NCBI RefSeq assembly: GCF_028069655.1
Contig: NZ_JAMCOS010000001.1
Location: forward strand, 4,742,001-4,806,000
DNA length: 64,000 nucleotides
Source of the DNA: Acidovorax sp. NCPPB 4044
Lineage (GTDB): Bacteria; Pseudomonadota; Gammaproteobacteria; Burkholderiales; Burkholderiaceae_C
Direction: 5' to 3'
Shown here: positions 1 to 64,000 of the stretch, in pieces
Layout: each line of letters begins with the position of its first letter
Numbering within the stretch: the first letter of the stretch is position 1
The notes under the pieces: model-generated
Seen by the model: the letters and a program-made list of their open reading frames with translations, nothing else
Database searches by the model: none
What the model was told of the DNA's origin: nothing
Position numbers and translations under genes: made by a program

Positions 1-317
1 TCGCCGCGTCGGGCCAGGGGTCGTTCCTCGGCGTGCTCAAGACCTTCGGCGCGCGCGCGCCCGTGGGCATGCTGAGCTTCCCGATGCCCGGCGTGACCCT
101 GGCGCTGGATTTCCCGCACCGGGGGGAGCCCACGCTGCGGCTGTTCGACCGGCTCGACGCCGTGGTGGCCGCAGCCGGCGGACGGCTCTATGCCGCCAAG
201 GATGCGCGCATGCCCCGCACGCTGTTCGAGGCCGGCTACCCGCACCTGGCCGAATTCCTGCCCTATCGCGATCCCCGCATCCGCTCGGCGATGTCGCTGC
301 GGCTGCTGGGCGACTGA
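1..317 (+). CDS. FAD-binding oxidoreductase, DprE1-like, C-terminal part (5' end outside window)
   Basis: This is the C-terminal ~105 residues of a FAD-linked oxidase, open from the first base in frame 3. The stretch GQGSFLGVLKTFG followed by LSFPMPGVTLALDFP resembles the C-terminal region of decaprenylphosphoryl-beta-D-ribose 2-oxidase (DprE1) and its Gram-negative relatives, which oxidise a polyprenyl-phospho-sugar at C2. The next gene, 65 bp downstream, is an SDR of the kind that supplies the second (reduction) step, so the pair probably epimerises a lipid-linked pentose. The 5' part and FAD domain lie outside the window, so substrate assignment is inference. Confidence 0.75.
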   Translation, partial: AASGQGSFLGVLKTFGARAPVGMLSFPMPGVTLALDFPHRGEPTLRLFDRLDAVVAAAGGRLYAAKDARMPRTLFEAGYPHLAEFLPYRDPRIRSAMSLRLLGD

Positions 318-382
318 CCGCCCCCCTCCCATTCCTTCCGCCAACGACCGCACGGCCGTTCCGCCCCCCACTTCCGACCGAC

Positions 383-1147
383 ATGCCCGACACCTCCACC
401 CCCCGCACCATCGCCATCGTCGGCGCCACCTCGGCCATCGCGCACCAGTGCGCCCGCCTCTGGCTCGCCGCCGGCGGCGTGGACCGCCTGGTGCTCATCG
501 GGCGCGACGGTGCCAAGCTGCCGTCCGTCGCCGCGGACCTGCAGGTGCGCCAGCCCGGCACGCGCATCGAAGCCATCGCCGGCGACATGCTGCAGCCCGC
601 CGCGATCACCGACACCGTGCGCCGCATCTGCGCGGATGGCGTGCCCGGCGTGGTGCTGATCGCCCACGGCAACCTGCCCGACCAGCCTGCCTGCGAGGCC
701 GATCTCGCGGCAGCGCAGCAGGCGCTGGAAGTCAACGGCATCTCGCCCGTGCTCTGGGCCGAGGCCTTCGCGGGCGCGCAGCAATCCCAGGGGCGCGGGC
801 GCATCGGGATCATCGGCTCGGTGGCGGGCGACCGCGGCCGGCAGTCGAACTACGTCTATGGCGCGGCGAAGGGCCTGGTGGAACGCTACGCCGAAGGCCT
901 GCAGCACCGGCTGGCCGCCACGGGCGTGCGCGTGAGCCTCATCAAGCCGGGCCCCACCGACACACCGATGACCGCCCACCTCAAGGCGCGCGGCGCGCGC
1001 CTCGCGACCCCCGACGAAGTGGCCGCCGCCATCGTGCGCGGCATGGCGCGCGGCGCGCCCGTGGTCTACGCCCCCGCCAAGTGGGCGCTCATCATGTGGG
1101 TGATCCGCAACCTGCCCCGCGCGGTGTTCCACCGCATGAAGATCTGA
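383..1147 (+). CDS. SDR family oxidoreductase, DprE2-like
   Basis: A 254-residue short-chain dehydrogenase. The nucleotide-binding turn is GATSAIA (residues 14-20), the variant seen in DprE2-type proteins rather than TGxxxGxG. Catalytic Ser146 (IIGSVAG), Tyr159 and Lys163 (YGAAK) are visible. The C-terminus (IMWVIRNLPRAVFHRMKI) is hydrophobic and basic and fits membrane association. It follows the DprE1-like gene and is 8 bp from the next membrane-protein gene, so one operon is likely. Expected role: NAD(P)H reduction of a 2-keto polyprenyl-phospho-sugar. The family call is firm; the exact substrate is inferred from context. Confidence 0.85.
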   Translation: MPDTSTPRTIAIVGATSAIAHQCARLWLAAGGVDRLVLIGRDGAKLPSVAADLQVRQPGTRIEAIAGDMLQPAAITDTVRRICADGVPGVVLIAHGNLPDQPACEADLAAAQQALEVNGISPVLWAEAFAGAQQSQGRGRIGIIGSVAGDRGRQSNYVYGAAKGLVERYAEGLQHRLAATGVRVSLIKPGPTDTPMTAHLKARGARLATPDEVAAAIVRGMARGAPVVYAPAKWALIMWVIRNLPRAVFHRMKI

Positions 1148-1155
1148 GCCCCCGA

Positions 1156-2904
1156 ATGACCGCCCGCGCTCCGATCCCCGCGCCCGCCTGGCGGCGGCGC
1201 CTTCCGCTGGCGCTGCTGCTGGCCTTCGCCACCGTCTACGCCCTCGCCACCGCGGTGTCCGCCTGGCGCACCTACACGGCCGTGCCCATCTGGGACATGT
1301 GGGGCGCGCTGGAGTTCTACGCCGATGTCCAGCGCGGCGCGGGATGGAACGCCTGGTGGCGGCTGTTCAACGAACACCGGCTCGTGCTCGCGAAAGCGCT
1401 GTTCTGGATGGAATACGCCTGGTTCGGCGGCCAGCAGGTGTTCCTGATCGCCGTCAACTACCTGCTCGCGGGCTGCGGGGTGCTGGTGCTGTCGGCCTTC
1501 CTGCGCGCGCGCCTCGCCCCCCTGCCGCGCAGCGCCTGGGCGTTCGGCACGGTGCTGCTGGCCGTGTGGCTGTTTTCGTGGGTGCAGAAGGAAAACCTGA
1601 CCTGGGCCTTCCAGAGCCAGTTCTTCCTGGCGCAACTGGTGCCGCTGGCCGGCTTCTACTGCCTCTACCGCGCAGCGCGCGGCGCCGGCTCGCCGGGCTG
1701 GTTCGCCGCGGCCTGCGCGCTGGGCGTGCTCAGCGTGGGCACGATGGTCAACGGCGTCATGGCCCTGCCGATGATGGTGCTCTATGCGCTGGTGGCGCGC
1801 CTGGGCTGGCGCCGCACGGCCGTGCTCGCATTGCTGGCGGCGGCCTGCGTGGCCGCCTACACGGTGGATTACGCCGCCCCCGCCGCGCACGGCGGCGGCG
1901 TGCTGGCGAACCTGCGCGAGCGGCCGCTGGACATGCTGCACTACACGCTGATCTACCTCGGCAGCCCGTTCCAGCACTTCACGCGGCACACGGGTGCCGC
2001 ATGGCTGGTGGTGGCGCGCGTGTTCGGCGCGCTGTTCGTGCTGCTGGCGCTGGCGCCGCTCCCCCGCGCGCTGCGCGAGCCGCGCACGCACCGGCTGGAA
2101 CTGGCGCTGCTGACCTTCGTCGCCTATGTGGGCGGCATCGCCTTCGCCACCGCCGGCGGGCGCCTGCTGTTCGGGTTCGACAGCGCGCTCTCCAGCCGCT
2201 ACACCACCCCCACGCTCCTGGCCTGGGCCGCGCTCGCGGTGCTGCACGCGCCGCGGCTCGCGGCCCTGCGCGGCGCCGCGCGCGCCGTGGCCGCCACCCT
2301 GCTGGTCCTGCTGCTGGCACAGATGCTCGTGGTGCAGACGCGCGACGTGAAGCGCAACGACCACGCCCACATGCGCATGACCGGCGCGCTGGCGCTGCAG
2401 ATGGACGTGAAGGACGACCGCCGCATCGGCATGCTGATCTGGGACCCGGCGCTGGGCACGCGGCTCGCGCGCATCGCCACCCCCCTCCATGCCGGCATCT
2501 TCGGCCTGCCGGCGATGGCCGCCGCCGAGCATGCCGTGGGCTCTCGCGCCGAAGCCCTGCCGGCCCGCTGCCATGCGTTCACCGATCTGGTGGAGATCCT
2601 GCCCGGAGAGCCGCGCTTCGTGCGCGTGCACGGCGGGCTGCTGCCCGAGCCGGCCGGCACGCTCCCGGAGGCCGTGCGGCTCGTCGCGGCCGATGGCACC
2701 GTCGCCGGCTACGGCCTGCCCGACCGGTGGCGCAAGCGCACGCCGCCTGCGCCCGCCACCGGGCCCACGGACCGCTACCTCATGTTCACGGCCTACCTGC
2801 AGGTGCCGCCCTCGGGCGTCCTGCCGGCGGTCCTCACGCTGCAGGCGCCCGGCACGGCGTGCGCGGCCCCCCTGCCGCTGGCTCCGGCCGTGCCGGCGTC
2901 CTGA
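1156..2904 (+). CDS. Polytopic membrane protein, possible GT-C-type glycosyltransferase
   Basis: A 582-residue protein with a basic N-terminus and many hydrophobic segments. After the first membrane segment comes a loop with PIWDMWGAL and, further on, RLFNEHR. Acidic residues in the first extracytoplasmic loop are typical of GT-C enzymes that use polyprenyl-phosphate sugars. The last ~180 residues are mostly soluble. I chose the ATG at 1156, 8 bp after the SDR stop, over upstream in-frame starts because those would overlap the SDR gene. I do not recognise a named family. Context (DprE1/DprE2-like genes, GtrA, flippase-like protein) suggests it transfers the lipid-linked sugar or is part of that export system. 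Confidence 0.65.
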   Translation: MTARAPIPAPAWRRRLPLALLLAFATVYALATAVSAWRTYTAVPIWDMWGALEFYADVQRGAGWNAWWRLFNEHRLVLAKALFWMEYAWFGGQQVFLIAVNYLLAGCGVLVLSAFLRARLAPLPRSAWAFGTVLLAVWLFSWVQKENLTWAFQSQFFLAQLVPLAGFYCLYRAARGAGSPGWFAAACALGVLSVGTMVNGVMALPMMVLYALVARLGWRRTAVLALLAAACVAAYTVDYAAPAAHGGGVLANLRERPLDMLHYTLIYLGSPFQHFTRHTGAAWLVVARVFGALFVLLALAPLPRALREPRTHRLELALLTFVAYVGGIAFATAGGRLLFGFDSALSSRYTTPTLLAWAALAVLHAPRLAALRGAARAVAATLLVLLLAQMLVVQTRDVKRNDHAHMRMTGALALQMDVKDDRRIGMLIWDPALGTRLARIATPLHAGIFGLPAMAAAEHAVGSRAEALPARCHAFTDLVEILPGEPRFVRVHGGLLPEPAGTLPEAVRLVAADGTVAGYGLPDRWRKRTPPAPATGPTDRYLMFTAYLQVPPSGVLPAVLTLQAPGTACAAPLPLAPAVPAS

Positions 2905-2953
2905 CCGCCGCGCGGCCCTCCGCTTTTTCCGACCGATGCACCCACCCTCTTCC

Positions 2954-3895
2954 ATGAAGCACACCACCAAGATCGTCCTGCCCGGCGGGGCCGGCCTCGT
3001 CGGCCAGAACCTCGTCGCGCACCTCAAGCTCCATGGCTACGCCCATCTCGTGGTGCTGGACAAGCACACCGCCAACCTCGAGATCCTGCGCCGCATGCAC
3101 CCGGACATCGTGGCCGAGCATGCCGACCTCGCCGAGCCCGGCGACTGGGAGCGCCACTTCGAGGGCGCCGATGCCGTGGTGATGCTGCAGGCCCAGATCG
3201 GCGCGCCGCAGGCCGAGCCCTTCGTGCGCAACAACCTCACCTCGACCGAGCGCATCCTCGCGCTCATCCAGCGCCACGGCATCCCGCAGACCGTGCACAT
3301 CAGCTCCTCGGTGGTGGAATCGGTGGCGCAGGACCACTACACCGACACCAAGCGCGCGCAGGAGCAGATGGTGCTCGCGAGCGGCATTCCCTGCGTGGTG
3401 CTGCGGCCCACGCTGATGTTCGGCTGGTTCGACCGCAAGCACCTGGGCTGGCTCTCGCGCTTCATGCGCAAGGTGCCGGTGTTCCCGATCCCGGGCAGCG
3501 GCCGCTACATGCGCCAGCCGCTCTACGCGGCCGACTTCTGCCGCATCATCGTGCGCTGCATCGAGGAGCGCCGCGTGGGTGGCATCTTCAACATCACGGG
3601 GCTGGAGAAGGTCGACTACATCGACATCATCCGCACCATCAAGGCCGCCACGGGCGCGAAGGCGGCCATCGTGAAGATCCCCTACGGCCTCTTCTACCTG
3701 CTGCTGAAGGTCTGGGCGCTCTTCGACCGCGACCCGCCCTTCACCGCCGACCAGCTCAAGGCCCTCGTGGCGCACGACGAGTTCGAGGTGATCGACTGGC
3801 CCGGCATCTTCGGCGTGCGCGCCACGCCCTTCGCCGAGGCCATCCACGAAACCTTCCACCACCCGGAGTACAGCCGCGTGGTGCTGGAGTTCTGA
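2954..3895 (+). CDS. NAD(P)-dependent epimerase/dehydratase family protein
   Basis: A 313-residue extended-SDR protein starting [20 protein letters not shown], with the Rossmann glycine motif GGAGLVG near the N-terminus and a later ISSSVVES stretch in the position of the catalytic serine region. The canonical YxxxK is replaced by a YTDTK stretch (Tyr followed three residues later by Lys), so the pair is retained. An alternative start at 2936 adds six residues; 2954 was chosen because homology-like sequence begins there. The stop overlaps the next ATG by one base (TGATG), indicating translational coupling. It probably modifies a nucleotide or lipid-linked sugar; the substrate is unknown. Confidence 0.8.
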
Positions 3896-5247
3896 TGAGC
3901 GCCACCCCCGACACCCCCTCCACCGCGGCCGCCGCGCCGGGCCAGCGTATCGCCGTGCTCGGCGCCGGCCCCATGGGCCTGGCCGTGGCCTACCAGCTCG
4001 CGCGCGACGGCCACCGCCCCGTGGTCTTCGAGGCCGACGACCGCGTGGGCGGCATGACCGCGATGTTCGACTTCGACGGCCTGCCCATCGAGCGCTACTA
4101 CCACTTCCACTGCACCTCCGACCATGACTTCCTGAAGGTGCTGGACGAGCTGGGCCTGGCCGACAGGATGCGCTGGCGCGCCACGCGCATGGGCTACTGG
4201 TACGGCAAGCGCCTGCAGGCCTGGGGCAACCCCGTGGCGCTGCTGCGCTTCCGCGGCCTGGGGCTGGTGGCCAAGTTCCGCTACGGCCTGCACGCCTTCC
4301 TCTCCACCAAGCGCAACGACTGGAAGCCGCTCGACGGCGTCGAGGCCACGGGCTGGATCCGCCGCTGGGTGGGCGCGGAGGCCTACGAGGTGCTCTGGCG
4401 CCGCCTGTTCGAGTACAAGTTCTACGAGCACACGGGCAACCTCTCGGCGGCCTGGATCTGGAGCCGCATCCGCCGCATCGGCCGCTCGCGCTACAGCCTC
4501 ATGCAGGAAAAGCTCGGCCACCTGGACGGTGGCTCCGCCACACTGCTGGACGGCATGGCGGCCGACATCCGCGCCCATGGCGGCGAGATCCGCCTGTCCA
4601 CGCCCGTGACGCGGGTCCGCATGGAGGCGGGCCGCGTGCAGGGCGTGGAGACGGCACAGGGCTTCGAGGCGTTCGACAAGGTGGTCAGCACCGTGCCGCT
4701 GCCCTATGTGCCGCGCCTCATGCCGGACCTGCCGCAGGACGTGCTCGCGCGCTTCGCCGCGCTCAAGAACATCGCCGTGGTCTGCGTGATCGCCAAGCTG
4801 CGCCGCCCGCTCACCGGGAACTTCTGGCTCAACGTGAACGACCCGGACATGGACATCCCGGGCCTGGTCGAATACAGCAACCTGCGCCCGCTGCCCGAGT
4901 CGGTGGTCTACGTGCCGTTCTACATGCCCGGCGAGCACCCCAAGTACGCCGAGCCCGACCAGGCCTTCCTGGACAAAGTCCGGCGCTACCTGCGCACCAT
5001 CAACCCTGCGCTGCAGGACAGCGACTTCCTCGCGATGCGCGCGAGCCGCTACCGCTACGCGCAGCCGATCTGCCCGCCCAACTACCTGGAAGGCCTGCCG
5101 CCCGTGCAGTTGCCCGTGCAAGGCCTCTGGGTGGCCGACACCTCCTACTACTACCCCGAGGACCGCGGCATCTCCGAGAGCATCGGCTTCGGCCGCCGCA
5201 TGGCGCGCGACGCAGCCGCCGTGCGCCTGGACGGGCCCCGCACGTGA
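3895..5247 (+). CDS. NAD(P)/FAD-dependent oxidoreductase (amine-oxidase/UDP-galactopyranose-mutase-like)
   Basis: 450 residues. An ADP-binding motif [20 protein letters not shown] lies near residue 18, followed by [11 protein letters not shown], the usual FAD beta-alpha-beta signature of the amine-oxidase/HemY/desaturase superfamily. A second conserved patch near the C-terminus ([19 protein letters not shown]) corresponds to the FAD-closing region. The start codon overlaps the previous stop and the stop overlaps the next start (GTGA), so it is translationally coupled on both sides. In glycosylation loci such proteins act on sugars or lipid carriers, but the substrate cannot be read from sequence. 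Confidence 0.8.
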
Positions 5248-5675
5248 TCGCCGCCTTCCGCTCGCGGCAGTTCCTGGCCTTCCTCGTGACGGGCGGCGTG
5301 GCCGCGCTCGCCAACTTCGGCTCGCGCATCGCGTTCAGCCAGTGGATGCCGTTCTCCGCCGCCGTGATCGCGGCGTACTGCGTGGGCATGTGCACGGCCT
5401 TCGTGCTCGCGCGCGCCTTCGTGTTCAAGGCGAGCACGCAGTCCGCACACAAGTCGGCGATGTTCTTCGTGCTGGTGAACCTGCTGGCCGTGGCACAGAC
5501 CTGGGCCGTGAGCATGGCCCTGCTCCAGTGGGTGCTGCCCGCGCTCGGCATCACGGCCTTCGCGCCCGAGATCGCGCACGCCGTGGGCGTGGTGGTGCCG
5601 GTGTTCACGAGCTACCTGGGCCACAAGCGCTGGTCCTTCGCCGAAAAGCCCGCGCAGCCCGGCGCGCCCGGCTGA
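5244..5675 (+). CDS. GtrA family membrane protein
   Basis: 143 residues with four predicted membrane helices, starting with GTG inside the four-base overlap with the previous gene. The N-terminal [16 protein letters not shown] and the C-terminal [15 protein letters not shown] are characteristic of GtrA, a small protein family implicated in moving or presenting polyprenyl-phosphate-linked sugars (GtrA of phage O-antigen glucosylation; GtrA-like proteins in mycobacterial arabinan synthesis). Its presence next to DprE1/DprE2-like genes matches that theme. Confidence 0.85.
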
Positions 5676-5685
5676 CCGCGCGGCC

Positions 5686-6639
5686 ATGACCCCGCGCGCC
5701 GCCCTCGCCGCCGCCCTCGCCTGCACGGCCGCCTACGTGGCGGCGCTGGTGTGGGCCGACGCGCACAACCAGGTCTTCGCCCAGCTGCCGCGCGTGGCCG
5801 CGTGGGTGCCCGGCATGGCGGCCGTCTCCTTCGCCTCGTACGGCCTGCGCTATGCGCGCTGGCAATGGCTGCTGCGCCGCGCGGGCCACCGCGTGCCCGG
5901 CGCCGCGGGGTTCGCGGGCTACCTCGCGGGCTTTGCGTTCACGGCCACGCCAGGCAAGGTGGGCGAGCTGGTGCGCGCGCGGTACTTCGCGCGCTGGGGT
6001 GTGCCGGCCGCGCGCACGCTTTCGGCCTTCGTCTACGAGCGCGCGTTCGACCTGATCGCGGTGGCGCTGCTCGCGGCGCTGGCCATCCCGTCGATGCGGC
6101 TCTTCGGCATCGTGCTGGGTTTCGTGGCGGTGCTGATCGGCGCCGTCGCGGCGGTGGCCGCGCGCCCCGGCATGCTGCTGCGGCTCGCGGCCCGGCTGCG
6201 CCGCGCGGGCTGGCGGCGCACGGCGCGCGCGGGCCGCACGCTGGCGCGGGGGCTGGCGGGCTGCCGGCTCTGGCTCACGCCGCGCGACATCGCGGTCTCG
6301 TTCGCGCTCGGGCTCGCCGCGTGGACGGCCATCGCGGCCGCCTTCGCGTGGCTGCTGCAGGGCCTGGGCACCGCGCTGCCGCTGGCGGCCGCGCTCTCCA
6401 CCTACCCCACGGCCATGCTGGCCGGCGCGGCATCGATGCTGCCCGCGGGCATCGGCACCACCGAGGCCACCATCGTCGCGCTGCTGGCGCTGCATGCCGT
6501 GCCGCTGGGTACCGCGGCGCTCGCCGCCGTGGGCGTGCGCTTCGCCACGATGTGGTTCGCCGTGGCCTGCGGTTTCAGCGCCATGGCCTGGCTGGAGCGT
6601 GCGGGCCGCGCGGGCGCCGCCGTGGGCGAAACGCGCTAG
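5686..6639 (+). CDS. Lysylphosphatidylglycerol synthase TM-region/UPF0104 family protein
   Basis: 317 residues, about eight hydrophobic segments. Motifs AFTATPGKVGELVRARY (residues ~83-100) and LPAGIGTTEATIVALL (~248-263) are diagnostic of the UPF0104/YbhN/AglD-C-terminal family, which contains putative lipid or glycolipid flippases. It begins 10 bp after gtrA and closes the plus-strand operon; the next gene (parB) is convergent, with 43 bp between stops. Likely role: translocation or handling of the lipid-linked sugar made upstream (inference from neighbours). Confidence 0.8.
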   Translation: MTPRAALAAALACTAAYVAALVWADAHNQVFAQLPRVAAWVPGMAAVSFASYGLRYARWQWLLRRAGHRVPGAAGFAGYLAGFAFTATPGKVGELVRARYFARWGVPAARTLSAFVYERAFDLIAVALLAALAIPSMRLFGIVLGFVAVLIGAVAAVAARPGMLLRLAARLRRAGWRRTARAGRTLARGLAGCRLWLTPRDIAVSFALGLAAWTAIAAAFAWLLQGLGTALPLAAALSTYPTAMLAGAASMLPAGIGTTEATIVALLALHAVPLGTAALAAVGVRFATMWFAVACGFSAMAWLERAGRAGAAVGETR

Positions 6640-6682
6640 AACGCCCGGGAAGGCCATCGCGCCCCGGCGGGCACCCTCGGGG

Positions 6683-7621
6683 TCAACCTTCCCTGCGCAG
6701 GCGCTCGATGAGGCCGTTGAGGGCCTCCAGCGAGCCGAACTGGATCGCCAGCTCGCCCACTTCCTCGATCCGGCCGCCGCGCTTCACGCGCTTCTTCACG
6801 CGCACCTCCACCTCGGCCATGAGCAGGTCGGAGAGTTCTTCCTCCACGCGCTTGAGGTCGCGCGACTTCGCATCCTTGCGCGCCTTCTGCGGCGCGAGGC
6901 TGAATTCCGCGCCGATCTTCTTGACCAGCCCCTCGGCCTCGCGCACCGAGAGCTTGCGCGCCGCGATCTGGTTGCCGGCCGTGATCTGCGCGGCGCGGTC
7001 CAGCGAGAGCAGCGCGCGCGCGTGGCCCATGTCGATGTCGCCCGCCATGAGCATGGTCTGCACGGGCTCGGCGAGGTTGAGCAGGCGCAGCAGGTTGCTG
7101 GCGGCGCTGCGCGAGCGGCCCACGGCCTGCGCGGCCTGCTCGTGCGTGAGGCCGAACTCCTTCACGAGCCGCGCGAGGCCCTGGGCCTCTTCGAGCGGGT
7201 TCAGGTCCTCGCGCTGGATGTTCTCGATGAGCGCCATCGCCGCGGCGGATTCGTCGGGCACGTCGCGCACCAGCACCGGCACCTCGGCCAGCCCCGCGAT
7301 GCGCGCGGCCCGGAAGCGCCGCTCGCCCGCGATGATTTCGTAGCGGCCGGCGTTCTCGCCCTGCGCCAGCCGGCGCACGAGGATCGGCTGCATGATGCCC
7401 TGCGCCTTGATGCTCTCGGCCAGCTCGTAGAGCGCGCCCTCGTCCATGCGGGTACGCGGCTGGTAGATGCCGGGCACCATGTCGTCGAGCGCCAGCGCGG
7501 CGGGCGTGCCGGCGGCCGAAGCCCCCGCTGCGCCGTCCTGCGCACCGGACGGTTCCGCGACCTTGGGGCCGAGCAGCGCTTCGAGGCCGCGCCCGAGGCC
7601 CTTGGGTTTCTTGGTTGCCAT
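6683..7621 (-). CDS. parB: Chromosome-partitioning protein ParB
   Basis: 312 residues, start MATKKPKGLGRGLEALLG, the classic ParB/Spo0J N-terminus. The CTP-binding and arginine-rich patch is RYEIIAGERRFRAARIAG; the helix-turn-helix follows (LTHEQAAQAVGRSRSAASNLLRLLNL). ParB loads on parS as a CTP-dependent clamp and directs the origin region through ParA and SMC. Four parS-type sites lie 2.7-7.7 kb away in this window. The length is normal. The block reads parA, hydrolase, membrane protein, parB, so two unrelated genes sit between parA and parB. Confidence 0.97.
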   Translation of the reverse strand: MATKKPKGLGRGLEALLGPKVAEPSGAQDGAAGASAAGTPAALALDDMVPGIYQPRTRMDEGALYELAESIKAQGIMQPILVRRLAQGENAGRYEIIAGERRFRAARIAGLAEVPVLVRDVPDESAAAMALIENIQREDLNPLEEAQGLARLVKEFGLTHEQAAQAVGRSRSAASNLLRLLNLAEPVQTMLMAGDIDMGHARALLSLDRAAQITAGNQIAARKLSVREAEGLVKKIGAEFSLAPQKARKDAKSRDLKRVEEELSDLLMAEVEVRVKKRVKRGGRIEEVGELAIQFGSLEALNGLIERLRREG

Positions 7622-7652
7622 GCGATGTGATCCGAAATGAAAGTGTGAAAAG

Positions 7653-8138
7653 TCAGCGGGTCGCGCCGGCTGCCGCGGCACCGCGGTGACGGGCCCAGCG
7701 CAGCAGCAGTGCCCGCTGCCCCCAGAAGAGCACGGCCAGGGCACCCAGCACCCAGGCCCAGTTCGACGGCTCGAAGCCGGGCTGGTCATGGCGCACGGGC
7801 AGGCCCGTGGCTTCGACCAGCAGCGCGGACTCCAACACCGCCAGGACTGCCGCGGCGACGGACAGCGCGACAGCCCGGCCCGGCGCCACAGCCGGCACGG
7901 TGCACGCCACGGCGCGGCGATGGCGCGCCAGCCGCACGCAGATGCCGAAGCCCACCAGGGCGAGCAGCGCCGCCAGGGCCACCTTGCCCAGCGCCAGCGC
8001 GGCCGAGGCGGAGAAAAGCGCGCCGCCACCGGCAACGACCTGCACGCCCTCGGCCAGCACCGAGCCGATGCGCGCACGCCGGCCTTCGTTGCCGGATGTT
8101 CGGGCGGGCAGGGATCCGCCAGAGCGCCGCCAACGCAT
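7653..8138 (-). CDS. Hypothetical membrane protein between parA and parB
   Basis: 161 residues with four hydrophobic helices (a small integral membrane protein), no recognised domain. Its ATG overlaps the stop of the upstream hydrolase gene by one base (TGATG read on the minus strand), so its translation is probably coupled to it, and parB starts 31 bp downstream. This suggests one transcript parA-hydrolase-membrane protein-parB. The function is unknown; low sequence complexity (Ala/Leu rich) limits inference. Confidence 0.7.
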   Translation of the reverse strand: MRWRRSGGSLPARTSGNEGRRARIGSVLAEGVQVVAGGGALFSASAALALGKVALAALLALVGFGICVRLARHRRAVACTVPAVAPGRAVALSVAAAVLAVLESALLVEATGLPVRHDQPGFEPSNWAWVLGALAVLFWGQRALLLRWARHRGAAAAGATR

Positions 8139-8680
8139 CAACGCGGCTCCATCCACGGAGCCAGCAGCGCATGCCCCTCGGCCCAGTCGCCCAGCCCGGA
8201 GGCGGCATTCAGGTGGCCGCGCGCGCCCGCATCCACGAACCCCGCGCCCCAGGCGGACGCCAGGTCCCGCGCGCGCTCCAGGGTGCAGTACGGATCGTCC
8301 TGGCTGCCCACCAGCGTGGCCGGGAACGGCAGCGGCTGGCGCGCGATGGGCGACCAGCCGGGCAGCATCCCGGCGATGTCGGGCCGGTCCACGTCGCCGG
8401 GCGCCACCAGCAGCGCGCCCCGCACCTTGGCCGCGTGCCGCGTGTGCGCCGCCCACCAGGCCGTGAGGATGCAGCCCAGGCTGTGGGCCACCAGCAGCAC
8501 GGGGCCGTCGGCGTCGCCCACCACGTCTTCGAGGCGGGCCGACCAGTCGCCGCGCAGCGGGTGCATCCAGTCGTGCTGCTCCACGCGCCGGTAGCCGTAC
8601 AGGCGCTCCCAGCGGCTTTGCCAGTGGTCGGGGCCGGAGTTCTGCCAGCCCGGCAGGACGAGGATGTTGCTGGTATTCAT
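8138..8680 (-). CDS. RBBP9/YdeN family alpha/beta hydrolase
   Basis: 180 residues, the usual length of the RBBP9/YdeN serine hydrolases. The N-terminal ILVLPGWQNSGPDHWQSRW and the nucleophile elbow VAHSLGC (Ser67) are typical; an Asp follows in VGSQDDPYC and the catalytic His is in RGHLNAASGLGDW. The enzyme class is clear; the natural substrate is not known. It lies between parA and parB; the 111-bp gap to parA contains one copy of the dispersed repeat described separately. Confidence 0.88.
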   Translation of the reverse strand: MNTSNILVLPGWQNSGPDHWQSRWERLYGYRRVEQHDWMHPLRGDWSARLEDVVGDADGPVLLVAHSLGCILTAWWAAHTRHAAKVRGALLVAPGDVDRPDIAGMLPGWSPIARQPLPFPATLVGSQDDPYCTLERARDLASAWGAGFVDAGARGHLNAASGLGDWAEGHALLAPWMEPR

Positions 8681-8740
8681 GCTACTTTATTGATAGCAAA
8701 CTATTGAATGGATCCGGCGGCATGGAGCATATTTCATGCC
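8681..8740. repeat. Dispersed intergenic repeat, copy 1
   Basis: Contains the core ATAGCAAACTATTGAATG, then GATC, then CGGCGGCATGGAGC, then a T-rich end and CATGCC. The core forms a small stem ATAG-CAAA-CTAT. Four other copies in the window share the same order of elements. This copy fills the gap between parA and the hydrolase gene and abuts the hydrolase start codon. Confidence 0.8.
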
Positions 8741-8791
8741 CAACCTTGCCGTGGAGGGCCCCCGGGGCACCCCCGGCGGCGCCGGGCCGGC

Positions 8792-9562
8792 TCACATGCG
8801 CTTGACGCGCTTGACCATCTCCCGCGCGAAATCCACGAAGGCCTGGCTGCCCTTGGCGCCGGGGTCGAACACGACGCCCGGCAACCCGTAGCTCGGTGCC
8901 TCCGCCAGGCGCACGTTGCGGGGGATCACGGTGTTGAACACCTTGTCGCCGAAGTGGTCCTTGAGCTGCTCGCTGACCTGGTTCTGCAGCGTGATGCGCG
9001 GGTCGAACATGACGCGCAGCAGGCCGATGATCTGCAGGTCCTTGTTGAGGTTGGCGTGCACCTGCTTGATGGTGTTGACGAGGTCGGTGAGGCCTTCGAG
9101 CGCGAAGTACTCGCACTGCATCGGCACGATCACGCCGTGCGCGCTGCACAGCCCGTTCAGGGTCAGCATCGACAGGCTGGGCGGGCAATCGATGAGGATG
9201 AAATCGAAGTCCTTGTCCACCGCCGCCAGCGCGCCCTTGAGGCGCCGCTCGCGCTGCTCCAGCGCGACCAGTTCCACCTCGGCGCCGGCCAGCTCACGGT
9301 TGGCGCCCAGCACGCGGTAGCCGCACGCTTCCGACAGCACGGCCGCCTCCTGCACCGACGCGGACTCCAGCAGCACGTCGTATACCGTGAGTTCGAGCGA
9401 GCGCTTGTCCACCCCCGAGCCCATGGTGGCATTGCCCTGGGGATCGAGGTCCACCAGCAGCACGCGCTGGCCCACCTTCGCAAGCCCCGCGGCGAGGTTG
9501 ACGGAGGTGGTCGTCTTGCCGACGCCGCCCTTCTGGTTGGCAATGCAGAAAATCTTGGCCAT
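8792..9562 (-). CDS. parA: Chromosome-partitioning ATPase ParA
   Basis: 256 residues, a chromosomal (Soj-type) ParA without the N-terminal DNA-binding domain of plasmid type Ia proteins. The deviant Walker A is KGGVGKTTTS (residues ~11-20), Walker A' is VLLVDLDPQGNAT and Walker B is FILIDCPPSLS. It works with ParB and parS in origin segregation. I chose the ATG at 9562 (MAKIFCIANQKGG); in-frame sequence further upstream overlaps the lysE-like gene on the same strand. Confidence 0.97.
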   Translation of the reverse strand: MAKIFCIANQKGGVGKTTTSVNLAAGLAKVGQRVLLVDLDPQGNATMGSGVDKRSLELTVYDVLLESASVQEAAVLSEACGYRVLGANRELAGAEVELVALEQRERRLKGALAAVDKDFDFILIDCPPSLSMLTLNGLCSAHGVIVPMQCEYFALEGLTDLVNTIKQVHANLNKDLQIIGLLRVMFDPRITLQNQVSEQLKDHFGDKVFNTVIPRNVRLAEAPSYGLPGVVFDPGAKGSQAFVDFAREMVKRVKRM

Positions 9563-9618
9563 GGGGAGAGAAGAAAGAGAGAAGCGGGAAAGACGGTGGT
9601 GGCAGCTCGCGTGCCGCG

Positions 9619-10233
9619 TTACCGGGACACGGCCAGCTTGATGCCGAACCCGATCAGGAAGACGCCCGAGAGCTTTTCCAGCGCCCGGGCCACGGCCGGC
9701 CGGGCGCGCATGCGCTCGGCCATACGGTGCGTGAGCAGCACCACGGCCAGCCCGTAGAGGAAGGTGAGCGCCGCGATGGTGGCGGCCATCACGCCGAAGG
9801 TCAGCAGCCCGCGGTGCCGGGCCGGATCGACGAAGAGCGGAAAGAAGGCCATGTAGAAGACGATGGCCTTGGGGTTGAGCACGGTGATGAACGCGGCCTG
9901 GCGGAAGTAGTGGCGTGGCTGGATGGTCAGCACCGGCGCCGAGCCGGGCCGCGCCAGCAGCATCTTCGCGCCCATCCACGCCAGGTAGGCGGCGCCGAGC
10001 CACTGCACGGCATGGAAGACCGCCGGCATCGCCGCCAGCAGGGCCGCCACGCCGGCGACGGCCATCCACAGCAGCACCTGGTCGCCGGCGATCACGCCCA
10101 GCGTGGCTGCCAGCCCGGCGCGCACGCCGCCCTTGCCTGTGGAGGTGACGAGCGCCAGATTGCCCGGACCGGGAATGGCCAGGAACAACACGATGGCGGC
10201 GACGAAGGCGCCGTAGTCCGCTATGCCAAACAT
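9619..10233 (-). CDS. LysE/RhtB family amino-acid exporter
   Basis: 204 residues with five to six hydrophobic helices. The N-terminal AIPGPGNLALVTSTGKGGVRAGLAATLG is the conserved LysE/RhtB/LeuE segment. The family exports amino acids or homoserine lactone; the substrate cannot be assigned. The ATG at 10233 is preferred over a GTG two codons upstream. It sits between rsmG and parA. Confidence 0.9.
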   Translation of the reverse strand: MFGIADYGAFVAAIVLFLAIPGPGNLALVTSTGKGGVRAGLAATLGVIAGDQVLLWMAVAGVAALLAAMPAVFHAVQWLGAAYLAWMGAKMLLARPGSAPVLTIQPRHYFRQAAFITVLNPKAIVFYMAFFPLFVDPARHRGLLTFGVMAATIAALTFLYGLAVVLLTHRMAERMRARPAVARALEKLSGVFLIGFGIKLAVSR

Positions 10234-10263
10234 GAGCACCCCCCGGAAAATGGAAGCGGGAGT

Positions 10264-10959
10264 TTAAGCCAGCGGTTCGCTACGCGGCCGCATCCAGACG
10301 ATGCAGCGCTCCGCGTCCAGCCCCGGCACGGCCAGAGGTTCCACGTGGAACACATCCACCCCGGGCGGCAGCGCGGCGATCTCGTCGGCAGGGTGCCTGC
10401 CTTTCATGGCCAGCCACGTACCCCCCTCGGCCAGGGCCGATTGCGACCACGCGACGAAGTCCGGCAGCGATGCGAAGGCCCGGCAGCTCACCACGTCGAA
10501 CGGGCCGGCCAGGCTCTCCACGCGCGCATGGATGCCATGCAGGTTGCGCAGCCGCAGCGATGCCGCCGATTGCTGGATGAACGCCGCCTTCTTGGCCACG
10601 GTGTCCACGCAGCTCACGTCGAGGTCGGGGCAGCAGATGGCGAAGACCACGCCCGGCAGCCCTCCGCCAGAGCCCACGTCGAGCAGGCGGCGCACTGCGC
10701 CCGTGTGCGCGGCGCCCTGCTCCGCCAGATGCCGGCGCAACGGCGCGACGGCGGCCAAGCTGTCGAGCAGATGGTGCGTGAGCATCTCCTGCGGATCGCG
10801 CACGGCCGTGAGGTTGTAGACCTTGTTCCATTTCTGCAGCAGCGCGAGGAATTCGAGCAACTGCGCATGCTGCGCGTCGGAGAGCTGCAGGCCCAGGGCT
10901 GCGGCACCGTGGCGCAACGGGGCCGCCAGAGGCCCGGCATCCGGCAGGCCCGCGGTCAC
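10264..10959 (-). CDS. rsmG: 16S rRNA (guanine527-N7)-methyltransferase RsmG
   Basis: 231 residues, GTG start overlapping the mnmG stop by four bases (GTGA). Core sequence [20 protein letters not shown] and the SAM-binding [17 protein letters not shown] are diagnostic of RsmG (GidB), which methylates G527 of 16S rRNA using S-adenosylmethionine. It is encoded directly after mnmG, the conserved gid arrangement often found close to chromosome origins. A parS-like site lies within this gene. Confidence 0.97.
10337..10352. other. parS-like site 1 (inside rsmG)
   Basis: GGTTCCACGTGGAACA differs from the consensus TGTTTCACGTGAAACA at positions 1, 5 and 12 and keeps the CACGTG core and palindromic arms. 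It is a candidate ParB loading site, weaker than the perfect one at 11280. Confidence 0.6.
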
Positions 10960-12923
10960 GCCGCGGCCTCCGCGGCCGGCTGGGCCGCGAAGCCGCGGAA
11001 GCCGCCTTTCTTCAGATGCACCAGCAGAAGCGATACGGCAGCCGGCGTCACTCCCGAGATGCGCGAGGCCTGCCCCAGCGTCTCGGGGCGGTGCTTCTGC
11101 AGTTTCTGGCGCACTTCGATGGAGAGCGCGGCCACCTGCATGTAGTCCAGCTCGCGCGGCAGTTGCAGCGTCTCGTAGTGCGAGGCCCGCTGCACTTCGT
11201 CCTTCTGGCGGTCGATGTAGCCGGCGTATTTGGCCGCGATCTCCACCTGCTCGATCACGGGGGCGCTCAACTCACCCAGTGTTTCACGTGAAACATCCGT
11301 GCAGGCGTACTTGCCCCCATCCATGCCCATGAGGGCGCCATAGGTGACATCGGGGCGGCGGAGCAGATCGAAGAGGTTGTATTCGTGTTCGATGGCCTTG
11401 CCCAGCACGCGGGCGGATTCCTCGGCCGGCAGGATGCGCGGGTTCACCCAGGTGGCCTTGAGGCGCTCGGTTTCGCGCGCCACGGCATCGCGCTTGCGGC
11501 TGAACGTGTCCCAGCGCGCATCGTCCACCAGGCCCATACGGCGGCCGGCCTCCGTCAGGCGCATGTCGGCGTTGTCTTCGCGCAATTGCAGCCGGAACTC
11601 CGCACGGCTCGTGAACATGCGGTAGGGCTCGGTCACGCCCTTGGTGATGAGGTCGTCCACCAGCACGCCCAGGTAGGCCTCGCCGCGGCCCGGCAGCCAC
11701 GGCGCTTCGCCGCGGCACTGCACGGCGGCATTGATGCCCGCGAACAGGCCCTGTGCCGCAGCCTCCTCGTAACCCGTGGTGCCGTTGATCTGGCCCGCGA
11801 AGAAAAGGCCCCGGATCTGCCGTGTCTCGAAGCTGCTCTTGAGCGAGCGCGGGTCGAAATAGTCGTACTCGATGGCGTAGCCGGGCCGCAGGATGTGCGC
11901 GTTCTCCAGGCCGCGCATGGAGCGCACGAGGTCGTACTGCACATCGAACGGCAGGCTCGTGGAGATGCCGTTGGGGTAGAACTCGTGTGTGGTCAGGCCC
12001 TCGGGCTCCAGGAAGATCTGGTGGCTGTCCTTGTCGGCGAAGCGGTTGATCTTGTCTTCCACGCTGGGGCAGTAGCGCGGCCCCACGCCTTCGATCTTGC
12101 CGGTGAACATGGGGCTGCGGTCGAAGCCCGAGCGGATGATCTCGTGCGTGCGCTCATTGGTGTGCGTGATCCAGCACGGCATCTGGCGCGGGTGCATGGA
12201 CGCACGGCCCATGAAACTGAACACCGGCACGGCGCCCTCGTTCACGCCGCCCGGCATGCCGTCGCCGGGCTGCTCTTCACACTGGCTGAAGTCGATGCTG
12301 CGGCCGTCGATGCGCGGCGGCGTGCCGGTCTTGAGCCGCCCCTGCGGCAATTGCAACTCCTTCAGGCGGGCCGACAGGCTCACGGCCGGCGGATCGCCCG
12401 CGCGGCCGGCCGCGTAGTTGTTCAGGCCCACGTGGATCTTGCCGTCCAGGAAGGTGCCCGCCGTCAGCACCACCGTGCGCGACCGGAAGCGGATGCCCAC
12501 CTGCGTGACCGCGCCCACCACCCGGTCGCCCTCCACCATCAGATCGTCCACGGCCTGCTGGAAAAGCCACAGATTGGGCTGGTTCTCCAGCATGCGGCGG
12601 ATGGCCGCCTTGTAGAGCACCCGGTCGGCCTGCGCGCGCGTGGCGCGCACGGCCGGCCCCTTGGAGCTGTTGAGGATGCGGAACTGGATGCCGCCCTCGT
12701 CGGTCGCCAGCGCCATCGCGCCGCCCAGCGCGTCCACCTCCTTCACGAGGTGGCCCTTGCCGATGCCGCCGATGCTGGGGTTGCAGCTCATCTGCCCCAG
12801 CGTCTCGATGTTGTGGGTGAGCAGCAGGGTCTTGCTGCCCATGCGGGCGGCGGCCAAGGCGGCTTCGGTGCCGGCATGGCCTCCACCGACAACGATCACA
12901 TCAAATTCCTGGGGGTACAGCAT
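10956..12923 (-). CDS. mnmG: tRNA uridine-5-carboxymethylaminomethyl modification enzyme MnmG
   Basis: 655 residues, matching the family length. Starts [29 protein letters not shown], the FAD-binding motif of MnmG (GidA). Other signatures are [20 protein letters not shown] and [21 protein letters not shown]. With MnmE it forms the cmnm5 group at U34 of certain tRNAs, using FAD and 5,10-methylene-THF. It leads the block mnmG-rsmG and the gene body contains a perfect parS. The upstream 262 bp is noncoding and holds another parS-like site. Confidence 0.98.
11280..11295. other. parS: parS site 2, perfect consensus (inside mnmG)
   Basis: TGTTTCACGTGAAACA is an exact match to the conserved bacterial parS 16-mer recognised by chromosomal ParB. 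It lies in the mnmG reading frame, where it encodes part of DVSRETLG. It is 1.7 kb from parA and 3.7 kb from parB. Confidence 0.93.
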
Positions 12924-13125
12924 GCAGTGGCTCCGGGGCCTCGGGAAGAGGGAGCGGCCCGATAGGGACAGGGCGCAGGCCGGGCCGCCGGCGGGCGCCT
13001 TGCCCGCGCCATCCGAAGGAGGCGCAGGCGGGAGGTTGGGGAAAGCCCGCGATTTTCCCACTTCGGCCCCGGGCGCGCCACTGCCGTGGCCGATTGCCCT
13101 GCCTGCAGGGTGTTTTGGCCCGCGT

Positions 13126-13141
13126 TGTTTCACGTGGAAGA
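13126..13141. other. parS-like site 3 (upstream of mnmG)
   Basis: TGTTTCACGTGGAAGA has a perfect left arm and CACGTG core, with two mismatches in the right arm (positions 12 and 15). It lies in the intergenic region between mnmG and the divergent FMN reductase gene. Confidence 0.65.
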
Positions 13142-13185
13142 CGGCTTGCAGGAATCCTGCCTGCGGGGTGTGCTGCAATCGCGCC

Positions 13186-13767
13186 ATGCCAAAACTCCTC
13201 GTTTTCGCGGGCAGCGCCCGCCAGCAATCCTTCAACCGCCGCCTGGCGCGCGCCACCGCCGACATCGCCCGCGAGGCCGGTGCGCAGGTCACGCTGCTGG
13301 AGCTGTCGGATTTCGACATCCCCTTCTACAACGCCGATCTGGAATCGCAGGGCACGCCGCCCGACGTGGTGCGCCTGAAGGAGATCCTGCACGCGCACCC
13401 GGCCTGGATCGTGTGCTCGCCCGAATACAACGGCAGCTACACCGCCCTGCTCAAGAACACCTTCGACTGGGCCTCCAGCCCGGTGGCCGGCCACCCCGTG
13501 TGGGGCGACGGCACCCTGCCCTTCCGCGGCAAGGTGGTGGGCATGCTGAGCGCCTCTCCGGGCGGGCTGGGCGGTCTGCGCTCGCAGGGCCACCTGGCGC
13601 CCCTGCTCGTCAATCTGGAGTGCTGGCTGGCCCCCAAGGCGTTCGCGCTGGGCCATGCGGGCAATGCCTTCGATGCGCAGGGCGCGCTCGTGGAGCCGGC
13701 CCACCGCGACCGCGTGCGCGCGGTGGTGGACCAGGTGCTCTGGGCCGGCCAGCGCCTGGCCGGCTGA
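13186..13767 (+). CDS. NADPH-dependent FMN reductase family protein
   Basis: 193 residues, flavodoxin-like. The N-terminal [18 protein letters not shown] contains the phosphate-binding GSxRxxSxN pattern of the NAD(P)H-dependent FMN reductase family (ChrR/YieF/ArsH relatives), and [21 protein letters not shown] is the second flavin-contact signature. It probably reduces free FMN, quinones or metal oxyanions with NADPH. It is divergent from mnmG and is followed 13 bp later by a YkgJ-like gene. Confidence 0.9.
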
Positions 13768-13780
13768 GGGCCGCGGCGGC

Positions 13781-14080
13781 ATGGGCCAGGAGTGCCGGGC
13801 AGGCTGCGGAGCCTGCTGCATCGCCCCCTCGATCAGCAGCCCCATCCCGGGCATGCCCGATGGCAAGCCGGCGGGTGTGCCGTGCGTGCAGCTCGATGCA
13901 GCGCTGCGCTGCAAGGTTTTCGGCCAACCCGGCCGGCCGGCCGTTTGCGCATCGCTGCAGCCCGGCACGGCGATGTGCGGGGACACACGGGAGCACGCCA
14001 TCGCATGGCTCGGCCGGCTCGAAGCCCTCACCGCGCCCGCCCGGGGATCGGACCGCCCACTGCCCCGCGCCGGCCCGTAA
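13781..14080 (+). CDS. YkgJ family cysteine-cluster protein
   Basis: 99 residues. The N-terminal [28 protein letters not shown] is characteristic of the YkgJ/CxxCxxCC zinc- or iron-binding-like cluster family (UPF0153). Further cysteines at CVQL, CKVF, CASL and MCGD give eight in total. The function of the family is unknown; metal binding is the usual suggestion. It probably shares a transcript with the FMN reductase gene upstream. Confidence 0.85.
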
Positions 14081-14113
14081 ACTGGGCGCTCCGCCACCGT
14101 CCAGAAAGCCGCC

Positions 14114-14584
14114 ATGCCACGCGAAGCCGAGTTTCAAGCCATTGCCCGGGAACTGGGCTACGACTTCAACGGAGAGATCAAGATCGGCGGCAATTACACG
14201 CCCACCGTGCGCCACGGCAGCGATGTCTATGTGAGCGGGCAGATCCCCCGCGTGGGCAACGAGGTGGTGGTCACGGGCCGTGCCGGCGGCGATGTTCCGC
14301 TGGCCGAGGCACAGCGCGCCGCCCGCATCTGCGCCATGCGCGCGCTCGCGCTGCTGCGGCAGACGCTGGGCTCGCTGGACCACGTCACGCGCCTGCTGCG
14401 CATCACCGTCTATGTACGCTCGGCCGAGGGCTTCACGCAGCAGAGCGAGGTGGCGGATGCCGCCTCCGACCTGCTGGTGCGCGTGCTGCAGGAAGCCGGC
14501 GCGCACACGCGCACGTCGGTCGGCGTGCTGGAGCTTCCCAAGGGCGCCACCGTCGAGATCGACCTGATCGCCAGCGCCTTGTAG
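14114..14584 (+). CDS. RidA family protein
   Basis: 156 residues. The C-terminal pattern TRTSVGVLELPKGATVEIDLIA and the GSDVYVSGQIPR stretch are those of the RidA/YjgF/Rid family, which hydrolyses reactive enamine/imine intermediates of PLP enzymes. The protein belongs to the longer subgroup (about 150 residues) often annotated as endoribonuclease L-PSP-like. It starts 34 bp after the YkgJ-like gene. Confidence 0.9.
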   Translation: MPREAEFQAIARELGYDFNGEIKIGGNYTPTVRHGSDVYVSGQIPRVGNEVVVTGRAGGDVPLAEAQRAARICAMRALALLRQTLGSLDHVTRLLRITVYVRSAEGFTQQSEVADAASDLLVRVLQEAGAHTRTSVGVLELPKGATVEIDLIASAL

Positions 14585-14673
14585 GCCGGCGTCGGCAACC
14601 CGGCCGTGCGGCAGCGCGAAAGCATGGTTCGCTATAGGATGCCGGGCTTGTCCACTGCCTTCAGAACCTGACC

Positions 14674-15282
14674 ATGAAGCTTTACTACAGTCCCGGTGCC
14701 TGCTCGCTTTCTCCCCACATCGCCCTGCACGAAGCCGGCCTGGCCTTCACCCCCGTGCTCGCCAGCACCAAGAGCCACAAGCTCCAGGACGGCACGGACT
14801 TCTACACGATCAACCCGCTGGGCTACGTCCCCCTGCTCGAACTCGACGACGGCACCCGCCTGCGCGAAGGCCCGGCCATCGTGCAGTACATCGCCGACCA
14901 GGCCCCCCTCAAGAACCTGGCCCCGGCCAACGGCACCCTGGCGCGCTACCGCCTGCAGGAGTGGCTGAACTTCATCAGCACCGAACTGCACAAGGGTTTC
15001 AGCCCCCTGTTCAACCCCGCCACGCCCGATGACTACAAGACCATGGCCCGCGAGAGGCTGTTGTCCCGCCTGCAATGGGTGGACGAGCAGTTCGCCGGCC
15101 GGGACTGGCTGCTGGGCGAGCATTTCAGCGTGGCCGACGGCTACCTGTTCACCGTGTGCGGCTGGGGCAAGCACGTGGGCGTGGACACTGCCCACCTGAA
15201 GAACCTGGGCGCCTATCTGGAGCGCGTCGGTGCCCGCCCTGCCGTGCAGAGCGCGCTCAAGGCCGAAGGCCTGCTGAAGTAA
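14674..15282 (+). CDS. Beta-class glutathione S-transferase
   Basis: 202 residues. MKLYYSPGACSLSPHIAL matches the beta-class bacterial GST N-terminus with the glutathione-contacting Cys10. The C-terminal helical domain contains LLGEHFSVADGYLFTVCGW. These enzymes conjugate or reduce with glutathione and act in detoxification or redox repair. An 89-bp gap with its own ribosome binding context separates it from the RidA gene. Confidence 0.93.
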   Translation: MKLYYSPGACSLSPHIALHEAGLAFTPVLASTKSHKLQDGTDFYTINPLGYVPLLELDDGTRLREGPAIVQYIADQAPLKNLAPANGTLARYRLQEWLNFISTELHKGFSPLFNPATPDDYKTMARERLLSRLQWVDEQFAGRDWLLGEHFSVADGYLFTVCGWGKHVGVDTAHLKNLGAYLERVGARPAVQSALKAEGLLK

Positions 15283-15619
15283 CGGCTCCGGGAGTGCGGA
15301 GCGCGGTGCGCTTCGCCTCTCACCTTGGCGGCGGGATGTTCCACGTGAAACGTTCCGCTGCTTCGGTTCCATGCGGTAGCTCTCGTCGGGTTGCGCCAGG
15401 CACGCGCTCCCGGCTCGACGGCCCGGCTGCCTAGCACAGCCCACCGCGGCAGGCTGACGCCTCTGCAGGCATTCCCCCGACGTCTCGGGTCTTGCGATGG
15501 CGCACTGCAACATCCGCCGATCCGGTTTAATTTCGATGCCGTGGCGCCCTGCAGGGTGCCTCCTGCCGCAGCGGCACCTCCCGCCCGGCAGCCAACGAAC
15601 CGCAAGGAAACCTCTGCCC
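15283..15619. other. Intergenic region carrying parS-like site 4
   Basis: 337 bp without a convincing gene. Its only recognisable element is the parS-like 16-mer at 15335-15350. The remainder is high-GC sequence with an AT-richer patch near 15526-15540 (GGTTTAATTTCGATG), a possible promoter -10 region for the downstream alkene reductase gene. Confidence 0.5.
15335..15350. other. parS-like site 4 (intergenic)
   Basis: TGTTCCACGTGAAACG keeps the CACGTG core and differs from the consensus at positions 5 and 16 only. It is the rightmost of four such sites and is the most distant from parB. Confidence 0.7.
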
Positions 15620-16735
15620 ATGACCACTCTGTTCGATCCCGTCCAGGCCGGCGACATCGCGCTCGCCAACCGCATCGCGATGGCCCCCCTGACCCGCAAC
15701 CGGTCTCCCCAGGCGATTCCCAAGGACATCACCGCCACCTACTACGCGCAGCGCGCCACGGCCGGCCTGCTGATCACCGAGGCCACCGCCATCAGCCACC
15801 AGGGCCAGGGCTATGCCGACGTGCCTGGCCTCTACGGCACCGAGCAGCTCGACGGCTGGAAGAAGGTCACCGCGGCGGTCCATGCACGCGGCGGCAAGAT
15901 CGTGACGCAGCTCTGGCATGTGGGCCGCATCTCCCACAACGACCTGCAGCCGGACGGCCAGGCCCCGGTGGCGCCCTCGGCGATCACCGCCCAGTCCAAG
16001 ACCTACCTGGTGGACCGCGCCACGGGTGAGGGCCGTTTCGTGCCCACGTCGGCCCCGCGCGCCCTGGCGCTCGAAGAGCTGCCCGGCATCGTCCACGACT
16101 ACGCCGCCGCAGCGCGCAACGCCGTGCAGACGGCCGGCTTCGACGGCGTGGAGATCCACGGCGCCAACGGCTACCTGCTCGACCAGTTCCTCAAGACCGG
16201 TGCCAACCAGCGCACGGACGACTACGGGGGCAGCATCGAGAACCGCGCCCGCCTGCTGCTGGAGGCCACGCGCGCCACGGTGGACGCCATTGGCGGGGGC
16301 AAGGTGGGCATCCGCCTGTCGCCCGTGACACCGGCCAACGACATCGTGGACGCCGATCCGCAGCCGCTCTTCGACTACGTGATCCGCCAGCTCGCGCCGC
16401 TGGGCCTGGCCTACATCCACGTCATCGAAGGCGCCACCGGCGGCCCGCGCGACGTGGACGGCCGGCCCTTCGACTACGCGGCCCTCAAATCCGCCTACCG
16501 CGAGGCGGGCGGCCGGGGCGCCTGGATGGTGAACAACGGCTACGACGCAAAGCTGGCCGCCCAGGCCGTGGACAGCGGCGAGGCCGACATCGTGGCCTTC
16601 GGCCGCCCCTTCATCTCCAACCCCGACCTCGTCGAACGCCTGCGCAAGGACGCCCCGCTCAACCCCTGGGATTCCAAGACCTTCTACGGCGGCGGCGAAA
16701 AGGGCTACACCGACTACCCGACGCTGGGCGCCTGA
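15620..16735 (+). CDS. Alkene reductase, old yellow enzyme family (NemA-like)
   Basis: 371 residues. MTTLFDPVQAGDIALANRIAMAPLTRNR is the OYE N-terminus; the active-site His180/Asn183 pair sits in VEIHGANGYLLDQFLK, followed by the family signature NQRTDDYGGSIENRARLLLE. FMN-dependent, NADPH-driven reduction of activated C=C bonds and nitro-compounds is the known activity. It follows a GST gene, consistent with an electrophile-detoxification neighbourhood. Upstream in-frame codons lack family similarity, so ATG 15620 was chosen. Confidence 0.95.
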   Translation: MTTLFDPVQAGDIALANRIAMAPLTRNRSPQAIPKDITATYYAQRATAGLLITEATAISHQGQGYADVPGLYGTEQLDGWKKVTAAVHARGGKIVTQLWHVGRISHNDLQPDGQAPVAPSAITAQSKTYLVDRATGEGRFVPTSAPRALALEELPGIVHDYAAAARNAVQTAGFDGVEIHGANGYLLDQFLKTGANQRTDDYGGSIENRARLLLEATRATVDAIGGGKVGIRLSPVTPANDIVDADPQPLFDYVIRQLAPLGLAYIHVIEGATGGPRDVDGRPFDYAALKSAYREAGGRGAWMVNNGYDAKLAAQAVDSGEADIVAFGRPFISNPDLVERLRKDAPLNPWDSKTFYGGGEKGYTDYPTLGA

Positions 16736-16772
16736 CCGCGCCGCCGTGGCCCCCCGGGCCACCGCCAGGCAT

Positions 16773-16803
16773 GCACGAGGGGCCCTCCGAGGGCCCCTCG
16801 TGC
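16773..16803. terminator. Strong hairpin after the alkene reductase gene
   Basis: Perfect 14-bp stem (GCACGAGGGGCCCT / AGGGCCCCTCGTGC) with a CCG loop, 37 bp after the stop. There is no U-tract directly after the stem (the next T-run is about 25 nt away), so intrinsic termination is possible but not certain. Confidence 0.6.
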
Positions 16804-16893
16804 CGTCCAAGCCACTAATTGGGATCTTTTTGCCCCCATGCCGGCGTCTTTACTGCATGATCAGCTATCAAAACCATAGTGAAGCCGAGCACC

Positions 16894-17211
16894 ATGATCA
16901 CCTGCACCCTGCGCTACGTCATCGATCCGTACAAGCTCGCTGAATTCGAGCACTACGGGCGGCTCTGGATCCCCCTGGTCGAGCGGTTCGGCGGCCGCCA
17001 CCACGGCTACTTCCTGCCCTCCGAGGGCGCCAACAACATCGCGCTGGCGATGTTCACCTTCCCCTCGTTCGCGGCCTACGAGACCTATCGCCAGCAGTCG
17101 ATGCAGGACGCCGAATGCCAGGCGGCCTTCCGCTATGCCGAGGAGACGCGCTGCATCCTGAGCTACGAGCGCAGCTTCTTCCGGCCGGTGTTCGGCGCGG
17201 CCCAGGACTGA
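16894..17211 (+). CDS. NIPSNAP family protein
   Basis: 105 residues starting MITCTLRYVIDPYKLAEFEHYGRLWI, with HHGYFLPSEGANNIALAMFTFPSFAAYE in the centre. This is the compact bacterial NIPSNAP-like ferredoxin-fold family (dimeric alpha-beta barrel). The role is unknown. An in-frame GTG at 16879 would add five residues; the ATG is preferred because conserved sequence begins there. Confidence 0.88.
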   Translation: MITCTLRYVIDPYKLAEFEHYGRLWIPLVERFGGRHHGYFLPSEGANNIALAMFTFPSFAAYETYRQQSMQDAECQAAFRYAEETRCILSYERSFFRPVFGAAQD

Positions 17212-17242
17212 AGCGATCGGCAGAGGCAACCGGTCCGGCCCC

Positions 17243-17995
17243 GTGGAAGTTTTCTTCATCGTCGCCCTGGGCGCGGCCGTGGCCGGCTTCGTCCAGGGCC
17301 TGTCCGGGTTCGCCTTCGGCATGGTCGCCATGTCGTTCTGGGCCTGGGTGCTGGAGCCCCGGCTCGCCGCCGCGCTGACGGTGTTCGGCGCGCTCGCCGG
17401 GCAGCTCGTGTCGGCGTTGTCGGTGCGGCGCGGCATGCGCCTGGGCCTGCTCTGGCCCTTCGTGCTCGGCGGGCTGGCGGGCATTCCGCTCGGCGTGGCC
17501 CTGCTCCCGCGGCTGGACGTGGACGCGTTCAAGGCCGTGCTCGGAACACTGCTGGTGCTCTGGTGCCCCGCGATGCTGCTGGCGCGGCACCTGCCGCGCA
17601 TCACCGCGGGCGGCCGCTGGGCCGACGGCGCCGTGGGCCTGGCGGGCGGAGTCATGGGCGGCATCGGCGGCTTCACGGGTGTGCTGCCCACGCTGTGGTG
17701 CACGCTGCGCGGCTTCGAGAAGGACACCCAGCGCGCCGTGATCCAGAACTTCAACCTGTCCATGCTGCTGGTCACCATGGGCACCTACCTCGCGGGCGGC
17801 ATCGTCACGCGAGACATGCTGCCGATGTTCGCCGTGGTGGCGCCGGCGATGCTCGTGCCCTCGCTGCTCGGTGCGCGCCTCTACATCGGCATCAGCGAGG
17901 CCCGCTTCCGCCAGGTGGTGCTGGGCCTGCTCACGGCCTCCGGGATCGCGCTGCTGGCGGCCTCGGTGCCGCGGCTCGCGGCGCGGCTGGGCTGA
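17243..17995 (+). CDS. TauE/SafE family sulfite exporter-type membrane protein
   Basis: 250 residues with about eight hydrophobic helices, GTG start. The repeat signatures GFVQGLSGFAFGMVAM near the N-terminus and GGVMGGIGGFTGVLPTLWC in the middle are typical of the TauE/SafE (TSUP) family, which moves sulfite, sulfoacetate or other organic anions. The substrate cannot be assigned. It ends 14 bp from the convergent histidine kinase gene. Confidence 0.9.
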   Translation: MEVFFIVALGAAVAGFVQGLSGFAFGMVAMSFWAWVLEPRLAAALTVFGALAGQLVSALSVRRGMRLGLLWPFVLGGLAGIPLGVALLPRLDVDAFKAVLGTLLVLWCPAMLLARHLPRITAGGRWADGAVGLAGGVMGGIGGFTGVLPTLWCTLRGFEKDTQRAVIQNFNLSMLLVTMGTYLAGGIVTRDMLPMFAVVAPAMLVPSLLGARLYIGISEARFRQVVLGLLTASGIALLAASVPRLAARLG

Positions 17996-18009
17996 CGCCG
18001 GCCGAGGCC

Positions 18010-19482
18010 CTAAGCAGCCGCGAACACCAGCCCCGCGCGCAGCCCCTGCCCGTCCGGCCCGGTGCCCAGCACCAGACGCGCACCCAGCAGTTCGGCATAG
18101 CGGGCGACGATGGCCAGGCCCAGCCCCGCGCCCTGGCCCAGGCGCTCGCCTTCGCGGCCCTGGGCCCAGCGCTGCAGCAGGTCGGTGCGCTGCGCCTGCG
18201 CGATGCCGGGGCCGTTGTCCACCACGGCCAGCACCACGCAGCCGCCCGGCACGCCCTCTGACGCGCCAGCCGCCTCGCGCACGATCTCCACGGTGATGCG
18301 GGGCGGCGGCCCGCCCTCCGCGGGGCGGCCGTAGCGCAGCGCGTTGTCGATCAGGTTGCCCAGCACGCCTTCGATGAGCAGCGGCTGGCCCTGCACCACC
18401 ACGGGCTGCTCCAGCCCGCGCGCTCCCAGGTCCACGCCGGCCGCGTCGGCGCGCGGCAGGAAGCGCAGCACGGCCTCCTGCACCAGTTCATCCAGCGCCA
18501 CGGGCTGGCGCGGCATGGCGCCGCGCACTTCGTCGGCCAGGGCCAGGGCGAGCAACTGGTCCACGAGGTGGCTGGCGCGCGCTTCGCTGTCGGCCACGCC
18601 GGCCAGCTGCTCGCGCCAGACGGCGGGGTCCTTGTGAGCCAGGCCATAGGCGGCCAGCGCACGGATGCCGGCGAGTGGCGTGCGCAGCTCGTGCGCGACA
18701 TTGCCGGCGAATTCGCGCTGCGCGCGCACGCCCTGGGCCACGCGCCCCAGCAGGCCGTTCACCGCGGCTCCCAGTTGCTGCAGGTCGCGCGTGGAGGCTT
18801 CCACGGCCACCGGGTCCAGGTCGCGCGCGGCGCGCGCCGACAGCTCCGCCTGGAAGGCCGCCAGGGGCCGCAGGTCGTCCTGGATGGCGCGCCGCAGCCA
18901 CAGCGCCAGCGCGGCCAGCAGCAGCACCTGCGAGACCACCGAGTAGAGCAGCACGCTGCGCAGCATGGCGCTGCGCGCATGCACGGTCTGCGCGGTCACC
19001 ACCTCAAAGGGCTGGGGGTCGGTCACCAGCACGCGCACGGCCCGCAGCGCCCGCCCGCGGTGGCTGATGTCGGAGAAGCGGTAGGCATCGTCGCCCCGCG
19101 GCGGCGGCGCGGGCAGGCTGGCGTTGCCCGCCAGCAGCGTGCCATCGGGCCGCAGCACGGCGAAGTACACGGTCTCCACCTGGTCGAAGAGCACCGATTT
19201 CAGCTCGCGCGAGGAGAGGGCCAGGTCGAGCGTCCCCTCCTTCAGGCGCACATTGGCCGCCACCGCGTAGGCATCGTCGAGCAGGGCGCGGTCGAAGGCA
19301 CGCTGCGTGAATCCGTTGGCCACCAGCACCGAGATCGCCGTGCCGGCGAACCAGGTCAGCGCGAGCGGCACCAGCACATGGCGCAGCAGGCGCGCGCGCA
19401 GCGACGGCGGTGACGGGGCCGGTAGCGCAGGCATTGCGTGCCCGGAAGGCTGCGGCCGGGGGCCCGGCCCGGCGGCGCTCAT
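18010..19482 (-). CDS. Sensor histidine kinase (TctE/QseC-like)
   Basis: 490 residues. An N-terminal membrane helix (~30-55), a periplasmic sensor region of about 110 residues, a second helix (~170-190), HAMP-like linker, the H-box EFAGNVAHELRTPLAGIRAL, then N-box (NLIDNALRYGR), G1 (VVDNGPGI) and G2 (GAGLGLAIV). Its ATG overlaps the response-regulator stop (ATGA). Being divergent from the CzcCBA-type efflux operon, it probably senses periplasmic metal (inference). Confidence 0.93.
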   Translation of the reverse strand: MSAAGPGPRPQPSGHAMPALPAPSPPSLRARLLRHVLVPLALTWFAGTAISVLVANGFTQRAFDRALLDDAYAVAANVRLKEGTLDLALSSRELKSVLFDQVETVYFAVLRPDGTLLAGNASLPAPPPRGDDAYRFSDISHRGRALRAVRVLVTDPQPFEVVTAQTVHARSAMLRSVLLYSVVSQVLLLAALALWLRRAIQDDLRPLAAFQAELSARAARDLDPVAVEASTRDLQQLGAAVNGLLGRVAQGVRAQREFAGNVAHELRTPLAGIRALAAYGLAHKDPAVWREQLAGVADSEARASHLVDQLLALALADEVRGAMPRQPVALDELVQEAVLRFLPRADAAGVDLGARGLEQPVVVQGQPLLIEGVLGNLIDNALRYGRPAEGGPPPRITVEIVREAAGASEGVPGGCVVLAVVDNGPGIAQAQRTDLLQRWAQGREGERLGQGAGLGLAIVARYAELLGARLVLGTGPDGQGLRAGLVFAAA

Positions 19483-20195
19483 GCGGCCTCCGGCGGGGCA
19501 TCGCCGGGGGCGCCGGCCTCCAGCATGTAGCCCAGGCCGCGCAGCGTGCGGATGCCCGCGCCGCTGCCCTGGAGCTTCTTGCGCAGGCGCGAGATGAAGG
19601 CCTCCAGCGCGTTGTCGCCCAGCAGGTCGTCGAAGCCCGAGAGCTTGTCCGAGAGGGTGCGCTTGCTCACCACGCGGCCCGGCGGGGTCATCAGCTCCCA
19701 GAGCACCTCGAACTCGCGCGCGGGCAGCTCGAACGGCGCGTCCTGCAGCGTGAAGCGGCGCGCGCGCCGGTCCAGCACGAGGCCGCCCGCGCGCGTGCGG
19801 TCGTCGGCGCCCTGTGTGCGCCGCACCAGGGCGCGCAGGCGGGCCTCGACCTCGGCCAGGTCGAAGGGCTTGCCCAGGTAGTCGTCGGCGCCCGCATCCA
19901 GGCCGGCGATGCGCTCCTCGGTGCGGTCGCGCGCGGTGAGCACCAGCACCAGCGTCCGGTCGCCCCGCGCACGCGCGGCCCGCAGCACCGCGAAGCCGCT
20001 GCCCATCGGGCTCGCCGGGGCCGCGTCCTGCGGCAGGTTCAGGTCGAGCAAGACCGCATCGAAGGGCTGGATGCTCCAGAAATGGCCGGCCTCGGCCACG
20101 GTGGCGGCCGCGTCCACGCGGTGGCCCGCATCGGTGAGGCTGCGCAGCATCACGCCGCGCAGCACGGCATCGTCTTCGACTACGAGGATGCGCAT
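19479..20195 (-). CDS. OmpR-family response regulator
   Basis: 238 residues. Receiver domain with acidic pair Glu7/Asp8/Asp9, phospho-acceptor Asp51 (VLLDLNLP), Thr87 and Lys109 (YLGKPF). The C-terminal winged helix carries ELPAREFEVLWELM and SRLRKKL...IRTLRGLGYML, the OmpR/PhoB DNA-binding signature. It is divergent from the efflux operon with 170 bp between starts; an 11-bp tandem direct repeat in that gap is a candidate binding site. Confidence 0.95.
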   Translation of the reverse strand: MRILVVEDDAVLRGVMLRSLTDAGHRVDAAATVAEAGHFWSIQPFDAVLLDLNLPQDAAPASPMGSGFAVLRAARARGDRTLVLVLTARDRTEERIAGLDAGADDYLGKPFDLAEVEARLRALVRRTQGADDRTRAGGLVLDRRARRFTLQDAPFELPAREFEVLWELMTPPGRVVSKRTLSDKLSGFDDLLGDNALEAFISRLRKKLQGSGAGIRTLRGLGYMLEAGAPGDAPPEAA

Positions 20196-20325
20196 GGGCT
20201 GGAAGGGGTCGGCAACAGGGGTGGAAAGAAGGTCCGCCGCGCGGACGGTGCCTGCATTGTGGCGCGGGAACCCGGCCGCGGTGCGGGTGCAGGCCCGCGG
20301 GCTTGGGCCGCGAAAGGACGCGCCT

Positions 20326-20347
20326 GGTCAGGCAGCGGTCAGGCAGC
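20326..20347. promoter_or_regulatory. Tandem direct repeat, candidate response-regulator site
   Basis: GGTCAGGCAGC occurs twice head to tail (20326-20336 and 20337-20347), an 11-bp period that places both copies on one DNA face. OmpR-family regulators bind such direct repeats as tandem dimers. It ends 18 bp before the efflux operon start codon, unusually close to the ribosome-binding region. Confidence 0.45.
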
Positions 20348-20365
20348 CCGGCCGATAAAGGCGCC

Positions 20366-21751
20366 ATGCGCCCCATCACCCTCCCCGCTCTTCGCCGTGC
20401 AGCAGGCACGCAGGCCTCGGCCGCCGCCCGCGTCGCCGCCGGCCTGCTGGCCTGCAGCGCCCTTGGCGGCCTGCCCGCAGCCCATGCCCAGGCCACGGCC
20501 CCGAACCCCTCCGCCGCCACGGCATCCAGCGCGGCCGGTTCGCCCCGCGGCACCGGCTGGACGCTGGCCCAGGCCCTCGCCGCCGCACGCGACAACAGCG
20601 AAGTCACGCAGGCCCGCCAGGAACTGGCCGGTGCCCGCGCCGACGTGCTGAGCGCCGACCACGCCCCGCTGCCCTCGCTGACCACCAAGGCCAGCTCCAT
20701 CGACCTGCAGCACGGCCCCGGGCCGGGCAACGTGTTCACGCGCAAGCGCATCGACAAGTCGCTGGGCATCGACTGGACCTGGGAGCGCGGTGGCAAGCGG
20801 GCCCTGCGCACGCAGGCGGCCGAACGCACGGCCGATGCCGCCCACGCCGACGTGGAAGACACGCAGATCCAGCAGCTGCAGGCCGCCCTGGGGGCGTACT
20901 ACGACCTGCTGGCCGCGCAGGACCGGCTGAGCGAGGTGTCCGCCATCGAGCGCGGGCTCTCCGACGTGGCCCGCATGGCCGACCGCCGCGTGCAGGCGGG
21001 CGATCTGTCGGCCCAGGACGCGGCGCGCACCCGCATCGAGGCCGACCGCGCACGCGCCGACACGTGCTCGGCCGAGCAGGCCCGCGACGACGCCGCCCTG
21101 GCCCTGGCCCAGGTGACCGGCAGCAGGGGCCCCCGCCTGGAAGCGGTGGATACGCCCTGGCCCGCGCCGGACAGCGATGTGCCCGCCACCGACGCCGACC
21201 TGGCCAGCTGGGCAGAGACGCGCGCCGACGTGCGCGCCGCCCTGGCCCGCGCGCAGGCCGCCCAGGCCGCGCTGGAAGGCGCCGACGCGCTGCGCAAGTC
21301 CGACTGGACCGTGGGCGCCTCCATCGACCACTTTCCCGGCACGTCCACCCGGCAGGTCGAGCTGCGCGTGCAGATCCCGCTGCAATGGGGCTACCAGTAC
21401 CAGGGCGAGATCGGCCGCGCCCAGGCCGACTACGCCAAGGCCCAGGACGCGCTGGACAACACCCGCCGCCTCGCGCTGCTGGACCTGCTGCACCTGCGGC
21501 AGGCCCAGGAGAGCGCCTCGCGGCGCGCCGCCGACTACGACCAGGGCGTGCTGCCGCGCGCACGCCAGGTGGCCGACAACGCCGAGCTGGCCTACCGCAA
21601 GGGCGCCATCGCGCTCACCGACCTGCTCGACGCCCAGCGCACGCTGCGCGCCACGCTGCTCGATGCGCTCTCCGCCCGCGCCGACTACGCCAAGGCGCGC
21701 GGCGCGTGGCTGCTGCGCACGCGGCCCCAACTGCTCACCGGCATGCCCTGA
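20366..21751 (+). CDS. TolC-family outer-membrane efflux protein (CzcC-like)
   Basis: 461 residues. Signal-peptide-like N-terminus (basic start, hydrophobic stretch, AHAQA cleavage region at about 40). The remainder is long helical repeats typical of outer-membrane factors, including VQAGDLSAQDAARTRIEADRA and the late AYRKGAIALTDLLDAQRTL, seen in CzcC/CusC-type proteins. It is the outer-membrane channel of the downstream RND pump. Confidence 0.88.
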   Translation: MRPITLPALRRAAGTQASAAARVAAGLLACSALGGLPAAHAQATAPNPSAATASSAAGSPRGTGWTLAQALAAARDNSEVTQARQELAGARADVLSADHAPLPSLTTKASSIDLQHGPGPGNVFTRKRIDKSLGIDWTWERGGKRALRTQAAERTADAAHADVEDTQIQQLQAALGAYYDLLAAQDRLSEVSAIERGLSDVARMADRRVQAGDLSAQDAARTRIEADRARADTCSAEQARDDAALALAQVTGSRGPRLEAVDTPWPAPDSDVPATDADLASWAETRADVRAALARAQAAQAALEGADALRKSDWTVGASIDHFPGTSTRQVELRVQIPLQWGYQYQGEIGRAQADYAKAQDALDNTRRLALLDLLHLRQAQESASRRAADYDQGVLPRARQVADNAELAYRKGAIALTDLLDAQRTLRATLLDALSARADYAKARGAWLLRTRPQLLTGMP

Positions 21752-21815
21752 CGCCGGGCGCCCGCCCCCCTGCCCTCCGCCCCGCAACCGCTTTCCTTCC
21801 CCGGACATCCCGACC

Positions 21816-23024
21816 ATGATGGCTCCCCTCTTCTCCCTCCCCGCGCGGCGCCCGAGCGCGCGCGGCCTGCTGGCCCTGGCCGCGATCGGTGCCGCCTGCG
21901 CCCTGCTGCCGGGCTGCGGCAAATCGTCCGCCGAGGCGCCCCCGGCCGCCGAACCCGCCCCGCCCGTCGTCCAGTCCGGCCAGCTCCGGTTCCCGGCGGG
22001 CCACCCGCAGCTCGCGCTGCTCGGCACCGCCGACGCCCGCGCCGCCAAGGACGTGGCCGTGGAACTGCCTGCCCGGCTGGTCTGGAACGAGGAGCGCACC
22101 CAGCGCATCTACCCCGCCTTCGCCGGCCGCGTGACCACCATGCACGCCGACCTGGGCCAGGCCGTGAAGGCCGGCGCGCCGCTCGCGCTGCTGGCGTCGC
22201 CCGATTTCGGCCAGGCCCAGGCCGATACCGCCAAGGCGACGGCACTGCAATCGCTCTCGCAGCAGTCGCTCAAGCGCCAGCGTGAACTGTTCGAGGCCGG
22301 CATCGTCGCCCGCAAGGACCTGGAGCAGGCCGAGGCCGATGCCGCCGGCGCCCGTGCCGAAGTGGCCCGCGCCGCGGCCCGCACGCGCCTGTATGGCGGC
22401 GGCGGCGCGGTGAACCAGCAGCTCGCCCTCACCGCCGGCATCGGCGGCGTGGTGGTGGAGCGCAACCTCAACCCCGGCCAGGAAGTGCGCCCGGACCAGT
22501 CCGGCCCCGCCCTCTTCGTGGTGACCGACCCCACCTCGCTGTGGGTGCAGATCGATGCGCGGGAAGCCGACCTGTCCTCCCTGCGGCCCGGGGACGGTTT
22601 CGTGCTGCAGGTGCCCGCCTATCCCGGCGCCAGCTTCAGCGGCAAGGTGACGGCCACGGCCGATGCCATCGACCCCGGCAGCCGGACGATCAAGGTGCGC
22701 GGCGTGGTGCCCAACGCCGACCGCCGCCTCAAGGCCGAGATGCTGGCCACCGCGCGCGTGCAGGAAAGCCGCGCCAACGGCGTGGTGGTGCCGGCCGCCG
22801 CCATCGTGCTCGACGGCACGCAGCACGTGGTCTACGTGCGCCGCGAGGCCGGCGTGTTCGAGCCGCGCAAGGTCACGCTCGCGCAGGAAGGCCCGGGTGA
22901 GGTCATCGTCGCCTCGGGCCTGCAGGCCGGCGAGGCGGTGGTGAGCCAGAACGCCCTGCTGCTGGCCCGCCAGTTCCAGGCCGCGGCCGAAGACGCCGCC
23001 GTCGCGAAGAAGGCGGCCCCATGA
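21816..23024 (+). CDS. RND efflux periplasmic adaptor (CzcB-like)
   Basis: 402 residues. Lipoprotein-type signal with lipobox LLPGC (Cys about residue 34). Barrel-sandwich/lipoyl halves (FAGRVTTMHADLGQAVKAGAPL; GIGGVVVERNLNPGQEV) flank a helical hairpin (residues ~135-190), as in CzcB/CusB membrane-fusion proteins. No N-terminal His-rich metal-binding tail is present. Its stop overlaps the czcA-like start (ATGA). An ATG codon one triplet later is an alternative start. Confidence 0.92.
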   Translation: MMAPLFSLPARRPSARGLLALAAIGAACALLPGCGKSSAEAPPAAEPAPPVVQSGQLRFPAGHPQLALLGTADARAAKDVAVELPARLVWNEERTQRIYPAFAGRVTTMHADLGQAVKAGAPLALLASPDFGQAQADTAKATALQSLSQQSLKRQRELFEAGIVARKDLEQAEADAAGARAEVARAAARTRLYGGGGAVNQQLALTAGIGGVVVERNLNPGQEVRPDQSGPALFVVTDPTSLWVQIDAREADLSSLRPGDGFVLQVPAYPGASFSGKVTATADAIDPGSRTIKVRGVVPNADRRLKAEMLATARVQESRANGVVVPAAAIVLDGTQHVVYVRREAGVFEPRKVTLAQEGPGEVIVASGLQAGEAVVSQNALLLARQFQAAAEDAAVAKKAAP

Positions 23025-26000
23025 AGCGCCTGATCCACTACGCGCTGCACCAGCCGCTCTTCATCGTGCTGGGCGTGCTGCTGTTCGCGCTCGCGGGCGT
23101 CATCGCGTTCAAGAACCTGTCGGTGGAGGCGTTTCCCGACGTGACCGACACGCAGGTCACCGTGATCGCGCTCTTCCCGGGCCGTGCGCCCGAGGAAGTG
23201 GAAAAGCAGGTCACGCTGCCCATCGAAACCGCGCTGGCGGGCCTGCCCAACTCGATCCGCGTGTTCTCGCACACGCAGTTCGGCCTGTCGTTCACCGTGG
23301 TCACCTACGACGATGCGTCCAACGTGAACACCGTGCGCCAGCAGGTCGCCGAGCGCCTGTCCACCGTGGACCTGCCCACGGGCGTGCAGGCCGAGATCGC
23401 GCCCAACGCCACGCCGGTGGGCGAGATCATGCGCTACCGCCTGAAGGGCGACGGCCTCTCCACCACCGACATCCGCACCCTGGAGGACTGGACCGTCGAG
23501 CGCGCGCTGCGCCAGGTGCCCGGCGTGGCCGACGTGGTGGCCATGGGCGGCGCCATCAAGCAGTACGAGGTGCAGCCCGATATGGACAAGCTGCGCGCGT
23601 ACAAGGTGAGCTTCCAGAACCTGCTGGACGTGCTGGGCCGCAGCAATGCCAACGCGGGCGGCAGCTACGTGGCGCAGGGCGCGCAGCAATACACCATCCG
23701 CGGCCTGGGCCTGCTGGGGTCGGCCGAGGACATCGGCCGCATCGTGGTGGCGTCGCGCAACGGCACACCCGTGCTCATCCGCGACATCGCGCAGGTGCGC
23801 ATCGGCGCCGTGCCGCAACTGGGCGTGGTGGGGCAGGACCAGGACGACGACATCGTCACCGGCATCGTGGTCATGCGCAAAGGCGAGAACCCGAGCGTGG
23901 TGCTCAAGGGCGTGAAGGACAAGATCGCCGACCTGAACGCGCGCGGCCTGCCGCCGGGCGTGCAGATCGTGCCGTTCTACGACCGCACCTGGCTCATGGA
24001 CAAGACGCTCACCACCGTGTTCCACAACCTCGTGGAAGGCGCGCTGCTGGTGTCGCTGGTGCTCTACATCTTCCTGTCGAACCTGCGCGCCAGCCTGGCC
24101 GTGGTGGTGGTGATCCCGCTCGCGCTGCTGTCCACCTTCATGGGCCTGAAGATCATGGGCGTGCCGGCCAACCTGCTGAGCCTGGGCGCGATGGACTTCG
24201 GCATCATCGTGGACGGCGCGGTGATCGTGATCGAAAACATCATGCACCGCCTGGCCGAGCGCGGCGAGGACATGGACGACCGCGACCGGCGCGACACCAT
24301 CATCGAGGCCGCCGGCGAAGTGGGCCGGCCCACGCTGTTCTCGATGCTCATCATCATCGCGGCGCACATCCCCATCTTCGCGCTGCAGCGCCACGAAGGC
24401 CGCATCTTCCAGCCCATGGCGCTGTCGGTCACCACCGCGCTTATCGGCTCGCTGATCTTCTCGCTCACGCTGGTGCCGCTGCTGGCCTACTGGCTGCTGC
24501 GCCGCAAGCTGCCGCACGGCGACAACCGCGTGGTGGCGCGCGCCAAGCACCTCTACGCCCCGGTGCTGGACTGGGCGCTCGCGCGCCGCCGCACGGTGGT
24601 CATCATCGCGCTGGCGGTGTTCGGCGTGGCGATGGTCGCGGCCTCGCGGCTGGGTTCGGAATTCCTGCCCGAGCTGGACGAAGGCACCACCTGGGTGAAC
24701 TTCAGCCTCTCGCCCAACGTGTCCACCGCCGAGGCGGCGCGCATCCTGCGCATGGCGCGCAAGGCCCTGCTGTCGGTGCCCGAGGTGCGCACCACCGTCT
24801 CCAAGGCCGGGCAGCCCGAGGACGGCACCGACCCCAAGACCATCTCCATGGCCGAAATCTTCGTGGACCTGAAGCCCGAGGACCAGTGGCGCGCCGGCAT
24901 GACGCGCGAGAAGATCACCGAGGAAATGGGGCGCGCGCTCTCGGCCATCCCCGGCATCGACCCCGCGTTCTCGCAGCCCATCCGCGACAACGTGCTCGAA
25001 TCGATCTCGCAGATCAAGGGCCAGATCGTCATCAAGCTGGCCGGCGACGACCTCGTGGAGATGAAGCGCATCACGGAAGAAATCGCGCGCGAGGTCAAGC
25101 AGGTGCAGGGCGTGGCCCGCGCCGAGATCGACCGCGAAGGCCAGGTGCCGCAGCTGCTCATCGACATCGACCGCGACCGCGCGGCGCGCTATGGCCTGAA
25201 CGTGAGCGACATCCAGGACGTGATCGAGGCGGCCCTGGCCGGCAAGGCCGCCACCAACCTGTGGGAGGGCGAGCGCAAGTTCGCCGTGGCGGTGCGCCTG
25301 CCGTCGGACGAACGCACCATCGCCAACCTGCCGCGCACGCCCATCGCCACGCCCGACGGGGGCTACGTGCAACTGGGCGACGTGGCGAAGATCCGCGAAA
25401 GCTCGGGCGCCATGAACATCGCCCGCGAAGCCGGCCGCCGCACCACCGCCATCGGCATCTTCATCGCCGGGCGCGACATGGGCTCGGTGGTGGCCGACAT
25501 GAAGGGCCGCGTGGAGAAGAACGTGAAGATCCCGTCCAACTACCAGGTCAACTGGTCGGGCGAGTTCGAGAACCAGGAACGCGCCATGAAGCGCCTCTCG
25601 GTGGTCGTTCCCATCTCGCTGCTGCTGATCTTCGTGCTGCTGTTCGACGCGTTCAAGTCGGTCAAGATGGCCTCGCTCATCCTGCTGAACGTACCCCTGG
25701 CGCTCATCGGCGGCTTCGTGGCGCTCTGGGCCTTCGGCATTCCGCTGTCGGTGTCGGCCGCCATCGGCTTCATCGCGCTCTCGGGCCAGGCGGTGCTCAA
25801 CGGCGTGGTGATGCTCTCGGTGTTCCAGCAACTGCAGGCCGGTGGCGCGAGCGTGGTCGAGGCCGTGCGCCAGGGCTCCATGCAGCGCCTGCGCACCGTG
25901 CTCATGACCGCCCTGCTGGCCATGCTGGGCCTGCTGCCCATGGCCCTGTCGCACGAGATCGGCTCGGAGACCCAGCGCCCCCTGGCCATCGTGGTGATCG

Positions 26001-26110
26001 GCGGGCTGGTCACCGCCACGATGCTGACGCTGGTGGTGCTGCCGGCGCTGTACGTGGCGTGGTTCGGGCCGAAGGAGAAGAAGGGATCGCAGGCCCTGGT
26101 TGAAGCCTGA
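23021..26110 (+). CDS. Heavy-metal RND efflux pump (CzcA/CusA family)
   Basis: 1029 residues, the normal HME-RND length. N-terminus MKRLIHYALHQPLFIVLGVLL, porter domains between TM1-2 and TM7-8. The proton-relay segment MDFGIIVDGAVIVIEN contains Asp392, Asp398 and Glu405, matching the CzcA DFGxxxDGA...E pattern for divalent cations (Zn/Co/Cd/Ni) rather than the methionine-rich CusA type. It couples proton influx to metal export through the CzcB- and CzcC-like partners encoded just upstream. Confidence 0.95.
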   Translation: MKRLIHYALHQPLFIVLGVLLFALAGVIAFKNLSVEAFPDVTDTQVTVIALFPGRAPEEVEKQVTLPIETALAGLPNSIRVFSHTQFGLSFTVVTYDDASNVNTVRQQVAERLSTVDLPTGVQAEIAPNATPVGEIMRYRLKGDGLSTTDIRTLEDWTVERALRQVPGVADVVAMGGAIKQYEVQPDMDKLRAYKVSFQNLLDVLGRSNANAGGSYVAQGAQQYTIRGLGLLGSAEDIGRIVVASRNGTPVLIRDIAQVRIGAVPQLGVVGQDQDDDIVTGIVVMRKGENPSVVLKGVKDKIADLNARGLPPGVQIVPFYDRTWLMDKTLTTVFHNLVEGALLVSLVLYIFLSNLRASLAVVVVIPLALLSTFMGLKIMGVPANLLSLGAMDFGIIVDGAVIVIENIMHRLAERGEDMDDRDRRDTIIEAAGEVGRPTLFSMLIIIAAHIPIFALQRHEGRIFQPMALSVTTALIGSLIFSLTLVPLLAYWLLRRKLPHGDNRVVARAKHLYAPVLDWALARRRTVVIIALAVFGVAMVAASRLGSEFLPELDEGTTWVNFSLSPNVSTAEAARILRMARKALLSVPEVRTTVSKAGQPEDGTDPKTISMAEIFVDLKPEDQWRAGMTREKITEEMGRALSAIPGIDPAFSQPIRDNVLESISQIKGQIVIKLAGDDLVEMKRITEEIAREVKQVQGVARAEIDREGQVPQLLIDIDRDRAARYGLNVSDIQDVIEAALAGKAATNLWEGERKFAVAVRLPSDERTIANLPRTPIATPDGGYVQLGDVAKIRESSGAMNIAREAGRRTTAIGIFIAGRDMGSVVADMKGRVEKNVKIPSNYQVNWSGEFENQERAMKRLSVVVPISLLLIFVLLFDAFKSVKMASLILLNVPLALIGGFVALWAFGIPLSVSAAIGFIALSGQAVLNGVVMLSVFQQLQAGGASVVEAVRQGSMQRLRTVLMTALLAMLGLLPMALSHEIGSETQRPLAIVVIGGLVTATMLTLVVLPALYVAWFGPKEKKGSQALVEA

Positions 26111-26128
26111 TCCTCAAGAAACGGAATG

Positions 26129-26168
26129 GCCTGTCCACGCCGCATCGGGCGGCGTGGACAGGCTTTTT
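26129..26168 (+). terminator. Rho-independent terminator of the efflux operon
   Basis: Perfect 15-bp stem GCCTGTCCACGCCGC / GCGGCGTGGACAGGC (26129-26143 and 26149-26163) with a 5-nt loop, directly followed by TTTTTT. It lies 19 bp after the pump stop codon. Confidence 0.95.
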
Positions 26169-26204
26169 TGTTTCTGCCGCAGACGGAGAGGCTGTGGAGC
26201 GATC

Positions 26205-26227
26205 AAAGCTTGGGAACCCCAAGCTTT
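26205..26227. repeat. Perfect 10-bp inverted repeat at island boundary
   Basis: AAAGCTTGGG / CCCAAGCTTT separated by AAC. It has no T-run after it, so it is not an obvious terminator. It lies between the efflux terminator and a perfect 26-bp palindrome, at the entry to the AT-rich small-gene island. Confidence 0.7.
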
Positions 26228-26238
26228 ATGCAAGGCAT

Positions 26239-26264
26239 GACTGAAAGTCACGTGACTTTCAGTC
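26239..26264. repeat. Perfect 26-bp palindrome
   Basis: Arms GACTGAAAGTCAC and GTGACTTTCAGTC meet without a loop, with CACGTG at the centre. It is not a parS (flanks differ). It lies 30 bp upstream of the first small gene of the island, so it could be an operator for a dimeric regulator or a recombination remnant. Confidence 0.75.
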
Positions 26265-26293
26265 GAATCACGATATCTTCATTGCCTGATGCC

Positions 26294-26536
26294 ATGAGAA
26301 AAACCATCTGCATTTTTCTGGGATCCGCATGCGGCGTTGTATTGGCGGTATCGCTTTTCGCTGCTTATGGGTTTCTATTCGCCTCGCCGCATGGACGAGG
26401 GGAAGAGCACGCGATTTTCTGGACCAAGGTACTTTTTCTCGGAGTAATTCCATCAGGGGCAGTATTGGGTGCAATTGTGGTAGGCCAATGGGGGAAATTC
26501 TCGCAATCGGCCTGCAAAAATAACCTCTCAGTTTGA
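26294..26536 (+). CDS. Small membrane protein, unknown
   Basis: 80 residues starting MRKTICIFLGSACGVVLAV. Two hydrophobic segments (about 4-28 and 46-64) separated by a polar loop with HGRGEEH. No family recognised. Base composition is lower in GC than the flanking efflux genes. The start was chosen at the ATG preceding the first hydrophobic stretch; longer in-frame versions would include the palindromes. Confidence 0.5.
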   Translation: MRKTICIFLGSACGVVLAVSLFAAYGFLFASPHGRGEEHAIFWTKVLFLGVIPSGAVLGAIVVGQWGKFSQSACKNNLSV

Positions 26537-26742
26537 GATGGTGAGAGATTACCCATATGAAACTCATCATGAGAAATTGGTGACCATATTCTACCCCTGC
26601 CAAGTATTAAGAAAATTACGTAATCATCAATGAATTAAATTCAAATTCCAGATGACACATGAGGGTGCGTACGAACTGCATTTGAGCAAGAAATCCCCAG
26701 TGCCATCCTAAGCGTCTGAGCCAATAAAAAAGCAAGCTAAAC

Positions 26743-26964
26743 ATGCTTTATACGATAGCAGGTACATTTTTTTCGGGCATTATTTCATATTTTTTAGTAG
26801 AAATTCTATCCCGATGGTACGGATCGCGTTACATAAAATCCGACTCAGACATCAATGACGCTTACCTTTTTTCTCTAGCATTCATTTTATTTTTCTCGAT
26901 CGTAGGAGCGATATTTGGCTACCGCACAGGAAGAAGAAAAACCAGCAATAAATTGAATGGCTAG
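26743..26964 (+). CDS. Small two-helix membrane protein, unknown
   Basis: 73 residues, two membrane helices (about 4-22 and 42-59), a charged central loop with WYGSRYIKSDSD and a basic tail YRTGRRKTSNK. Strongly AT-rich codon use. Its 3' end overlaps the LprI-like gene by eight bases, suggesting co-expression. No family recognised; a partner of the LprI-like protein is possible. Confidence 0.55.
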   Translation: MLYTIAGTFFSGIISYFLVEILSRWYGSRYIKSDSDINDAYLFSLAFILFFSIVGAIFGYRTGRRKTSNKLNG

Positions 26965-27445
26965 TCTTATAAATAATAAAAACAGTCGCTTTGACGCACT
27001 TGCCCAAAAAAAGAAGTTTTTCACCTATGTCTTTATGACTTCTTTTGCAGCATGCGCCTCTGCCGCGTCTCCCCCCGCGTCTATAAGCCCATATGCACTG
27101 CGCGAAGAATGCAGCGCGTTTTCCCAAGCAGGAATGCATGACTGCCTTGCGAAAAAGGCCGCGAGCAGTCAGAAAGAGTTGCGGCAAGCGGAAGAAAGGG
27201 CCACCGACACCCTCTCGAAATGGGACGAGGACGGCAAATATGTCAGCCAGTCCAAATCCAGGCTCGCCACATCCATCAAGGATTTTTCCAAATACCGCGA
27301 TACCCAATGCGATTTCCAGGCTTCGCTGAGCGGTGGCGGTGCCGGCAACTCACGTGAGATCGGGCGTCTGGCTTGCGTTTCCGAACTCAACTACGTTCGC
27401 GCAAGGCAATTGCTCGAAGCGGTCAATGACTTGCCTCTGAAGTAG
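26957..27445 (+). CDS. LprI-like (DUF1311) cysteine-rich exported protein
   Basis: 162 residues with a hydrophobic export-type N-terminus (FFTYVFMTSFAACASAA). The mature part has four spaced cysteines (Cys52, Cys63, Cys118, Cys140), a central Trp89 and a Gly-rich turn (SGGGAG), the pattern of DUF1311/lysozyme-inhibitor LprI family proteins. Relatives bind or inhibit lysozyme, or act as periplasmic immunity-type proteins. It overlaps the upstream small membrane-protein gene and closes the AT-rich island. Confidence 0.7.
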   Translation: MASLINNKNSRFDALAQKKKFFTYVFMTSFAACASAASPPASISPYALREECSAFSQAGMHDCLAKKAASSQKELRQAEERATDTLSKWDEDGKYVSQSKSRLATSIKDFSKYRDTQCDFQASLSGGGAGNSREIGRLACVSELNYVRARQLLEAVNDLPLK

Positions 27446-27509
27446 GCGTCTCACCGCTCGGGGTGCGCTGCCTACCCCGCGGCGCACCAAGCGTGTGGGC
27501 AATGGCCCC

Positions 27510-29159
27510 TCAAGCCGACAGCAAGGCCGTCCGCCCACTCCCCGATGCAAGCGCCGGCGTATCCGCGTAGCCCTGTCCCCCCGCTGCGGCCGCGCCGCCA
27601 TCCAGATGGAACTGCTGCACCACCTGCGACAGCCGCGCGGCCTGCTCGCGCAGGGATTCGGCGGCGGCGGCGGATTGCTCCACCAGGGCGGCGTTCTGCT
27701 GGGTCATGCGGTCGATCTCGCCCACCGAGCCGTTGACCTGCCCGATGCCGGCGGACTGCTCCGATGCGGCGGAATTGATCTCGCCGATGATGTCCGAGAC
27801 GCGCTGCACGCTCTCCACGATTTCCTTCATGGCCGCGCCGGCGTCCTCCACGTGGCGCACGCCGCCGTTCACGGCCGTCACGCTGGAGCTGATGAGGCCC
27901 TTGATCTCGCTGGCGGCCTGCGCGCTGCGCTGCGCGAGGTTGCGCACCTCGCCGGCCACGACGGCGAAGCCCCGGCCCTGCTCGCCCGCGCGGGCGGCTT
28001 CCACGGCCGCGTTCAGCGCGAGGATGTTGGTCTGGAAGGCGATCGAGTCGATCAAACCGATGATGTCGCTGATCTTGCGGCTCGACGCAGAGATCTCATG
28101 CATGCTGGCCACGGCCTGCTCCACGACGTTGCCGCCGCGCGTGGCGATGCCCGAGGCCGAGGCCACGAGCTGGTTGGCCACCTGCGAGGACGAGGCCGTC
28201 TGCTGCACGGTGGCCGTCAGTTCGGAGAGCGAGGCCACGGCCTCCTGGGCGTTGCTGGCCGTCTGCTCGGTGCGCGAGGACAGGTCCTGGTTGCCCGAGG
28301 CGATCTCCTGGCTGGCCGTGGCGATGCTGCCGCTGGCGTCGCGCACCTGCGAGACGAGCGCGCTCAGGCCCTGTTGCATGCCCTGCAGCGAGCGCTGCAG
28401 GTCGGCCACCTCGTCGCGGCCTTCCACGTGCAGGCGCTGCGACAGGTCGCCGCCCGCGATGGCCTGGGCCATGCGGCGCGCTTCCACGAGCGGCCGGCAG
28501 ATCGAATTCATGTTGAGCAGCGTGAGCGGCACGACCACCAGCACCGTGATCACCACGGCCAGGGCGAAGAGCCACTTGGTCTGCTCGGACACGGTCTGCT
28601 GGCGTTCGGTGACTTCGGCCACTTCCTTGCGCAGTGCGTCGTCGAGCTGCACGAGCAGCTTGTCGGCCTCGGCGAACTCGGCCACGGCCCGGGTGCTCAT
28701 GCGGTTGGCGATGGTGGCGCTGTCGTAGCCGCCGGCCTCCAGTTGCCGGGCCACGCTGGAGAACTGCGCGCGGTAGGCGTCGAGCCGCTTCACGATGTCG
28801 GTGGCAAGCAGGTTGTCGCGGTCCTGCCCGCCGTCCTGGAAGCGCGCGGCCACTTTCTTCGCACGGTCGAGGCTGGCCGACCACGCGGCATTGGCCTGCC
28901 GCACGCCTTCGGGCTTCTCGTACTGGATGATCATGTCCTTCTCGTGCTGGCGGATGGCGCCCATCTCGCCGCGCAGCTCGGCCATGGCGCTCACCTCGGC
29001 GAAGGAGTGGCCGATGAAGTCCTCGCTCATCGCATGGATGCGGAACATGCCCAGCATGCCCGCGCCGCCGAGCAGCCCGAGCAGGCCCAGCACCACGGCA
29101 ATGGCCCCGAGCATGCGCACCCGGATCGTGAACCCGCGCATGAGCGAATCGAATTTCAT
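27510..29159 (-). CDS. Methyl-accepting chemotaxis protein
   Basis: 549 residues. TM1 about 17-37; periplasmic four-helix-bundle sensor (38-195) with Glu/Lys-rich helices; TM2 about 196-217; HAMP 218-270; signalling domain with the hairpin tip IDSIAFQTNILALNAAVEAARAGEQGRGFAVVAGEVR. The C-terminus (GRTALLSA) has no NWETF-type CheR-docking pentapeptide. It signals to CheA/CheW from an unknown ligand. Confidence 0.95.
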   Translation of the reverse strand: MKFDSLMRGFTIRVRMLGAIAVVLGLLGLLGGAGMLGMFRIHAMSEDFIGHSFAEVSAMAELRGEMGAIRQHEKDMIIQYEKPEGVRQANAAWSASLDRAKKVAARFQDGGQDRDNLLATDIVKRLDAYRAQFSSVARQLEAGGYDSATIANRMSTRAVAEFAEADKLLVQLDDALRKEVAEVTERQQTVSEQTKWLFALAVVITVLVVVPLTLLNMNSICRPLVEARRMAQAIAGGDLSQRLHVEGRDEVADLQRSLQGMQQGLSALVSQVRDASGSIATASQEIASGNQDLSSRTEQTASNAQEAVASLSELTATVQQTASSSQVANQLVASASGIATRGGNVVEQAVASMHEISASSRKISDIIGLIDSIAFQTNILALNAAVEAARAGEQGRGFAVVAGEVRNLAQRSAQAASEIKGLISSSVTAVNGGVRHVEDAGAAMKEIVESVQRVSDIIGEINSAASEQSAGIGQVNGSVGEIDRMTQQNAALVEQSAAAAESLREQAARLSQVVQQFHLDGGAAAAGGQGYADTPALASGSGRTALLSA

Positions 29160-29265
29160 GGTTGTCTTCCTCAAATCCCGACAGCACGCCTCCGCAAGGC
29201 CGGCGCATGGATGAAACAAAACGTAGCAGCTTGACCGCCAAGCGTAACCGAAGGGAATGGAATTC

Positions 29266-31581
29266 TCAAAGGCGCCATCGCTTCAAAAGCAGGGCATTTG
29301 CCATCACGCTCACTGAACTGAGCGCCATGGCCGCGCCGGCCACCACCGGACTGAGGTAGCCGAGCGCCGCCAGCGGTATCCCGGCCACGTTGTACGCGAA
29401 GGCCCAGAACAGGTTCTGCCGTATCTTGCCCACCGTGCGGCGCGAAATGTCGAACGCCGCCGCCACCAGCGCCGGGTCGCCGCGCATGAGCGTGACGCCG
29501 GCCGCGTGCATGGCCACGTCGGTGCCGTTGCCCATGGCGATGCCCACGTCGGCCGCAGCGAGCGCGGGCGCGTCGTTCACGCCGTCGCCCACCATCGCCA
29601 CCACACGCGGCGCAGCCGCACCGTCCCCGCCGGAGGCCCGCAGCCGGGAGATGCACGCGGCCTTGTCGGCGGGCAGCACCTCGGCCATCACCTCGCCTGC
29701 CTCGGGCCGCAGGCCCAGCCGGCCGGCCATGGCCTCGGCCGCGCCGCGGTTGTCGCCCGAGACCATCACAGTGCGCAGGCCACGCGCCCGCAGTGCAGCG
29801 ATCGCCGCGGCCGCGCCAGGCTTGGGCTCGTCGCCGAAGGCCAGCAGCGCCCGCACGGCCGCGTTGCTGCCGGGCAACCTTTCGGCCAGCGCAGAGACGG
29901 TGGCGCCCTCTTCCTGCAGCGCCGCCGCGCGGTCGGCCAGCGCGGCGGGCACGTCGGCCCCCTGCGCCGCCATCCAGCGCAGGCTGCCCACGCACCAGGC
30001 CACGCCACCCACCGTGCCTTCGGTGCCCAGCCCGGGCACGGCGTGCACGCCGTCCGCGGCCGCAGGGGTGGGCATGCCCCGGTCCCGCGCCGCCTGCAGC
30101 GTGGCGCGTGCCAGCGGGTGCTCGCTGCCGGCCTGCAGCGCAGCCGCCACGGCCAGCAGGGCATCGGCGTCGGCCGCCGCTCCGGGCCGGGTATCGAAGG
30201 CACGCAGCACGGGCTGGCCCTGCGTGAGCGTGCCGGTCTTGTCGAAGGCCACCGTGTCCACGCGGTGGGCCATCTCCAGCGCTTGCGCGTCCTTGATCAG
30301 GATGCCGTGCCGCGCCGCCACGCCCGTGCCCGCCATGATGGCGGCCGGCGTCGCCAGCCCCAGGGCGCAGGGGCAGGCGATCACCAGCACCGCCACGGCA
30401 TGGATGAGCGCGGCCTCGGCGCCCGCGCCGGCCGCGAGCCAGCCCAGCAGCGTGAGCAGCGCCAGCGCCAGCACCACCGGCACGAACACGGCCGAGACGC
30501 GGTCCACCAGCCGCTGAATGGGCGCCTTGGCGGCCTGCGCGTCCTCCACGAGGCGGATGATGCGGGCCAGCACCGTCTCGGCGCCCACGGCCGTCACCTG
30601 CACCACCACCCGGCCCTCGCCGTTGACGGAGCCGCCCGTGAGCGCGTCGCCAGGTCCACGCGCCACCGGCAGCGGCTCGCCCGTGAGCATGGATTCGTCC
30701 ACCTGCGTGCGGCCTTCCAGCACCGTGCCGTCCACGGGGATGCGCTCGCCGGGGCGCACGGCGATGCGGTCGCCGGCCATCACCTCGGCCACGGGCACGT
30801 CCACCTCGCCGTCCGGGCCCATCCAGTGGGCCGCCTCGGGCCGCAGCGCGTGCAGCGCGCGGATCGCCGCCGTGGTCTGCCGCTTGGCACGGGCCTCCAG
30901 CCATTTGCCGAGCAACACCAGTGTGATCACCACGGCCGACGCCTCGAAATACAGGTGCGGCACGTGCCCCGCGCCTGCGCCATGGCCGGCCGTGAGCCAC
31001 AGCCACAGCGAGAGCCCGTAGGCCGCGCTGGTGCCGATGGCCACCAGCAGGTCCATATTGCCGGCACGCGCGCGCACCGCATGCCAGCCCGCGCGGTAGA
31101 AGCGCGCGCCCAGCACGAACTGCACCGGCGTGGCCAGCAGCCACTGCAGCAGCGCGGGCAGCATCCAGTCGCGGCCCGCCAGGGCGCCCGCCATCGGCAG
31201 CACGAGCGGCAGCGACAGGGCGATCCCGGCCGCCACGGGGCCGAAACCGGCCCATGGCGAGGCGTCCTGCGGAGACTCTGGCGCATCGGCCGCGCGCGGC
31301 TCGTAGCCCGCGTTGCGCACGGCGCGGCGCAGCAACCCGTCCATCGCTGCGGACGCGCCATCGGCGGGGGCGGCATAGACCACATGGGCGCGCTCGGTGG
31401 CCAGGTTGACCTCGGCGCTGCGCACGCCGGGCACCTTGCGCAGCGCGCGCTCCACGCGACCGGAGCAGCTCGCGCAGGTCATGCCGCCGATGCCGAGGTC
31501 CAGGGTGGCCTGGTCTGCGGACTGCGCCGGCCCGGCAGCGGGCGCGCGGGTGGCAGCAGAGGGGGAAGGGGATGCATCCAT
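29266..31581 (-). CDS. copA: Copper-translocating P1B-type ATPase
   Basis: 771 residues. One N-terminal HMA domain with MTCASC (Cys36, Cys39), eight membrane helices, CPC (403-405) in TM6, phosphorylation motif DKTGT (Asp447), the P1B-specific SEHPLA and the hinge [20 protein letters not shown]. It exports Cu(I) from the cytoplasm at the cost of ATP. It is divergent from copZ-cueR and preceded by a MerR-type promoter; the predicted transcription start falls at the start codon. Confidence 0.95.
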
Positions 31582-31587
31582 GCAGGC

Positions 31588-31618
31588 ACCTTAACCCCTG
31601 CCACCATGGCAAGGTCAA
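31588..31618 (-). promoter_or_regulatory. CueR-type promoter of copA
   Basis: On the minus strand, -35 TTGACC (31613-31618) and -10 TAAGGT (31588-31593) are separated by 19 bp, the over-long spacer of MerR-family promoters. The spacer region holds the near-dyad CCTTGCC ATGGT GGCAGGG. This is what CueR twists to activate copA in copper. Confidence 0.85.
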
Positions 31619-31643
31619 TGCCCCGCCGCAGACCGGTCGGCGC

Positions 31644-31674
31644 TTGACTCTGCCACTATGTCAGGGTTCACGAT
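31644..31674 (+). promoter_or_regulatory. Probable CueR-type promoter of copZ-cueR
   Basis: -35 TTGACT (31644-31649), 19-bp spacer, -10-like CACGAT (31669-31674). The spacer includes CTGCC ACTAT GTCAGGG, similar to the copA operator but a weaker dyad. The expected start is about 55 nt upstream of copZ. Confidence 0.55.
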
Positions 31675-31737
31675 GGCGTCTCCGCCTTCGATTGAACCCA
31701 CCCCGCCCTCCGGGGCGCACGACAAGGAGCCCCATCC

Positions 31738-31953
31738 ATGCCAGAGCAACAGCCACAACAGCACATCCTGCAGGTCCAGGGCATGACCTGCGGCCACTGC
31801 GAGCGCGCCGTCACGCAGGCGGTGCGCCAGCTCGATCCAGCCGCCACCGTGGCCATCGACCGCCCCGCGGGCCGCGTCACGGTCGATACCGCCCAGCCGC
31901 GCGATGCGGTGGCCGCCGCCATCGCCGAAGAAGGCTACACGGTCGCGCCATGA
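31738..31953 (+). CDS. copZ: Copper chaperone (HMA domain), CopZ-like
   Basis: 71 residues forming a single ferredoxin-like HMA domain with the metal site GMTCGHC. It hands Cu(I) to the ATPase encoded divergently. Its stop overlaps the cueR start (ATGA), so chaperone and regulator are co-translated. Confidence 0.92.
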   Translation: MPEQQPQQHILQVQGMTCGHCERAVTQAVRQLDPAATVAIDRPAGRVTVDTAQPRDAVAAAIAEEGYTVAP

Positions 31954-32405
31954 GCACCGCCCGAGCCGCCCGCTCTGCAGCGGCCGCCCCCGCCGGCGGC
32001 AGGCCGGTCCCCATCGGCACCGCGGCCGAGCGCGCGGGCGTCTCCGCGCGCATGGTGCGCCACTACGAGTCCCTGGGGCTGCTGCGGAGCGTGGCCCGCA
32101 CGGAAAGCGGCTACCGCCAGTACACCGAGGCCGACGTGCACACGCTGCGCTTCATCCGCCGCGCGCGCGACCTGGGCTTCTCGATGGAGGAGATCGCCAC
32201 CCTGCTCGGCCTCTGGCAGGACCAGGGCCGCGCGAGCCGCCAGGTCAAGCGCGTCGCCCAGGCCCACATCGACGACCTGGGCCAGCGCATCGCTGCCATG
32301 CAGGCCATGCAGCGCACGCTGCAGTCGCTAGTGGGCTGCTGCCACGGCGACGGGCGGCCGGACTGCCCGATCCTGGACGATCTGGCGGGGCCGGCGGGAG
32401 GCTGA
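31950..32405 (+). CDS. cueR: MerR-family copper-responsive regulator, CueR-like
   Basis: 151 residues. N-terminal winged HTH (IGTAAERAGVSARMVRHYESLGLL), long dimerisation helix, and a C-terminal loop CCHGDGRPDCPILDDL with two Cys spaced as in CueR (CxxxxxxxC), the Cu(I)/Ag(I)-binding pair. It probably activates copA and its own copZ-cueR transcript through the two 19-bp-spacer promoters. Confidence 0.9.
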   Translation: MSTARAARSAAAAPAGGRPVPIGTAAERAGVSARMVRHYESLGLLRSVARTESGYRQYTEADVHTLRFIRRARDLGFSMEEIATLLGLWQDQGRASRQVKRVAQAHIDDLGQRIAAMQAMQRTLQSLVGCCHGDGRPDCPILDDLAGPAGG

Positions 32406-32511
32406 AACTCAGCAAAAACCCAACGGCCGATGCCGCGCATCGCCGGCGGGCCCCGGCGTCGCAATGTCATGGGAATCTCTAAACTCCGCTGCATCCCACC
32501 TCACTGTCGCC

Positions 32512-34146
32512 ATGCCCACTTCTCCTGCCCAACTCCAGCAATGGCTGATCGAACCCGAAGGCCGACGCCTGGAGTTCAAGGAGGCCAAGCAGCGCTACGA
32601 CTTCGAGAAGCTGCTCAAGTACTGCGTGGCTCTGGCCAATGAAGGCGGCGGCACCATGGTGCTGGGTGTGACGGACAAGCGGCCACGGCGCATCGTAGGT
32701 TCGCTGGCCTTCGAAGCGCCGGAACGCGCGGAGGCAAGCTTGCACCAACGGCTGGGGCATCGCATCCCGGTCGAAGAACTCCATTTGCCCGAGGGGCGTG
32801 TGGTGATCGTGCATGTCCCTGCCCGACTGCCGGGCACGGCATGGGAGATTGGCGGTCAATATTTCAAAAGGGCGGGTGACGACCTCGTTGCATTGAAGGG
32901 GCCGGAGCTGCGCGAGATCTTTTCCGAGACCGGACCAGACTTTTCAGCCCAACCCTGCCCCGGTGCCACGTTGGCGGATCTGGAGTCCGATTCCATCGCG
33001 CTGTTTCGCGAGCGCTGGGCCAAAAAGGGCGGCGACTTGCGCAGACTCGACCTGAGCGATCAGCAGACGCTGCGCGATGCCGAACTGCTGGTGGAGGGCG
33101 ATCAAGTGAGCTATGCCGCACTCATCCTGTTTGGCACGCGCGCGGGCCTGACCCGGTGGCTGGCCCAGGCTGAACTGGTGTTCGAATACCGCTCGTCCGA
33201 AGCTGCGGGGCCGGCAGCCGATCGGGAGGAATACCGCGCAGGCTTTTTTGCTTGGCAAGACGCCCTGTGGAAAAAGATCACCCAGCGCAACGACCGGCAA
33301 AGCTACCAGGACGATTTCTTTCGCATGGATCTGCCCACTTTCGACGAGGTGCCCGTGCGCGAGGCCATCCTGAATGCGGTGGCCCACCGGGACTACCGTC
33401 TGGGCGGTTCGATCTTCGTGCGGCAATTTGCCAAGCGGCTGGAGGTGGTGAGCCCGGGGGGGCTGCCACCTGGCATCACACCCGAGAACATCATCGACCA
33501 ACAAAATCCGCGCAATCGCCGCTTGGCCGAGGCCCTTGCGCGCTGCGGATTGATCGAGCGTTCAGGCCAGGGCCTGAACCTGATGATGGAAAGCGCCGTG
33601 CGCCAGGGCAAACCCTTGCCCAGCTTTGCAGGCACCGCTGCGCACGAGGTGCGGCTCACACTGGAGGGCGGCATTCGCAACCCGGCATTTGTGCGGTTCA
33701 TGGAGCGGCTGGGAGAAGAGAGACTGCGCAGCTTTTCAACGCTCGACTATCTGGCACTGGAACGCCTGGAGCAGGACCGGCCCTTGACTCCTGAACTGCA
33801 GGAACGCCTGCCCACACTGGCAGAGGCGGGTGTGGTGGAAGTGATGGGCCGGGGAAAGACTGCCAGGTACATGCTTGCAGCCGCGCTGTATGCGACGCTG
33901 GGCAGCAGAGGCACCTACACCCGAAAAAGGGGCCTGGACCATGGCACCAACAAGGCTCTGTTGTTGCAACACCTCAAAGACCAAGGCGGAGAGGGGGCAC
34001 CACTCAGTGAATTCCGCCAGGTGCTGCCCTCGCTCACCATCAAGGCGGTGCAAAAGCTGCTGGATGAGTTGCGCAATGACGGATTGATATACGTCGTTGG
34101 CCAGAGACGCTGGGCTCGCTGGCATCTGGCAGATGGGGTTGTTTAA
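32512..34146 (+). CDS. AlbA_2/Schlafen-type ATP-binding protein
   Basis: 544 residues. The N-terminal LEFKEAKQRYDFEKLLKYCVALANEGGGTMVLGV is the AlbA_2 (Schlafen AlbA) domain. The middle region carries the histidine-kinase-like ATPase signature VREAILNAVAHRDYRLGGSI with GLIERSGQGLNLMM (HATPase_c_4). The C-terminus is winged-helix-like. Such proteins are called transcriptional regulators or ATP-dependent DNA helicase RecG-related and often lie in accessory or defence regions. It is isolated here, with less GC-biased codon use than the copper genes. Confidence 0.85.
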   Translation: MPTSPAQLQQWLIEPEGRRLEFKEAKQRYDFEKLLKYCVALANEGGGTMVLGVTDKRPRRIVGSLAFEAPERAEASLHQRLGHRIPVEELHLPEGRVVIVHVPARLPGTAWEIGGQYFKRAGDDLVALKGPELREIFSETGPDFSAQPCPGATLADLESDSIALFRERWAKKGGDLRRLDLSDQQTLRDAELLVEGDQVSYAALILFGTRAGLTRWLAQAELVFEYRSSEAAGPAADREEYRAGFFAWQDALWKKITQRNDRQSYQDDFFRMDLPTFDEVPVREAILNAVAHRDYRLGGSIFVRQFAKRLEVVSPGGLPPGITPENIIDQQNPRNRRLAEALARCGLIERSGQGLNLMMESAVRQGKPLPSFAGTAAHEVRLTLEGGIRNPAFVRFMERLGEERLRSFSTLDYLALERLEQDRPLTPELQERLPTLAEAGVVEVMGRGKTARYMLAAALYATLGSRGTYTRKRGLDHGTNKALLLQHLKDQGGEGAPLSEFRQVLPSLTIKAVQKLLDELRNDGLIYVVGQRRWARWHLADGVV

Positions 34147-34394
34147 ACCAGCGTTTAACCCAAAAGGTCAAAGCTTTGGATTTCCCCTAAAAAATAACAT
34201 TGTGAATCAATGACTTATAAAACCCGGCAGGTTCAAACAAGCAATGCCGGCGGGTGCAATGCCTGGATGGCGCGGCTGATCAGCGATTACTTTCGGCCCA
34301 TTTCCATCGCCTGAAGCCGGCCGCTCCCGCAGGCATGGCTACAGAAGCAGATTCGACCCTTTCCGCTTTTTCTTTGATCGAAGGACCAGCAACC

Positions 34395-35582
34395 ATGCTC
34401 CCCCGCGACATCTACATCGCCGCCACCGCCCGCACCGCCATCGGCTCCTTCGGCGGCGCCTTGAAGGACGTGCCCAACACGCGCCTGGCCACCACCGCCG
34501 TGCAGGCGGCCCTCGCGCGCAGCGGCATCGCGGCCGATGCCGTGGGCCATGTGGTGATGGGCAACGTGATTCCCACCGACACGAAGGATGCCTACCTCGC
34601 GCGCGTGGCCGCCATCGATGCGGGCTGCCCGGTGGAGACGCCGGCCTTCAACGTGAACCGGCTCTGCGGCTCCGGGCTGCAGGCCATCGTCTCGGCGGCG
34701 CAGGCCATCGCGCTGGGCGACTGCGACGTGGCCATCGGCGGGGGCTCCGAATCGATGAGCCGCGGCCCCTACTTCGACACCGCGGCGCGCTGGGGCGCGC
34801 GCATGGGCGATGCCACGAGCATCGACTACATGCTCGGCATCCTGCACGACCCCTGGCAGAAGATGCACATGGGCATCACGGCCGAGAACGTGGCCGAGCG
34901 CTACCGCATCGGCCGCGCCATGCAGGACGAGCTGGCGGCCACCAGCCAGCAGCGCGCGGCGGCGGCCATCGCCGCCGGCCATTTCAAGGAGCAGATCGTC
35001 CCGGTGGAGATCGCCTCGCGCAAGGGCACGGTGGTGTTCGATACCGACGAGCACGTGCGCGCGGGCACCACGGTGGAGGCGCTGGCCGGCATGAAGCCGG
35101 CTTTCCGCAAGGAGGGCGGCACGGTCACGGCCGGCAACGCCTCGGGCATCAACGACGGCGCGGCCGCGCTGGTGCTGGTGGCCGGCGACCGCGCCGCGGC
35201 GCTGGGCGCGCGGCCGCTCGCACGCCTCGTGGGCTATGCGCATGCCGGCGTGGACCCCGCCTACATGGGCATCGGCCCGGTGCCGGCCACGCGCGCCGTG
35301 CTGCAGCGCACGGGGCTGTCGGTGCAGGATCTGGACGTGGTCGAAGCCAACGAAGCCTTCGCCGCCCAGGCCTGCGCGGTGATCCAGGAACTGGGCCTGG
35401 ACCCGGCCCGCGTCAACCCGAACGGCTCGGGCATTTCGCTGGGCCATCCCGTGGGCGCGACGGGCGCGATCATCGCCACCAAGGCCATCGCGGAGCTGCA
35501 CCGCACGGGCGGGCGCTATGCACTGGTGACGATGTGCATCGGCGGCGGGCAGGGCATCGCGGCGATTTTCGAACGCGTTTGA
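34395..35582 (+). CDS. Acetyl-CoA acetyltransferase (thiolase; BktB/PhaA-like)
   Basis: 395 residues. Catalytic Cys91 in [12 protein letters not shown], the His in [13 protein letters not shown] and the second Cys in [10 protein letters not shown] make a complete thiolase II active site. It condenses two acyl-CoA units (biosynthetic) or cleaves 3-ketoacyl-CoA. It stands alone, without phaB or other beta-oxidation genes in the window. The start was chosen at ATG 34395 with AGGACCAGC upstream. Confidence 0.93.
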
Positions 35583-35657
35583 AACTGTTGGAAACAGCCC
35601 CGGCAATTGACACGCCGCCGACTAGGATCGCCCTTTTTTGCTCGACCACGGAAAACG

Positions 35658-36050
35658 ATGCCTTACGTCTACCAGAATGCCGAATCGCTGGAGGGAACCA
35701 GCAAGGTCGGCAGCAAGCACTGCGTTGCCCTGCTGCAGCACTACGCGCACCTGCCCCAGACCAGTTCCTGGAAACAGGGCGAGACCGTGTTCGGCAATGC
35801 CAAGATCAAGAAGGGCACGGCGATCGCCACCTTCAACAGCGCCGGCAAGTACGGCAGCCTGCCCACGGGCAACCACGCCGCGTTCTTCATCTCGCAGGAT
35901 GCCGGCGGCATCTGGATCATGGACCAGTGGCTGAGCGATACGCAAAAGCCCAAGGTGTCCGTGCGCTACGTACGCCCCAAGCTCCAGCTCAAGAACGGGA
36001 ATTTCTCCGATCCCAGCAACAACGCTGCGGCGTATTCCGTCATCGAGTGA
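35658..36050 (+). CDS. BPSL0067 family protein (NlpC/CHAP-like amidase fold)
   Basis: 130 residues, no signal peptide. Conserved KVGSKHCVALLQHY puts a catalytic-type Cys22 at a helix start, and PTGNHAAFFI gives His73, the Cys-His order of papain-like peptidoglycan amidases. I recognise the BPSL0067 family, which is commonly found next to STY0301-family genes and near type VI secretion loci. The next gene, 20 bp downstream, is such an exported partner, so this is a candidate effector with its immunity gene. No T6SS structural gene is in the window. Confidence 0.75.
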   Translation: MPYVYQNAESLEGTSKVGSKHCVALLQHYAHLPQTSSWKQGETVFGNAKIKKGTAIATFNSAGKYGSLPTGNHAAFFISQDAGGIWIMDQWLSDTQKPKVSVRYVRPKLQLKNGNFSDPSNNAAAYSVIE

Positions 36051-36070
36051 CTGAAAAAGGAGAAGGCACC

Positions 36071-36544
36071 ATGCGCCACCCCCCCCTTCCGCGCCGCCTG
36101 GCCGCCCGCCGTGCCGCCTTCGTGCTGGCAGCGGCGGTCCTGTCCGGCCCTGCGCTCGCGGCCCCGAAAGCGCTCGAATGCCCGGCCACCGTGCGCCTCG
36201 CCTCGCCCCGCGCGGAGGCCACCGGCCTGCCCGTGGGCACGGAGGTCGTGCTCAGCCAGAGCCCCCTGCGCCTCACCGGCCACAACGTGTTCGACGGCCC
36301 GCCCGCCCAGGGCGCGGCGCTCATGCCGCAGTCGGACAAACCCGCCAAGGGGGGCAAGGGCCCGTCCACGGCCGTGTGGGCCTTCGAGGGCGACTACCCG
36401 CAGGGCAAGTTCCTTGCGTGCGACTACGCCGAAGGCGCCGTGCGCGTCGTGCAGCGCGTGGACGATGCCGTCAAGCGCTGCACGTCCACGTCCAGCACAT
36501 CGACGAACCCCGCCACCCTGCAGACACGGTTCGCCTGCGAGTGA
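36071..36544 (+). CDS. STY0301 family exported protein, probable immunity partner
   Basis: 157 residues with a clear Sec signal (RRAAFVLAAAVLSGPALA, cleavage about residue 30) and four cysteines (37, 117, 137, 156) that can form two disulfides. It resembles the STY0301 family. An AAGGAGAAGG ribosome binding site lies just upstream, and the gene is 20 bp behind the amidase-like BPSL0067 gene. A periplasmic inhibitor protecting against that amidase is the natural hypothesis; it has not been shown here. Confidence 0.7.
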   Translation: MRHPPLPRRLAARRAAFVLAAAVLSGPALAAPKALECPATVRLASPRAEATGLPVGTEVVLSQSPLRLTGHNVFDGPPAQGAALMPQSDKPAKGGKGPSTAVWAFEGDYPQGKFLACDYAEGAVRVVQRVDDAVKRCTSTSSTSTNPATLQTRFACE

Positions 36545-36617
36545 GCCATCCAGCGGGGGCGCGAAGGGGCCGCGGCGCGAAAAGGTGCCCGCTGCCCCCT
36601 CGCCGGCACCCGTTAAT

Positions 36618-36680
36618 TTGCTATTATTTATATAGCAAACTATTCAATGGAATAGCCGGCATGACCGGCTTTTCACTTAT
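36618..36680. repeat. Dispersed intergenic repeat, copy 2
   Basis: TTTGCTATTATTTATATAGCAAAC folds as a stem (in two parts: TTTGCTAT and ATAGCAAA), then CTATTCAATG, then AGCCGG CATGA CCGGCT followed by TTT, which here makes a terminator-like hairpin. It overlaps the 3' end of the DUF3297 gene. In this copy the conserved ATG is followed by a stop codon after one residue. Confidence 0.8.
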
Positions 36681-36921
36681 AGAACGCCTCCACGGCGCCC
36701 TTGAGGGTGATCATGAGCGGCCGGCCCTTGCGGTCCACCGTCTTGCCGGCAGGCACCTTGATCCAGCCCTCGCTCACGCAGTATTCCTCCACGTCGAAGC
36801 GCTCCTTGCCGTTGAAGCGGATGCCGATGTCGTGCTCGAACACGGCAGGCAGGTGGAACTTGCTGCGCGGGTCGATGGAGAGGTGGTCGGGGAGTTCGGG
36901 GCGCTGAGAATGGTCAGTCAT
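36673..36921 (-). CDS. DUF3297 family protein
   Basis: 82 residues: PELPDHLSIDPRSKFHLPAVFEHDIGIRFNGKERFDVEEYCVSEGWIKVP is split here only for recognition; the family signature is the early DHLSIDPRSKFH and the late GWIKVPAGKTVDRKGRPL. DUF3297 is a small conserved proteobacterial family of unknown function with no signal peptide. It is divergent from the STM2901-type gene across a 92-bp AT-rich gap. Confidence 0.85.
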   Translation of the reverse strand: MTDHSQRPELPDHLSIDPRSKFHLPAVFEHDIGIRFNGKERFDVEEYCVSEGWIKVPAGKTVDRKGRPLMITLKGAVEAFYK

Positions 36922-37013
36922 GGTTTCTTTATTAAAAATCTGAACAGAAAATCAAATGATCAAGCCGGGTTATTGAGCGATTGGTAATTCGGTAACGGAT
37001 AAAAGAGCGCGAT

Positions 37014-37442
37014 TTGTCCAACACCTACGCCTACCGCGATCTCACCGGGCTTTCAGCTGAGGAATTGTTTCTTTGGATAGCGATTGATCAGACACTGGAG
37101 CAATTGGGTGGGGCAGACATCGCCGCTGCGGCAGCGGTCCTTTCAGGACAGCCATTTCTTCCGACAAGGGGTAAATTCGGAGGAGCCACCAAGGGCACAT
37201 CGCTCGCTTCGGTGGTGTCAAGAAGCATGCTGCAGCAACGAATGCCTTTCGCCTTGCCCACTATCACAGGCGCAAGCCTCAGAACACTCAAAATAACATT
37301 TACCCGAAATCTGGGAGCTTTCGTGGGCCGCCTGGTGCCAGGGGTCGGATGGACCGTATTGGCATACGATGTTTTTCAAATCATCAATCAATCCGTGACG
37401 ATCTATAACTCTCTTGCAAAGAAGGAAGACCGACTATGGTAG
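37014..37442 (+). CDS. STM2901 family protein
   Basis: 142 residues. LTGLSAEELFLWIAIDQT and LSGQPFLPTRGKFGGATKG are signatures I associate with the STM2901 family. A hydrophobic C-terminal hairpin (LVPGVGWTVLAYDVFQII) could insert in membranes. The TTG start has AAAAGAG upstream. It overlaps the DUF1493 gene by seven bases. GC content is well below the neighbours. It is probably one half of a two-gene toxin/immunity-like module; biochemical function unknown. Confidence 0.7.
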   Translation: MSNTYAYRDLTGLSAEELFLWIAIDQTLEQLGGADIAAAAAVLSGQPFLPTRGKFGGATKGTSLASVVSRSMLQQRMPFALPTITGASLRTLKITFTRNLGAFVGRLVPGVGWTVLAYDVFQIINQSVTIYNSLAKKEDRLW

Positions 37443-37807
37443 CCGCCTCTTCAGAACTATGGCGAGAACTGGTTGAGCTTGCTTCGGGTGTCGATTCCAT
37501 GGGGTTTCGTCATATCGGGAAAAAGATCGAATACACGCCCCATACCGATCTGGTGAAAGACTTGGGCCTGACGGGGGACGATGCTTTCGATTTCATGGAG
37601 AAATTCGCTTCAAAGTTCACGGTGGAAAAAGGCGATTACAGCTCGTCGGATTATTTCGGCCCGGAGGGACTGAATATTTTCTCTTTTTTCAAAAAAGACA
37701 AACCCACGATGCCGATCACCTTGGGAATGCTTTTCTTGGCTGCCCGCTCGGGTATCTGGAATAGAGAGCTGCTTCAACAGGCATACAACCACCAAAACTA
37801 CGAATGA
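37436..37807 (+). CDS. DUF1493 family protein
   Basis: 123 residues, acidic, soluble. Contains YTPHTDLVKDLGLTGDDAFDFMEKFASKF, the acyl-carrier-protein-like DxxxDLGLxGDDA pattern of DUF1493, but the Ser of a phosphopantetheine site is replaced by Asp/Ala. A GAAGGAAG ribosome binding site lies within the upstream gene. Co-occurrence with STM2901-family genes suggests a dedicated partner or immunity protein. Confidence 0.75.
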   Translation: MVAASSELWRELVELASGVDSMGFRHIGKKIEYTPHTDLVKDLGLTGDDAFDFMEKFASKFTVEKGDYSSSDYFGPEGLNIFSFFKKDKPTMPITLGMLFLAARSGIWNRELLQQAYNHQNYE

Positions 37808-37853
37808 CGCGATTCTCGCGGAAGGTGTCCCGTCGGCATGGCGCCGGGAGCCA

Positions 37854-39107
37854 TCACCGCAGCATCGCGTAGCCCACCGCGATGGCCGCCGCCAGCCCCG
37901 CGGCATCGGCGAGGAGCGCGCAGGCCAGCGCGTGGCGCGTGTGCTTCACGCCCACGCTGCCGAAGTACACGGCCAGCACGTAGAAGGTGGTTTCGCTGGA
38001 GCCCTGCACGATGGCGGCCAGCCGGCCGGCGAACGAATCCACGCCGTGCACCTGCATCACGTCGATCATCAGCCCGCGCGCGCCCGCGCCCGAGAGCACC
38101 CGCATGAGCGCCACGGGCAGCGCCGGCAGGAAGGCGGTGTCCCAGCCCATCGCGGCCACGCCCGCGCCGATGGCGGCCATCAGCGCATCCATGCAGCCGG
38201 CCGCGCGGAAGACGCCGATGGCCACCAGGATCGCCACGAGGTAGGGCACGATCTGCACGGCCACGCCGAAGCCTTCCTTGGCACCGTCGATGAAGGCGTC
38301 GTACACGTTGATGCGGCGCACCGCGCCGGCCAGGATGAAGAGCAGCACCACGCCCAGCACCACCGCCGCGCCCGTGGTGCCCACGATGCGGGCGGCCTGC
38401 TCGGCCGGCAGCCGGCCCAGCGCCCACACGGCCGCGCCCAGCAGGCCGGCCACGGCCGCCACGGGCAGCAGCAGCCGCGGGCGCCAGAGCGGCAGGCGCT
38501 GGCACAGGCCCACGGCCAGCACGCCCGCGAGCAGCGAGACGAAGGTGACCACCAGCGTGGGCAGGAAGATGTCCGCCGCGTTGAAGCCCGGGCCCAGGCC
38601 CTGCTGCAGGGCGGTGCTCTGGCGGATCGCGATGACCGAGGTGGGGATCAGCGTGAGCCCGGCGGTGTTCATCACCACGAACATGATCTGCGCGTTGCTG
38701 GCCTCGTCGCGCGGGCCGGTGTGCAGCGACTGCAGCTCGCGCATGGCCGTGAGGCCGAGCGGCGTGGCCGCGTTGTCCAGCCCGAGCAGGTTGGCCGAGA
38801 GGTTCATGGTCATTGCGCCCTGGGCCGGGTGGCCCTGGGGCACGCCGGGGAACAGGTGGCGCAGCAGCGGCGCGGCCGCGCGGGCGAGCAGTTCCACCAT
38901 GCCCGCGCGTTCGCCCACGCGCAGCAGGCCCAGCCAGAGCGCCATCACGCCCGCGAGCCCGAGGGAGATCTCGAAGCCCGAGCGCGCGGCCGTGAACATC
39001 GCTGCCAGCAGCGCCTGGAAGATGTCGGCATCGCCCAGGGCCCAGCGCACGGCGGCGGTTGCGAACGCGATGGTGAAGAAGCCGATCCAGACCCAGTTGA
39101 GCGCCAT
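37854..39107 (-). CDS. Nucleoside recognition domain protein (SpmA-SpmB-like fusion)
   Basis: 417 residues with many helices. The first half has MTMNLSANLLGLDNAATPLGLTAMRELQ, typical of spore maturation protein A (Gate domain), and the second half has AAIVQGSSETTFYVLAVYFGSVGVKHTRHAL, typical of SpmB. A fused SpmA-SpmB occurs in many non-sporulating proteobacteria, presumably as a transporter. ATG 39107 is chosen (MALNWVWIGFFTIAFATAA). Confidence 0.88.
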   Translation of the reverse strand: MALNWVWIGFFTIAFATAAVRWALGDADIFQALLAAMFTAARSGFEISLGLAGVMALWLGLLRVGERAGMVELLARAAAPLLRHLFPGVPQGHPAQGAMTMNLSANLLGLDNAATPLGLTAMRELQSLHTGPRDEASNAQIMFVVMNTAGLTLIPTSVIAIRQSTALQQGLGPGFNAADIFLPTLVVTFVSLLAGVLAVGLCQRLPLWRPRLLLPVAAVAGLLGAAVWALGRLPAEQAARIVGTTGAAVVLGVVLLFILAGAVRRINVYDAFIDGAKEGFGVAVQIVPYLVAILVAIGVFRAAGCMDALMAAIGAGVAAMGWDTAFLPALPVALMRVLSGAGARGLMIDVMQVHGVDSFAGRLAAIVQGSSETTFYVLAVYFGSVGVKHTRHALACALLADAAGLAAAIAVGYAMLR

Positions 39108-39153
39108 GGGGGGCGATGGTAGCCGCAGGCCCGGGGCGGGGGCCTTGCCCCGC

Positions 39154-39657
39154 CTACAGGAAACCGATCCAGCGCCCCGCCAGCACCACGCCCAGCCAGA
39201 GCAGCAGCGAGGCGGCGGCCTGCCCCCGGGCCAGGGGGGCGGCACGCCCCGCCTGCAGCGTGCGTGCCCAGCGCCCGCCCCAGTGCATGGCGGCCACGTT
39301 GGCGAACGCCAGCGCCAGCAGGGCGAGCTTGGCCAGGAAGGCCGGGTTCTGCGCATAGTCCACGGGGCGCACCGCGAAAAGCCACAGCCCCGTCGCCACT
39401 GCGGCCGACAGCCCCGCGGCCGCCGCGCGCGAGAGGAAGGGCCCGATCACCGCGAGCGGCAGCGCCCGGCCGATCCACCCGAGCAGACGCAGGTCCAGCA
39501 GCAGGGCCGTGCCCACGCCCAGGCCCAGCGCGGCGATGTGTGCCGCGTTGACCACCAGGTAGGCCGTGCCGGAGGCCTTGAGCCACGCGGCGGGCGGCCA
39601 GCCGGCGAGCGCCTGCAGCCAGGGCAGCAGGACGGCGGGGATCTGCGGGGCATCCAT
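39154..39657 (-). CDS. DUF6644-like small membrane protein
   Basis: 167 residues, four helices, with YLVVNAAHIAALGLGVGTALLLDLRLLGW, resembling DUF6644/DUF2214-type heme-less membrane proteins that have conserved His and Asp in the second and third segments. It lies 18 bp after the DUF6152-like gene, so the two are probably co-expressed. Function unknown. Confidence 0.7.
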   Translation of the reverse strand: MDAPQIPAVLLPWLQALAGWPPAAWLKASGTAYLVVNAAHIAALGLGVGTALLLDLRLLGWIGRALPLAVIGPFLSRAAAAGLSAAVATGLWLFAVRPVDYAQNPAFLAKLALLALAFANVAAMHWGGRWARTLQAGRAAPLARGQAAASLLLWLGVVLAGRWIGFL

Positions 39658-39675
39658 CGCGGGACTTGCGAACGG

Positions 39676-40092
39676 TCAGCGCTTCTGCACGCGCTCGGGG
39701 TAGAGGACGTAGGCCTTGCCGCCCACCTCGATCTGCACGGCCTTCATGCGGTGCTTCGTGGCGTCCTTGTCGCGGTTGCCGATGGCCTTGACCGTGTCGC
39801 CCGCCCGCGCGGACTGGGCGGTGAAGCCCGAGCGCTCGGTCTGCACGGGGTTGCCCAGCTCCACGCGCCAGACGGTGCCGTCGGCCGCGCGCACGTCCAG
39901 CAAGGGGTGCGGCGGGGACAGCTCCACGCGCTGCACGGTGCCGGACAGCTCCGACTGCGCCTCCTCGGCCCAGGACCAGCCATGGTGCGCATGGGCAGGC
40001 AGCACGCCGGGGCCGGCCAGGCAGGCGGCGGCGATGCAGGCCGCGGCGGCAAGGCGCAGGCGGCGGAGGGACGGTGGTAGCGAATGGAACAT
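39676..40092 (-). CDS. DUF6152-like exported protein
   Basis: 138 residues with a long Sec signal ending AHAHHGW. The mature domain, about 95 residues, is an OB-like beta fold with SELSGTVQRVELSPPHPLLDVRA and a Lys/Arg-rich end, matching DUF6152. The pairing with a DUF6644-like membrane protein is a recurring arrangement as far as I recall. Function unknown. Confidence 0.72.
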   Translation of the reverse strand: MFHSLPPSLRRLRLAAAACIAAACLAGPGVLPAHAHHGWSWAEEAQSELSGTVQRVELSPPHPLLDVRAADGTVWRVELGNPVQTERSGFTAQSARAGDTVKAIGNRDKDATKHRMKAVQIEVGGKAYVLYPERVQKR

Positions 40093-40204
40093 GGAGGGCA
40101 CCTTCGGAAGAAAAGACAGGAAACGAAAGGGCCGGCTGGCGGCCGGGGCGCCCATGGTGCCGCCGGACGGGCGCCCGCGCAAACCCCCGGGGCCGGCAGG
40201 GGCG

Positions 40205-42235
40205 TCAGGGGGCCGGTGCCTGGAACGCGGGGGCGAACACGCGGTCGATCAGCGGGTTCGAGAAGCGCTGGCGCATGTCGGCGACCGTGTAGCCGCCCGC
40301 GCTGGCGATGGCCGCGAGGTCCTGGCCGAACACCGGCCACTGGCCGGCATAGGCCACCGTGCGCAGATGGTCCTCGATGGGCTGGCCGCGCAGGCTGAGG
40401 CCCTGCCACTGCTTGGCCCAGTGCGGCCGGATGTTCAGCGGGCGGCCCTGCGCGTCCGTGTAGTGCGCCCAGGCATCGGTGATCTGTTGCATGAGCTGCG
40501 CCCATTCGCCCGGATCGGTGTTCAGCGTGGTGAGCAGCTCGATGGAGCAGGTGCCGAGGTCATTGCCGCGCTGGGGCGCCAGCGTGATGCCGGAGCCGCC
40601 CATGATGCGCATCTCCAGCGTGAGGCGCATCGGCGCGATGCCCTGCGAGGCGAACACCCCGTAGATGACGGCGATCGCGTCCCACCAGGCCCGCTGGCAG
40701 AGGTTCCAGTCGGGCTGGCCGGGCTGGTCGGCGCGTTCGGGGATGGGGATCTCGAACTCCATGTCCAGCACGCGCATGTTCTGGATGCCGCGCCGGAAAT
40801 GCAGCCCGTCGATGAGCGGCGTGGTGGCGCCCTCGGTGGGCAGGAAGGCCATCGCGCTGTCGCCCAGCAGCTTGGCCTGCATGTCCTGGGGCAGCGCCTG
40901 GAACAGCGGGGTGTCGATCAGCAGGCCGGCCAGGTATTCCTGCAGCTCCTGCGCGCGGGTCTCCAGCGGGCTCGGGTAATCGACCGCGTCCTCGCGCCGG
41001 CCGCCGTTCTTCCAGGTGTTGATCCAGCAGTCGGGCTGGAAGGTGAACCAGAACCACTCGGCGTAGTAGTCGGTCTCGCAGCGCGAGACGAAGTCGGCGC
41101 GCGCGGCCGCGAGGTCCTGCGGCGTGATGCCGGACATATCGACCTGCGGCGGCACGGCGAAGCCCTCGGGCGGCGGCACCGACAGGGCCAGCCGTTCGCG
41201 GCGCGGCGCGAGCACCGCATAGCTCATCGGGTCGAGCTTGAGGGTGAGCGCCGTCACCACGCCCAGCAGGCCGAACGCGCCCGCCGCGGAGCGCAGCAGC
41301 GCCGGGTCGCTGACGGTCTGCAGCTCGCCGCGGGCATTGACGAATTCGATCTCGGCCACCAGGTCGCTCAGGGTCTGGTTGCCCCATCCGGCGCCGTGGC
41401 AGACCGGCGCATTGCTGCCGCCGAAGGTGATCTCCACCATGATGACGTTCAGCGGCAGCGTCCAGTCCCATTGGCCGCCCTGCGCGCTCAGGCACCACTG
41501 CCGGAACTGCTCGTTGGTGGTGGCGGCGCCGATGCGGCACAGCGCCTTGCGCACCCCCTGGTCCTCCACGTAGCCGGTGATGGCGATGCCCTGGAGCTCG
41601 TTGGTGGGGTCGATGGGCGGCTCGGAGGCGGGCAGCTGGGTCGCCACCGACAGCGGCAGCAGGGAGACCAGCACCTCGCCATCCTCCGCGTACAGCGAGG
41701 TCCAGGTGTGGCGGTAGCCGGCGCAGCGCACGCTGCGGCCGTTGGCCGCGGCCCATTGCACGATGGCCTGCACGCCCGCCCGGGTCTTGGGAAAGCAGGT
41801 CACCCCCGGCATGCTGGACACCGTGCGTCCCCAATTCTGGAAGGCCAGGCCCGACAGCCGATCGACCGATTGCCCGTTGCCCTCGAGGAAATCGCTCGGG
41901 GCGAGCAGGGAGCGGGTGGCCGGCGGCGTTGCGGGCACCGCGGCGGCAGCAGCCCGCACGGTCGCCACCGGGCCCGCACCGCCCTGTACCGCGCCCTGTA
42001 CCGCGCCCTGTACCGCGCCATTCACCCGGTCGGCCAGCGCCGGGTCGGCCTCCGCCAGGGCCTGGACCTGCGCGAGCGTGATGATCGGCGCGGGCGCTCC
42101 CTGGGCGAGGGAGGCGCGGACATCCTGCAGGTAGTCCGACCAGGCGGCCAGCAGGCCCTGCTGCGCGGCGGTCTGCACGAGGGCGGACAGGCGGGTGCTG
42201 TCCACGGACGGAAGGGTGGAGGGGGTCGTCGCCAT
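40205..42235 (-). CDS. FAD-binding PCMH-type oxidase (cholesterol-oxidase/lactone-oxidase-like)
   Basis: 676 residues. A PCMH/VAO-type FAD domain starts around residue 130 (FQNWGRTVSSMPGVTCFPKTRAGVQAI) and continues with VCHGAGWGNQTLSDLVAEIEFVNARGEL. The substrate domain resembles class II cholesterol oxidase or aldonolactone oxidases. The N-terminal ~110 residues are unrelated, Ala/Gln rich, and include three copies of a four-residue repeat (GAVQ) from a 12-bp tandem repeat. No signal peptide is evident at the chosen ATG. Substrate unknown. Confidence 0.8.
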   Translation of the reverse strand: MATTPSTLPSVDSTRLSALVQTAAQQGLLAAWSDYLQDVRASLAQGAPAPIITLAQVQALAEADPALADRVNGAVQGAVQGAVQGGAGPVATVRAAAAAVPATPPATRSLLAPSDFLEGNGQSVDRLSGLAFQNWGRTVSSMPGVTCFPKTRAGVQAIVQWAAANGRSVRCAGYRHTWTSLYAEDGEVLVSLLPLSVATQLPASEPPIDPTNELQGIAITGYVEDQGVRKALCRIGAATTNEQFRQWCLSAQGGQWDWTLPLNVIMVEITFGGSNAPVCHGAGWGNQTLSDLVAEIEFVNARGELQTVSDPALLRSAAGAFGLLGVVTALTLKLDPMSYAVLAPRRERLALSVPPPEGFAVPPQVDMSGITPQDLAAARADFVSRCETDYYAEWFWFTFQPDCWINTWKNGGRREDAVDYPSPLETRAQELQEYLAGLLIDTPLFQALPQDMQAKLLGDSAMAFLPTEGATTPLIDGLHFRRGIQNMRVLDMEFEIPIPERADQPGQPDWNLCQRAWWDAIAVIYGVFASQGIAPMRLTLEMRIMGGSGITLAPQRGNDLGTCSIELLTTLNTDPGEWAQLMQQITDAWAHYTDAQGRPLNIRPHWAKQWQGLSLRGQPIEDHLRTVAYAGQWPVFGQDLAAIASAGGYTVADMRQRFSNPLIDRVFAPAFQAPAP
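41981..42019. repeat. 12-bp in-frame tandem repeat
   Basis: GCCCTGTACCGC is repeated three times without interruption, plus GCC. It lies inside the FAD oxidase gene and encodes a short VQGA repeat. Copy-number change here would keep the reading frame. Confidence 0.85.
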
Positions 42236-42470
42236 GGTCTCGCTCCCGGGCGCTGGGCCGGATGGGTGGATGGAAGGAAGGAAGGAAAAAAGAAGGGCGC
42301 AGTCTTGCAGCGATGGGCCCCCGCGGGGCTGAAGGCTTCTGAGCCGCGCCTTAATCCTTGTGAAAACCCCGAGCGCGGGCCCGGCCCGTCCCCCAAAAAG
42401 AAAAGGCCCCGCAGCCGGGTGGGCTGGGGGCCTGGGAGCCGGAGGCCGCCGCAGGGGCGGCGGCAGCCCA

Positions 42471-43466
42471 TCAGAACGGCGCGTCGTCGTCGTCCGCCCC
42501 GGCGGTGGCGGCAGCGGCAGCCGTTGCCGAGGAAGGCGCATCGGCGCGGCCGCCCGGCACGGCGGCGGGGCCGTCCAGGCCGGTGCGCCCCTCGCCGCCC
42601 AGCGCCTCGACCAGGTCCGGGATCATCTTGGAGAGCTCGCCCGTGGCGATCGCCACGTCGGTGTCGAAGCCGCTGTCGTCCTGGCCCCGGCCCTCGAACA
42701 CCGTGTCGAGGAACGACACCTTCTTGATCTGCAGCCCTTCGGTGAGCACGAAGGCGACGCGGTCGTCCCAGCTCATCGCGAGCTTGGTGGGCAGCTTGCC
42801 GGCGGCGATGTGCTCGCGGATCTCGTCGATGTCGAGCGGGTGGCGGGCATAGCGCACCACGGCCTTGGATTCGTCGGCGCTCTTCAGTTCACACTCGCGG
42901 TCCACGCTGAAGCCCACGGGGGGCTCCTGCTCCTTGAGCCAGTGCGCCATCGCGGCCTGCGGCGCGGTCTGCGTGTCCACCAGCGAGACCGACAGGCCCG
43001 GCAGCGCTTCCACCAGCAGGGTGACCACCTCGTCGGCGCGGCCCTGGCTGCCGGTGTCCAGCACCAGCAGGCGCGCCTCGGGATCGATCCAGACCCACAT
43101 CGAGCCCTGCTTCGTGAAGGCCATGGGCAGCAGGTCGAGCTTGGCCTCGTCCTTCAGGTCGCGGGTTTCCTTCTTGCCGGGCTTGCGGCCGGTCTCGCGC
43201 TCGATGCGCGCGGCCTTTTCCTTGACCCGGCGCGCCAGCACCGAGCCCGGGAGCATCTTGGATTCGGCCATGAAGCGCAGGATCCAGTGCCCGCCCACCG
43301 ATTCGGCGAGCGCGCCGTGGGCATCGCCGCGGGGCGGGACCCAGCCGACGGATTTTTCCTGGGTGGCGCCGCATTCCACGAACGGGGTGCGGGCCAGGGC
43401 TTCTTCGAGTTGCGGCAGCTCCGCATGCCATTCGGCGATGCGGTAGACGATCATGTTCTTGAACAC
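42471..43466 (-). CDS. rdgC: Recombination-associated protein RdgC
   Basis: 331 residues. Starts with GTG and FKNMIVYRIAEWHAELPQLEEALARTPF, the RdgC N-terminus; TKQGSMWVWIDPEARLLVLDTGSQGRADEVVTLLV-type segments in the centre are conserved. RdgC is a ring-shaped dsDNA-binding protein that limits RecA activity. The C-terminal ~40 residues are Ala/Asp-rich and variable. AAGGAATCC on the minus strand is the ribosome binding site and decides the GTG start. Confidence 0.95.
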   Translation of the reverse strand: MFKNMIVYRIAEWHAELPQLEEALARTPFVECGATQEKSVGWVPPRGDAHGALAESVGGHWILRFMAESKMLPGSVLARRVKEKAARIERETGRKPGKKETRDLKDEAKLDLLPMAFTKQGSMWVWIDPEARLLVLDTGSQGRADEVVTLLVEALPGLSVSLVDTQTAPQAAMAHWLKEQEPPVGFSVDRECELKSADESKAVVRYARHPLDIDEIREHIAAGKLPTKLAMSWDDRVAFVLTEGLQIKKVSFLDTVFEGRGQDDSGFDTDVAIATGELSKMIPDLVEALGGEGRTGLDGPAAVPGGRADAPSSATAAAAATAGADDDDAPF

Positions 43467-43832
43467 GGGGGGATTCCTTTGGTGCGTTGCGCCCGCGAAA
43501 GCAAAGGGCCAAGGGGCGCGCCGGCAGCGGTGCCGGCCGAGGGCCGCCATTGTCGTTGCTGCACGCGGGCCGGGGCCGTCCGGCGGAGAGGCTCCGGGAG
43601 CCTCCTCTCCTCATTCACTATTGAATCAATAGCAAACTATTCAATGAAAACGGCGGCATGGTGGCTTTTTCATCCTGAATCGTTCCGCCAGCGCAACACA
43701 ACCCCGGAACAACTTTACACAGCCATACGCAGCCCTCATGGGCCCGAAACATGGCCGGCCGACACTGCCTTCAACCGCCGCACGACACCGACCGCGACGG
43801 CAACGCCCCCCGGGGCACGAAAGGACATCTCC
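43467..43832. other. Intergenic region between rdgC and the Spy-like gene
   Basis: 366 bp. It contains repeat copy 3 (43618-43671). After the repeat an ATG-initiated frame runs without stop into the downstream chaperone gene, but it lacks a ribosome binding site and protein-like features, so I do not call it a gene. Confidence 0.6.
43618..43671. repeat. Dispersed intergenic repeat, copy 3
   Basis: CTATTGAATCAATAG makes one hairpin; ATTGAAT and ATTCAAT flank the conserved ATAGCAAACTAT core and make a second; ATG-AAAA-CGGCGGCATGGTGGC and a T-run follow. It is situated upstream of the Spy-like gene. Confidence 0.8.
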
Positions 43833-44435
43833 ATGACCGCCCGTTTCCTGCAACGACGCATCGCCACCGCCACCGCTGCCGCCGCCCTGATGGCCGCCCT
43901 GGCCGTGCCGGCCTTCGCCCAGCCCGCCCCCGTGGCACCGCCCCCGCCCCCCGCCGCCGCCGCACCGGGCGCCGAGCGCCCGCACCGCATGCCCAGCCCC
44001 GAAGAACGCCAGGCACGCATGGCCCGGCATGCCGAGGCCCTCAAGCAGAAGCTGCAGCTCACGCCGGCGCAGCAGCCGGCCTGGGACGCCTTCACCGCCG
44101 CCATGCAGCCGCAGGGCCCGCGCCCGGCCCGCCTGGATGCGCAAAACCTGGACCAGCTGACCACGCCTGAGCGCATCGACCGCATGCGGGCCCTGCGCGC
44201 CCAGCGCAGCGCCGAAGCCGACCGCCGCGACGAGGCCGTGAAGACCTTCTATGCCGCGCTCAACCCGGCGCAGCAGAAGGTGTTCGACCAGGAAAGCCGG
44301 CGCATGCATGGCCACGACGGCATGCGCGGCAAGGATGGCAAGGACGGGCGCCCCGGCCGGGACGGCAAGCCGGGTGGCCATGGGGCCCACGGCGAGCGCG
44401 CTCCGGCGCCGCCCGCTCCCCCCGCGTCGCGTTGA
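43833..44435 (+). CDS. Spy/CpxP-family periplasmic chaperone-like protein with collagen-like tail
   Basis: 200 residues. Sec signal ending VPAFAQ (about residue 30), Pro-rich linker, then a helical domain with two LTxxQ-type motifs (LTPAQQPAW near 75; LNPAQQKVF near 145) diagnostic of Spy/CpxP. The C-terminal part has eight consecutive Gly-X-Y triplets (GKD GKD GRP GRD GKP GGH GAH GER) and a Pro/Ala-rich end. Spy proteins bind unfolded periplasmic proteins; the collagen-like tail is unusual. Confidence 0.85.
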   Translation: MTARFLQRRIATATAAAALMAALAVPAFAQPAPVAPPPPPAAAAPGAERPHRMPSPEERQARMARHAEALKQKLQLTPAQQPAWDAFTAAMQPQGPRPARLDAQNLDQLTTPERIDRMRALRAQRSAEADRRDEAVKTFYAALNPAQQKVFDQESRRMHGHDGMRGKDGKDGRPGRDGKPGGHGAHGERAPAPPAPPASR

Positions 44436-44510
44436 TGCCAGCCATGACAGGCGGCCGCTGCTGACGCGGTTGCCGCCTACATGGAGGCTCCCAGACCCTG
44501 TCCTACAGTG

Positions 44511-44531
44511 GGTTACACGGATTGTGTAACC
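44511..44531. promoter_or_regulatory. Inverted repeat upstream of pagL
   Basis: GGTTACAC / GTGTAACC with a GGATT loop, 33 bp upstream of the start codon. TGTCCTACAGTG precedes it. It could be an operator or a leader hairpin; there is no T-run, so it is not a clear terminator. Confidence 0.5.
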
Positions 44532-44564
44532 TCACGGTCGCGTACAAAACTGGGAATTCACAAC

Positions 44565-45152
44565 ATGCCTCATCCATTCACGAAGCGCTCCCGCGCCGCC
44601 CTGGCGGCCCGGAGCGCTTTTTTCATGCTCGCCGCCACGGCCGCCCTGGGCGTCCAGGCACAGACCGCCAACGCCCTGACCCCATCGGTCTACGTCCAGG
44701 GAGGCTGGGCCGAGCACCAGACCGACTCCGCCACCGTGGGCGTCACCCTGCCCTGGGCCTCCTGGCGCAGCGAACTCCTGGGCCACGAAGTGCGCGGCTA
44801 CTGGGACATCTACGCCAGCCGCTGGTCGTTCGACGCGGTGCCGGGCGGCGCGAGCCACACCACGCTGGTCGGCGTGACGCCCACCTTCCGCCTGCGCCCC
44901 GACAACGGCCGCTCGGCCTTCTTCTGGGAAGGCGGCATCGGCGTGACCTACATGGACAAGCGCTTCCACACGCCCGAGAAGGAATTCAGCACCCGCTACA
45001 ACTTCGCCTCCCACCTGGGCCTGGGCTACAGCCTGGGCGCCCAGCGCGAGCATGAAGTGATGGTGCGCGTGCAGCACCTCTCCAACGCCGGCATCAAGAA
45101 GCCCAACCCGGGCGACAACTTCCTCCAGGTGCGCTACGCGTACCACTTCTGA
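44565..45152 (+). CDS. pagL: Lipid A 3-O-deacylase, PagL family
   Basis: 195 residues with a Sec signal ending GVQAQTA. The mature protein is an eight-stranded outer-membrane barrel. The C-terminal RVQHLSNAGIKKPNPGDNF carries the His171/Ser173 catalytic pair of PagL, and the protein ends in the aromatic YAYHF expected for barrel assembly. It removes the 3-O acyl chain from lipid A. A terminator follows 37 bp after the stop. Confidence 0.88.
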   Translation: MPHPFTKRSRAALAARSAFFMLAATAALGVQAQTANALTPSVYVQGGWAEHQTDSATVGVTLPWASWRSELLGHEVRGYWDIYASRWSFDAVPGGASHTTLVGVTPTFRLRPDNGRSAFFWEGGIGVTYMDKRFHTPEKEFSTRYNFASHLGLGYSLGAQREHEVMVRVQHLSNAGIKKPNPGDNFLQVRYAYHF

Positions 45153-45188
45153 GCCGACCGGCCCTCCAAGCCCTGCTCACCTCCCTCC

Positions 45189-45212
45189 AGCCCCGCACCG
45201 CGGGGCTTTTTT
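45189..45212 (+). terminator. Rho-independent terminator of pagL
   Basis: AGCCCCGC / GCGGGGCT with an ACC loop (45189-45207), followed by TTTTT. It separates pagL from the origin-like region. Confidence 0.93.
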
Positions 45213-45415
45213 GTGCCCGCTCCATCCGGTACCCGCCGCCTTCGCGGCGGCACTCCTGTGGATAACGCTGGGGATGCTTCGGGAGCAACTGCCCACTTAT
45301 CCACAGCCGCTGGCCGATGGCCGAAGTTGTTATCGCCGGCCGCGCGCCGTCACCCGACCTTCCACCACAGGGTTCGGCGCACCCCAAGTCCGCGCCGGCA
45401 CTGGGAAAAAGCCGC

Positions 45416-45466
45416 TTGTCCACACGAAGGGGGTGCCCTTACTACTATTCCTATGGATTGATAAAA
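45416..45466 (+). other. Unwinding-element-like segment, module A
   Basis: DnaA box TTGTCCACA, a 14-nt spacer with GGGGG, then TTACTACTATTCCTATGG, then GATTGATAAAA. The complementary strand of ACTACTATTCCTAT reads as successive DnaA-trio-like triplets. Confidence 0.65.
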
Positions 45467-45715
45467 GCCTTAGAGGAATAACAGAACATCCGGATCCAGG
45501 GCGCCTCGGGGGGCTGGGCAAAGCGAGAGGCACCGTTTCCCCGGCTGGATGGAGACGGTGGCGGCGATCGGGTCATGAAAAGAGAGGCGGCCTGGGGCGC
45601 GCTGGCGGACACCGGCCGGGCCGGTGCGGGCACTTTTCGGGGCCGGGCCGCCGCGCCATGGAGCGCCCGGGCCGGATCCACGGCATCCGGGAATGAAGTG
45701 CACTCTCGCCATTCG

Positions 45716-45772
45716 CTACATTTTTAATAGCAAACTATCGAATGAATCCGGCGGCATGGAGGGCTTTTCATG
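45716..45772. repeat. Dispersed intergenic repeat, copy 4 (between origin modules)
   Basis: TTTTTAATAGCAAACTATCG, AATGAATC, CGGCGGCATGGAGGGC, TTTTCATGC. It has one base change in the core (CTATCG for CTATTC). It lies in the ~320-bp spacer between the two DnaA-box modules. Confidence 0.8.
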
Positions 45773-45956
45773 CTGAATCCGTGCCAGACGCCCCTTCAAG
45801 GACAAGTCTGGGGACATTTCCCGCACAACCGGGCGCTTGTCCACAGCGGCAGCCCCTTTCCCGGATTTGTCCCCGCCGGACGGACAGCGGCAACCCCCTC
45901 CCACCCACAGGGTTGGCGTGCAGCCAAGTCCCTTGTCGCGCAACGGAAAAACCCGG

Positions 45957-46006
45957 TTGTCCACAGAACGGGGCGGTGCTTACTACTACGACTATGTTTT
46001 TATAAA
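45957..46006 (+). other. Unwinding-element-like segment, module B
   Basis: DnaA box TTGTCCACA, a 14-nt spacer with GGGGCGG, then TTACTACTACGACTATG, then TTTTTATAAAG. Its layout and distances match module A; the AT-rich end is longer, so B may be the active unwinding site. Confidence 0.68.
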
Positions 46007-46299
46007 GACATCAAGAAGAAAACAGGAGAACAGCGCCGGGGCACACGGGCAGGACGGACGTGCATCCGCCCGGCAGGGGCTGCCAGGCAGAGGCATCGCA
46101 AAGGGATCGGCTTCCGCGGGATTTGCACGGTGGTGGGGGCCAGGGCCCTGGAGAAAGCCACACGGGGGCCGTGGAGGGCCTGCAAGGCACTGCCTGAGGG
46201 GGAGCAGTGGGGTGAAGGGTTCGGCGCGGAAAGGCGCTCTGACGGCGGCGGGCCTGGCCCTCCCTCGCCTGCTCGGCCGGACCTAGGCCGGCCGGGCGG

Positions 46300-49200
46300 T
46301 CAGGCCGCGGATGGCCGGGCGTCCGCCAGGAAGGTTTCCAGCGCCGCCACGGGCAGCGGCCGGCTGAAGAAGTAGCCCTGGTAGGCGAGGCAGCCCGCGC
46401 GCTCCAGCCGCTCGCGCTGCTCGGCGGTCTCCACGCCCTCGGCGATCACGTCCAGCCCGAGGCTGCGCGAGAGCGCGATGATCGTGTCCACGATGGCCGC
46501 GTCGTTCGGGTCGGTCAGCAGGTCGCGCACGAAGCTCTGGTCGATCTTGAGCTGGTCGAGCGGCATGCGCTTGAGGTAGCTGAGCGACGAGTAGCCGGTG
46601 CCGAAGTCGTCCAGCGAAAAGCCCACGCCATGCGCGCGCAGCGCCGACATGGTGGCGATGGTGGTTTCCATGTCCTCGACGAACAGGCTCTCGGTCAGCT
46701 CCAGCTTGAGGCGGGCGGCCGGCGCGCCGGTCGTGGCGATGGCGCGCACCACGTCGTCCACGAAGGCCTCGTGGTGGAACTGGCGCGAACTCACGTTCAC
46801 TGCCATGCCGAGGTGCGCCCGGCCGGGCTCGCCCTGCCAGCGCGCGAGCTGGGCGCAGGCCGTGTGGAGCACCCAGCGGCCCAGCGGCAGCACGAGGCCG
46901 GTCTCCTCGGCCAGCGGGATGAATTCGCCGGGCGAGACCAGGCCGCGCTGCGGGTGCGGCCAGCGCACCAGCGCCTCGACACCGGTGACGCGGCCCTGGT
47001 GGTCCACCTGCGGCTGGTAGTGGAGCGCGAACTGCTCGCGCGCCAGGGCGGTGCGCAGGTCGTTTTCCAGTTCGGCGCGCGCCGTGACCACGGCCTGCAT
47101 GCCGGGGTCGAAGAAGCGCAGCGTGTTGCGGCCCGCGGTCTTGGCCTGGTACATGGCCAGATCGGCCTGCTTGAGCAGCTCGCCCACGGTGGTGGTGCGC
47201 GCATCGCTGAACGGCGCCACGCCGATGCTGGGCGTGCTGCGGTAGTGGTAGCCCTGCAGCACGTAGGGGGTGGCCAGCACCGCCAGGATCTTCTCGCCCA
47301 CGGTGCGGGCGCTCATGGCCAGCTCTTCGGGGCGCGCGCTCAGGGCTTCGATCATCACCACGAACTCGTCGCCGCCCAGGCGGGCCACGGTGTCCACCGA
47401 GCGCACGCAGGTGTTCAGGCGCGCGGCCACCTGCTGCAGCAGCACGTCGCCCTGGTCGTGGCCCAGGGTGTCGTTGAGGGTCTTGAAGTTGTCCAGGTCG
47501 ATGAACAGCAGCGCGCCGCCCTGGCGGCGCCGCTGCGCCGTGGCCAGCGCCTGGCGCATGCGGTCCATGAGCAGCATGCGGTTGGGCAGGCCGGTGAGCG
47601 AGTCGTAGAACGCGAGCCGCTGGATCTCGCGCTCGGTGGCCTTGCGCTGCCCGATGTCGGTGTTGATCGCGAGGATCGCGTCCGGCTGGCCCTGCTCGCC
47701 CTTCACGAGCGTCCAGCGGCCTTCCACGTCCAGGCGGCGCCCGTCGCGGTGGAACTGCACGATCTCGCCGGTCCACTCGCCCTGCTTGCGCGTCGTGCCG
47801 GTCGCGCGCAGGAATTCCTGGGCGTCCTGGTAGAGCAGCGTGGCGATGGACTGGCCAGTCGCCTCCTCGCGCTTCCATCCGTAGAGGCGCTCGGCGCCTT
47901 CGTTCCAGAAGGTGATGCGGTGGTCGAGGTCGCGCACGATGATCGCGTCGCGCGCCTTGTCCAGCAGCGAGGCCTGGCGGCGGATGTGCGCGTCCGAGGC
48001 CTGGCGCGCCATCTCGGCCGCGGCCCGCGCCGCGAAGATGCGCAGCGTGGACACCACCATGCCCGGCTGCTGCAGGGGCTCGCGGAAGACGACGAAGATC
48101 AGCCCGATGGCCCGGCCGTCGGTGTCGCGCAGCTGCAGGCCCACATAGGCCTGCGCGCCCAGCCGCGCCACGGGCGATTGCGGGTACAGCTCCGAGACGC
48201 CGTGCGGGATCACGCATTCGGATTCGTTCACCAGGCGCAGGCTCGGCGTGCCTTCCAGCCCATACTCGGCATTGGGCTGGACCACGCCCTCCTCCACGCG
48301 CGAGAGCGTCACCGCGCGCGGCAGCTGCCCCGCCGGCTGCGGCAGCAGCCGCGTGACGCAGCCGGCCTGCGCGCCCAGCGCGTCGCACATGTGGCTGGCC
48401 AGCTGCTTGAAGAACTGGGTGCCGGTGCTGGCCGACACGGCGGCCGCGGCCTTGAGCACCACGGCCTGCAGGCGCTGCTGGTCCTGGCGCGTGCGCAGGC
48501 TGCCCAGCCCGAAGGCGATGTCGTTGGCGAGCTGCTGGAGCAGCTCGGCCTCCTCGGCGCCGGTCTCCAGCACCGTCTCGGGATAGAGGGTGAGCAGGCC
48601 GAACACCTGCTCGGCATCGCGCAGCGGCAGGCTGATGACGGCCGGCAGGCCCAGTTGCGCGAGCGGCCGCGCCCATACGTCGGCCAGGGGCGCGCGCTGC
48701 ACGTCGTGCACGATCACGGGCCGGCCGCTGCGCAGCGCCTCGCCCGAGGGGCCGGGGCTGTGCGGCGTCCAGGGAGCGCCCGGGGTGCCGATGGGGCGCA
48801 GCGTCTCCACGCCCACGGCGGTCAGGCCCGACCAGGCCACGGGCTCGATGCTCTGGCGCTCGGCCCCCGCGGCATTCCAGCGGCGCACCATGCCCACCCA
48901 GGCACTGCGGAACCCGCCCACCTCGCGGGCGATGCGGCACACCTCCGAGAGCAGCGCCGCCTCGCCGGTGGCGCGCACCAGCGCCTCGTTGCAGGCGCTC
49001 AGCAGCCGCTGCACCGTGCCCACGCGCACCAGCTCGCGCTCCACGCGCATGCGCTGGGTCACGTCGGTGGCCAGCACCTGGCGGGCCGAAAGGCCATTGA
49101 AGGTGATGTCGCCCGCGTACACCTCCATGTCGAGGAAGGTGCCGTCCTTCTTGACGTGGCGGCGGTGGACCGCGTCGCGCCGCACGCCCGGCGGCAGGGC

Positions 49201-50814
49201 GCGTGCCTCGATCTCGTTGGCGGCCCGGTCCTCCTCGGGCCAGAACTGCACGGTGGTCATGCGCAGCAGCTCGGCCTCGCTGTAGCCGTAGTGGCGCACC
49301 ATCGCCCGGTTCACGGCCAGGATGCGCAGGCTGCCGCGCTCGTAGACCCACATGGGCTGGGGATGGGCGTCGAAGAGCGCGCGGTACTGCTGCTCGGACG
49401 CGCTCAACTGCGCCGCGTAGCTGCGCAGCTGCAGCACCGCGCCCAGCGATTCGGCCAGGATCTGCACATAGGCCACGTGGCGCTGCGAGAACGTGAACAG
49501 CGGATCGGCGTTCACCTTGAGCATGCCCAGCACGGTCTCGCCCGCGCGCAGCGGCGCGGCGACGAAGGACAGCGCGCCGTGCCGGCCGCCGTCGGTGGCC
49601 ATCGAGGCATGGGCCAGCGAATGCTTGCCGTCGCCGTGCAGCACCGTCTCGCCCGATTCGAGCTGGTGCCACAGCGGGTAGCCGAGCACGGGCCGGACCT
49701 CGTGCAGCGGAGCGGCGTGGCGGCCGATGCTCGCGCGCACGCGCAGCCGGTCGCCCTCGCGCAGCACCACCATCGCGCCGTGCGCATCCGCCAGGTCCAT
49801 GGCCGTGCGCGCCACCAGCTGCAGCACCTCGTCCAGCGGCAGGTCGGGCGCGCTCATGCGCTGCTGCACGCGCACCAGCTCGGCATGGGCGCTCGCGTCG
49901 CGCTGGGCCTGCAGCGCGCTCTGCTTCTGGGCGCTGATGTCGGTCATGCCGCCCACCATGCGCACGGCCAGGCCCTCGTCGTCGCGGATCACGAAGCCGC
50001 GGTCGCGCACCCAGGCGTAGCTGCCGTCCTGGCGGCGGAAGCGGTATTCGTCGGTCCAGTGGCGCGCCGTGCCCTCGATGGCCGAGTGGATGCCCTCCAG
50101 CACCATGTCGCTGTCGTCGGGGTGCAGGCGCTGGGTCCAGGAGGTGCTGTCGTGCGGCAGCGTCTGCAGCGGCACGCCGAAGAGCGTCTCCATGCCCTCG
50201 TTCCACCACATCGAATCGTCGGTGAGGTTCCAGTCCCAGATCGCATCGGCCGTGGCGCGCGCCACGAGGTGGAAGCGCTCCTCGGAGAGCGCGCGGTCCT
50301 GCGCCCGGCGGGCCATGCTGCGGCGCTGGCGGCGCACTTCCAGCAGCGCCATCGCCTGCCCGGCGATGGCCTGCAGGGCTTCCAGCTGCGCGCCCTGCAG
50401 GGTGCGCGGTGCGGTGTCCATCACCACCACGGCGCCCAGCACCAGCCCTTCGGCGGTGGCGAGCGGCATGCAGGCGGCCATGCGCACGCGCGGCGGCCCC
50501 AGCACCAGCGGATGGTCGCGCAGCACGGGGTGGGTGCTGGCATCCCGCACCTGCGCCAGCCGGCCGTCCTGCGCCAGCGCGCAGAGCGCATGCGCTCCGG
50601 CCAGGTGCTGCAGCGACGCGACCGGCATGCCGGCGCTGGCCTTGAACCACTCGCGGTCGGCATCCACGAAGCCGATGGCCGCCAGCGGCGCGCCGCACAG
50701 GTGCGCGGCCAGCCGGGCGAGCTGGTCGAAGGACTCTTCGGTGGCGGTATCGAGGACGGCGCACGCATGCAGCGCGTCCAGGCGCCGGCAGACAGAGTCC
50801 GAAAGGGCGCCCAT
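46300..50814 (-). CDS. Multi-sensor diguanylate cyclase/phosphodiesterase (GAF/PAS/GGDEF/EAL)
   Basis: 1504 residues, soluble. The order is GAF (about 10-165), PAS/PAC (about 190-310; WDWNLTDDSMWWNEGM), GAF (about 345-480), PAS (about 495-615), two more GAF-like regions (to about 940), PAS (about 950-1060; IIVRDLDHRITFWNEGAERL), GGDEF (about 1070-1235, intact ARLGGDEFVVMIE) and EAL (about 1245-1495, GVEALVRW and DDFGTGYSSLSYLKRMP). Both catalytic motifs look complete, so synthesis and breakdown of c-di-GMP are both possible. The start at MGALSDSVC was chosen because the upstream in-frame residues are Pro/Ala/His rich. Confidence 0.92.
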   Translation of the reverse strand: MGALSDSVCRRLDALHACAVLDTATEESFDQLARLAAHLCGAPLAAIGFVDADREWFKASAGMPVASLQHLAGAHALCALAQDGRLAQVRDASTHPVLRDHPLVLGPPRVRMAACMPLATAEGLVLGAVVVMDTAPRTLQGAQLEALQAIAGQAMALLEVRRQRRSMARRAQDRALSEERFHLVARATADAIWDWNLTDDSMWWNEGMETLFGVPLQTLPHDSTSWTQRLHPDDSDMVLEGIHSAIEGTARHWTDEYRFRRQDGSYAWVRDRGFVIRDDEGLAVRMVGGMTDISAQKQSALQAQRDASAHAELVRVQQRMSAPDLPLDEVLQLVARTAMDLADAHGAMVVLREGDRLRVRASIGRHAAPLHEVRPVLGYPLWHQLESGETVLHGDGKHSLAHASMATDGGRHGALSFVAAPLRAGETVLGMLKVNADPLFTFSQRHVAYVQILAESLGAVLQLRSYAAQLSASEQQYRALFDAHPQPMWVYERGSLRILAVNRAMVRHYGYSEAELLRMTTVQFWPEEDRAANEIEARALPPGVRRDAVHRRHVKKDGTFLDMEVYAGDITFNGLSARQVLATDVTQRMRVERELVRVGTVQRLLSACNEALVRATGEAALLSEVCRIAREVGGFRSAWVGMVRRWNAAGAERQSIEPVAWSGLTAVGVETLRPIGTPGAPWTPHSPGPSGEALRSGRPVIVHDVQRAPLADVWARPLAQLGLPAVISLPLRDAEQVFGLLTLYPETVLETGAEEAELLQQLANDIAFGLGSLRTRQDQQRLQAVVLKAAAAVSASTGTQFFKQLASHMCDALGAQAGCVTRLLPQPAGQLPRAVTLSRVEEGVVQPNAEYGLEGTPSLRLVNESECVIPHGVSELYPQSPVARLGAQAYVGLQLRDTDGRAIGLIFVVFREPLQQPGMVVSTLRIFAARAAAEMARQASDAHIRRQASLLDKARDAIIVRDLDHRITFWNEGAERLYGWKREEATGQSIATLLYQDAQEFLRATGTTRKQGEWTGEIVQFHRDGRRLDVEGRWTLVKGEQGQPDAILAINTDIGQRKATEREIQRLAFYDSLTGLPNRMLLMDRMRQALATAQRRRQGGALLFIDLDNFKTLNDTLGHDQGDVLLQQVAARLNTCVRSVDTVARLGGDEFVVMIEALSARPEELAMSARTVGEKILAVLATPYVLQGYHYRSTPSIGVAPFSDARTTTVGELLKQADLAMYQAKTAGRNTLRFFDPGMQAVVTARAELENDLRTALAREQFALHYQPQVDHQGRVTGVEALVRWPHPQRGLVSPGEFIPLAEETGLVLPLGRWVLHTACAQLARWQGEPGRAHLGMAVNVSSRQFHHEAFVDDVVRAIATTGAPAARLKLELTESLFVEDMETTIATMSALRAHGVGFSLDDFGTGYSSLSYLKRMPLDQLKIDQSFVRDLLTDPNDAAIVDTIIALSRSLGLDVIAEGVETAEQRERLERAGCLAYQGYFFSRPLPVAALETFLADARPSAA

Positions 50815-51001
50815 GGTCAGCGCGCCGGCCCGCGGCACGGGGTCCGGCGCCCCGGGCGGGGCGGTGTCGGAAGCGGTGGCGGCGGCACCTGCATGGTGGG
50901 GGGTGGAAGGGATGGGGTGGCGTGGACGCGCCACCCGTGCCGGGGCAGCACGGGCAGGCGCGGATGTTTCCGAATGCTACACCGGCCCACCCGCCGACCG
51001 G

Positions 51002-51019
51002 TTCCACGCAAACGTGGAA
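51002..51019. repeat. Short inverted repeat between aroG-type gene and GGDEF/EAL gene
   Basis: TTCCACG / CGTGGAA with a CAAA loop in the 264-bp gap between the DAHP synthase gene and the start of the c-di-GMP gene. It resembles a split parS but lacks the CACGTG core. Possibly a leader hairpin. Confidence 0.4.
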
Positions 51020-51078
51020 TCCTTCCAGAAAACAACAGCCGGGGGCCCGGGGCGGGGCCCTGGCGGCCGGGCTGCGGT

Positions 51079-52209
<1,131 letters not shown>

Positions 52210-52335
52210 GGGCGCCGATTGTCGCGCCCCGGCCGGCAGTCCTTTGCGCGGGCCCGAACCTGCCAGCCCTGGTGCGCCCGCCGGCCCTCCGGCGCCGTCC
52301 CCTCGAGGCGAAGGCGACTCAGGGGGCTGCGCCGG

Positions 52336-52854
52336 TCACGGTCTGCGGAACGCCGTGGGCTGCCGCGACCAGTAGCCCGAATTGAACCGGTCGAGGCGCA
52401 CCGTGCCGCCCGTGGAGGGCGCGTGCACGAAGCGGCCGCCTTCCACGACGATGCCCGCGTGCGTCGGGCGGCCGGACCCGAAGACCACCAGGTCCCCGGT
52501 GCGCGCCTCGTCGGCCGCCACGGGCGCGCCGAAGTCGCTCAGTTGCGCCACGGTGCGCGGCAGCGCGACGCCGGCCAGGCTGCGGTACACGTAGCCGATC
52601 AGCCCGCTGCAGTCGAAGCCGCCTTCGGGCGTGTTGCCGCCATAGCGGTACGGCGTGCCGACCAAGCCCATCGCGTGGATGGCGATGTCGCTCGATTGCT
52701 CGGGGGTCAGGCGGGAATACGCGGGGTATGCGGCGCCGCCGCCGCGGGGTGCGCGCGGCGGTGCCGTGCCGCACGCGGACAGCAGCAGCGCCGCGGCGAC
52801 GAGCGCGGCCCTGCGGGCGGGGTCCCGGGGTGCGAGGAGGGGCTCGGTCTGCAT
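52336..52854 (-). CDS. NlpC/P60 (C40) family lipoprotein endopeptidase
   Basis: 172 residues. Lipoprotein signal with LLLSAC (Cys28). The catalytic triad elements are Cys82 (FDCSGLIGYVY), His132 (THAGIVV) and His144 (FVHAPSTGG). It cleaves peptidoglycan stem peptides (gamma-D-Glu-mDAP type) in the periplasm. Full length for this family (NlpC/Spr-like). Confidence 0.93.
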   Translation of the reverse strand: MQTEPLLAPRDPARRAALVAAALLLSACGTAPPRAPRGGGAAYPAYSRLTPEQSSDIAIHAMGLVGTPYRYGGNTPEGGFDCSGLIGYVYRSLAGVALPRTVAQLSDFGAPVAADEARTGDLVVFGSGRPTHAGIVVEGGRFVHAPSTGGTVRLDRFNSGYWSRQPTAFRRP

Positions 52855-52928
52855 GGCGCCGCAGGTTAACCCAAGCATGGAGCCCGCCGCGGGCCCGGGG
52901 CTTTGGGCTGTGGCGGGCGCTGTGGCCT

Positions 52929-54635
52929 TCAGGCCTCGGCGGGCGCGGTCTCGGCCGTGCCGGCCTTCGCGCCGCGGCGCGCGATCAGCCGGTTGGCCAC
53001 CGCCACCACGGCCTGCACCGATGCGCTCACGATGCTGTGGTCCAGGCCCACGCCGAAGGTCGCGCCCGGCACGCCTTCCAGCGCGGCCTCCACGATGGCG
53101 AGCGCCTGCGCACCGGCGCCGGCGCCGGTGGCGCGTTCCTCGTAGTGGTCCACGCGCATCGGCAGGCCGAGCGCATCGACCGTGGCGTCGATCGGGCCGT
53201 TGCCGCGGCCCTGCAGGGTCTGGCGCACGCCGTCGATGGTCACGTCGAGCGCGATGCCCTGCCCGTCTTCCTCCAGGCGCTGGCCGTGCAGCGTGAGCGC
53301 GCCGGCCGTGCCCTGGGCAGGCGCGGCGATGTAGGTGCGGGAGAAGAGGTTCCACAGCGCATCGCCATCCATTTCGCCTTCGCTCGCGTCGGTGGCGCGC
53401 TGCACCACGGCGCTGAACTCCACCTGCAGGCGGCGCGGCATCACCACGCCGCGTTCGCGCTCCAGCAGGAAGGCGATGCCGCCCTTGCCCGACTGGCTGT
53501 TCACGCGGATCACGCTGTCGTAGCTGCGGCCCACGTCGGCCGGGTCGATGGGCAGGTACGGCACTTCCCAGAGGCCTTGCGGATCCTGGGCCGCGAAACC
53601 CTTCTTGATCGCGTCCTGGTGCGATCCGGAGAACGCGGTGAACACGAGGTCGCCCGCATAGGGATGGCGCGGGTGCACGGGCAGCGAGGTGCATTCCTCG
53701 GCCACGCGCGCCACGTGCGTGATGTCGGAGAAATCGAGGTTCGGGTGCACGCCCTGCGTGTACATGTTGAGCGCGAGCGTCACGATGTCCACGTTGCCGC
53801 AGCGCTCGCCGTTGCCGAAGAGGCAGCCTTCCACGCGGTCGGCGCCGGCCATCATGGCCAGCTCGGCGGCGGCCACGCCCGTGCCGCGGTCGTTGTGCGG
53901 GTGCACCGAGAGCACGATGTGCTCGCGCGGCGCGAGGTGGCGGTGCATCCACTCGATCTGGTCGGCGAACACGTTCGGCGTGGCGTTCTCCACCGTGGTC
54001 GGCAGGTTGATGATGATCGGGCGGCCGGGGCCCGCGTTCCAGGCCGCGATGGCCGTCTGGCAGGCACGCAGCGAGACGTCCAGCTCGGTGGCGCTGAAGG
54101 TCTCGGGCGAGTACTGCAGGGTCCACGCCGTGCCGGGCTGCGCGTCGGTGAGCCGCTTGAGGAAGGACACATGGTGGTCGATGAACGCCATCACCTGCGA
54201 TACGTTCATCCCGAACACGATGCGCCGCCAGGCGGGGGCCGTGGCGTTGTAGAGGTGCACGATGGCGCGCGGCGCGCCCTGCACGGCCTGCACCGTGCGC
54301 TCGATCAGGTCCTCGCGCGACTGCGTCATCACCATGAGCGTCACGTCGTCGGGGATGCGGTCCTCTTCGATGAGGCGGCGCACGAAGTCGAAATCGGTCT
54401 GCGACGCGGCCGGGAAGCCGACCTCGATCTCCTTGAAGCCGATGCGCACGAGTTCCTCGAAGAGGCGCATCTTGCGGTCGCCATTCATCGGCTCGAACAG
54501 GGCCTGGTTGCCGTCGCGCAGATCGGTGGAGAGCCAGATCGGCGCCTGCGTGATGGAACGCGAGGGCCAGGTGCGGTCGGGCAAGGCGACGGGGGCGATG
54601 GGCTGGTACTTGGTGGCGGGCTTGGCGGTCATCAT
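52929..54635 (-). CDS. leuA: 2-isopropylmalate synthase
   Basis: 568 residues, LeuA type 2 (yeast/actinobacterial-like length). WLSTDLRDGNQALFEPM contains the divalent metal Asp, VHPHNDRGTGVAAAEL the metal His pair, and the C-terminal LeuA dimer/regulatory domain includes GNGPIDATVDAL. It condenses 2-oxoisovalerate and acetyl-CoA as the first step of leucine synthesis. A leucine-codon-rich leader peptide and attenuator-like hairpins precede it. An alternative ATG one codon later exists. Confidence 0.97.
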   Translation of the reverse strand: MMTAKPATKYQPIAPVALPDRTWPSRSITQAPIWLSTDLRDGNQALFEPMNGDRKMRLFEELVRIGFKEIEVGFPAASQTDFDFVRRLIEEDRIPDDVTLMVMTQSREDLIERTVQAVQGAPRAIVHLYNATAPAWRRIVFGMNVSQVMAFIDHHVSFLKRLTDAQPGTAWTLQYSPETFSATELDVSLRACQTAIAAWNAGPGRPIIINLPTTVENATPNVFADQIEWMHRHLAPREHIVLSVHPHNDRGTGVAAAELAMMAGADRVEGCLFGNGERCGNVDIVTLALNMYTQGVHPNLDFSDITHVARVAEECTSLPVHPRHPYAGDLVFTAFSGSHQDAIKKGFAAQDPQGLWEVPYLPIDPADVGRSYDSVIRVNSQSGKGGIAFLLERERGVVMPRRLQVEFSAVVQRATDASEGEMDGDALWNLFSRTYIAAPAQGTAGALTLHGQRLEEDGQGIALDVTIDGVRQTLQGRGNGPIDATVDALGLPMRVDHYEERATGAGAGAQALAIVEAALEGVPGATFGVGLDHSIVSASVQAVVAVANRLIARRGAKAGTAETAPAEA

Positions 54636-54749
54636 GATGGGTGGCTCCACGAAACGGTGCCCTGCCGGGCGGGCCACCGCCCCGGGGCGATGGTGGGACG
54701 GCAACGGGGCCGCCACGGCAGGATCAACAGGAAAAACAGGAAGAGGAAG

Positions 54750-54828
54750 AAAAACCGGTGCGACGTTCCCTGCAGCCCTCCACTGTCGTGGAGGCTGGTT
54801 CGTGGGCCGGGGTCAGGGGGACGTCGGT
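54750..54828 (-). promoter_or_regulatory. Transcription attenuator of leuA
   Basis: Read on the minus strand: left arm ACCGACGTCCCCCTG (54814-54828), an inner hairpin CCTCCAC-GACA-GTGGAGG (54777-54794) and right arm CAGGGAACGTCGCACCGGT (54754-54772), ending in a five-U run (54750-54754). The long stem has two mismatches and a CACC bulge. It lies between the leader peptide and leuA, where a terminator/antiterminator switch would be expected. Confidence 0.65.
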
Positions 54829-54856
54829 GTTGCGCGGGCTGGCGACGGGTGTCGGG

Positions 54857-54946
54857 TCAGCGGGCAACGGGGGAAGCAAACGCAGGCAGACCCCGGCCAG
54901 GCACTAGGCCTAGAGCTAGGGTCGATAGAAGGTGGCTGCGTTGCAT
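54857..54946 (-). CDS. leuL: Leucine operon leader peptide
   Basis: 29 codons: MQRSHLLSTLALGLVPGRG then LPAFASPVAR. Five leucines occur within codons 6-14, as CTT and four CTA. CTA is very rare in such a high-GC genome, so ribosome speed here should report leucyl-tRNA supply. An attenuator-like structure and leuA follow on the same strand. No standard ribosome-binding site was inspected in depth. Confidence 0.82.
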   Translation of the reverse strand: MQRSHLLSTLALGLVPGRGLPAFASPVAR

Positions 54947-55007
54947 GGGGTGTCGGAAAGCGAGGGGGCATGCTAGCACAGGCCTTGCAGCCCGGTAAAC
55001 ACACACG

Positions 55008-55922
55008 TCAGGCCGGGGCCGCGCCGGTGGCAGCGCCATCGCCCGGAACCTGCAGCCGCTCGCGCAGTGCGGCCGCCAGGGCCGACGCCCGGCCCGCGGG
55101 CTCGAACAGCCACATCTCGTAGAGCGGCAGCGATTCGCGCAGCCGCAGGGGCACGAGCTGCCGCTCCTGGCCGCCGAGCAATGCGGGGTGGGGCACCACG
55201 GCCAGCAGGTCGGTGTGCGCGACCATCTGCAGCATGCTCGCGAAATCCGGGCACCGGGCGGCCACCCGGGGCAACTGCAGCCGGCGGACCCGGTGCGCCT
55301 CCGACAGCACGTCCACCGGGCCGCGGGTGCTGGGCTCCACGCGGGCCCATGCCGTGCCCTCCAGCTCCGCCAGCGAGCGCGCCCGGGCGAGCGGATGGCC
55401 CCGTCGGGCATAGATCCGGGGGGCCAGCGCATAGAGCCGCTGCCGCACCGTGCCCGGATGGTCGAAGCCCCGCGGAAGCGGCGCGATCACGGCATCGAGC
55501 CGCCGCTCCAGCAGGGCCGCCAGCAGGCTCCCCTCGTCGGCGGACACCATCTCCAGCGCGCGCCGCGGCCGGCCCTCGCACCAGTGCGCATAGAGCGCCG
55601 GGCCGCACACCAGGGCGGCGGACGGCGTCACGCCGCAGCGCAGCACGCGGGCGGCGGCCGGGCCGGCCTTCGGCGCGTCCCCGGCCGCCAGCGCATCGAT
55701 GCGCTCGCTCACGGAACGCGCGGTGGCGGCCACCTGCCGCGCCAAGTCGGTCGGCACCCGCCGCCGGCCCTGCCGCTCCAGCAGCGGCGCACCGAAGCGG
55801 CCCTGCAGCGCCTGCATGCCGTGGCTGATCGCGGGCTGCGAGACACCGCACGCCCGGGCCGCTGCGGCGAAGGAGCCGTGCGCGATCACCGCCCGCAGAT
55901 ATTCGAGATGGCGCAGATACAT
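55008..55922 (-). CDS. LysR-family transcriptional regulator
   Basis: 304 residues. N-terminal HTH LRHLEYLRAVIAHGSFAAAARACGVSQPAIS, then the usual LQGRFGAPLLERQGRR linker and a periplasmic-binding-protein-like effector domain. It is divergent from the NTF2-like gene (145 bp gap), a candidate target. The effector is unknown. It ends 62 bp upstream of the leuA leader peptide. Confidence 0.93.
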   Translation of the reverse strand: MYLRHLEYLRAVIAHGSFAAAARACGVSQPAISHGMQALQGRFGAPLLERQGRRRVPTDLARQVAATARSVSERIDALAAGDAPKAGPAAARVLRCGVTPSAALVCGPALYAHWCEGRPRRALEMVSADEGSLLAALLERRLDAVIAPLPRGFDHPGTVRQRLYALAPRIYARRGHPLARARSLAELEGTAWARVEPSTRGPVDVLSEAHRVRRLQLPRVAARCPDFASMLQMVAHTDLLAVVPHPALLGGQERQLVPLRLRESLPLYEMWLFEPAGRASALAAALRERLQVPGDGAATGAAPA

Positions 55923-56067
55923 AAGCGTTGTTTATATAACGGGCCCGCCGCGGGCTTGCCAGGCCTGCACCGCTCGGGAATGCTGGGCGGCAGATGGCTG
56001 TGCGCCGTCTTCCTCTCGCTCCCCTCCCCCGCTTCTTCCTCCCCCCAAGGCACCGAAAGGCCTTCCC

Positions 56068-56493
56068 ATGCCGCAGCACCAGCCGCTCGCCACCGTCCGC
56101 ACCTATCTTTCCCACCTGCATGCGGGCGATACCGCCGGGCTGGTGGCCTGCTTCGAGGACGACGGGACCGTGCACTCCCCTTTCCTGGGCACCCTGCCGG
56201 CGCAGGCCTTCTTTCCGCGGCTCGCGCAGTCGTCTTCTGCGAGCGTGATCACGCCCATCGACCTGTTCGCATCGGCGGAGCCGGCCACCGACCTGCTCCG
56301 CGTGGCGGCCTATTTCCGTTACGACTGGACGCTGAACGACGGCCGGGAGCTGACTTTCACTTGCGTCGACGTGTTCACTTTTGCCGGCGGCAGCGACCGC
56401 ATCCTGCACATGCACATCGTCTACGACACCCACCCGCTGCGCACGCAGGTGGGCGACAAATACGCGCCCGATCCGGCCCGACCCGGCGCCTGA
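56068..56493 (+). CDS. Nuclear transport factor 2-like (SnoaL-type) protein
   Basis: 141 residues, cone-shaped NTF2 fold: VRTYLSHLHAGDTAGLVACFEDDGTVHSPFLG at the start and HMHIVYDTHPLRTQVGDKY at the end. Members include small isomerases, dehydratases and binding proteins. It is divergent from the LysR-type regulator, which may control it. Confidence 0.85.
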   Translation: MPQHQPLATVRTYLSHLHAGDTAGLVACFEDDGTVHSPFLGTLPAQAFFPRLAQSSSASVITPIDLFASAEPATDLLRVAAYFRYDWTLNDGRELTFTCVDVFTFAGGSDRILHMHIVYDTHPLRTQVGDKYAPDPARPGA

Positions 56494-56546
56494 ACGCCCC
56501 ATGGCACTGCGCCAGGAAAACCACCCGACTCGCGCTGGCAGAGAAA

Positions 56547-56599
56547 GATTTCATACAAAGAAATCTTTGTACTAGAACAGTACAATTTCGTATGAAATC
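56547..56599. promoter_or_regulatory. Nested palindromes over the MocR-type start codon
   Basis: Outer arms GATTTCATAC (56547-56556) and GTATGAAATC (56590-56599) are exact inverted repeats; inside are ACAAAGA-AA-TCTTTGT (56555-56570) and GTACT-AGAAC-AGTAC (56569-56583). The right outer arm contains the ATG of the regulator gene. The whole is AT-rich in a GC-rich setting. An autoregulatory operator is likely. Confidence 0.7.
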
Positions 56600-57926
56600 A
56601 TGGTCGATCAAAGGTGCATCGGCGGCGCAGATCGCCGCCAGCATCGAGGAAAGCCTCCGCTCCGGCGCGATGGTGCCGGGCGATGCCCTGCCGGCGGTCC
56701 GTGCGCTGGCGGACCGCCTGGGCGTGAACCCCAACACCGTGGCTGCCGCCTACGCCCGCCTGCGCGACGCCGGGCGGCTGCAGACGGATGGCCGGCGCGG
56801 CACCCGCGTCGCGGAGCCGCTGCCCTCGGCGCTGCCGGGCGGCCAGGAGATACCGGCCCTGCCCGCCGGCCTGCGCGATCTGGCGGGCGGCGATGTGGAC
56901 ACGGCGCTGCTGCCCCGCCTGCATGCCGATGCGTGGCCGGGGCTGCTCTCCGGCGAGGGCTACGGCGGGCCGGCCGAGGCGCCGGCCTGGCGCGAGGTTG
57001 CCCACGCCTGGCTGGCCCGCCAGGGACTGCCCGCAGAGGCGACGGGCGTGTATTCGGGCACGCTGGACGTGGTGGAGCGCGCGCTGCGCCTGCACGCGCG
57101 CGCGGGCGACCGCGTGGCGCTCGAAGATCCGTGCTGGCCGCCGATGGCCGCGCTGGTGCAGTCGCTGCGGCTCAGGCCCGTGCCGTTGCCGGTGGATGCC
57201 CAGGGCGCCAGGGTGCCGCCGGCCGAGGTGCTGGACGGCTGCGCCGCGATCGTGCTCACGCCGCGCGCCCACAACCCCACGGGCTGCGCGCTCTCCGAGC
57301 CGCGCTGGCGGGCGCTGCGCCGGTTGTTGCTGGCCCGCCCGCACCTGCTGTGCATCCTGGACGATTACTGGGGCCCGCTCAGCCAGGAGCCGCTGGCGCC
57401 GGCCGGCGCGCTGCCCCCGCTCTGGCTCTATGTGCTGTCGGCGGGCAAGTTCCTCGGGCCCGATCTGCGGGTGGCGCTGGCGGCCGGCCCGCCCGCGCTC
57501 ATGCAGGCGCTGCGCGCGCAGCAGGCCGCCGGGCCGCGCTGGGTCAGCCGGCTGCTGCAGGTAGTGGCGGCGGGGCTGTGGCGGAATGCGGAGGCCTCGG
57601 GCCAATTGGCCCGGGCGGGCCAGGCCTACGCGCGCCGGCGGCATGCGCTGGAGTTCGCGCTGCGCTCGCAGCCCCAGGCACAGCTGCCGCTGCCGCCGGT
57701 GGGCGGCGAGGGGCTGCACGTCTGGGTGCCGGTGGACAACGAAGCGACCGTCCTGGCTGCCCTGGCGGCCCGGGGCTGGGCGGCACAGGCGGGCGCGCCC
57801 TTTCGCATCGCGAGCGGCCCGGCCGTGCGCCTCAGCCTGGGTGGCTTGCAGGGCGATGAGGTCGGGCCGCTGGCGCGCGATCTGGCAGCGGCGCTGGCCC
57901 CGCTGCCTGGGCGCGCGGTGTTCTGA
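56592..57926 (+). CDS. MocR-type regulator (GntR HTH fused to aminotransferase fold)
   Basis: 444 residues. N-terminal GntR winged HTH (GASAAQIAASIEESLRSGAMVPGDALPAVRALADRL in parts, NPNTVAAAYARL), then a fold-type I aminotransferase domain with PLP-lysine Lys286 (VLSAGKFLGPDLR) and HNPTGCALSEPRW. MocR proteins sense PLP-linked ligands and act as dimers on their own promoter or a neighbouring one. An imperfect operator overlaps its start codon. Confidence 0.93.
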   Translation: MKSWSIKGASAAQIAASIEESLRSGAMVPGDALPAVRALADRLGVNPNTVAAAYARLRDAGRLQTDGRRGTRVAEPLPSALPGGQEIPALPAGLRDLAGGDVDTALLPRLHADAWPGLLSGEGYGGPAEAPAWREVAHAWLARQGLPAEATGVYSGTLDVVERALRLHARAGDRVALEDPCWPPMAALVQSLRLRPVPLPVDAQGARVPPAEVLDGCAAIVLTPRAHNPTGCALSEPRWRALRRLLLARPHLLCILDDYWGPLSQEPLAPAGALPPLWLYVLSAGKFLGPDLRVALAAGPPALMQALRAQQAAGPRWVSRLLQVVAAGLWRNAEASGQLARAGQAYARRRHALEFALRSQPQAQLPLPPVGGEGLHVWVPVDNEATVLAALAARGWAAQAGAPFRIASGPAVRLSLGGLQGDEVGPLARDLAAALAPLPGRAVF

Positions 57927-58093
57927 CGCGTCGGCGGGCATGACGGCGGGGCCTTGTCCGAAAGGCGCCACACGCTCCACAGTGTCGTAACAAAACACTA
58001 CGATGCGGGTTTTTGGGCGGGGCCTGGCTCTTCCGCATCCGTGGAGGAGCCTCCCCGCTCCCCGGCCCGATCCGCCATTCAAGGAGCGCTTCC
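57927..58093. other. Intergenic region upstream of the ABC binding protein
   Basis: 167 bp. It includes AGTGTCGTAACAAAACACTACGA in two parts (AGTGT..ACACT and TCGTA..TACGA, interleaved inverted repeats) at about 57981-58003. It may be a regulator site for the ABC-type gene. Confidence 0.4.
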
Positions 58094-59227
58094 ATGCATC
58101 GCCGAGTCTTCACACAGGGGCTGGCCGCCTCGCTCACCCTGCCGTGGTCGCTGCGCGCCGCGCAGGCCGCCGGTCCGGTCACCGTGGGCATGGTGGTGCC
58201 GCTCACGGGGGGCACCGCCGCCGAGGTGGGCAAGCAGGTGGCCCTCGGGGTCGAGACCTATTTCGCGGAGGTCCACCGCGGCGATGTGCGGCTGGTGCTG
58301 GAAGACGACGAGTTCAAGCCCGAAAAGACCGTGGCCGGCGCGCGCAAGCTGCTGGCGGCCAAGCCCGCGGCGCTGATCTCCTTCGCCACCAGCAACACGC
58401 AGGCGCTCATCGAGGCAAAGATCCCGCAGGAATCGGGGGTGCCGCTGTTCCCCACCCGGTCCGGCTCGCAGGTGATCCGCGAGCCCGTGAATCCCTTCGT
58501 GTTCCACGTGCGTGCCGGGTATTCCACCGAGATCGTCAAGATCGTGGCGCAGATGGCGGGCGCCATCGGCATCACCAAATTCGCGGCGCTCTACCAGGAC
58601 GACGCCTATGGCAAGACGGGCCTGGCCGCGCTGCAGGCGGCGCTGGAGCAGCGCAAGCTCAAGCTTGCCGCCTCCGCGCCCTACGACCGCACCACGTCGG
58701 ACATCCAGCCTGCGCTGGCCACGCTGCGCGGCGTGGATGCGCAGGTGATCGTGATGGTGGCGGGCCACAAGGCGGCCAGCGCCTTCGTGCAGGCCTACGG
58801 CAGCGCGGGCGGGCATGCCCAGCTGGTGGGCATCTCCGACCTGGATCCGGCCAAGCTGGTGCAGGAAGTGGGTGCCGAGCGCGCCCGGGGCGTGAGCCTC
58901 ACGCAGGTGTTTCCGTCGCTGTCGAGCCAGTCCATCCCGGTGGTGCGCGAGTTCCACCAGCTCATGGTCGCGGCGAAAAAGCCCGAAAGCGTCTCCTCGC
59001 TCGCGACCTTCGAGGGCTTCCTCGTCGCCAAGGCCATCGGCCAGGGCCTGAAGGCCGCCGGGGGCGGCGGTGCGGCGGTGGACGGCCGCGCGCTGGCCGA
59101 CGTGCTCAACCGCACGCCGCGCTGGGACCTGGGTGGCTTCGACCTCTCGTTCCAGAACGGCCGCCGCGAGGGGAGCCTGTTCACCGAAATCGCGATCATC
59201 GACGGCAGCGGGCGCGCCCGCTATTGA
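58094..59227 (+). CDS. ABC transporter substrate-binding protein, branched-chain amino-acid (LivK-like) type
   Basis: 377 residues. Twin-basic-like Sec signal (MHRRVFTQGLAASLTLPWSLRAAQAA). Type I periplasmic-binding fold with VTVGMVVPLTGGTAAEVGKQVALGVETYF and ALYQDDAYGKTGLAAL, as in LivJ/LivK and aliphatic-amide binding proteins. No permease or ATPase genes adjoin it, so it is an orphan binding protein. AAGGAGCG precedes the start. Confidence 0.9.
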   Translation: MHRRVFTQGLAASLTLPWSLRAAQAAGPVTVGMVVPLTGGTAAEVGKQVALGVETYFAEVHRGDVRLVLEDDEFKPEKTVAGARKLLAAKPAALISFATSNTQALIEAKIPQESGVPLFPTRSGSQVIREPVNPFVFHVRAGYSTEIVKIVAQMAGAIGITKFAALYQDDAYGKTGLAALQAALEQRKLKLAASAPYDRTTSDIQPALATLRGVDAQVIVMVAGHKAASAFVQAYGSAGGHAQLVGISDLDPAKLVQEVGAERARGVSLTQVFPSLSSQSIPVVREFHQLMVAAKKPESVSSLATFEGFLVAKAIGQGLKAAGGGGAAVDGRALADVLNRTPRWDLGGFDLSFQNGRREGSLFTEIAIIDGSGRARY

Positions 59228-59332
59228 CGGCGCGGAGGCGGTTGGGTGCGGTGAACGGCAGCGCTGCGCCGGCCGGCTGCACCCTCTCGTGCCGTTCGGG
59301 CCCGATGTGCCTGCGTGCCTGGCGTGCCGGGC

Positions 59333-60061
59333 TCAGGCCTGCCGCGCCAGCGCAGCGCCGCCGGGCAGCGGGCGGTCCGGCGCGGTACCGCACGCGGCCG
59401 GACCCGGTGGCTGCGCCATTCCCGGCAACGGCAGGCTGTGCGCCGCGTGCTGGGCCAGCAGCTTGTCCATTCCCTTGCGGGCGCAGCGCTGCAGCGCGCT
59501 GAGCAGCGCATGGCCGGGGTCCGCGATGCGGAAGCGGGTGCGCAGGTCCTGCTGGATGCGGCCCAGCAGCGCGGCGGCCATTTCGGCATCGGCGAGCGCC
59601 CGGTGGGCGCGCTCCGCGCGCGGCAGGCCCAGGTGGGCCACGATGCGCCCGAGCTGGTGGCTGGCGGCTTCCGGGTACATGCGCCGTGACAGCAGCACGG
59701 TGCAGGCGAACGCGTGCGGCGCGGGCAGGCCGGCGAGTGCCAGTTCGGCCGCCCAGAAGCGGCTGTCGAACGAGGCGTTGTGGGCCACCATGGGCGCGCT
59801 GCCCACGAAGCGCGCGGCCTCGCGCATCACCGCATCGGCGGGCGGGGCCGTCTCCAGCATGGCCGGCGTGATGCCGGTGAGCTGGGTGATGAAGGGCGGG
59901 ATCCAGGCACCGGTCTTCATGAGGCTCTGGAACCGGTCCACCGCGCGGCCGTCGCGGTCCACGAGCACGATCGCCACCTCGGTGGCCCGCGCGCCCTGGC
60001 CCGGCGACATGCCGGTGGTTTCGAAGTCGATGACGGCGATGGGCTGCGCAGGGGTGGACAT
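59333..60061 (-). CDS. DnaQ-like 3'-5' exonuclease (DEDDh)
   Basis: 242 residues. ExoI IDFETTG (Asp12, Glu14), ExoII HNASFDSRF (Asp) and ExoIII RAHRALADAEMAAALL (His and Asp) make a complete DEDDh site, as in the PolC-type or epsilon-like exonucleases. It is followed by a ~70-residue tail. It may proofread or process DNA or RNA ends; it is not the dnaQ of Pol III by context. ATG 60061 is chosen over a longer form. Confidence 0.88.
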   Translation of the reverse strand: MSTPAQPIAVIDFETTGMSPGQGARATEVAIVLVDRDGRAVDRFQSLMKTGAWIPPFITQLTGITPAMLETAPPADAVMREAARFVGSAPMVAHNASFDSRFWAAELALAGLPAPHAFACTVLLSRRMYPEAASHQLGRIVAHLGLPRAERAHRALADAEMAAALLGRIQQDLRTRFRIADPGHALLSALQRCARKGMDKLLAQHAAHSLPLPGMAQPPGPAACGTAPDRPLPGGAALARQA

Positions 60062-60141
60062 GCCGCCATTGTCGCCCCCAGGCTCCGCGTGGGGCCCGGT
60101 TCCCGCCTTGCCGTCCACGGCAGTGCGGGAATGGTTCCTGG

Positions 60142-60202
60142 ATGCTATTAAATAAATAGCAAACTATTCAATGAAATCGGCGGCATGGAGCACTTTTTGC
60201 TC
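60142..60202. repeat. Dispersed intergenic repeat, copy 5
   Basis: TGCTATT AAATA AATAGCA is a perfect hairpin, then the ATAGCAAACTATTCAATG core, AAAT, CGGCGGCATGGAGCA, CTTTT, TGCTCC (GGAGCA-CTTTT-TGCTCC hairpin). It is next to the exonuclease start region. Confidence 0.82.
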
Positions 60203-60244
60203 CAAGGTGCGTGCCATGGGGGCGGAGGCGGGCGCCTCCGCAGA

Positions 60245-60448
60245 TCACCCGCCGCGCTGCCCGCCCTGGCTGCTGCCGGCCTGGCCCTGGCGCGACTGCA
60301 CCTGGTTGCCGCTGCCGATGTGGGCATCGCGGTCGTGGCGGCTCTGCGGTGTGCGCTGGCCTTCGTTCTTCTGGGTGGGCTCCTGCTGGCCCTGGCGGTT
60401 GTGGTCGTTCTCGACCTTGCCCGTGCCGGGCTGTTGCTTGTCGGACAT
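60245..60448 (-). CDS. Small hydrophilic Gln/Gly-rich protein
   Basis: 67 residues, no hydrophobic segment, extremely rich in Gln, Gly, Asn, Ser and Arg (MSDKQQPGTGKVENDHNR... SSQGGQRGG). It is preceded on the minus strand by CAGGAGACACGCC as a ribosome binding site. Probably intrinsically disordered; no family recognised with certainty. It lies between repeat copy 5 and the PPOX-type gene. Confidence 0.6.
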   Translation of the reverse strand: MSDKQQPGTGKVENDHNRQGQQEPTQKNEGQRTPQSRHDRDAHIGSGNQVQSRQGQAGSSQGGQRGG

Positions 60449-60521
60449 GGCGTGTCTCCTGCTGAAGGGTGAGGAAGGAAAAGGGCCGGGCGCGCCGGCC
60501 TTCCGGAAGCGGGTTGCGCGG

Positions 60522-61022
60522 TCAGGACAGCGAGAGTTCCTTGTGCTCGCCCATGCCCTGCGGCGGCGTACCCGTGACCGCCGCCTTGGCGATCTTGAAG
60601 AGCTGGGTCATCTTGCTTTCCTTCACGTCCCAGTACTCGGCGTGCTGGATGCGGATCGCGAGCAGCGCGAGGTTCGGGTCGTCGATGCCCTGCGGGAACC
60701 AGGCCTTGGCGGCGGGCGACCAGAGCGCTTCCTTGCGGGCCTTGTCCTCGATGAAGCCGGCCGTGCCGGAGAGCGAGACGTAGCTGTCCTTCTCGGGGTT
60801 GGCGTAGGTCACGTTGACCTGCGCGTCGGACTTGAGCCGCTGCGCGAGTTCGCCGTCGTGCGGGATGAAGAAGTACAGCTCGGAGTGCTCGTCGAGGTCC
60901 TTGTTCTGCGTCGTCAGCGGGTGCGCATGCAGCTGCCCGGTGGCCGAGCGGTGCGTGAGCATGCCGAAGCGGATGTCCTTGATCAGCTTCCAGAGCGTGG
61001 TGTGGGGGGAATCCTGGGTCAT
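60522..61022 (-). CDS. Pyridoxamine 5'-phosphate oxidase family (general stress protein 26-like)
   Basis: 166 residues, split-barrel FMN-binding fold. TTLWKLIKDIRFGMLTHRSATGQLHAHPLTTQ, the NVTYANPEKDSYVSLSGTAGFIED stretch and YWDVKESKMTQLFKIAKAAVTG belong to the general stress protein 26/PPOX-like family. It binds flavin or F420-like cofactors; in vivo role in stress is suggested for relatives. It ends 74 bp from the small Gln-rich gene's start. Confidence 0.92.
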   Translation of the reverse strand: MTQDSPHTTLWKLIKDIRFGMLTHRSATGQLHAHPLTTQNKDLDEHSELYFFIPHDGELAQRLKSDAQVNVTYANPEKDSYVSLSGTAGFIEDKARKEALWSPAAKAWFPQGIDDPNLALLAIRIQHAEYWDVKESKMTQLFKIAKAAVTGTPPQGMGEHKELSLS

Positions 61023-61225
61023 GGGGGGAGCCTCCGGTAGGGGGTGTGCGGGGCCGGAGCGCTGCGGCGCCGGATGGGAAAGCCCACTGTAGGCCGCGCC
61101 CCGCGCCGCGCGGGTCGGCCCGGCCCGCGCAGCCCTGTCGGGTCCGTCCGACACGACCGCACCGCACCGCACCGCCACCGTGCGCTGCCCGGCCCTGCTG
61201 CGGGGCTGCCGCGGTCTGCGCCCCG
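61023..61225. other. Intergenic region between dinG and the PPOX-type gene
   Basis: 203 bp, very GC-rich. It includes short CACCG repeats around 61150-61185 (ACCGCACCGCACCGCACCGC). I see no gene or clear promoter. Confidence 0.5.
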
Positions 61226-63463
61226 CTATCCCGCCGCGCGCCGCTGCAGCGTGAACGGCGGCAGGCCCTTGAGCAGCCGCTGCCCGTAGGACGTGCGCAC
61301 GAGGCGCTTGTCGTAGCAGTAGACGTGGGCGCGGTCCTCCTCGGTGCGGATCGCGCGGCCCACCCATTGCGCGAGCCGGATGGCCGTGGCCGGCACCACC
61401 AGTTCGCTGAACGGATCGCGCCCCGCGCTGCGCAGCCATTCGGCGCGTGCCTCGCCCACGGGGTCGTCCGGCGGCGCGAATGGCAGCTTGGTGATGAAGA
61501 GCGATTCGCAGAGCGCGCCCGGCAGGTCCAGCCCCTCGCCGAACGACTGCATGCCGAAGATGATGGAGGGCTCGCCCCCCGCCACGCGCTCGCGGTGCCG
61601 CGCGAGCAGCTGCGTGCGCGGCATCTGCGTCTGCACCAGCACGGCGCTGCGCATGGCGGTGGGCAGCGCATCCACGGCCTGGCGCATCTGGTCGCGCGAG
61701 GTGAAGAGCACCAGCGCGCCGGCCTCCACCATGGCGAGGTCGCTCAGCAGCGCATCCACCATCTCGGCCGTGAAATCGGCCGCCTGGCGCGGATCGGCAT
61801 GCGTCTCGGAGGCGATGAAGGTGCCCTGCAGCGCGTAGTCGAAGGGGCTGGGCACCTCCAGCGTGGTCACGGCCGCGTCGCCGTGCAGGCCCGCCTCGCG
61901 CAGGAAGAAGTCGAACTGCCCGCAGCTCGTGAGCGTGGCGGAGGTGAGCACCGCGCCGCGCACGGCCGACCAGAGGTGGTTGCGCAGCGTGTTGCCGGGC
62001 AGCACCGGGCTGGCATGCGCCTTGACCACGATGAAGTCGCCGTCCACGGCCAGCGTGAACCACTTGGCCGCGGGCACGGCGCCCTCGGGCGTGTCCTGCA
62101 GCAGGAGCTGCGCCGTGTCGTGCACGCCCTCGAGCCGCGGCGCGAGCGCGCCGATCTGCGCGTAGAGCGTGGACAGGCGCCGTGCCTCGTCGGGCTTGTC
62201 GCGGATCTCCGCGCGCAGCGCCTTGGCGATGGCGCGCAGCGCGTCGAGAAAGCCCGCCGCGTGGTGCGCGACCTGGCCGAAGGGCTCCACCAGCGCGTCC
62301 GGCAGCGCGCCGCCGGCCACGCGTGCGCGCGTGGGCATGCCGGCCGCGGGCGTGCGGGCCGCGGTGCCGCCGGCCGCCGCGCCGCTGCGCGCGCCGCCCC
62401 AGGCGGGCCGGGGCGAGCGGAGTTCGTCGCCGTACACGTCCATCACGGTGCGCGCGGCATCCTGCAGCGCGGCGCGCAGGCGGGCGGAGTGGTTGGGCAC
62501 GTCGGCCACCTCCTCCACTTCCACCAGCGTGCCGATGCGCAGCGCCCGGCTCGCGAGCTTGTCGATCCAGGTGAGGCGGCTCAGGTCGGCCTCGCAGGAG
62601 AACTGGTCGAGCGCGGTGGCGGGCAGGTGGTGGGCCTCGTCGATCACGAGCAGGCAGTTGTCCAGCTCGGGCAGCAGGCGCGCGCCGAGCGAGGACAGCA
62701 GCAGGTCGTGGTTGGCCACGATCACCTGCGCGGCCACCAGCGCCTTGCGCCGGTCGTAGTAGGTGCACTGGCTGAAGGCCGGGCAGTGCTTGCCGGTGCA
62801 CGAGCTGGCCTCGGCCGCCACGGGGCTCCAGACCTCGGGCTCGGGCGGCGATTCGAGCGTGTCGCGGTCGCCGTCCCAGGCGCCGCGCGCGAGCACGTCG
62901 GCCATGGTGGCGTAGAACTTCATGCGCGCCTCGGTCTCGTGGCGCGGGCGGGCCGCGCGGGCGGCGGCTTCCTCTTCGGCGAACAGGTCGTCCTCCAGGC
63001 CGCCGTCGCCGGCCTCGCCCGTGCCGGCCAGGCGCTCGAGCTTGAGCTTGCACACATAGCGCCCGCGCCCCTTGGCCAGCGCGAACTGGAAGGGCTGCGG
63101 CATGCGCGCGGCGAGCGCCGGCAGGTCCTTGTGGACGAGCTGCTCCTGCAGCGCCACCGTGGCGGTGGAGATCAGCACGCGGGTGCCGCGCGAGAGCGCC
63201 ATGGCGATCGCCGGCACGCTGTACGCGAGCGACTTGCCCACCCCCGTGCCGGCCTGCACCACGGCGATGGCGCGCTCGGGGGCGGGGGGCGCGCCGTCAT
63301 CGCCGTCCGGCGCCTCCACCTTGCCGAGCTGCGCGTGCGCGAAGGTGTGCGCCACCTGCTCGGCCATGCGCCGCTGCCCGCCGCGGCTGCGAAAACCATC
63401 GGTGGCCTGCACCACCGCATCGAAAGACTGCAGGGCCTGGGCGGCCCAATCCTGTTGAGACAT
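61226..63463 (-). CDS. dinG: ATP-dependent DNA helicase DinG family (XPD-like)
   Basis: 745 residues. Walker A VVQAGTGVGKSLAY, four cysteines around YVCKLKLERL and SSCTGKHCPAFSQCTYYDRR for a [4Fe-4S] cluster, DEAH box LVIDEAHHLP, and helicase C-terminal GMQSFGEGLDLPGALC and QWVGRAIRTEEDRA. It unwinds DNA-RNA and forked DNA with 5'-3' polarity and helps resolve R-loops and replication blocks. It is divergent from the next gene with 103 bp between. Confidence 0.95.
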   Translation of the reverse strand: MSQQDWAAQALQSFDAVVQATDGFRSRGGQRRMAEQVAHTFAHAQLGKVEAPDGDDGAPPAPERAIAVVQAGTGVGKSLAYSVPAIAMALSRGTRVLISTATVALQEQLVHKDLPALAARMPQPFQFALAKGRGRYVCKLKLERLAGTGEAGDGGLEDDLFAEEEAAARAARPRHETEARMKFYATMADVLARGAWDGDRDTLESPPEPEVWSPVAAEASSCTGKHCPAFSQCTYYDRRKALVAAQVIVANHDLLLSSLGARLLPELDNCLLVIDEAHHLPATALDQFSCEADLSRLTWIDKLASRALRIGTLVEVEEVADVPNHSARLRAALQDAARTVMDVYGDELRSPRPAWGGARSGAAAGGTAARTPAAGMPTRARVAGGALPDALVEPFGQVAHHAAGFLDALRAIAKALRAEIRDKPDEARRLSTLYAQIGALAPRLEGVHDTAQLLLQDTPEGAVPAAKWFTLAVDGDFIVVKAHASPVLPGNTLRNHLWSAVRGAVLTSATLTSCGQFDFFLREAGLHGDAAVTTLEVPSPFDYALQGTFIASETHADPRQAADFTAEMVDALLSDLAMVEAGALVLFTSRDQMRQAVDALPTAMRSAVLVQTQMPRTQLLARHRERVAGGEPSIIFGMQSFGEGLDLPGALCESLFITKLPFAPPDDPVGEARAEWLRSAGRDPFSELVVPATAIRLAQWVGRAIRTEEDRAHVYCYDKRLVRTSYGQRLLKGLPPFTLQRRAAG

Positions 63464-63566
63464 ACAGTGGTAGTGTGGCACGGTTGACCCCATTGCGAAC
63501 CCGGCCATGGGCTCGGGCAGAATGAATCGGGCTTTCTTCCCTCCACGTTTTTTGCGGGTCCACCCC

Positions 63567-64000
63567 ATGGCGTCTGATCCGGCTCCCGACACCACGGCAT
63601 CCTTGCGGGAGCCGGCTGCGCAGATCCGCGCCCAACTGGAGTCCCGCTTCTGGCACCTGCGGTTTCCGCCGCCGCTGGAGCAGGAATTCATCGCATTCCT
63701 GCGTGAATCGCAGCGCAACATCCAGCTGGTGCTCGGCGGTGTGGCGCTGCTGATGATCGTTGGCTTCAGCCTGACGGACTTCGCCCTGTACGGCCCCGTG
63801 AGGGATACGCCGGCCGCCCCGGCGTTCCTGTGGGGCGTGTTCCTGCCGCGCTGGCTCTGCATCGCATCGCTGGTGGCCGGGCTGGTGTGGGGCGGCCCCA
63901 GCGACAACCTGCGGCTGCGCACCTTCACGGTGGCGGGCCTCTTTGCGATCGTGGGGGTGACGACCTTCATCACCACGGCGGTGTACGGCAACCTGGGCCT
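63567..64000 (+). CDS. Membrane protein, N-terminal part (cut by window end)
   Basis: 144 codons are visible with no stop. A soluble N-terminus (REPAAQIRAQLESRFWHLRFPPPLEQEFIAFL in pieces) leads to at least three hydrophobic segments (about residues 51-70, 90-105, 117-140). The layout, an amphipathic lead-in then membrane helices, is often seen ahead of GGDEF or histidine-kinase outputs in this family of bacteria, but the output domain is outside the window, so no function is assigned. Confidence 0.7.
   Translation, partial: MASDPAPDTTASLREPAAQIRAQLESRFWHLRFPPPLEQEFIAFLRESQRNIQLVLGGVALLMIVGFSLTDFALYGPVRDTPAAPAFLWGVFLPRWLCIASLVAGLVWGGPSDNLRLRTFTVAGLFAIVGVTTFITTAVYGNLG

Follow-up and report, generated by a model that had tools for sequence, protein, structure and literature searches.

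The non-coding DNA between pagL and a GGDEF-EAL gene in this genome is very probably the chromosomal oriC. Its DnaA boxes are arranged as two tandem, co-oriented modules, each of which carries, in the same order, a DnaA box, ~119 nt of intervening DNA, a second box, a 14-nt spacer, a series of DnaA-trios and an unstable AT-rich stretch. The dnaA gene itself is found ~45 kb away. Judging from sequence comparison, this oriC most likely moved away from dnaA and was duplicated. This placement rests on the anatomy of the site, which is both unique in the genome and conserved, and on a skew break at this type of module in relatives.

The window, i.e., the whole 64-kb stretch of DNA that was analysed, corresponds to C1:4742001-4806000, on a contig of 5.26 Mb. 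It encodes an RdgC protein 97% identical to its counterpart in Paracidovorax konjaci, and the host is thus a Paracidovorax-type bacterium (family Comamonadaceae). Scanning the 64-kb window for Rfam families and tRNA genes gave no matches.

Organization of the two modules

The gap extends from the end of pagL (44481-45152, plus strand; Pfam PagL, 1.1e-31) to the GGDEF-EAL gene identified by domain annotation (46300-50838, minus strand). The initial annotation had described it as a gene-free region bordered by a c-di-GMP gene, and codon-usage gene calling indeed places no gene inside, though the mechanical ORF list shows open frames there (e.g., 45211-45696 and 45770-46375, both on the plus strand). 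The GC content of this interval is 61%, compared with 70% across the window. Five DnaA boxes of the form TTRTCCACA are present in the gap, as had been counted before, and they represent the entire complement of the window, while 100 shuffles yielded 0.15 on average and never more than one. The first two (45257-45265 and 45297-45305) are perfect copies of TTATCCACA. A cluster of boxes beyond chance (five against 0.15 expected), located between called genes, is what characterizes an oriC. A chance origin of the box pattern was rejected on the basis of the shuffles and of reversed-pattern controls.

A repeat search of the window revealed a 62-nt direct repeat, 76% identical, whose copies are 541 nt apart. 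Both copies contain the DnaA box TTGTCCACA, 14 nt, TTACTACTA and two further triplets ending in CTA, followed by the AT-rich stretch. The trios and the grouping of the boxes into two repeated modules are additions to the initial annotation.

Module 1 as a whole (boxes, spacer, trios and AT-rich stretch) spans 45257-45490 on the plus strand and is matched by our sequence model R1 with 53.2 bits at 45411-45481. It starts with the inverted TTATCCACA box (45257-45265, minus strand), an element specific to this unit, at -151 from the unwinding box. The second perfect box (45297-45305, plus strand) lies at -119; a plus-strand box at -117 to -121 is found in 74 of 91 modules. The unwinding box TTGTCCACA (45416-45424, plus strand) is followed, after a 14-nt GC-rich spacer, by the trios TTA CTA CTA TTC CTA (45439-45453, plus strand) and by an AT-rich stretch (45454-45490), a probable DNA unwinding element (DUE).

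Module 2 spans 45796-46023 on the plus strand (model R1, 62.3 bits at 45953-46022). The place of the inverted box is occupied by a CTGGGGACATTT..CGCACAA element (45808-45828, plus strand), which is conserved in an alignment of seven loci. The partner box TTGTCCACA (45837-45845, plus strand) is located at -120, a conserved spacing, and the unwinding box, again TTGTCCACA, at 45957-45965 (plus strand). The 14-nt GC-rich spacer, the trios TTA CTA CTA CGA CTA (45980-45994, plus strand) and a second probable DUE (45995-46023) complete the unit.

The AT-rich segments reported in the initial annotation proved to be very unstable. Taken as 50-nt stretches including the trios, they rank among the least stable 0.12% (module 1) and 0.09% (module 2) of the window positions, so that by sequence an AT-rich unwinding element, as known from oriC regions, is present; with 80-nt positions they are less special (1.4% and 1.7%). 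The box-trio arrangement matches the basal unwinding system (BUS), which is defined by a DnaA box with at most two mismatches, a spacer of at most 16 nt and at least three trios with a central A on the lower strand (PMC8287927). Here, the box deviates from TTATCCACA by one mismatch, the spacer is 14 nt long and trios occur in both modules. The central T on the top strand is found in all five triplets of module 1 and in four of five in module 2, the first three being consecutive. No directly adjacent tandem box was seen among boxes of the TTRTCCACA form.

The spacer between the modules (45491-45795) is not conserved. It harbors, at ~45710-45785, a copy of a dispersed AT-rich repeat with a ATAGCAAACTATNNAATG core, of which the window contains five copies, all on the plus strand (the others at 8693, 36632, 43629 and 60156). 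This copy has at least 40 other matches in the genome.

Uniqueness of the site, dnaA and GC skew

In the ~5.3-Mb genome, the pattern TTRTCCACA-N5..20-TACTACTA has two matches, one per module, and the reversed control gave zero. The same pattern is present in 43 of 200 family genomes, with controls of zero in every case. Model R1, which covers 73 positions, was derived from 42 copies including both window copies and was thus partly built from loci on which it was later used. After the two module copies, the highest scores in the window are those of the two partner boxes (9.1 and 7.9 bits).

As the initial annotation had stated, dnaA and rpmH are absent from the window. The dnaA gene was located at C1:4832776-4834197, ~45 kb to the right of the module, with rpmH adjoining it (read by eye), also outside the window. 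Like in E. coli-type chromosomes, the oriC module is therefore not beside dnaA. The previously noted parAB and mnmG-rsmG genes were confirmed as an origin-proximal partition region (parB, parA, rsmG and mnmG; 6683-15352, minus strand), in which a site search identified four parS-like sites (10337-15352). These sites, one of them perfect, are positioned in and around rsmG-mnmG, 30-35 kb from the module. The mnmG (gidA) gene is the direct neighbor of an E. coli-type oriC; here, it ends 32 kb to the left of the module. Closer to the site lies rdgC (42471-43466, minus strand; Pfam RdgC, 3.5e-106), the neighbor of the module in relatives. Elsewhere in this window of 70% GC, AT-rich stretches at 26200-27050 and 36600-37700 perhaps represent acquired DNA, and 32464-34146 encodes a protein with Schlafen AlbA_2 and RecG-C-terminal-like HATPase domains.

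A competing origin at dnaA had been suggested as a point to verify. In that arrangement, the working origin would be located beside dnaA and the pagL-side cluster would be a DnaA-titrating or regulatory site, similar to datA or DARS. One TTATCCACA is indeed found upstream of dnaA at C1:4834264, with CTATCCACA just before it on the other strand (by eye). However, even at an E value of 10, model R1 finds no match in the 14 flanking stretches that include dnaA (280 kb, 6 kb of it overlapping), and the complete trios and AT-rich stretches of the pagL-side site would be unnecessary for titration. We regard such an arrangement as very improbable.

The skew of the genome itself agrees with an origin in this part of the chromosome but does not place it. 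In 20 coarse 20-kb samples, the GC skew is negative at 4.59 Mb and has become positive at 4.86 Mb; the reverse change of sign takes place between 1.89 and 2.43 Mb; two of the 20 oppose the pattern (4.05 Mb, slightly positive, and 5.13 Mb, slightly negative). The cumulative skew has three minima of similar depth. One, at 4787424, falls inside module 1; the others lie at 4828850 and 4859714, and that at 4859714 is slightly the deepest of the three. A one-break fit performs best at 4.860 Mb with a 5-95% bootstrap range of 4.806-4.888 Mb, which covers dnaA, in favor of an origin on that side, and excludes the module. At the module site itself the fit is better than at dnaA (SSE 520243 against 529303). 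The third-position skew has its minimum at 4823347 and the intergenic skew at 4774556, and the gene-strand bias gave no signal in the 338 kb of this genome examined. Skew-type measures over these 338 kb were rejected as an origin locator, since they result in a broad plateau (4.774-4.86 Mb) or in no signal. The motif GGGNAGGG, which we take to be KOPS-like by analogy with E. coli, has forward/reverse counts of 11/36 to the left of the module, 5/6 between the module and dnaA and 20/12 to the right of dnaA, which fits either site. A search for dif with a presumed E. coli-like core, allowing at most two mismatches, yielded zero matches.

Because the skew of this genome is indecisive, relatives with a distant dnaA were used as a natural experiment. 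Five genomes in which 100-260 kb separate dnaA from the module were analysed over 400 kb around both. They were picked for large separation and long contigs from a set of qualifying genomes that also contains G079, G114, G149, G170, G177, G189 and others. The best single skew break lies within 3 kb of a module in all five and at dnaA in none. In G018, the break at 2510000 compares with modules at 2495910 and 2507367 and dnaA at 2628100; in G147, the break is at 4516000, the modules at 4504508 and 4515756 and dnaA at 4615750. G072 has its break at 395000 (modules at 394700 and, by the model, 398822; dnaA at 135100), G200 at 2794000 (modules at 2782169 and 2794065; dnaA at 2975200) and G022 at 241000 (modules at 235472 and 238577; dnaA at 50100). 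The module tested fits better than dnaA in each of the five, and the bootstrap range excludes dnaA each time, although these ranges are wide (G072, 234-431 kb; G022, 153-311 kb). Cumulative minima fall 0.8-5.4 kb from a module. The skew proposed as a check in the initial annotation thus points to the module in the relatives (5/5), whereas the genome itself shows three similar minima, one of them in module 1, and a fit range without the module.

One observation in the relatives favors the dnaA side, namely a second, shallower skew dip in G200 near 3.0 Mb, 25 kb past dnaA. The polarity of GGGNAGGG, counted in G022, G072 and G200 among the five, switches cleanly at the module in G022 alone; in G072 the excess of forward sites begins ahead of the module, and the sites in G200 are too few to tell. 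That two origins are active, one on the dnaA side and one at the module site, appears extremely improbable. Double origins have been predicted in Ralstonia pickettii 12D, at dnaA and hemE, 291 kb apart (PMC4403523), but this genome has no unwinding module at dnaA and the best skew break of the relatives is the module site and not dnaA. Taken together, the uniqueness of the pattern, the empty 280-kb flanks and the skew of the five relatives support the earlier proposal of an origin separated from its initiator gene. A mobile or plasmid origin was rejected in view of the linkage to rdgC across genera and of the skew break in relatives.

Conservation and copy number of the module

Alignment of seven Paracidovorax-type loci (the window and six others), starting ~265 nt upstream of the first unwinding box and ending 345 nt downstream of the second, reveals two conserved blocks of ~230 nt each, at ~45250-45490 and ~45795-46020. 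Between them, the identity is near zero, and little is conserved after them. Among 59 named rdgC loci, 47 have the module: 42 carry two, one carries three and four carry one. Within a locus, the modules are always on one strand. The members of a pair are 326-635 nt apart in 33 of the 42 pairs and 3.3-11.9 kb apart in nine, and in these nine the modules flank rdgC on either side. The 12 loci without a module include two short contigs (L087 and L096) and three from genomes whose other rdgC locus has the module (L098, L120 and L122). These three are the second rdgC loci of their assemblies, paired as L077/L120, L084/L098 and L099/L122. In locus L055 (G150:C21:448-565), the trio array is much expanded, with many CTA repeats after the DnaA box.

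In the wider family, model R1 matches 143 of 200 genomes, 48 of them with two or more matches, and finds no match in the other 57 at an E value of 1e-4. Module positions were listed for 111 genomes, of which at least 34 have two or more modules. The module is located just past dnaA in 28 of these 111, elsewhere on the same contig in 43 (8-264 kb from dnaA) and on a contig other than that of dnaA in 28, dnaA being unlisted in the remaining 12. In the 28 near-dnaA genomes, it follows the DnaA AAA+ domain at a distance of 0.65-0.8 kb, which places it at the end of dnaA. In 27 of them, it is a single match on the strand of dnaA. The sole module on the opposite strand is that of G159 (C1:2591194-2591250), a genome with a second match. 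By eye, the near copies of G080, G100 and G184 run into a dnaN-like start. None of the 34 genomes with at least two listed modules belongs to the near-dnaA group.

Neighboring modules on one contig share the strand in 32 of 34 pairs, one of which (G150, 76 nt apart) is a single expanded trio array counted as two matches. The two opposite-strand pairs are G162:C1:48936(-)/95516(+) and G044:C55:68950(+)/72870(-). G004:C1 has three modules on one strand (40052, 49252 and 69327), spaced 9.2 and 20 kb, at 39-68 kb from dnaA, and in G121 one copy is found on either side of contig ends. In a sample of 60 genomes from the order, eight match the model (two from this family), several of them weakly, down to an E value of 7e-5, and 52 have no match. 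A location far from dnaA is seen in two genomes of family f8, with two modules each, and in two of f5, with one each; in f18 and f19 (one genome each), a module lies ~0.7 kb past dnaA. Relocation may thus have preceded the family or have taken place more than once.

A tree of the copies shows two large groups of loci, and inside each of these most first modules cluster apart from the second ones; supports are modest, and there are several exceptions. Within each group, the duplication is thus probably older than the divergence. The starting point would have been a single module just beyond dnaA, which would then have moved beside rdgC and been duplicated before the present genera diverged.

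Whether both copies are used can be weighed on the same data. One module might open the DNA, the other being a relic or an accessory DnaA-binding sub-region like oriC1 of H. pylori; we give this somewhat less than an even chance. Known bipartite origins have two box clusters and one DUE (PMC4285127). A single match is found at four of the 47 module-bearing rdgC loci and in 95 of the 143 matching family genomes, the latter count under strict filters that lose weak matches. The two copies are also not equivalent: at paired loci, 36 of 42 first modules have the inverted box (-150 to -154), compared with 10 of 42 second modules when a looser range is allowed, which hints at a division of labor. 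In three relatives, 11-12 kb separate the modules; the second one is each time the closer to the skew break, though every range also covers the first. Against a single working module, the trios and the AT-rich end are intact in both copies at all seven aligned loci, and 43 of the 47 module-bearing rdgC loci keep two or three modules on one strand, whereas a relic would be expected to decay. Participation of both modules in initiation seems to us fairly probable.

Proposed mechanism and comparison with known origins

At this oriC, DnaA would bind both boxes of a module, which are perhaps bridged, given that the partner box keeps a fixed offset of 119 nt. From the second box, DnaA might extend over the GC-rich spacer onto the trio strand, by analogy with BUS work, and the AT-rich stretch would then melt, allowing the helicase to be loaded. 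A bolder form, in which two homologous, co-oriented and complete modules would each be competent to melt DNA and load helicase, is rather doubtful. If true, it would be, to our knowledge, the first natural origin with two working DUEs. Such pairs have spacings of 0.3-12 kb at the named loci, and one pair in G004 is spaced 20 kb. One module per fork or a timing device might, tentatively, be the use of such a pair; being co-oriented, the modules are not simply mirror images serving two forks.

The position of dnaA is often used to place origins, a rule that fails by up to ~260 kb in the family genomes examined. GC-skew plots anchored at dnaA, as well as copy-number and growth-rate estimates, would be shifted. 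The relatives include genomes with one module, two close ones, two distant ones or a module near dnaA and constitute a series for the study of origin movement. The same series is useful for asking about the role of a second unwinding site, which bears on the loading of two helicases at one origin.

An origin away from dnaA is not unusual in itself, E. coli being a named example (PMC4285127). The location may already have been predicted for a relative: an Ori-Finder origin is marked in a figure for A. citrulli M6 (PMC6595937), and DoriC may list it as well. Among the open-access papers listed by our searches, we recognised no doubled unwinding module or rdgC-side origin in this family. The relocation is of a known kind, whereas two complete unwinding modules in one origin seem to be new, and the doubled module is the stronger point.

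With the BUS of the B. subtilis and H. pylori oriC, the site shares the box, the GC-rich spacer of at most 16 nt, the trios (3'-GAT-5', CTA on the top strand) and the AT-rich stretch (PMC8287927; PMC8235120). It differs by its two complete tandem units, by the partner box ~119 nt upstream and by not being beside dnaA. Two DnaA-box sub-regions in one origin are also a feature of the bipartite oriC of these species (PMC4285127). Here, however, both sub-regions have trios and an AT-rich stretch, so that by sequence there is more than a single probable DUE; moreover, bipartite origins have a gene as spacer, usually dnaA, whereas the spacer is non-coding here, with dnaA 45 kb away, and distant pairs flank rdgC.

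Like the E. coli-type oriC, the site is tens of kb from the initiator gene, in a non-coding gap (PMC4285127). Its neighbors are rdgC, pagL and the GGDEF-EAL gene, in contrast to E. coli, with mnmG 32 kb away, and its trios are strong while those of E. coli are weak or scattered (PMC8287927, PMC8235120). More than one origin-like region per chromosome is also known from the putative double origins in DoriC, such as those of R. pickettii 12D, and from the two autonomously replicating elements of P. aeruginosa (PMC4403523). It is a possibility, from our analysis, that double-origin cases of the R. pickettii type are relocated single origins. In comparison with R. pickettii, where 291 kb and different gene contexts separate the two predicted origins, the modules described here are homologous, co-oriented and 541 nt apart.
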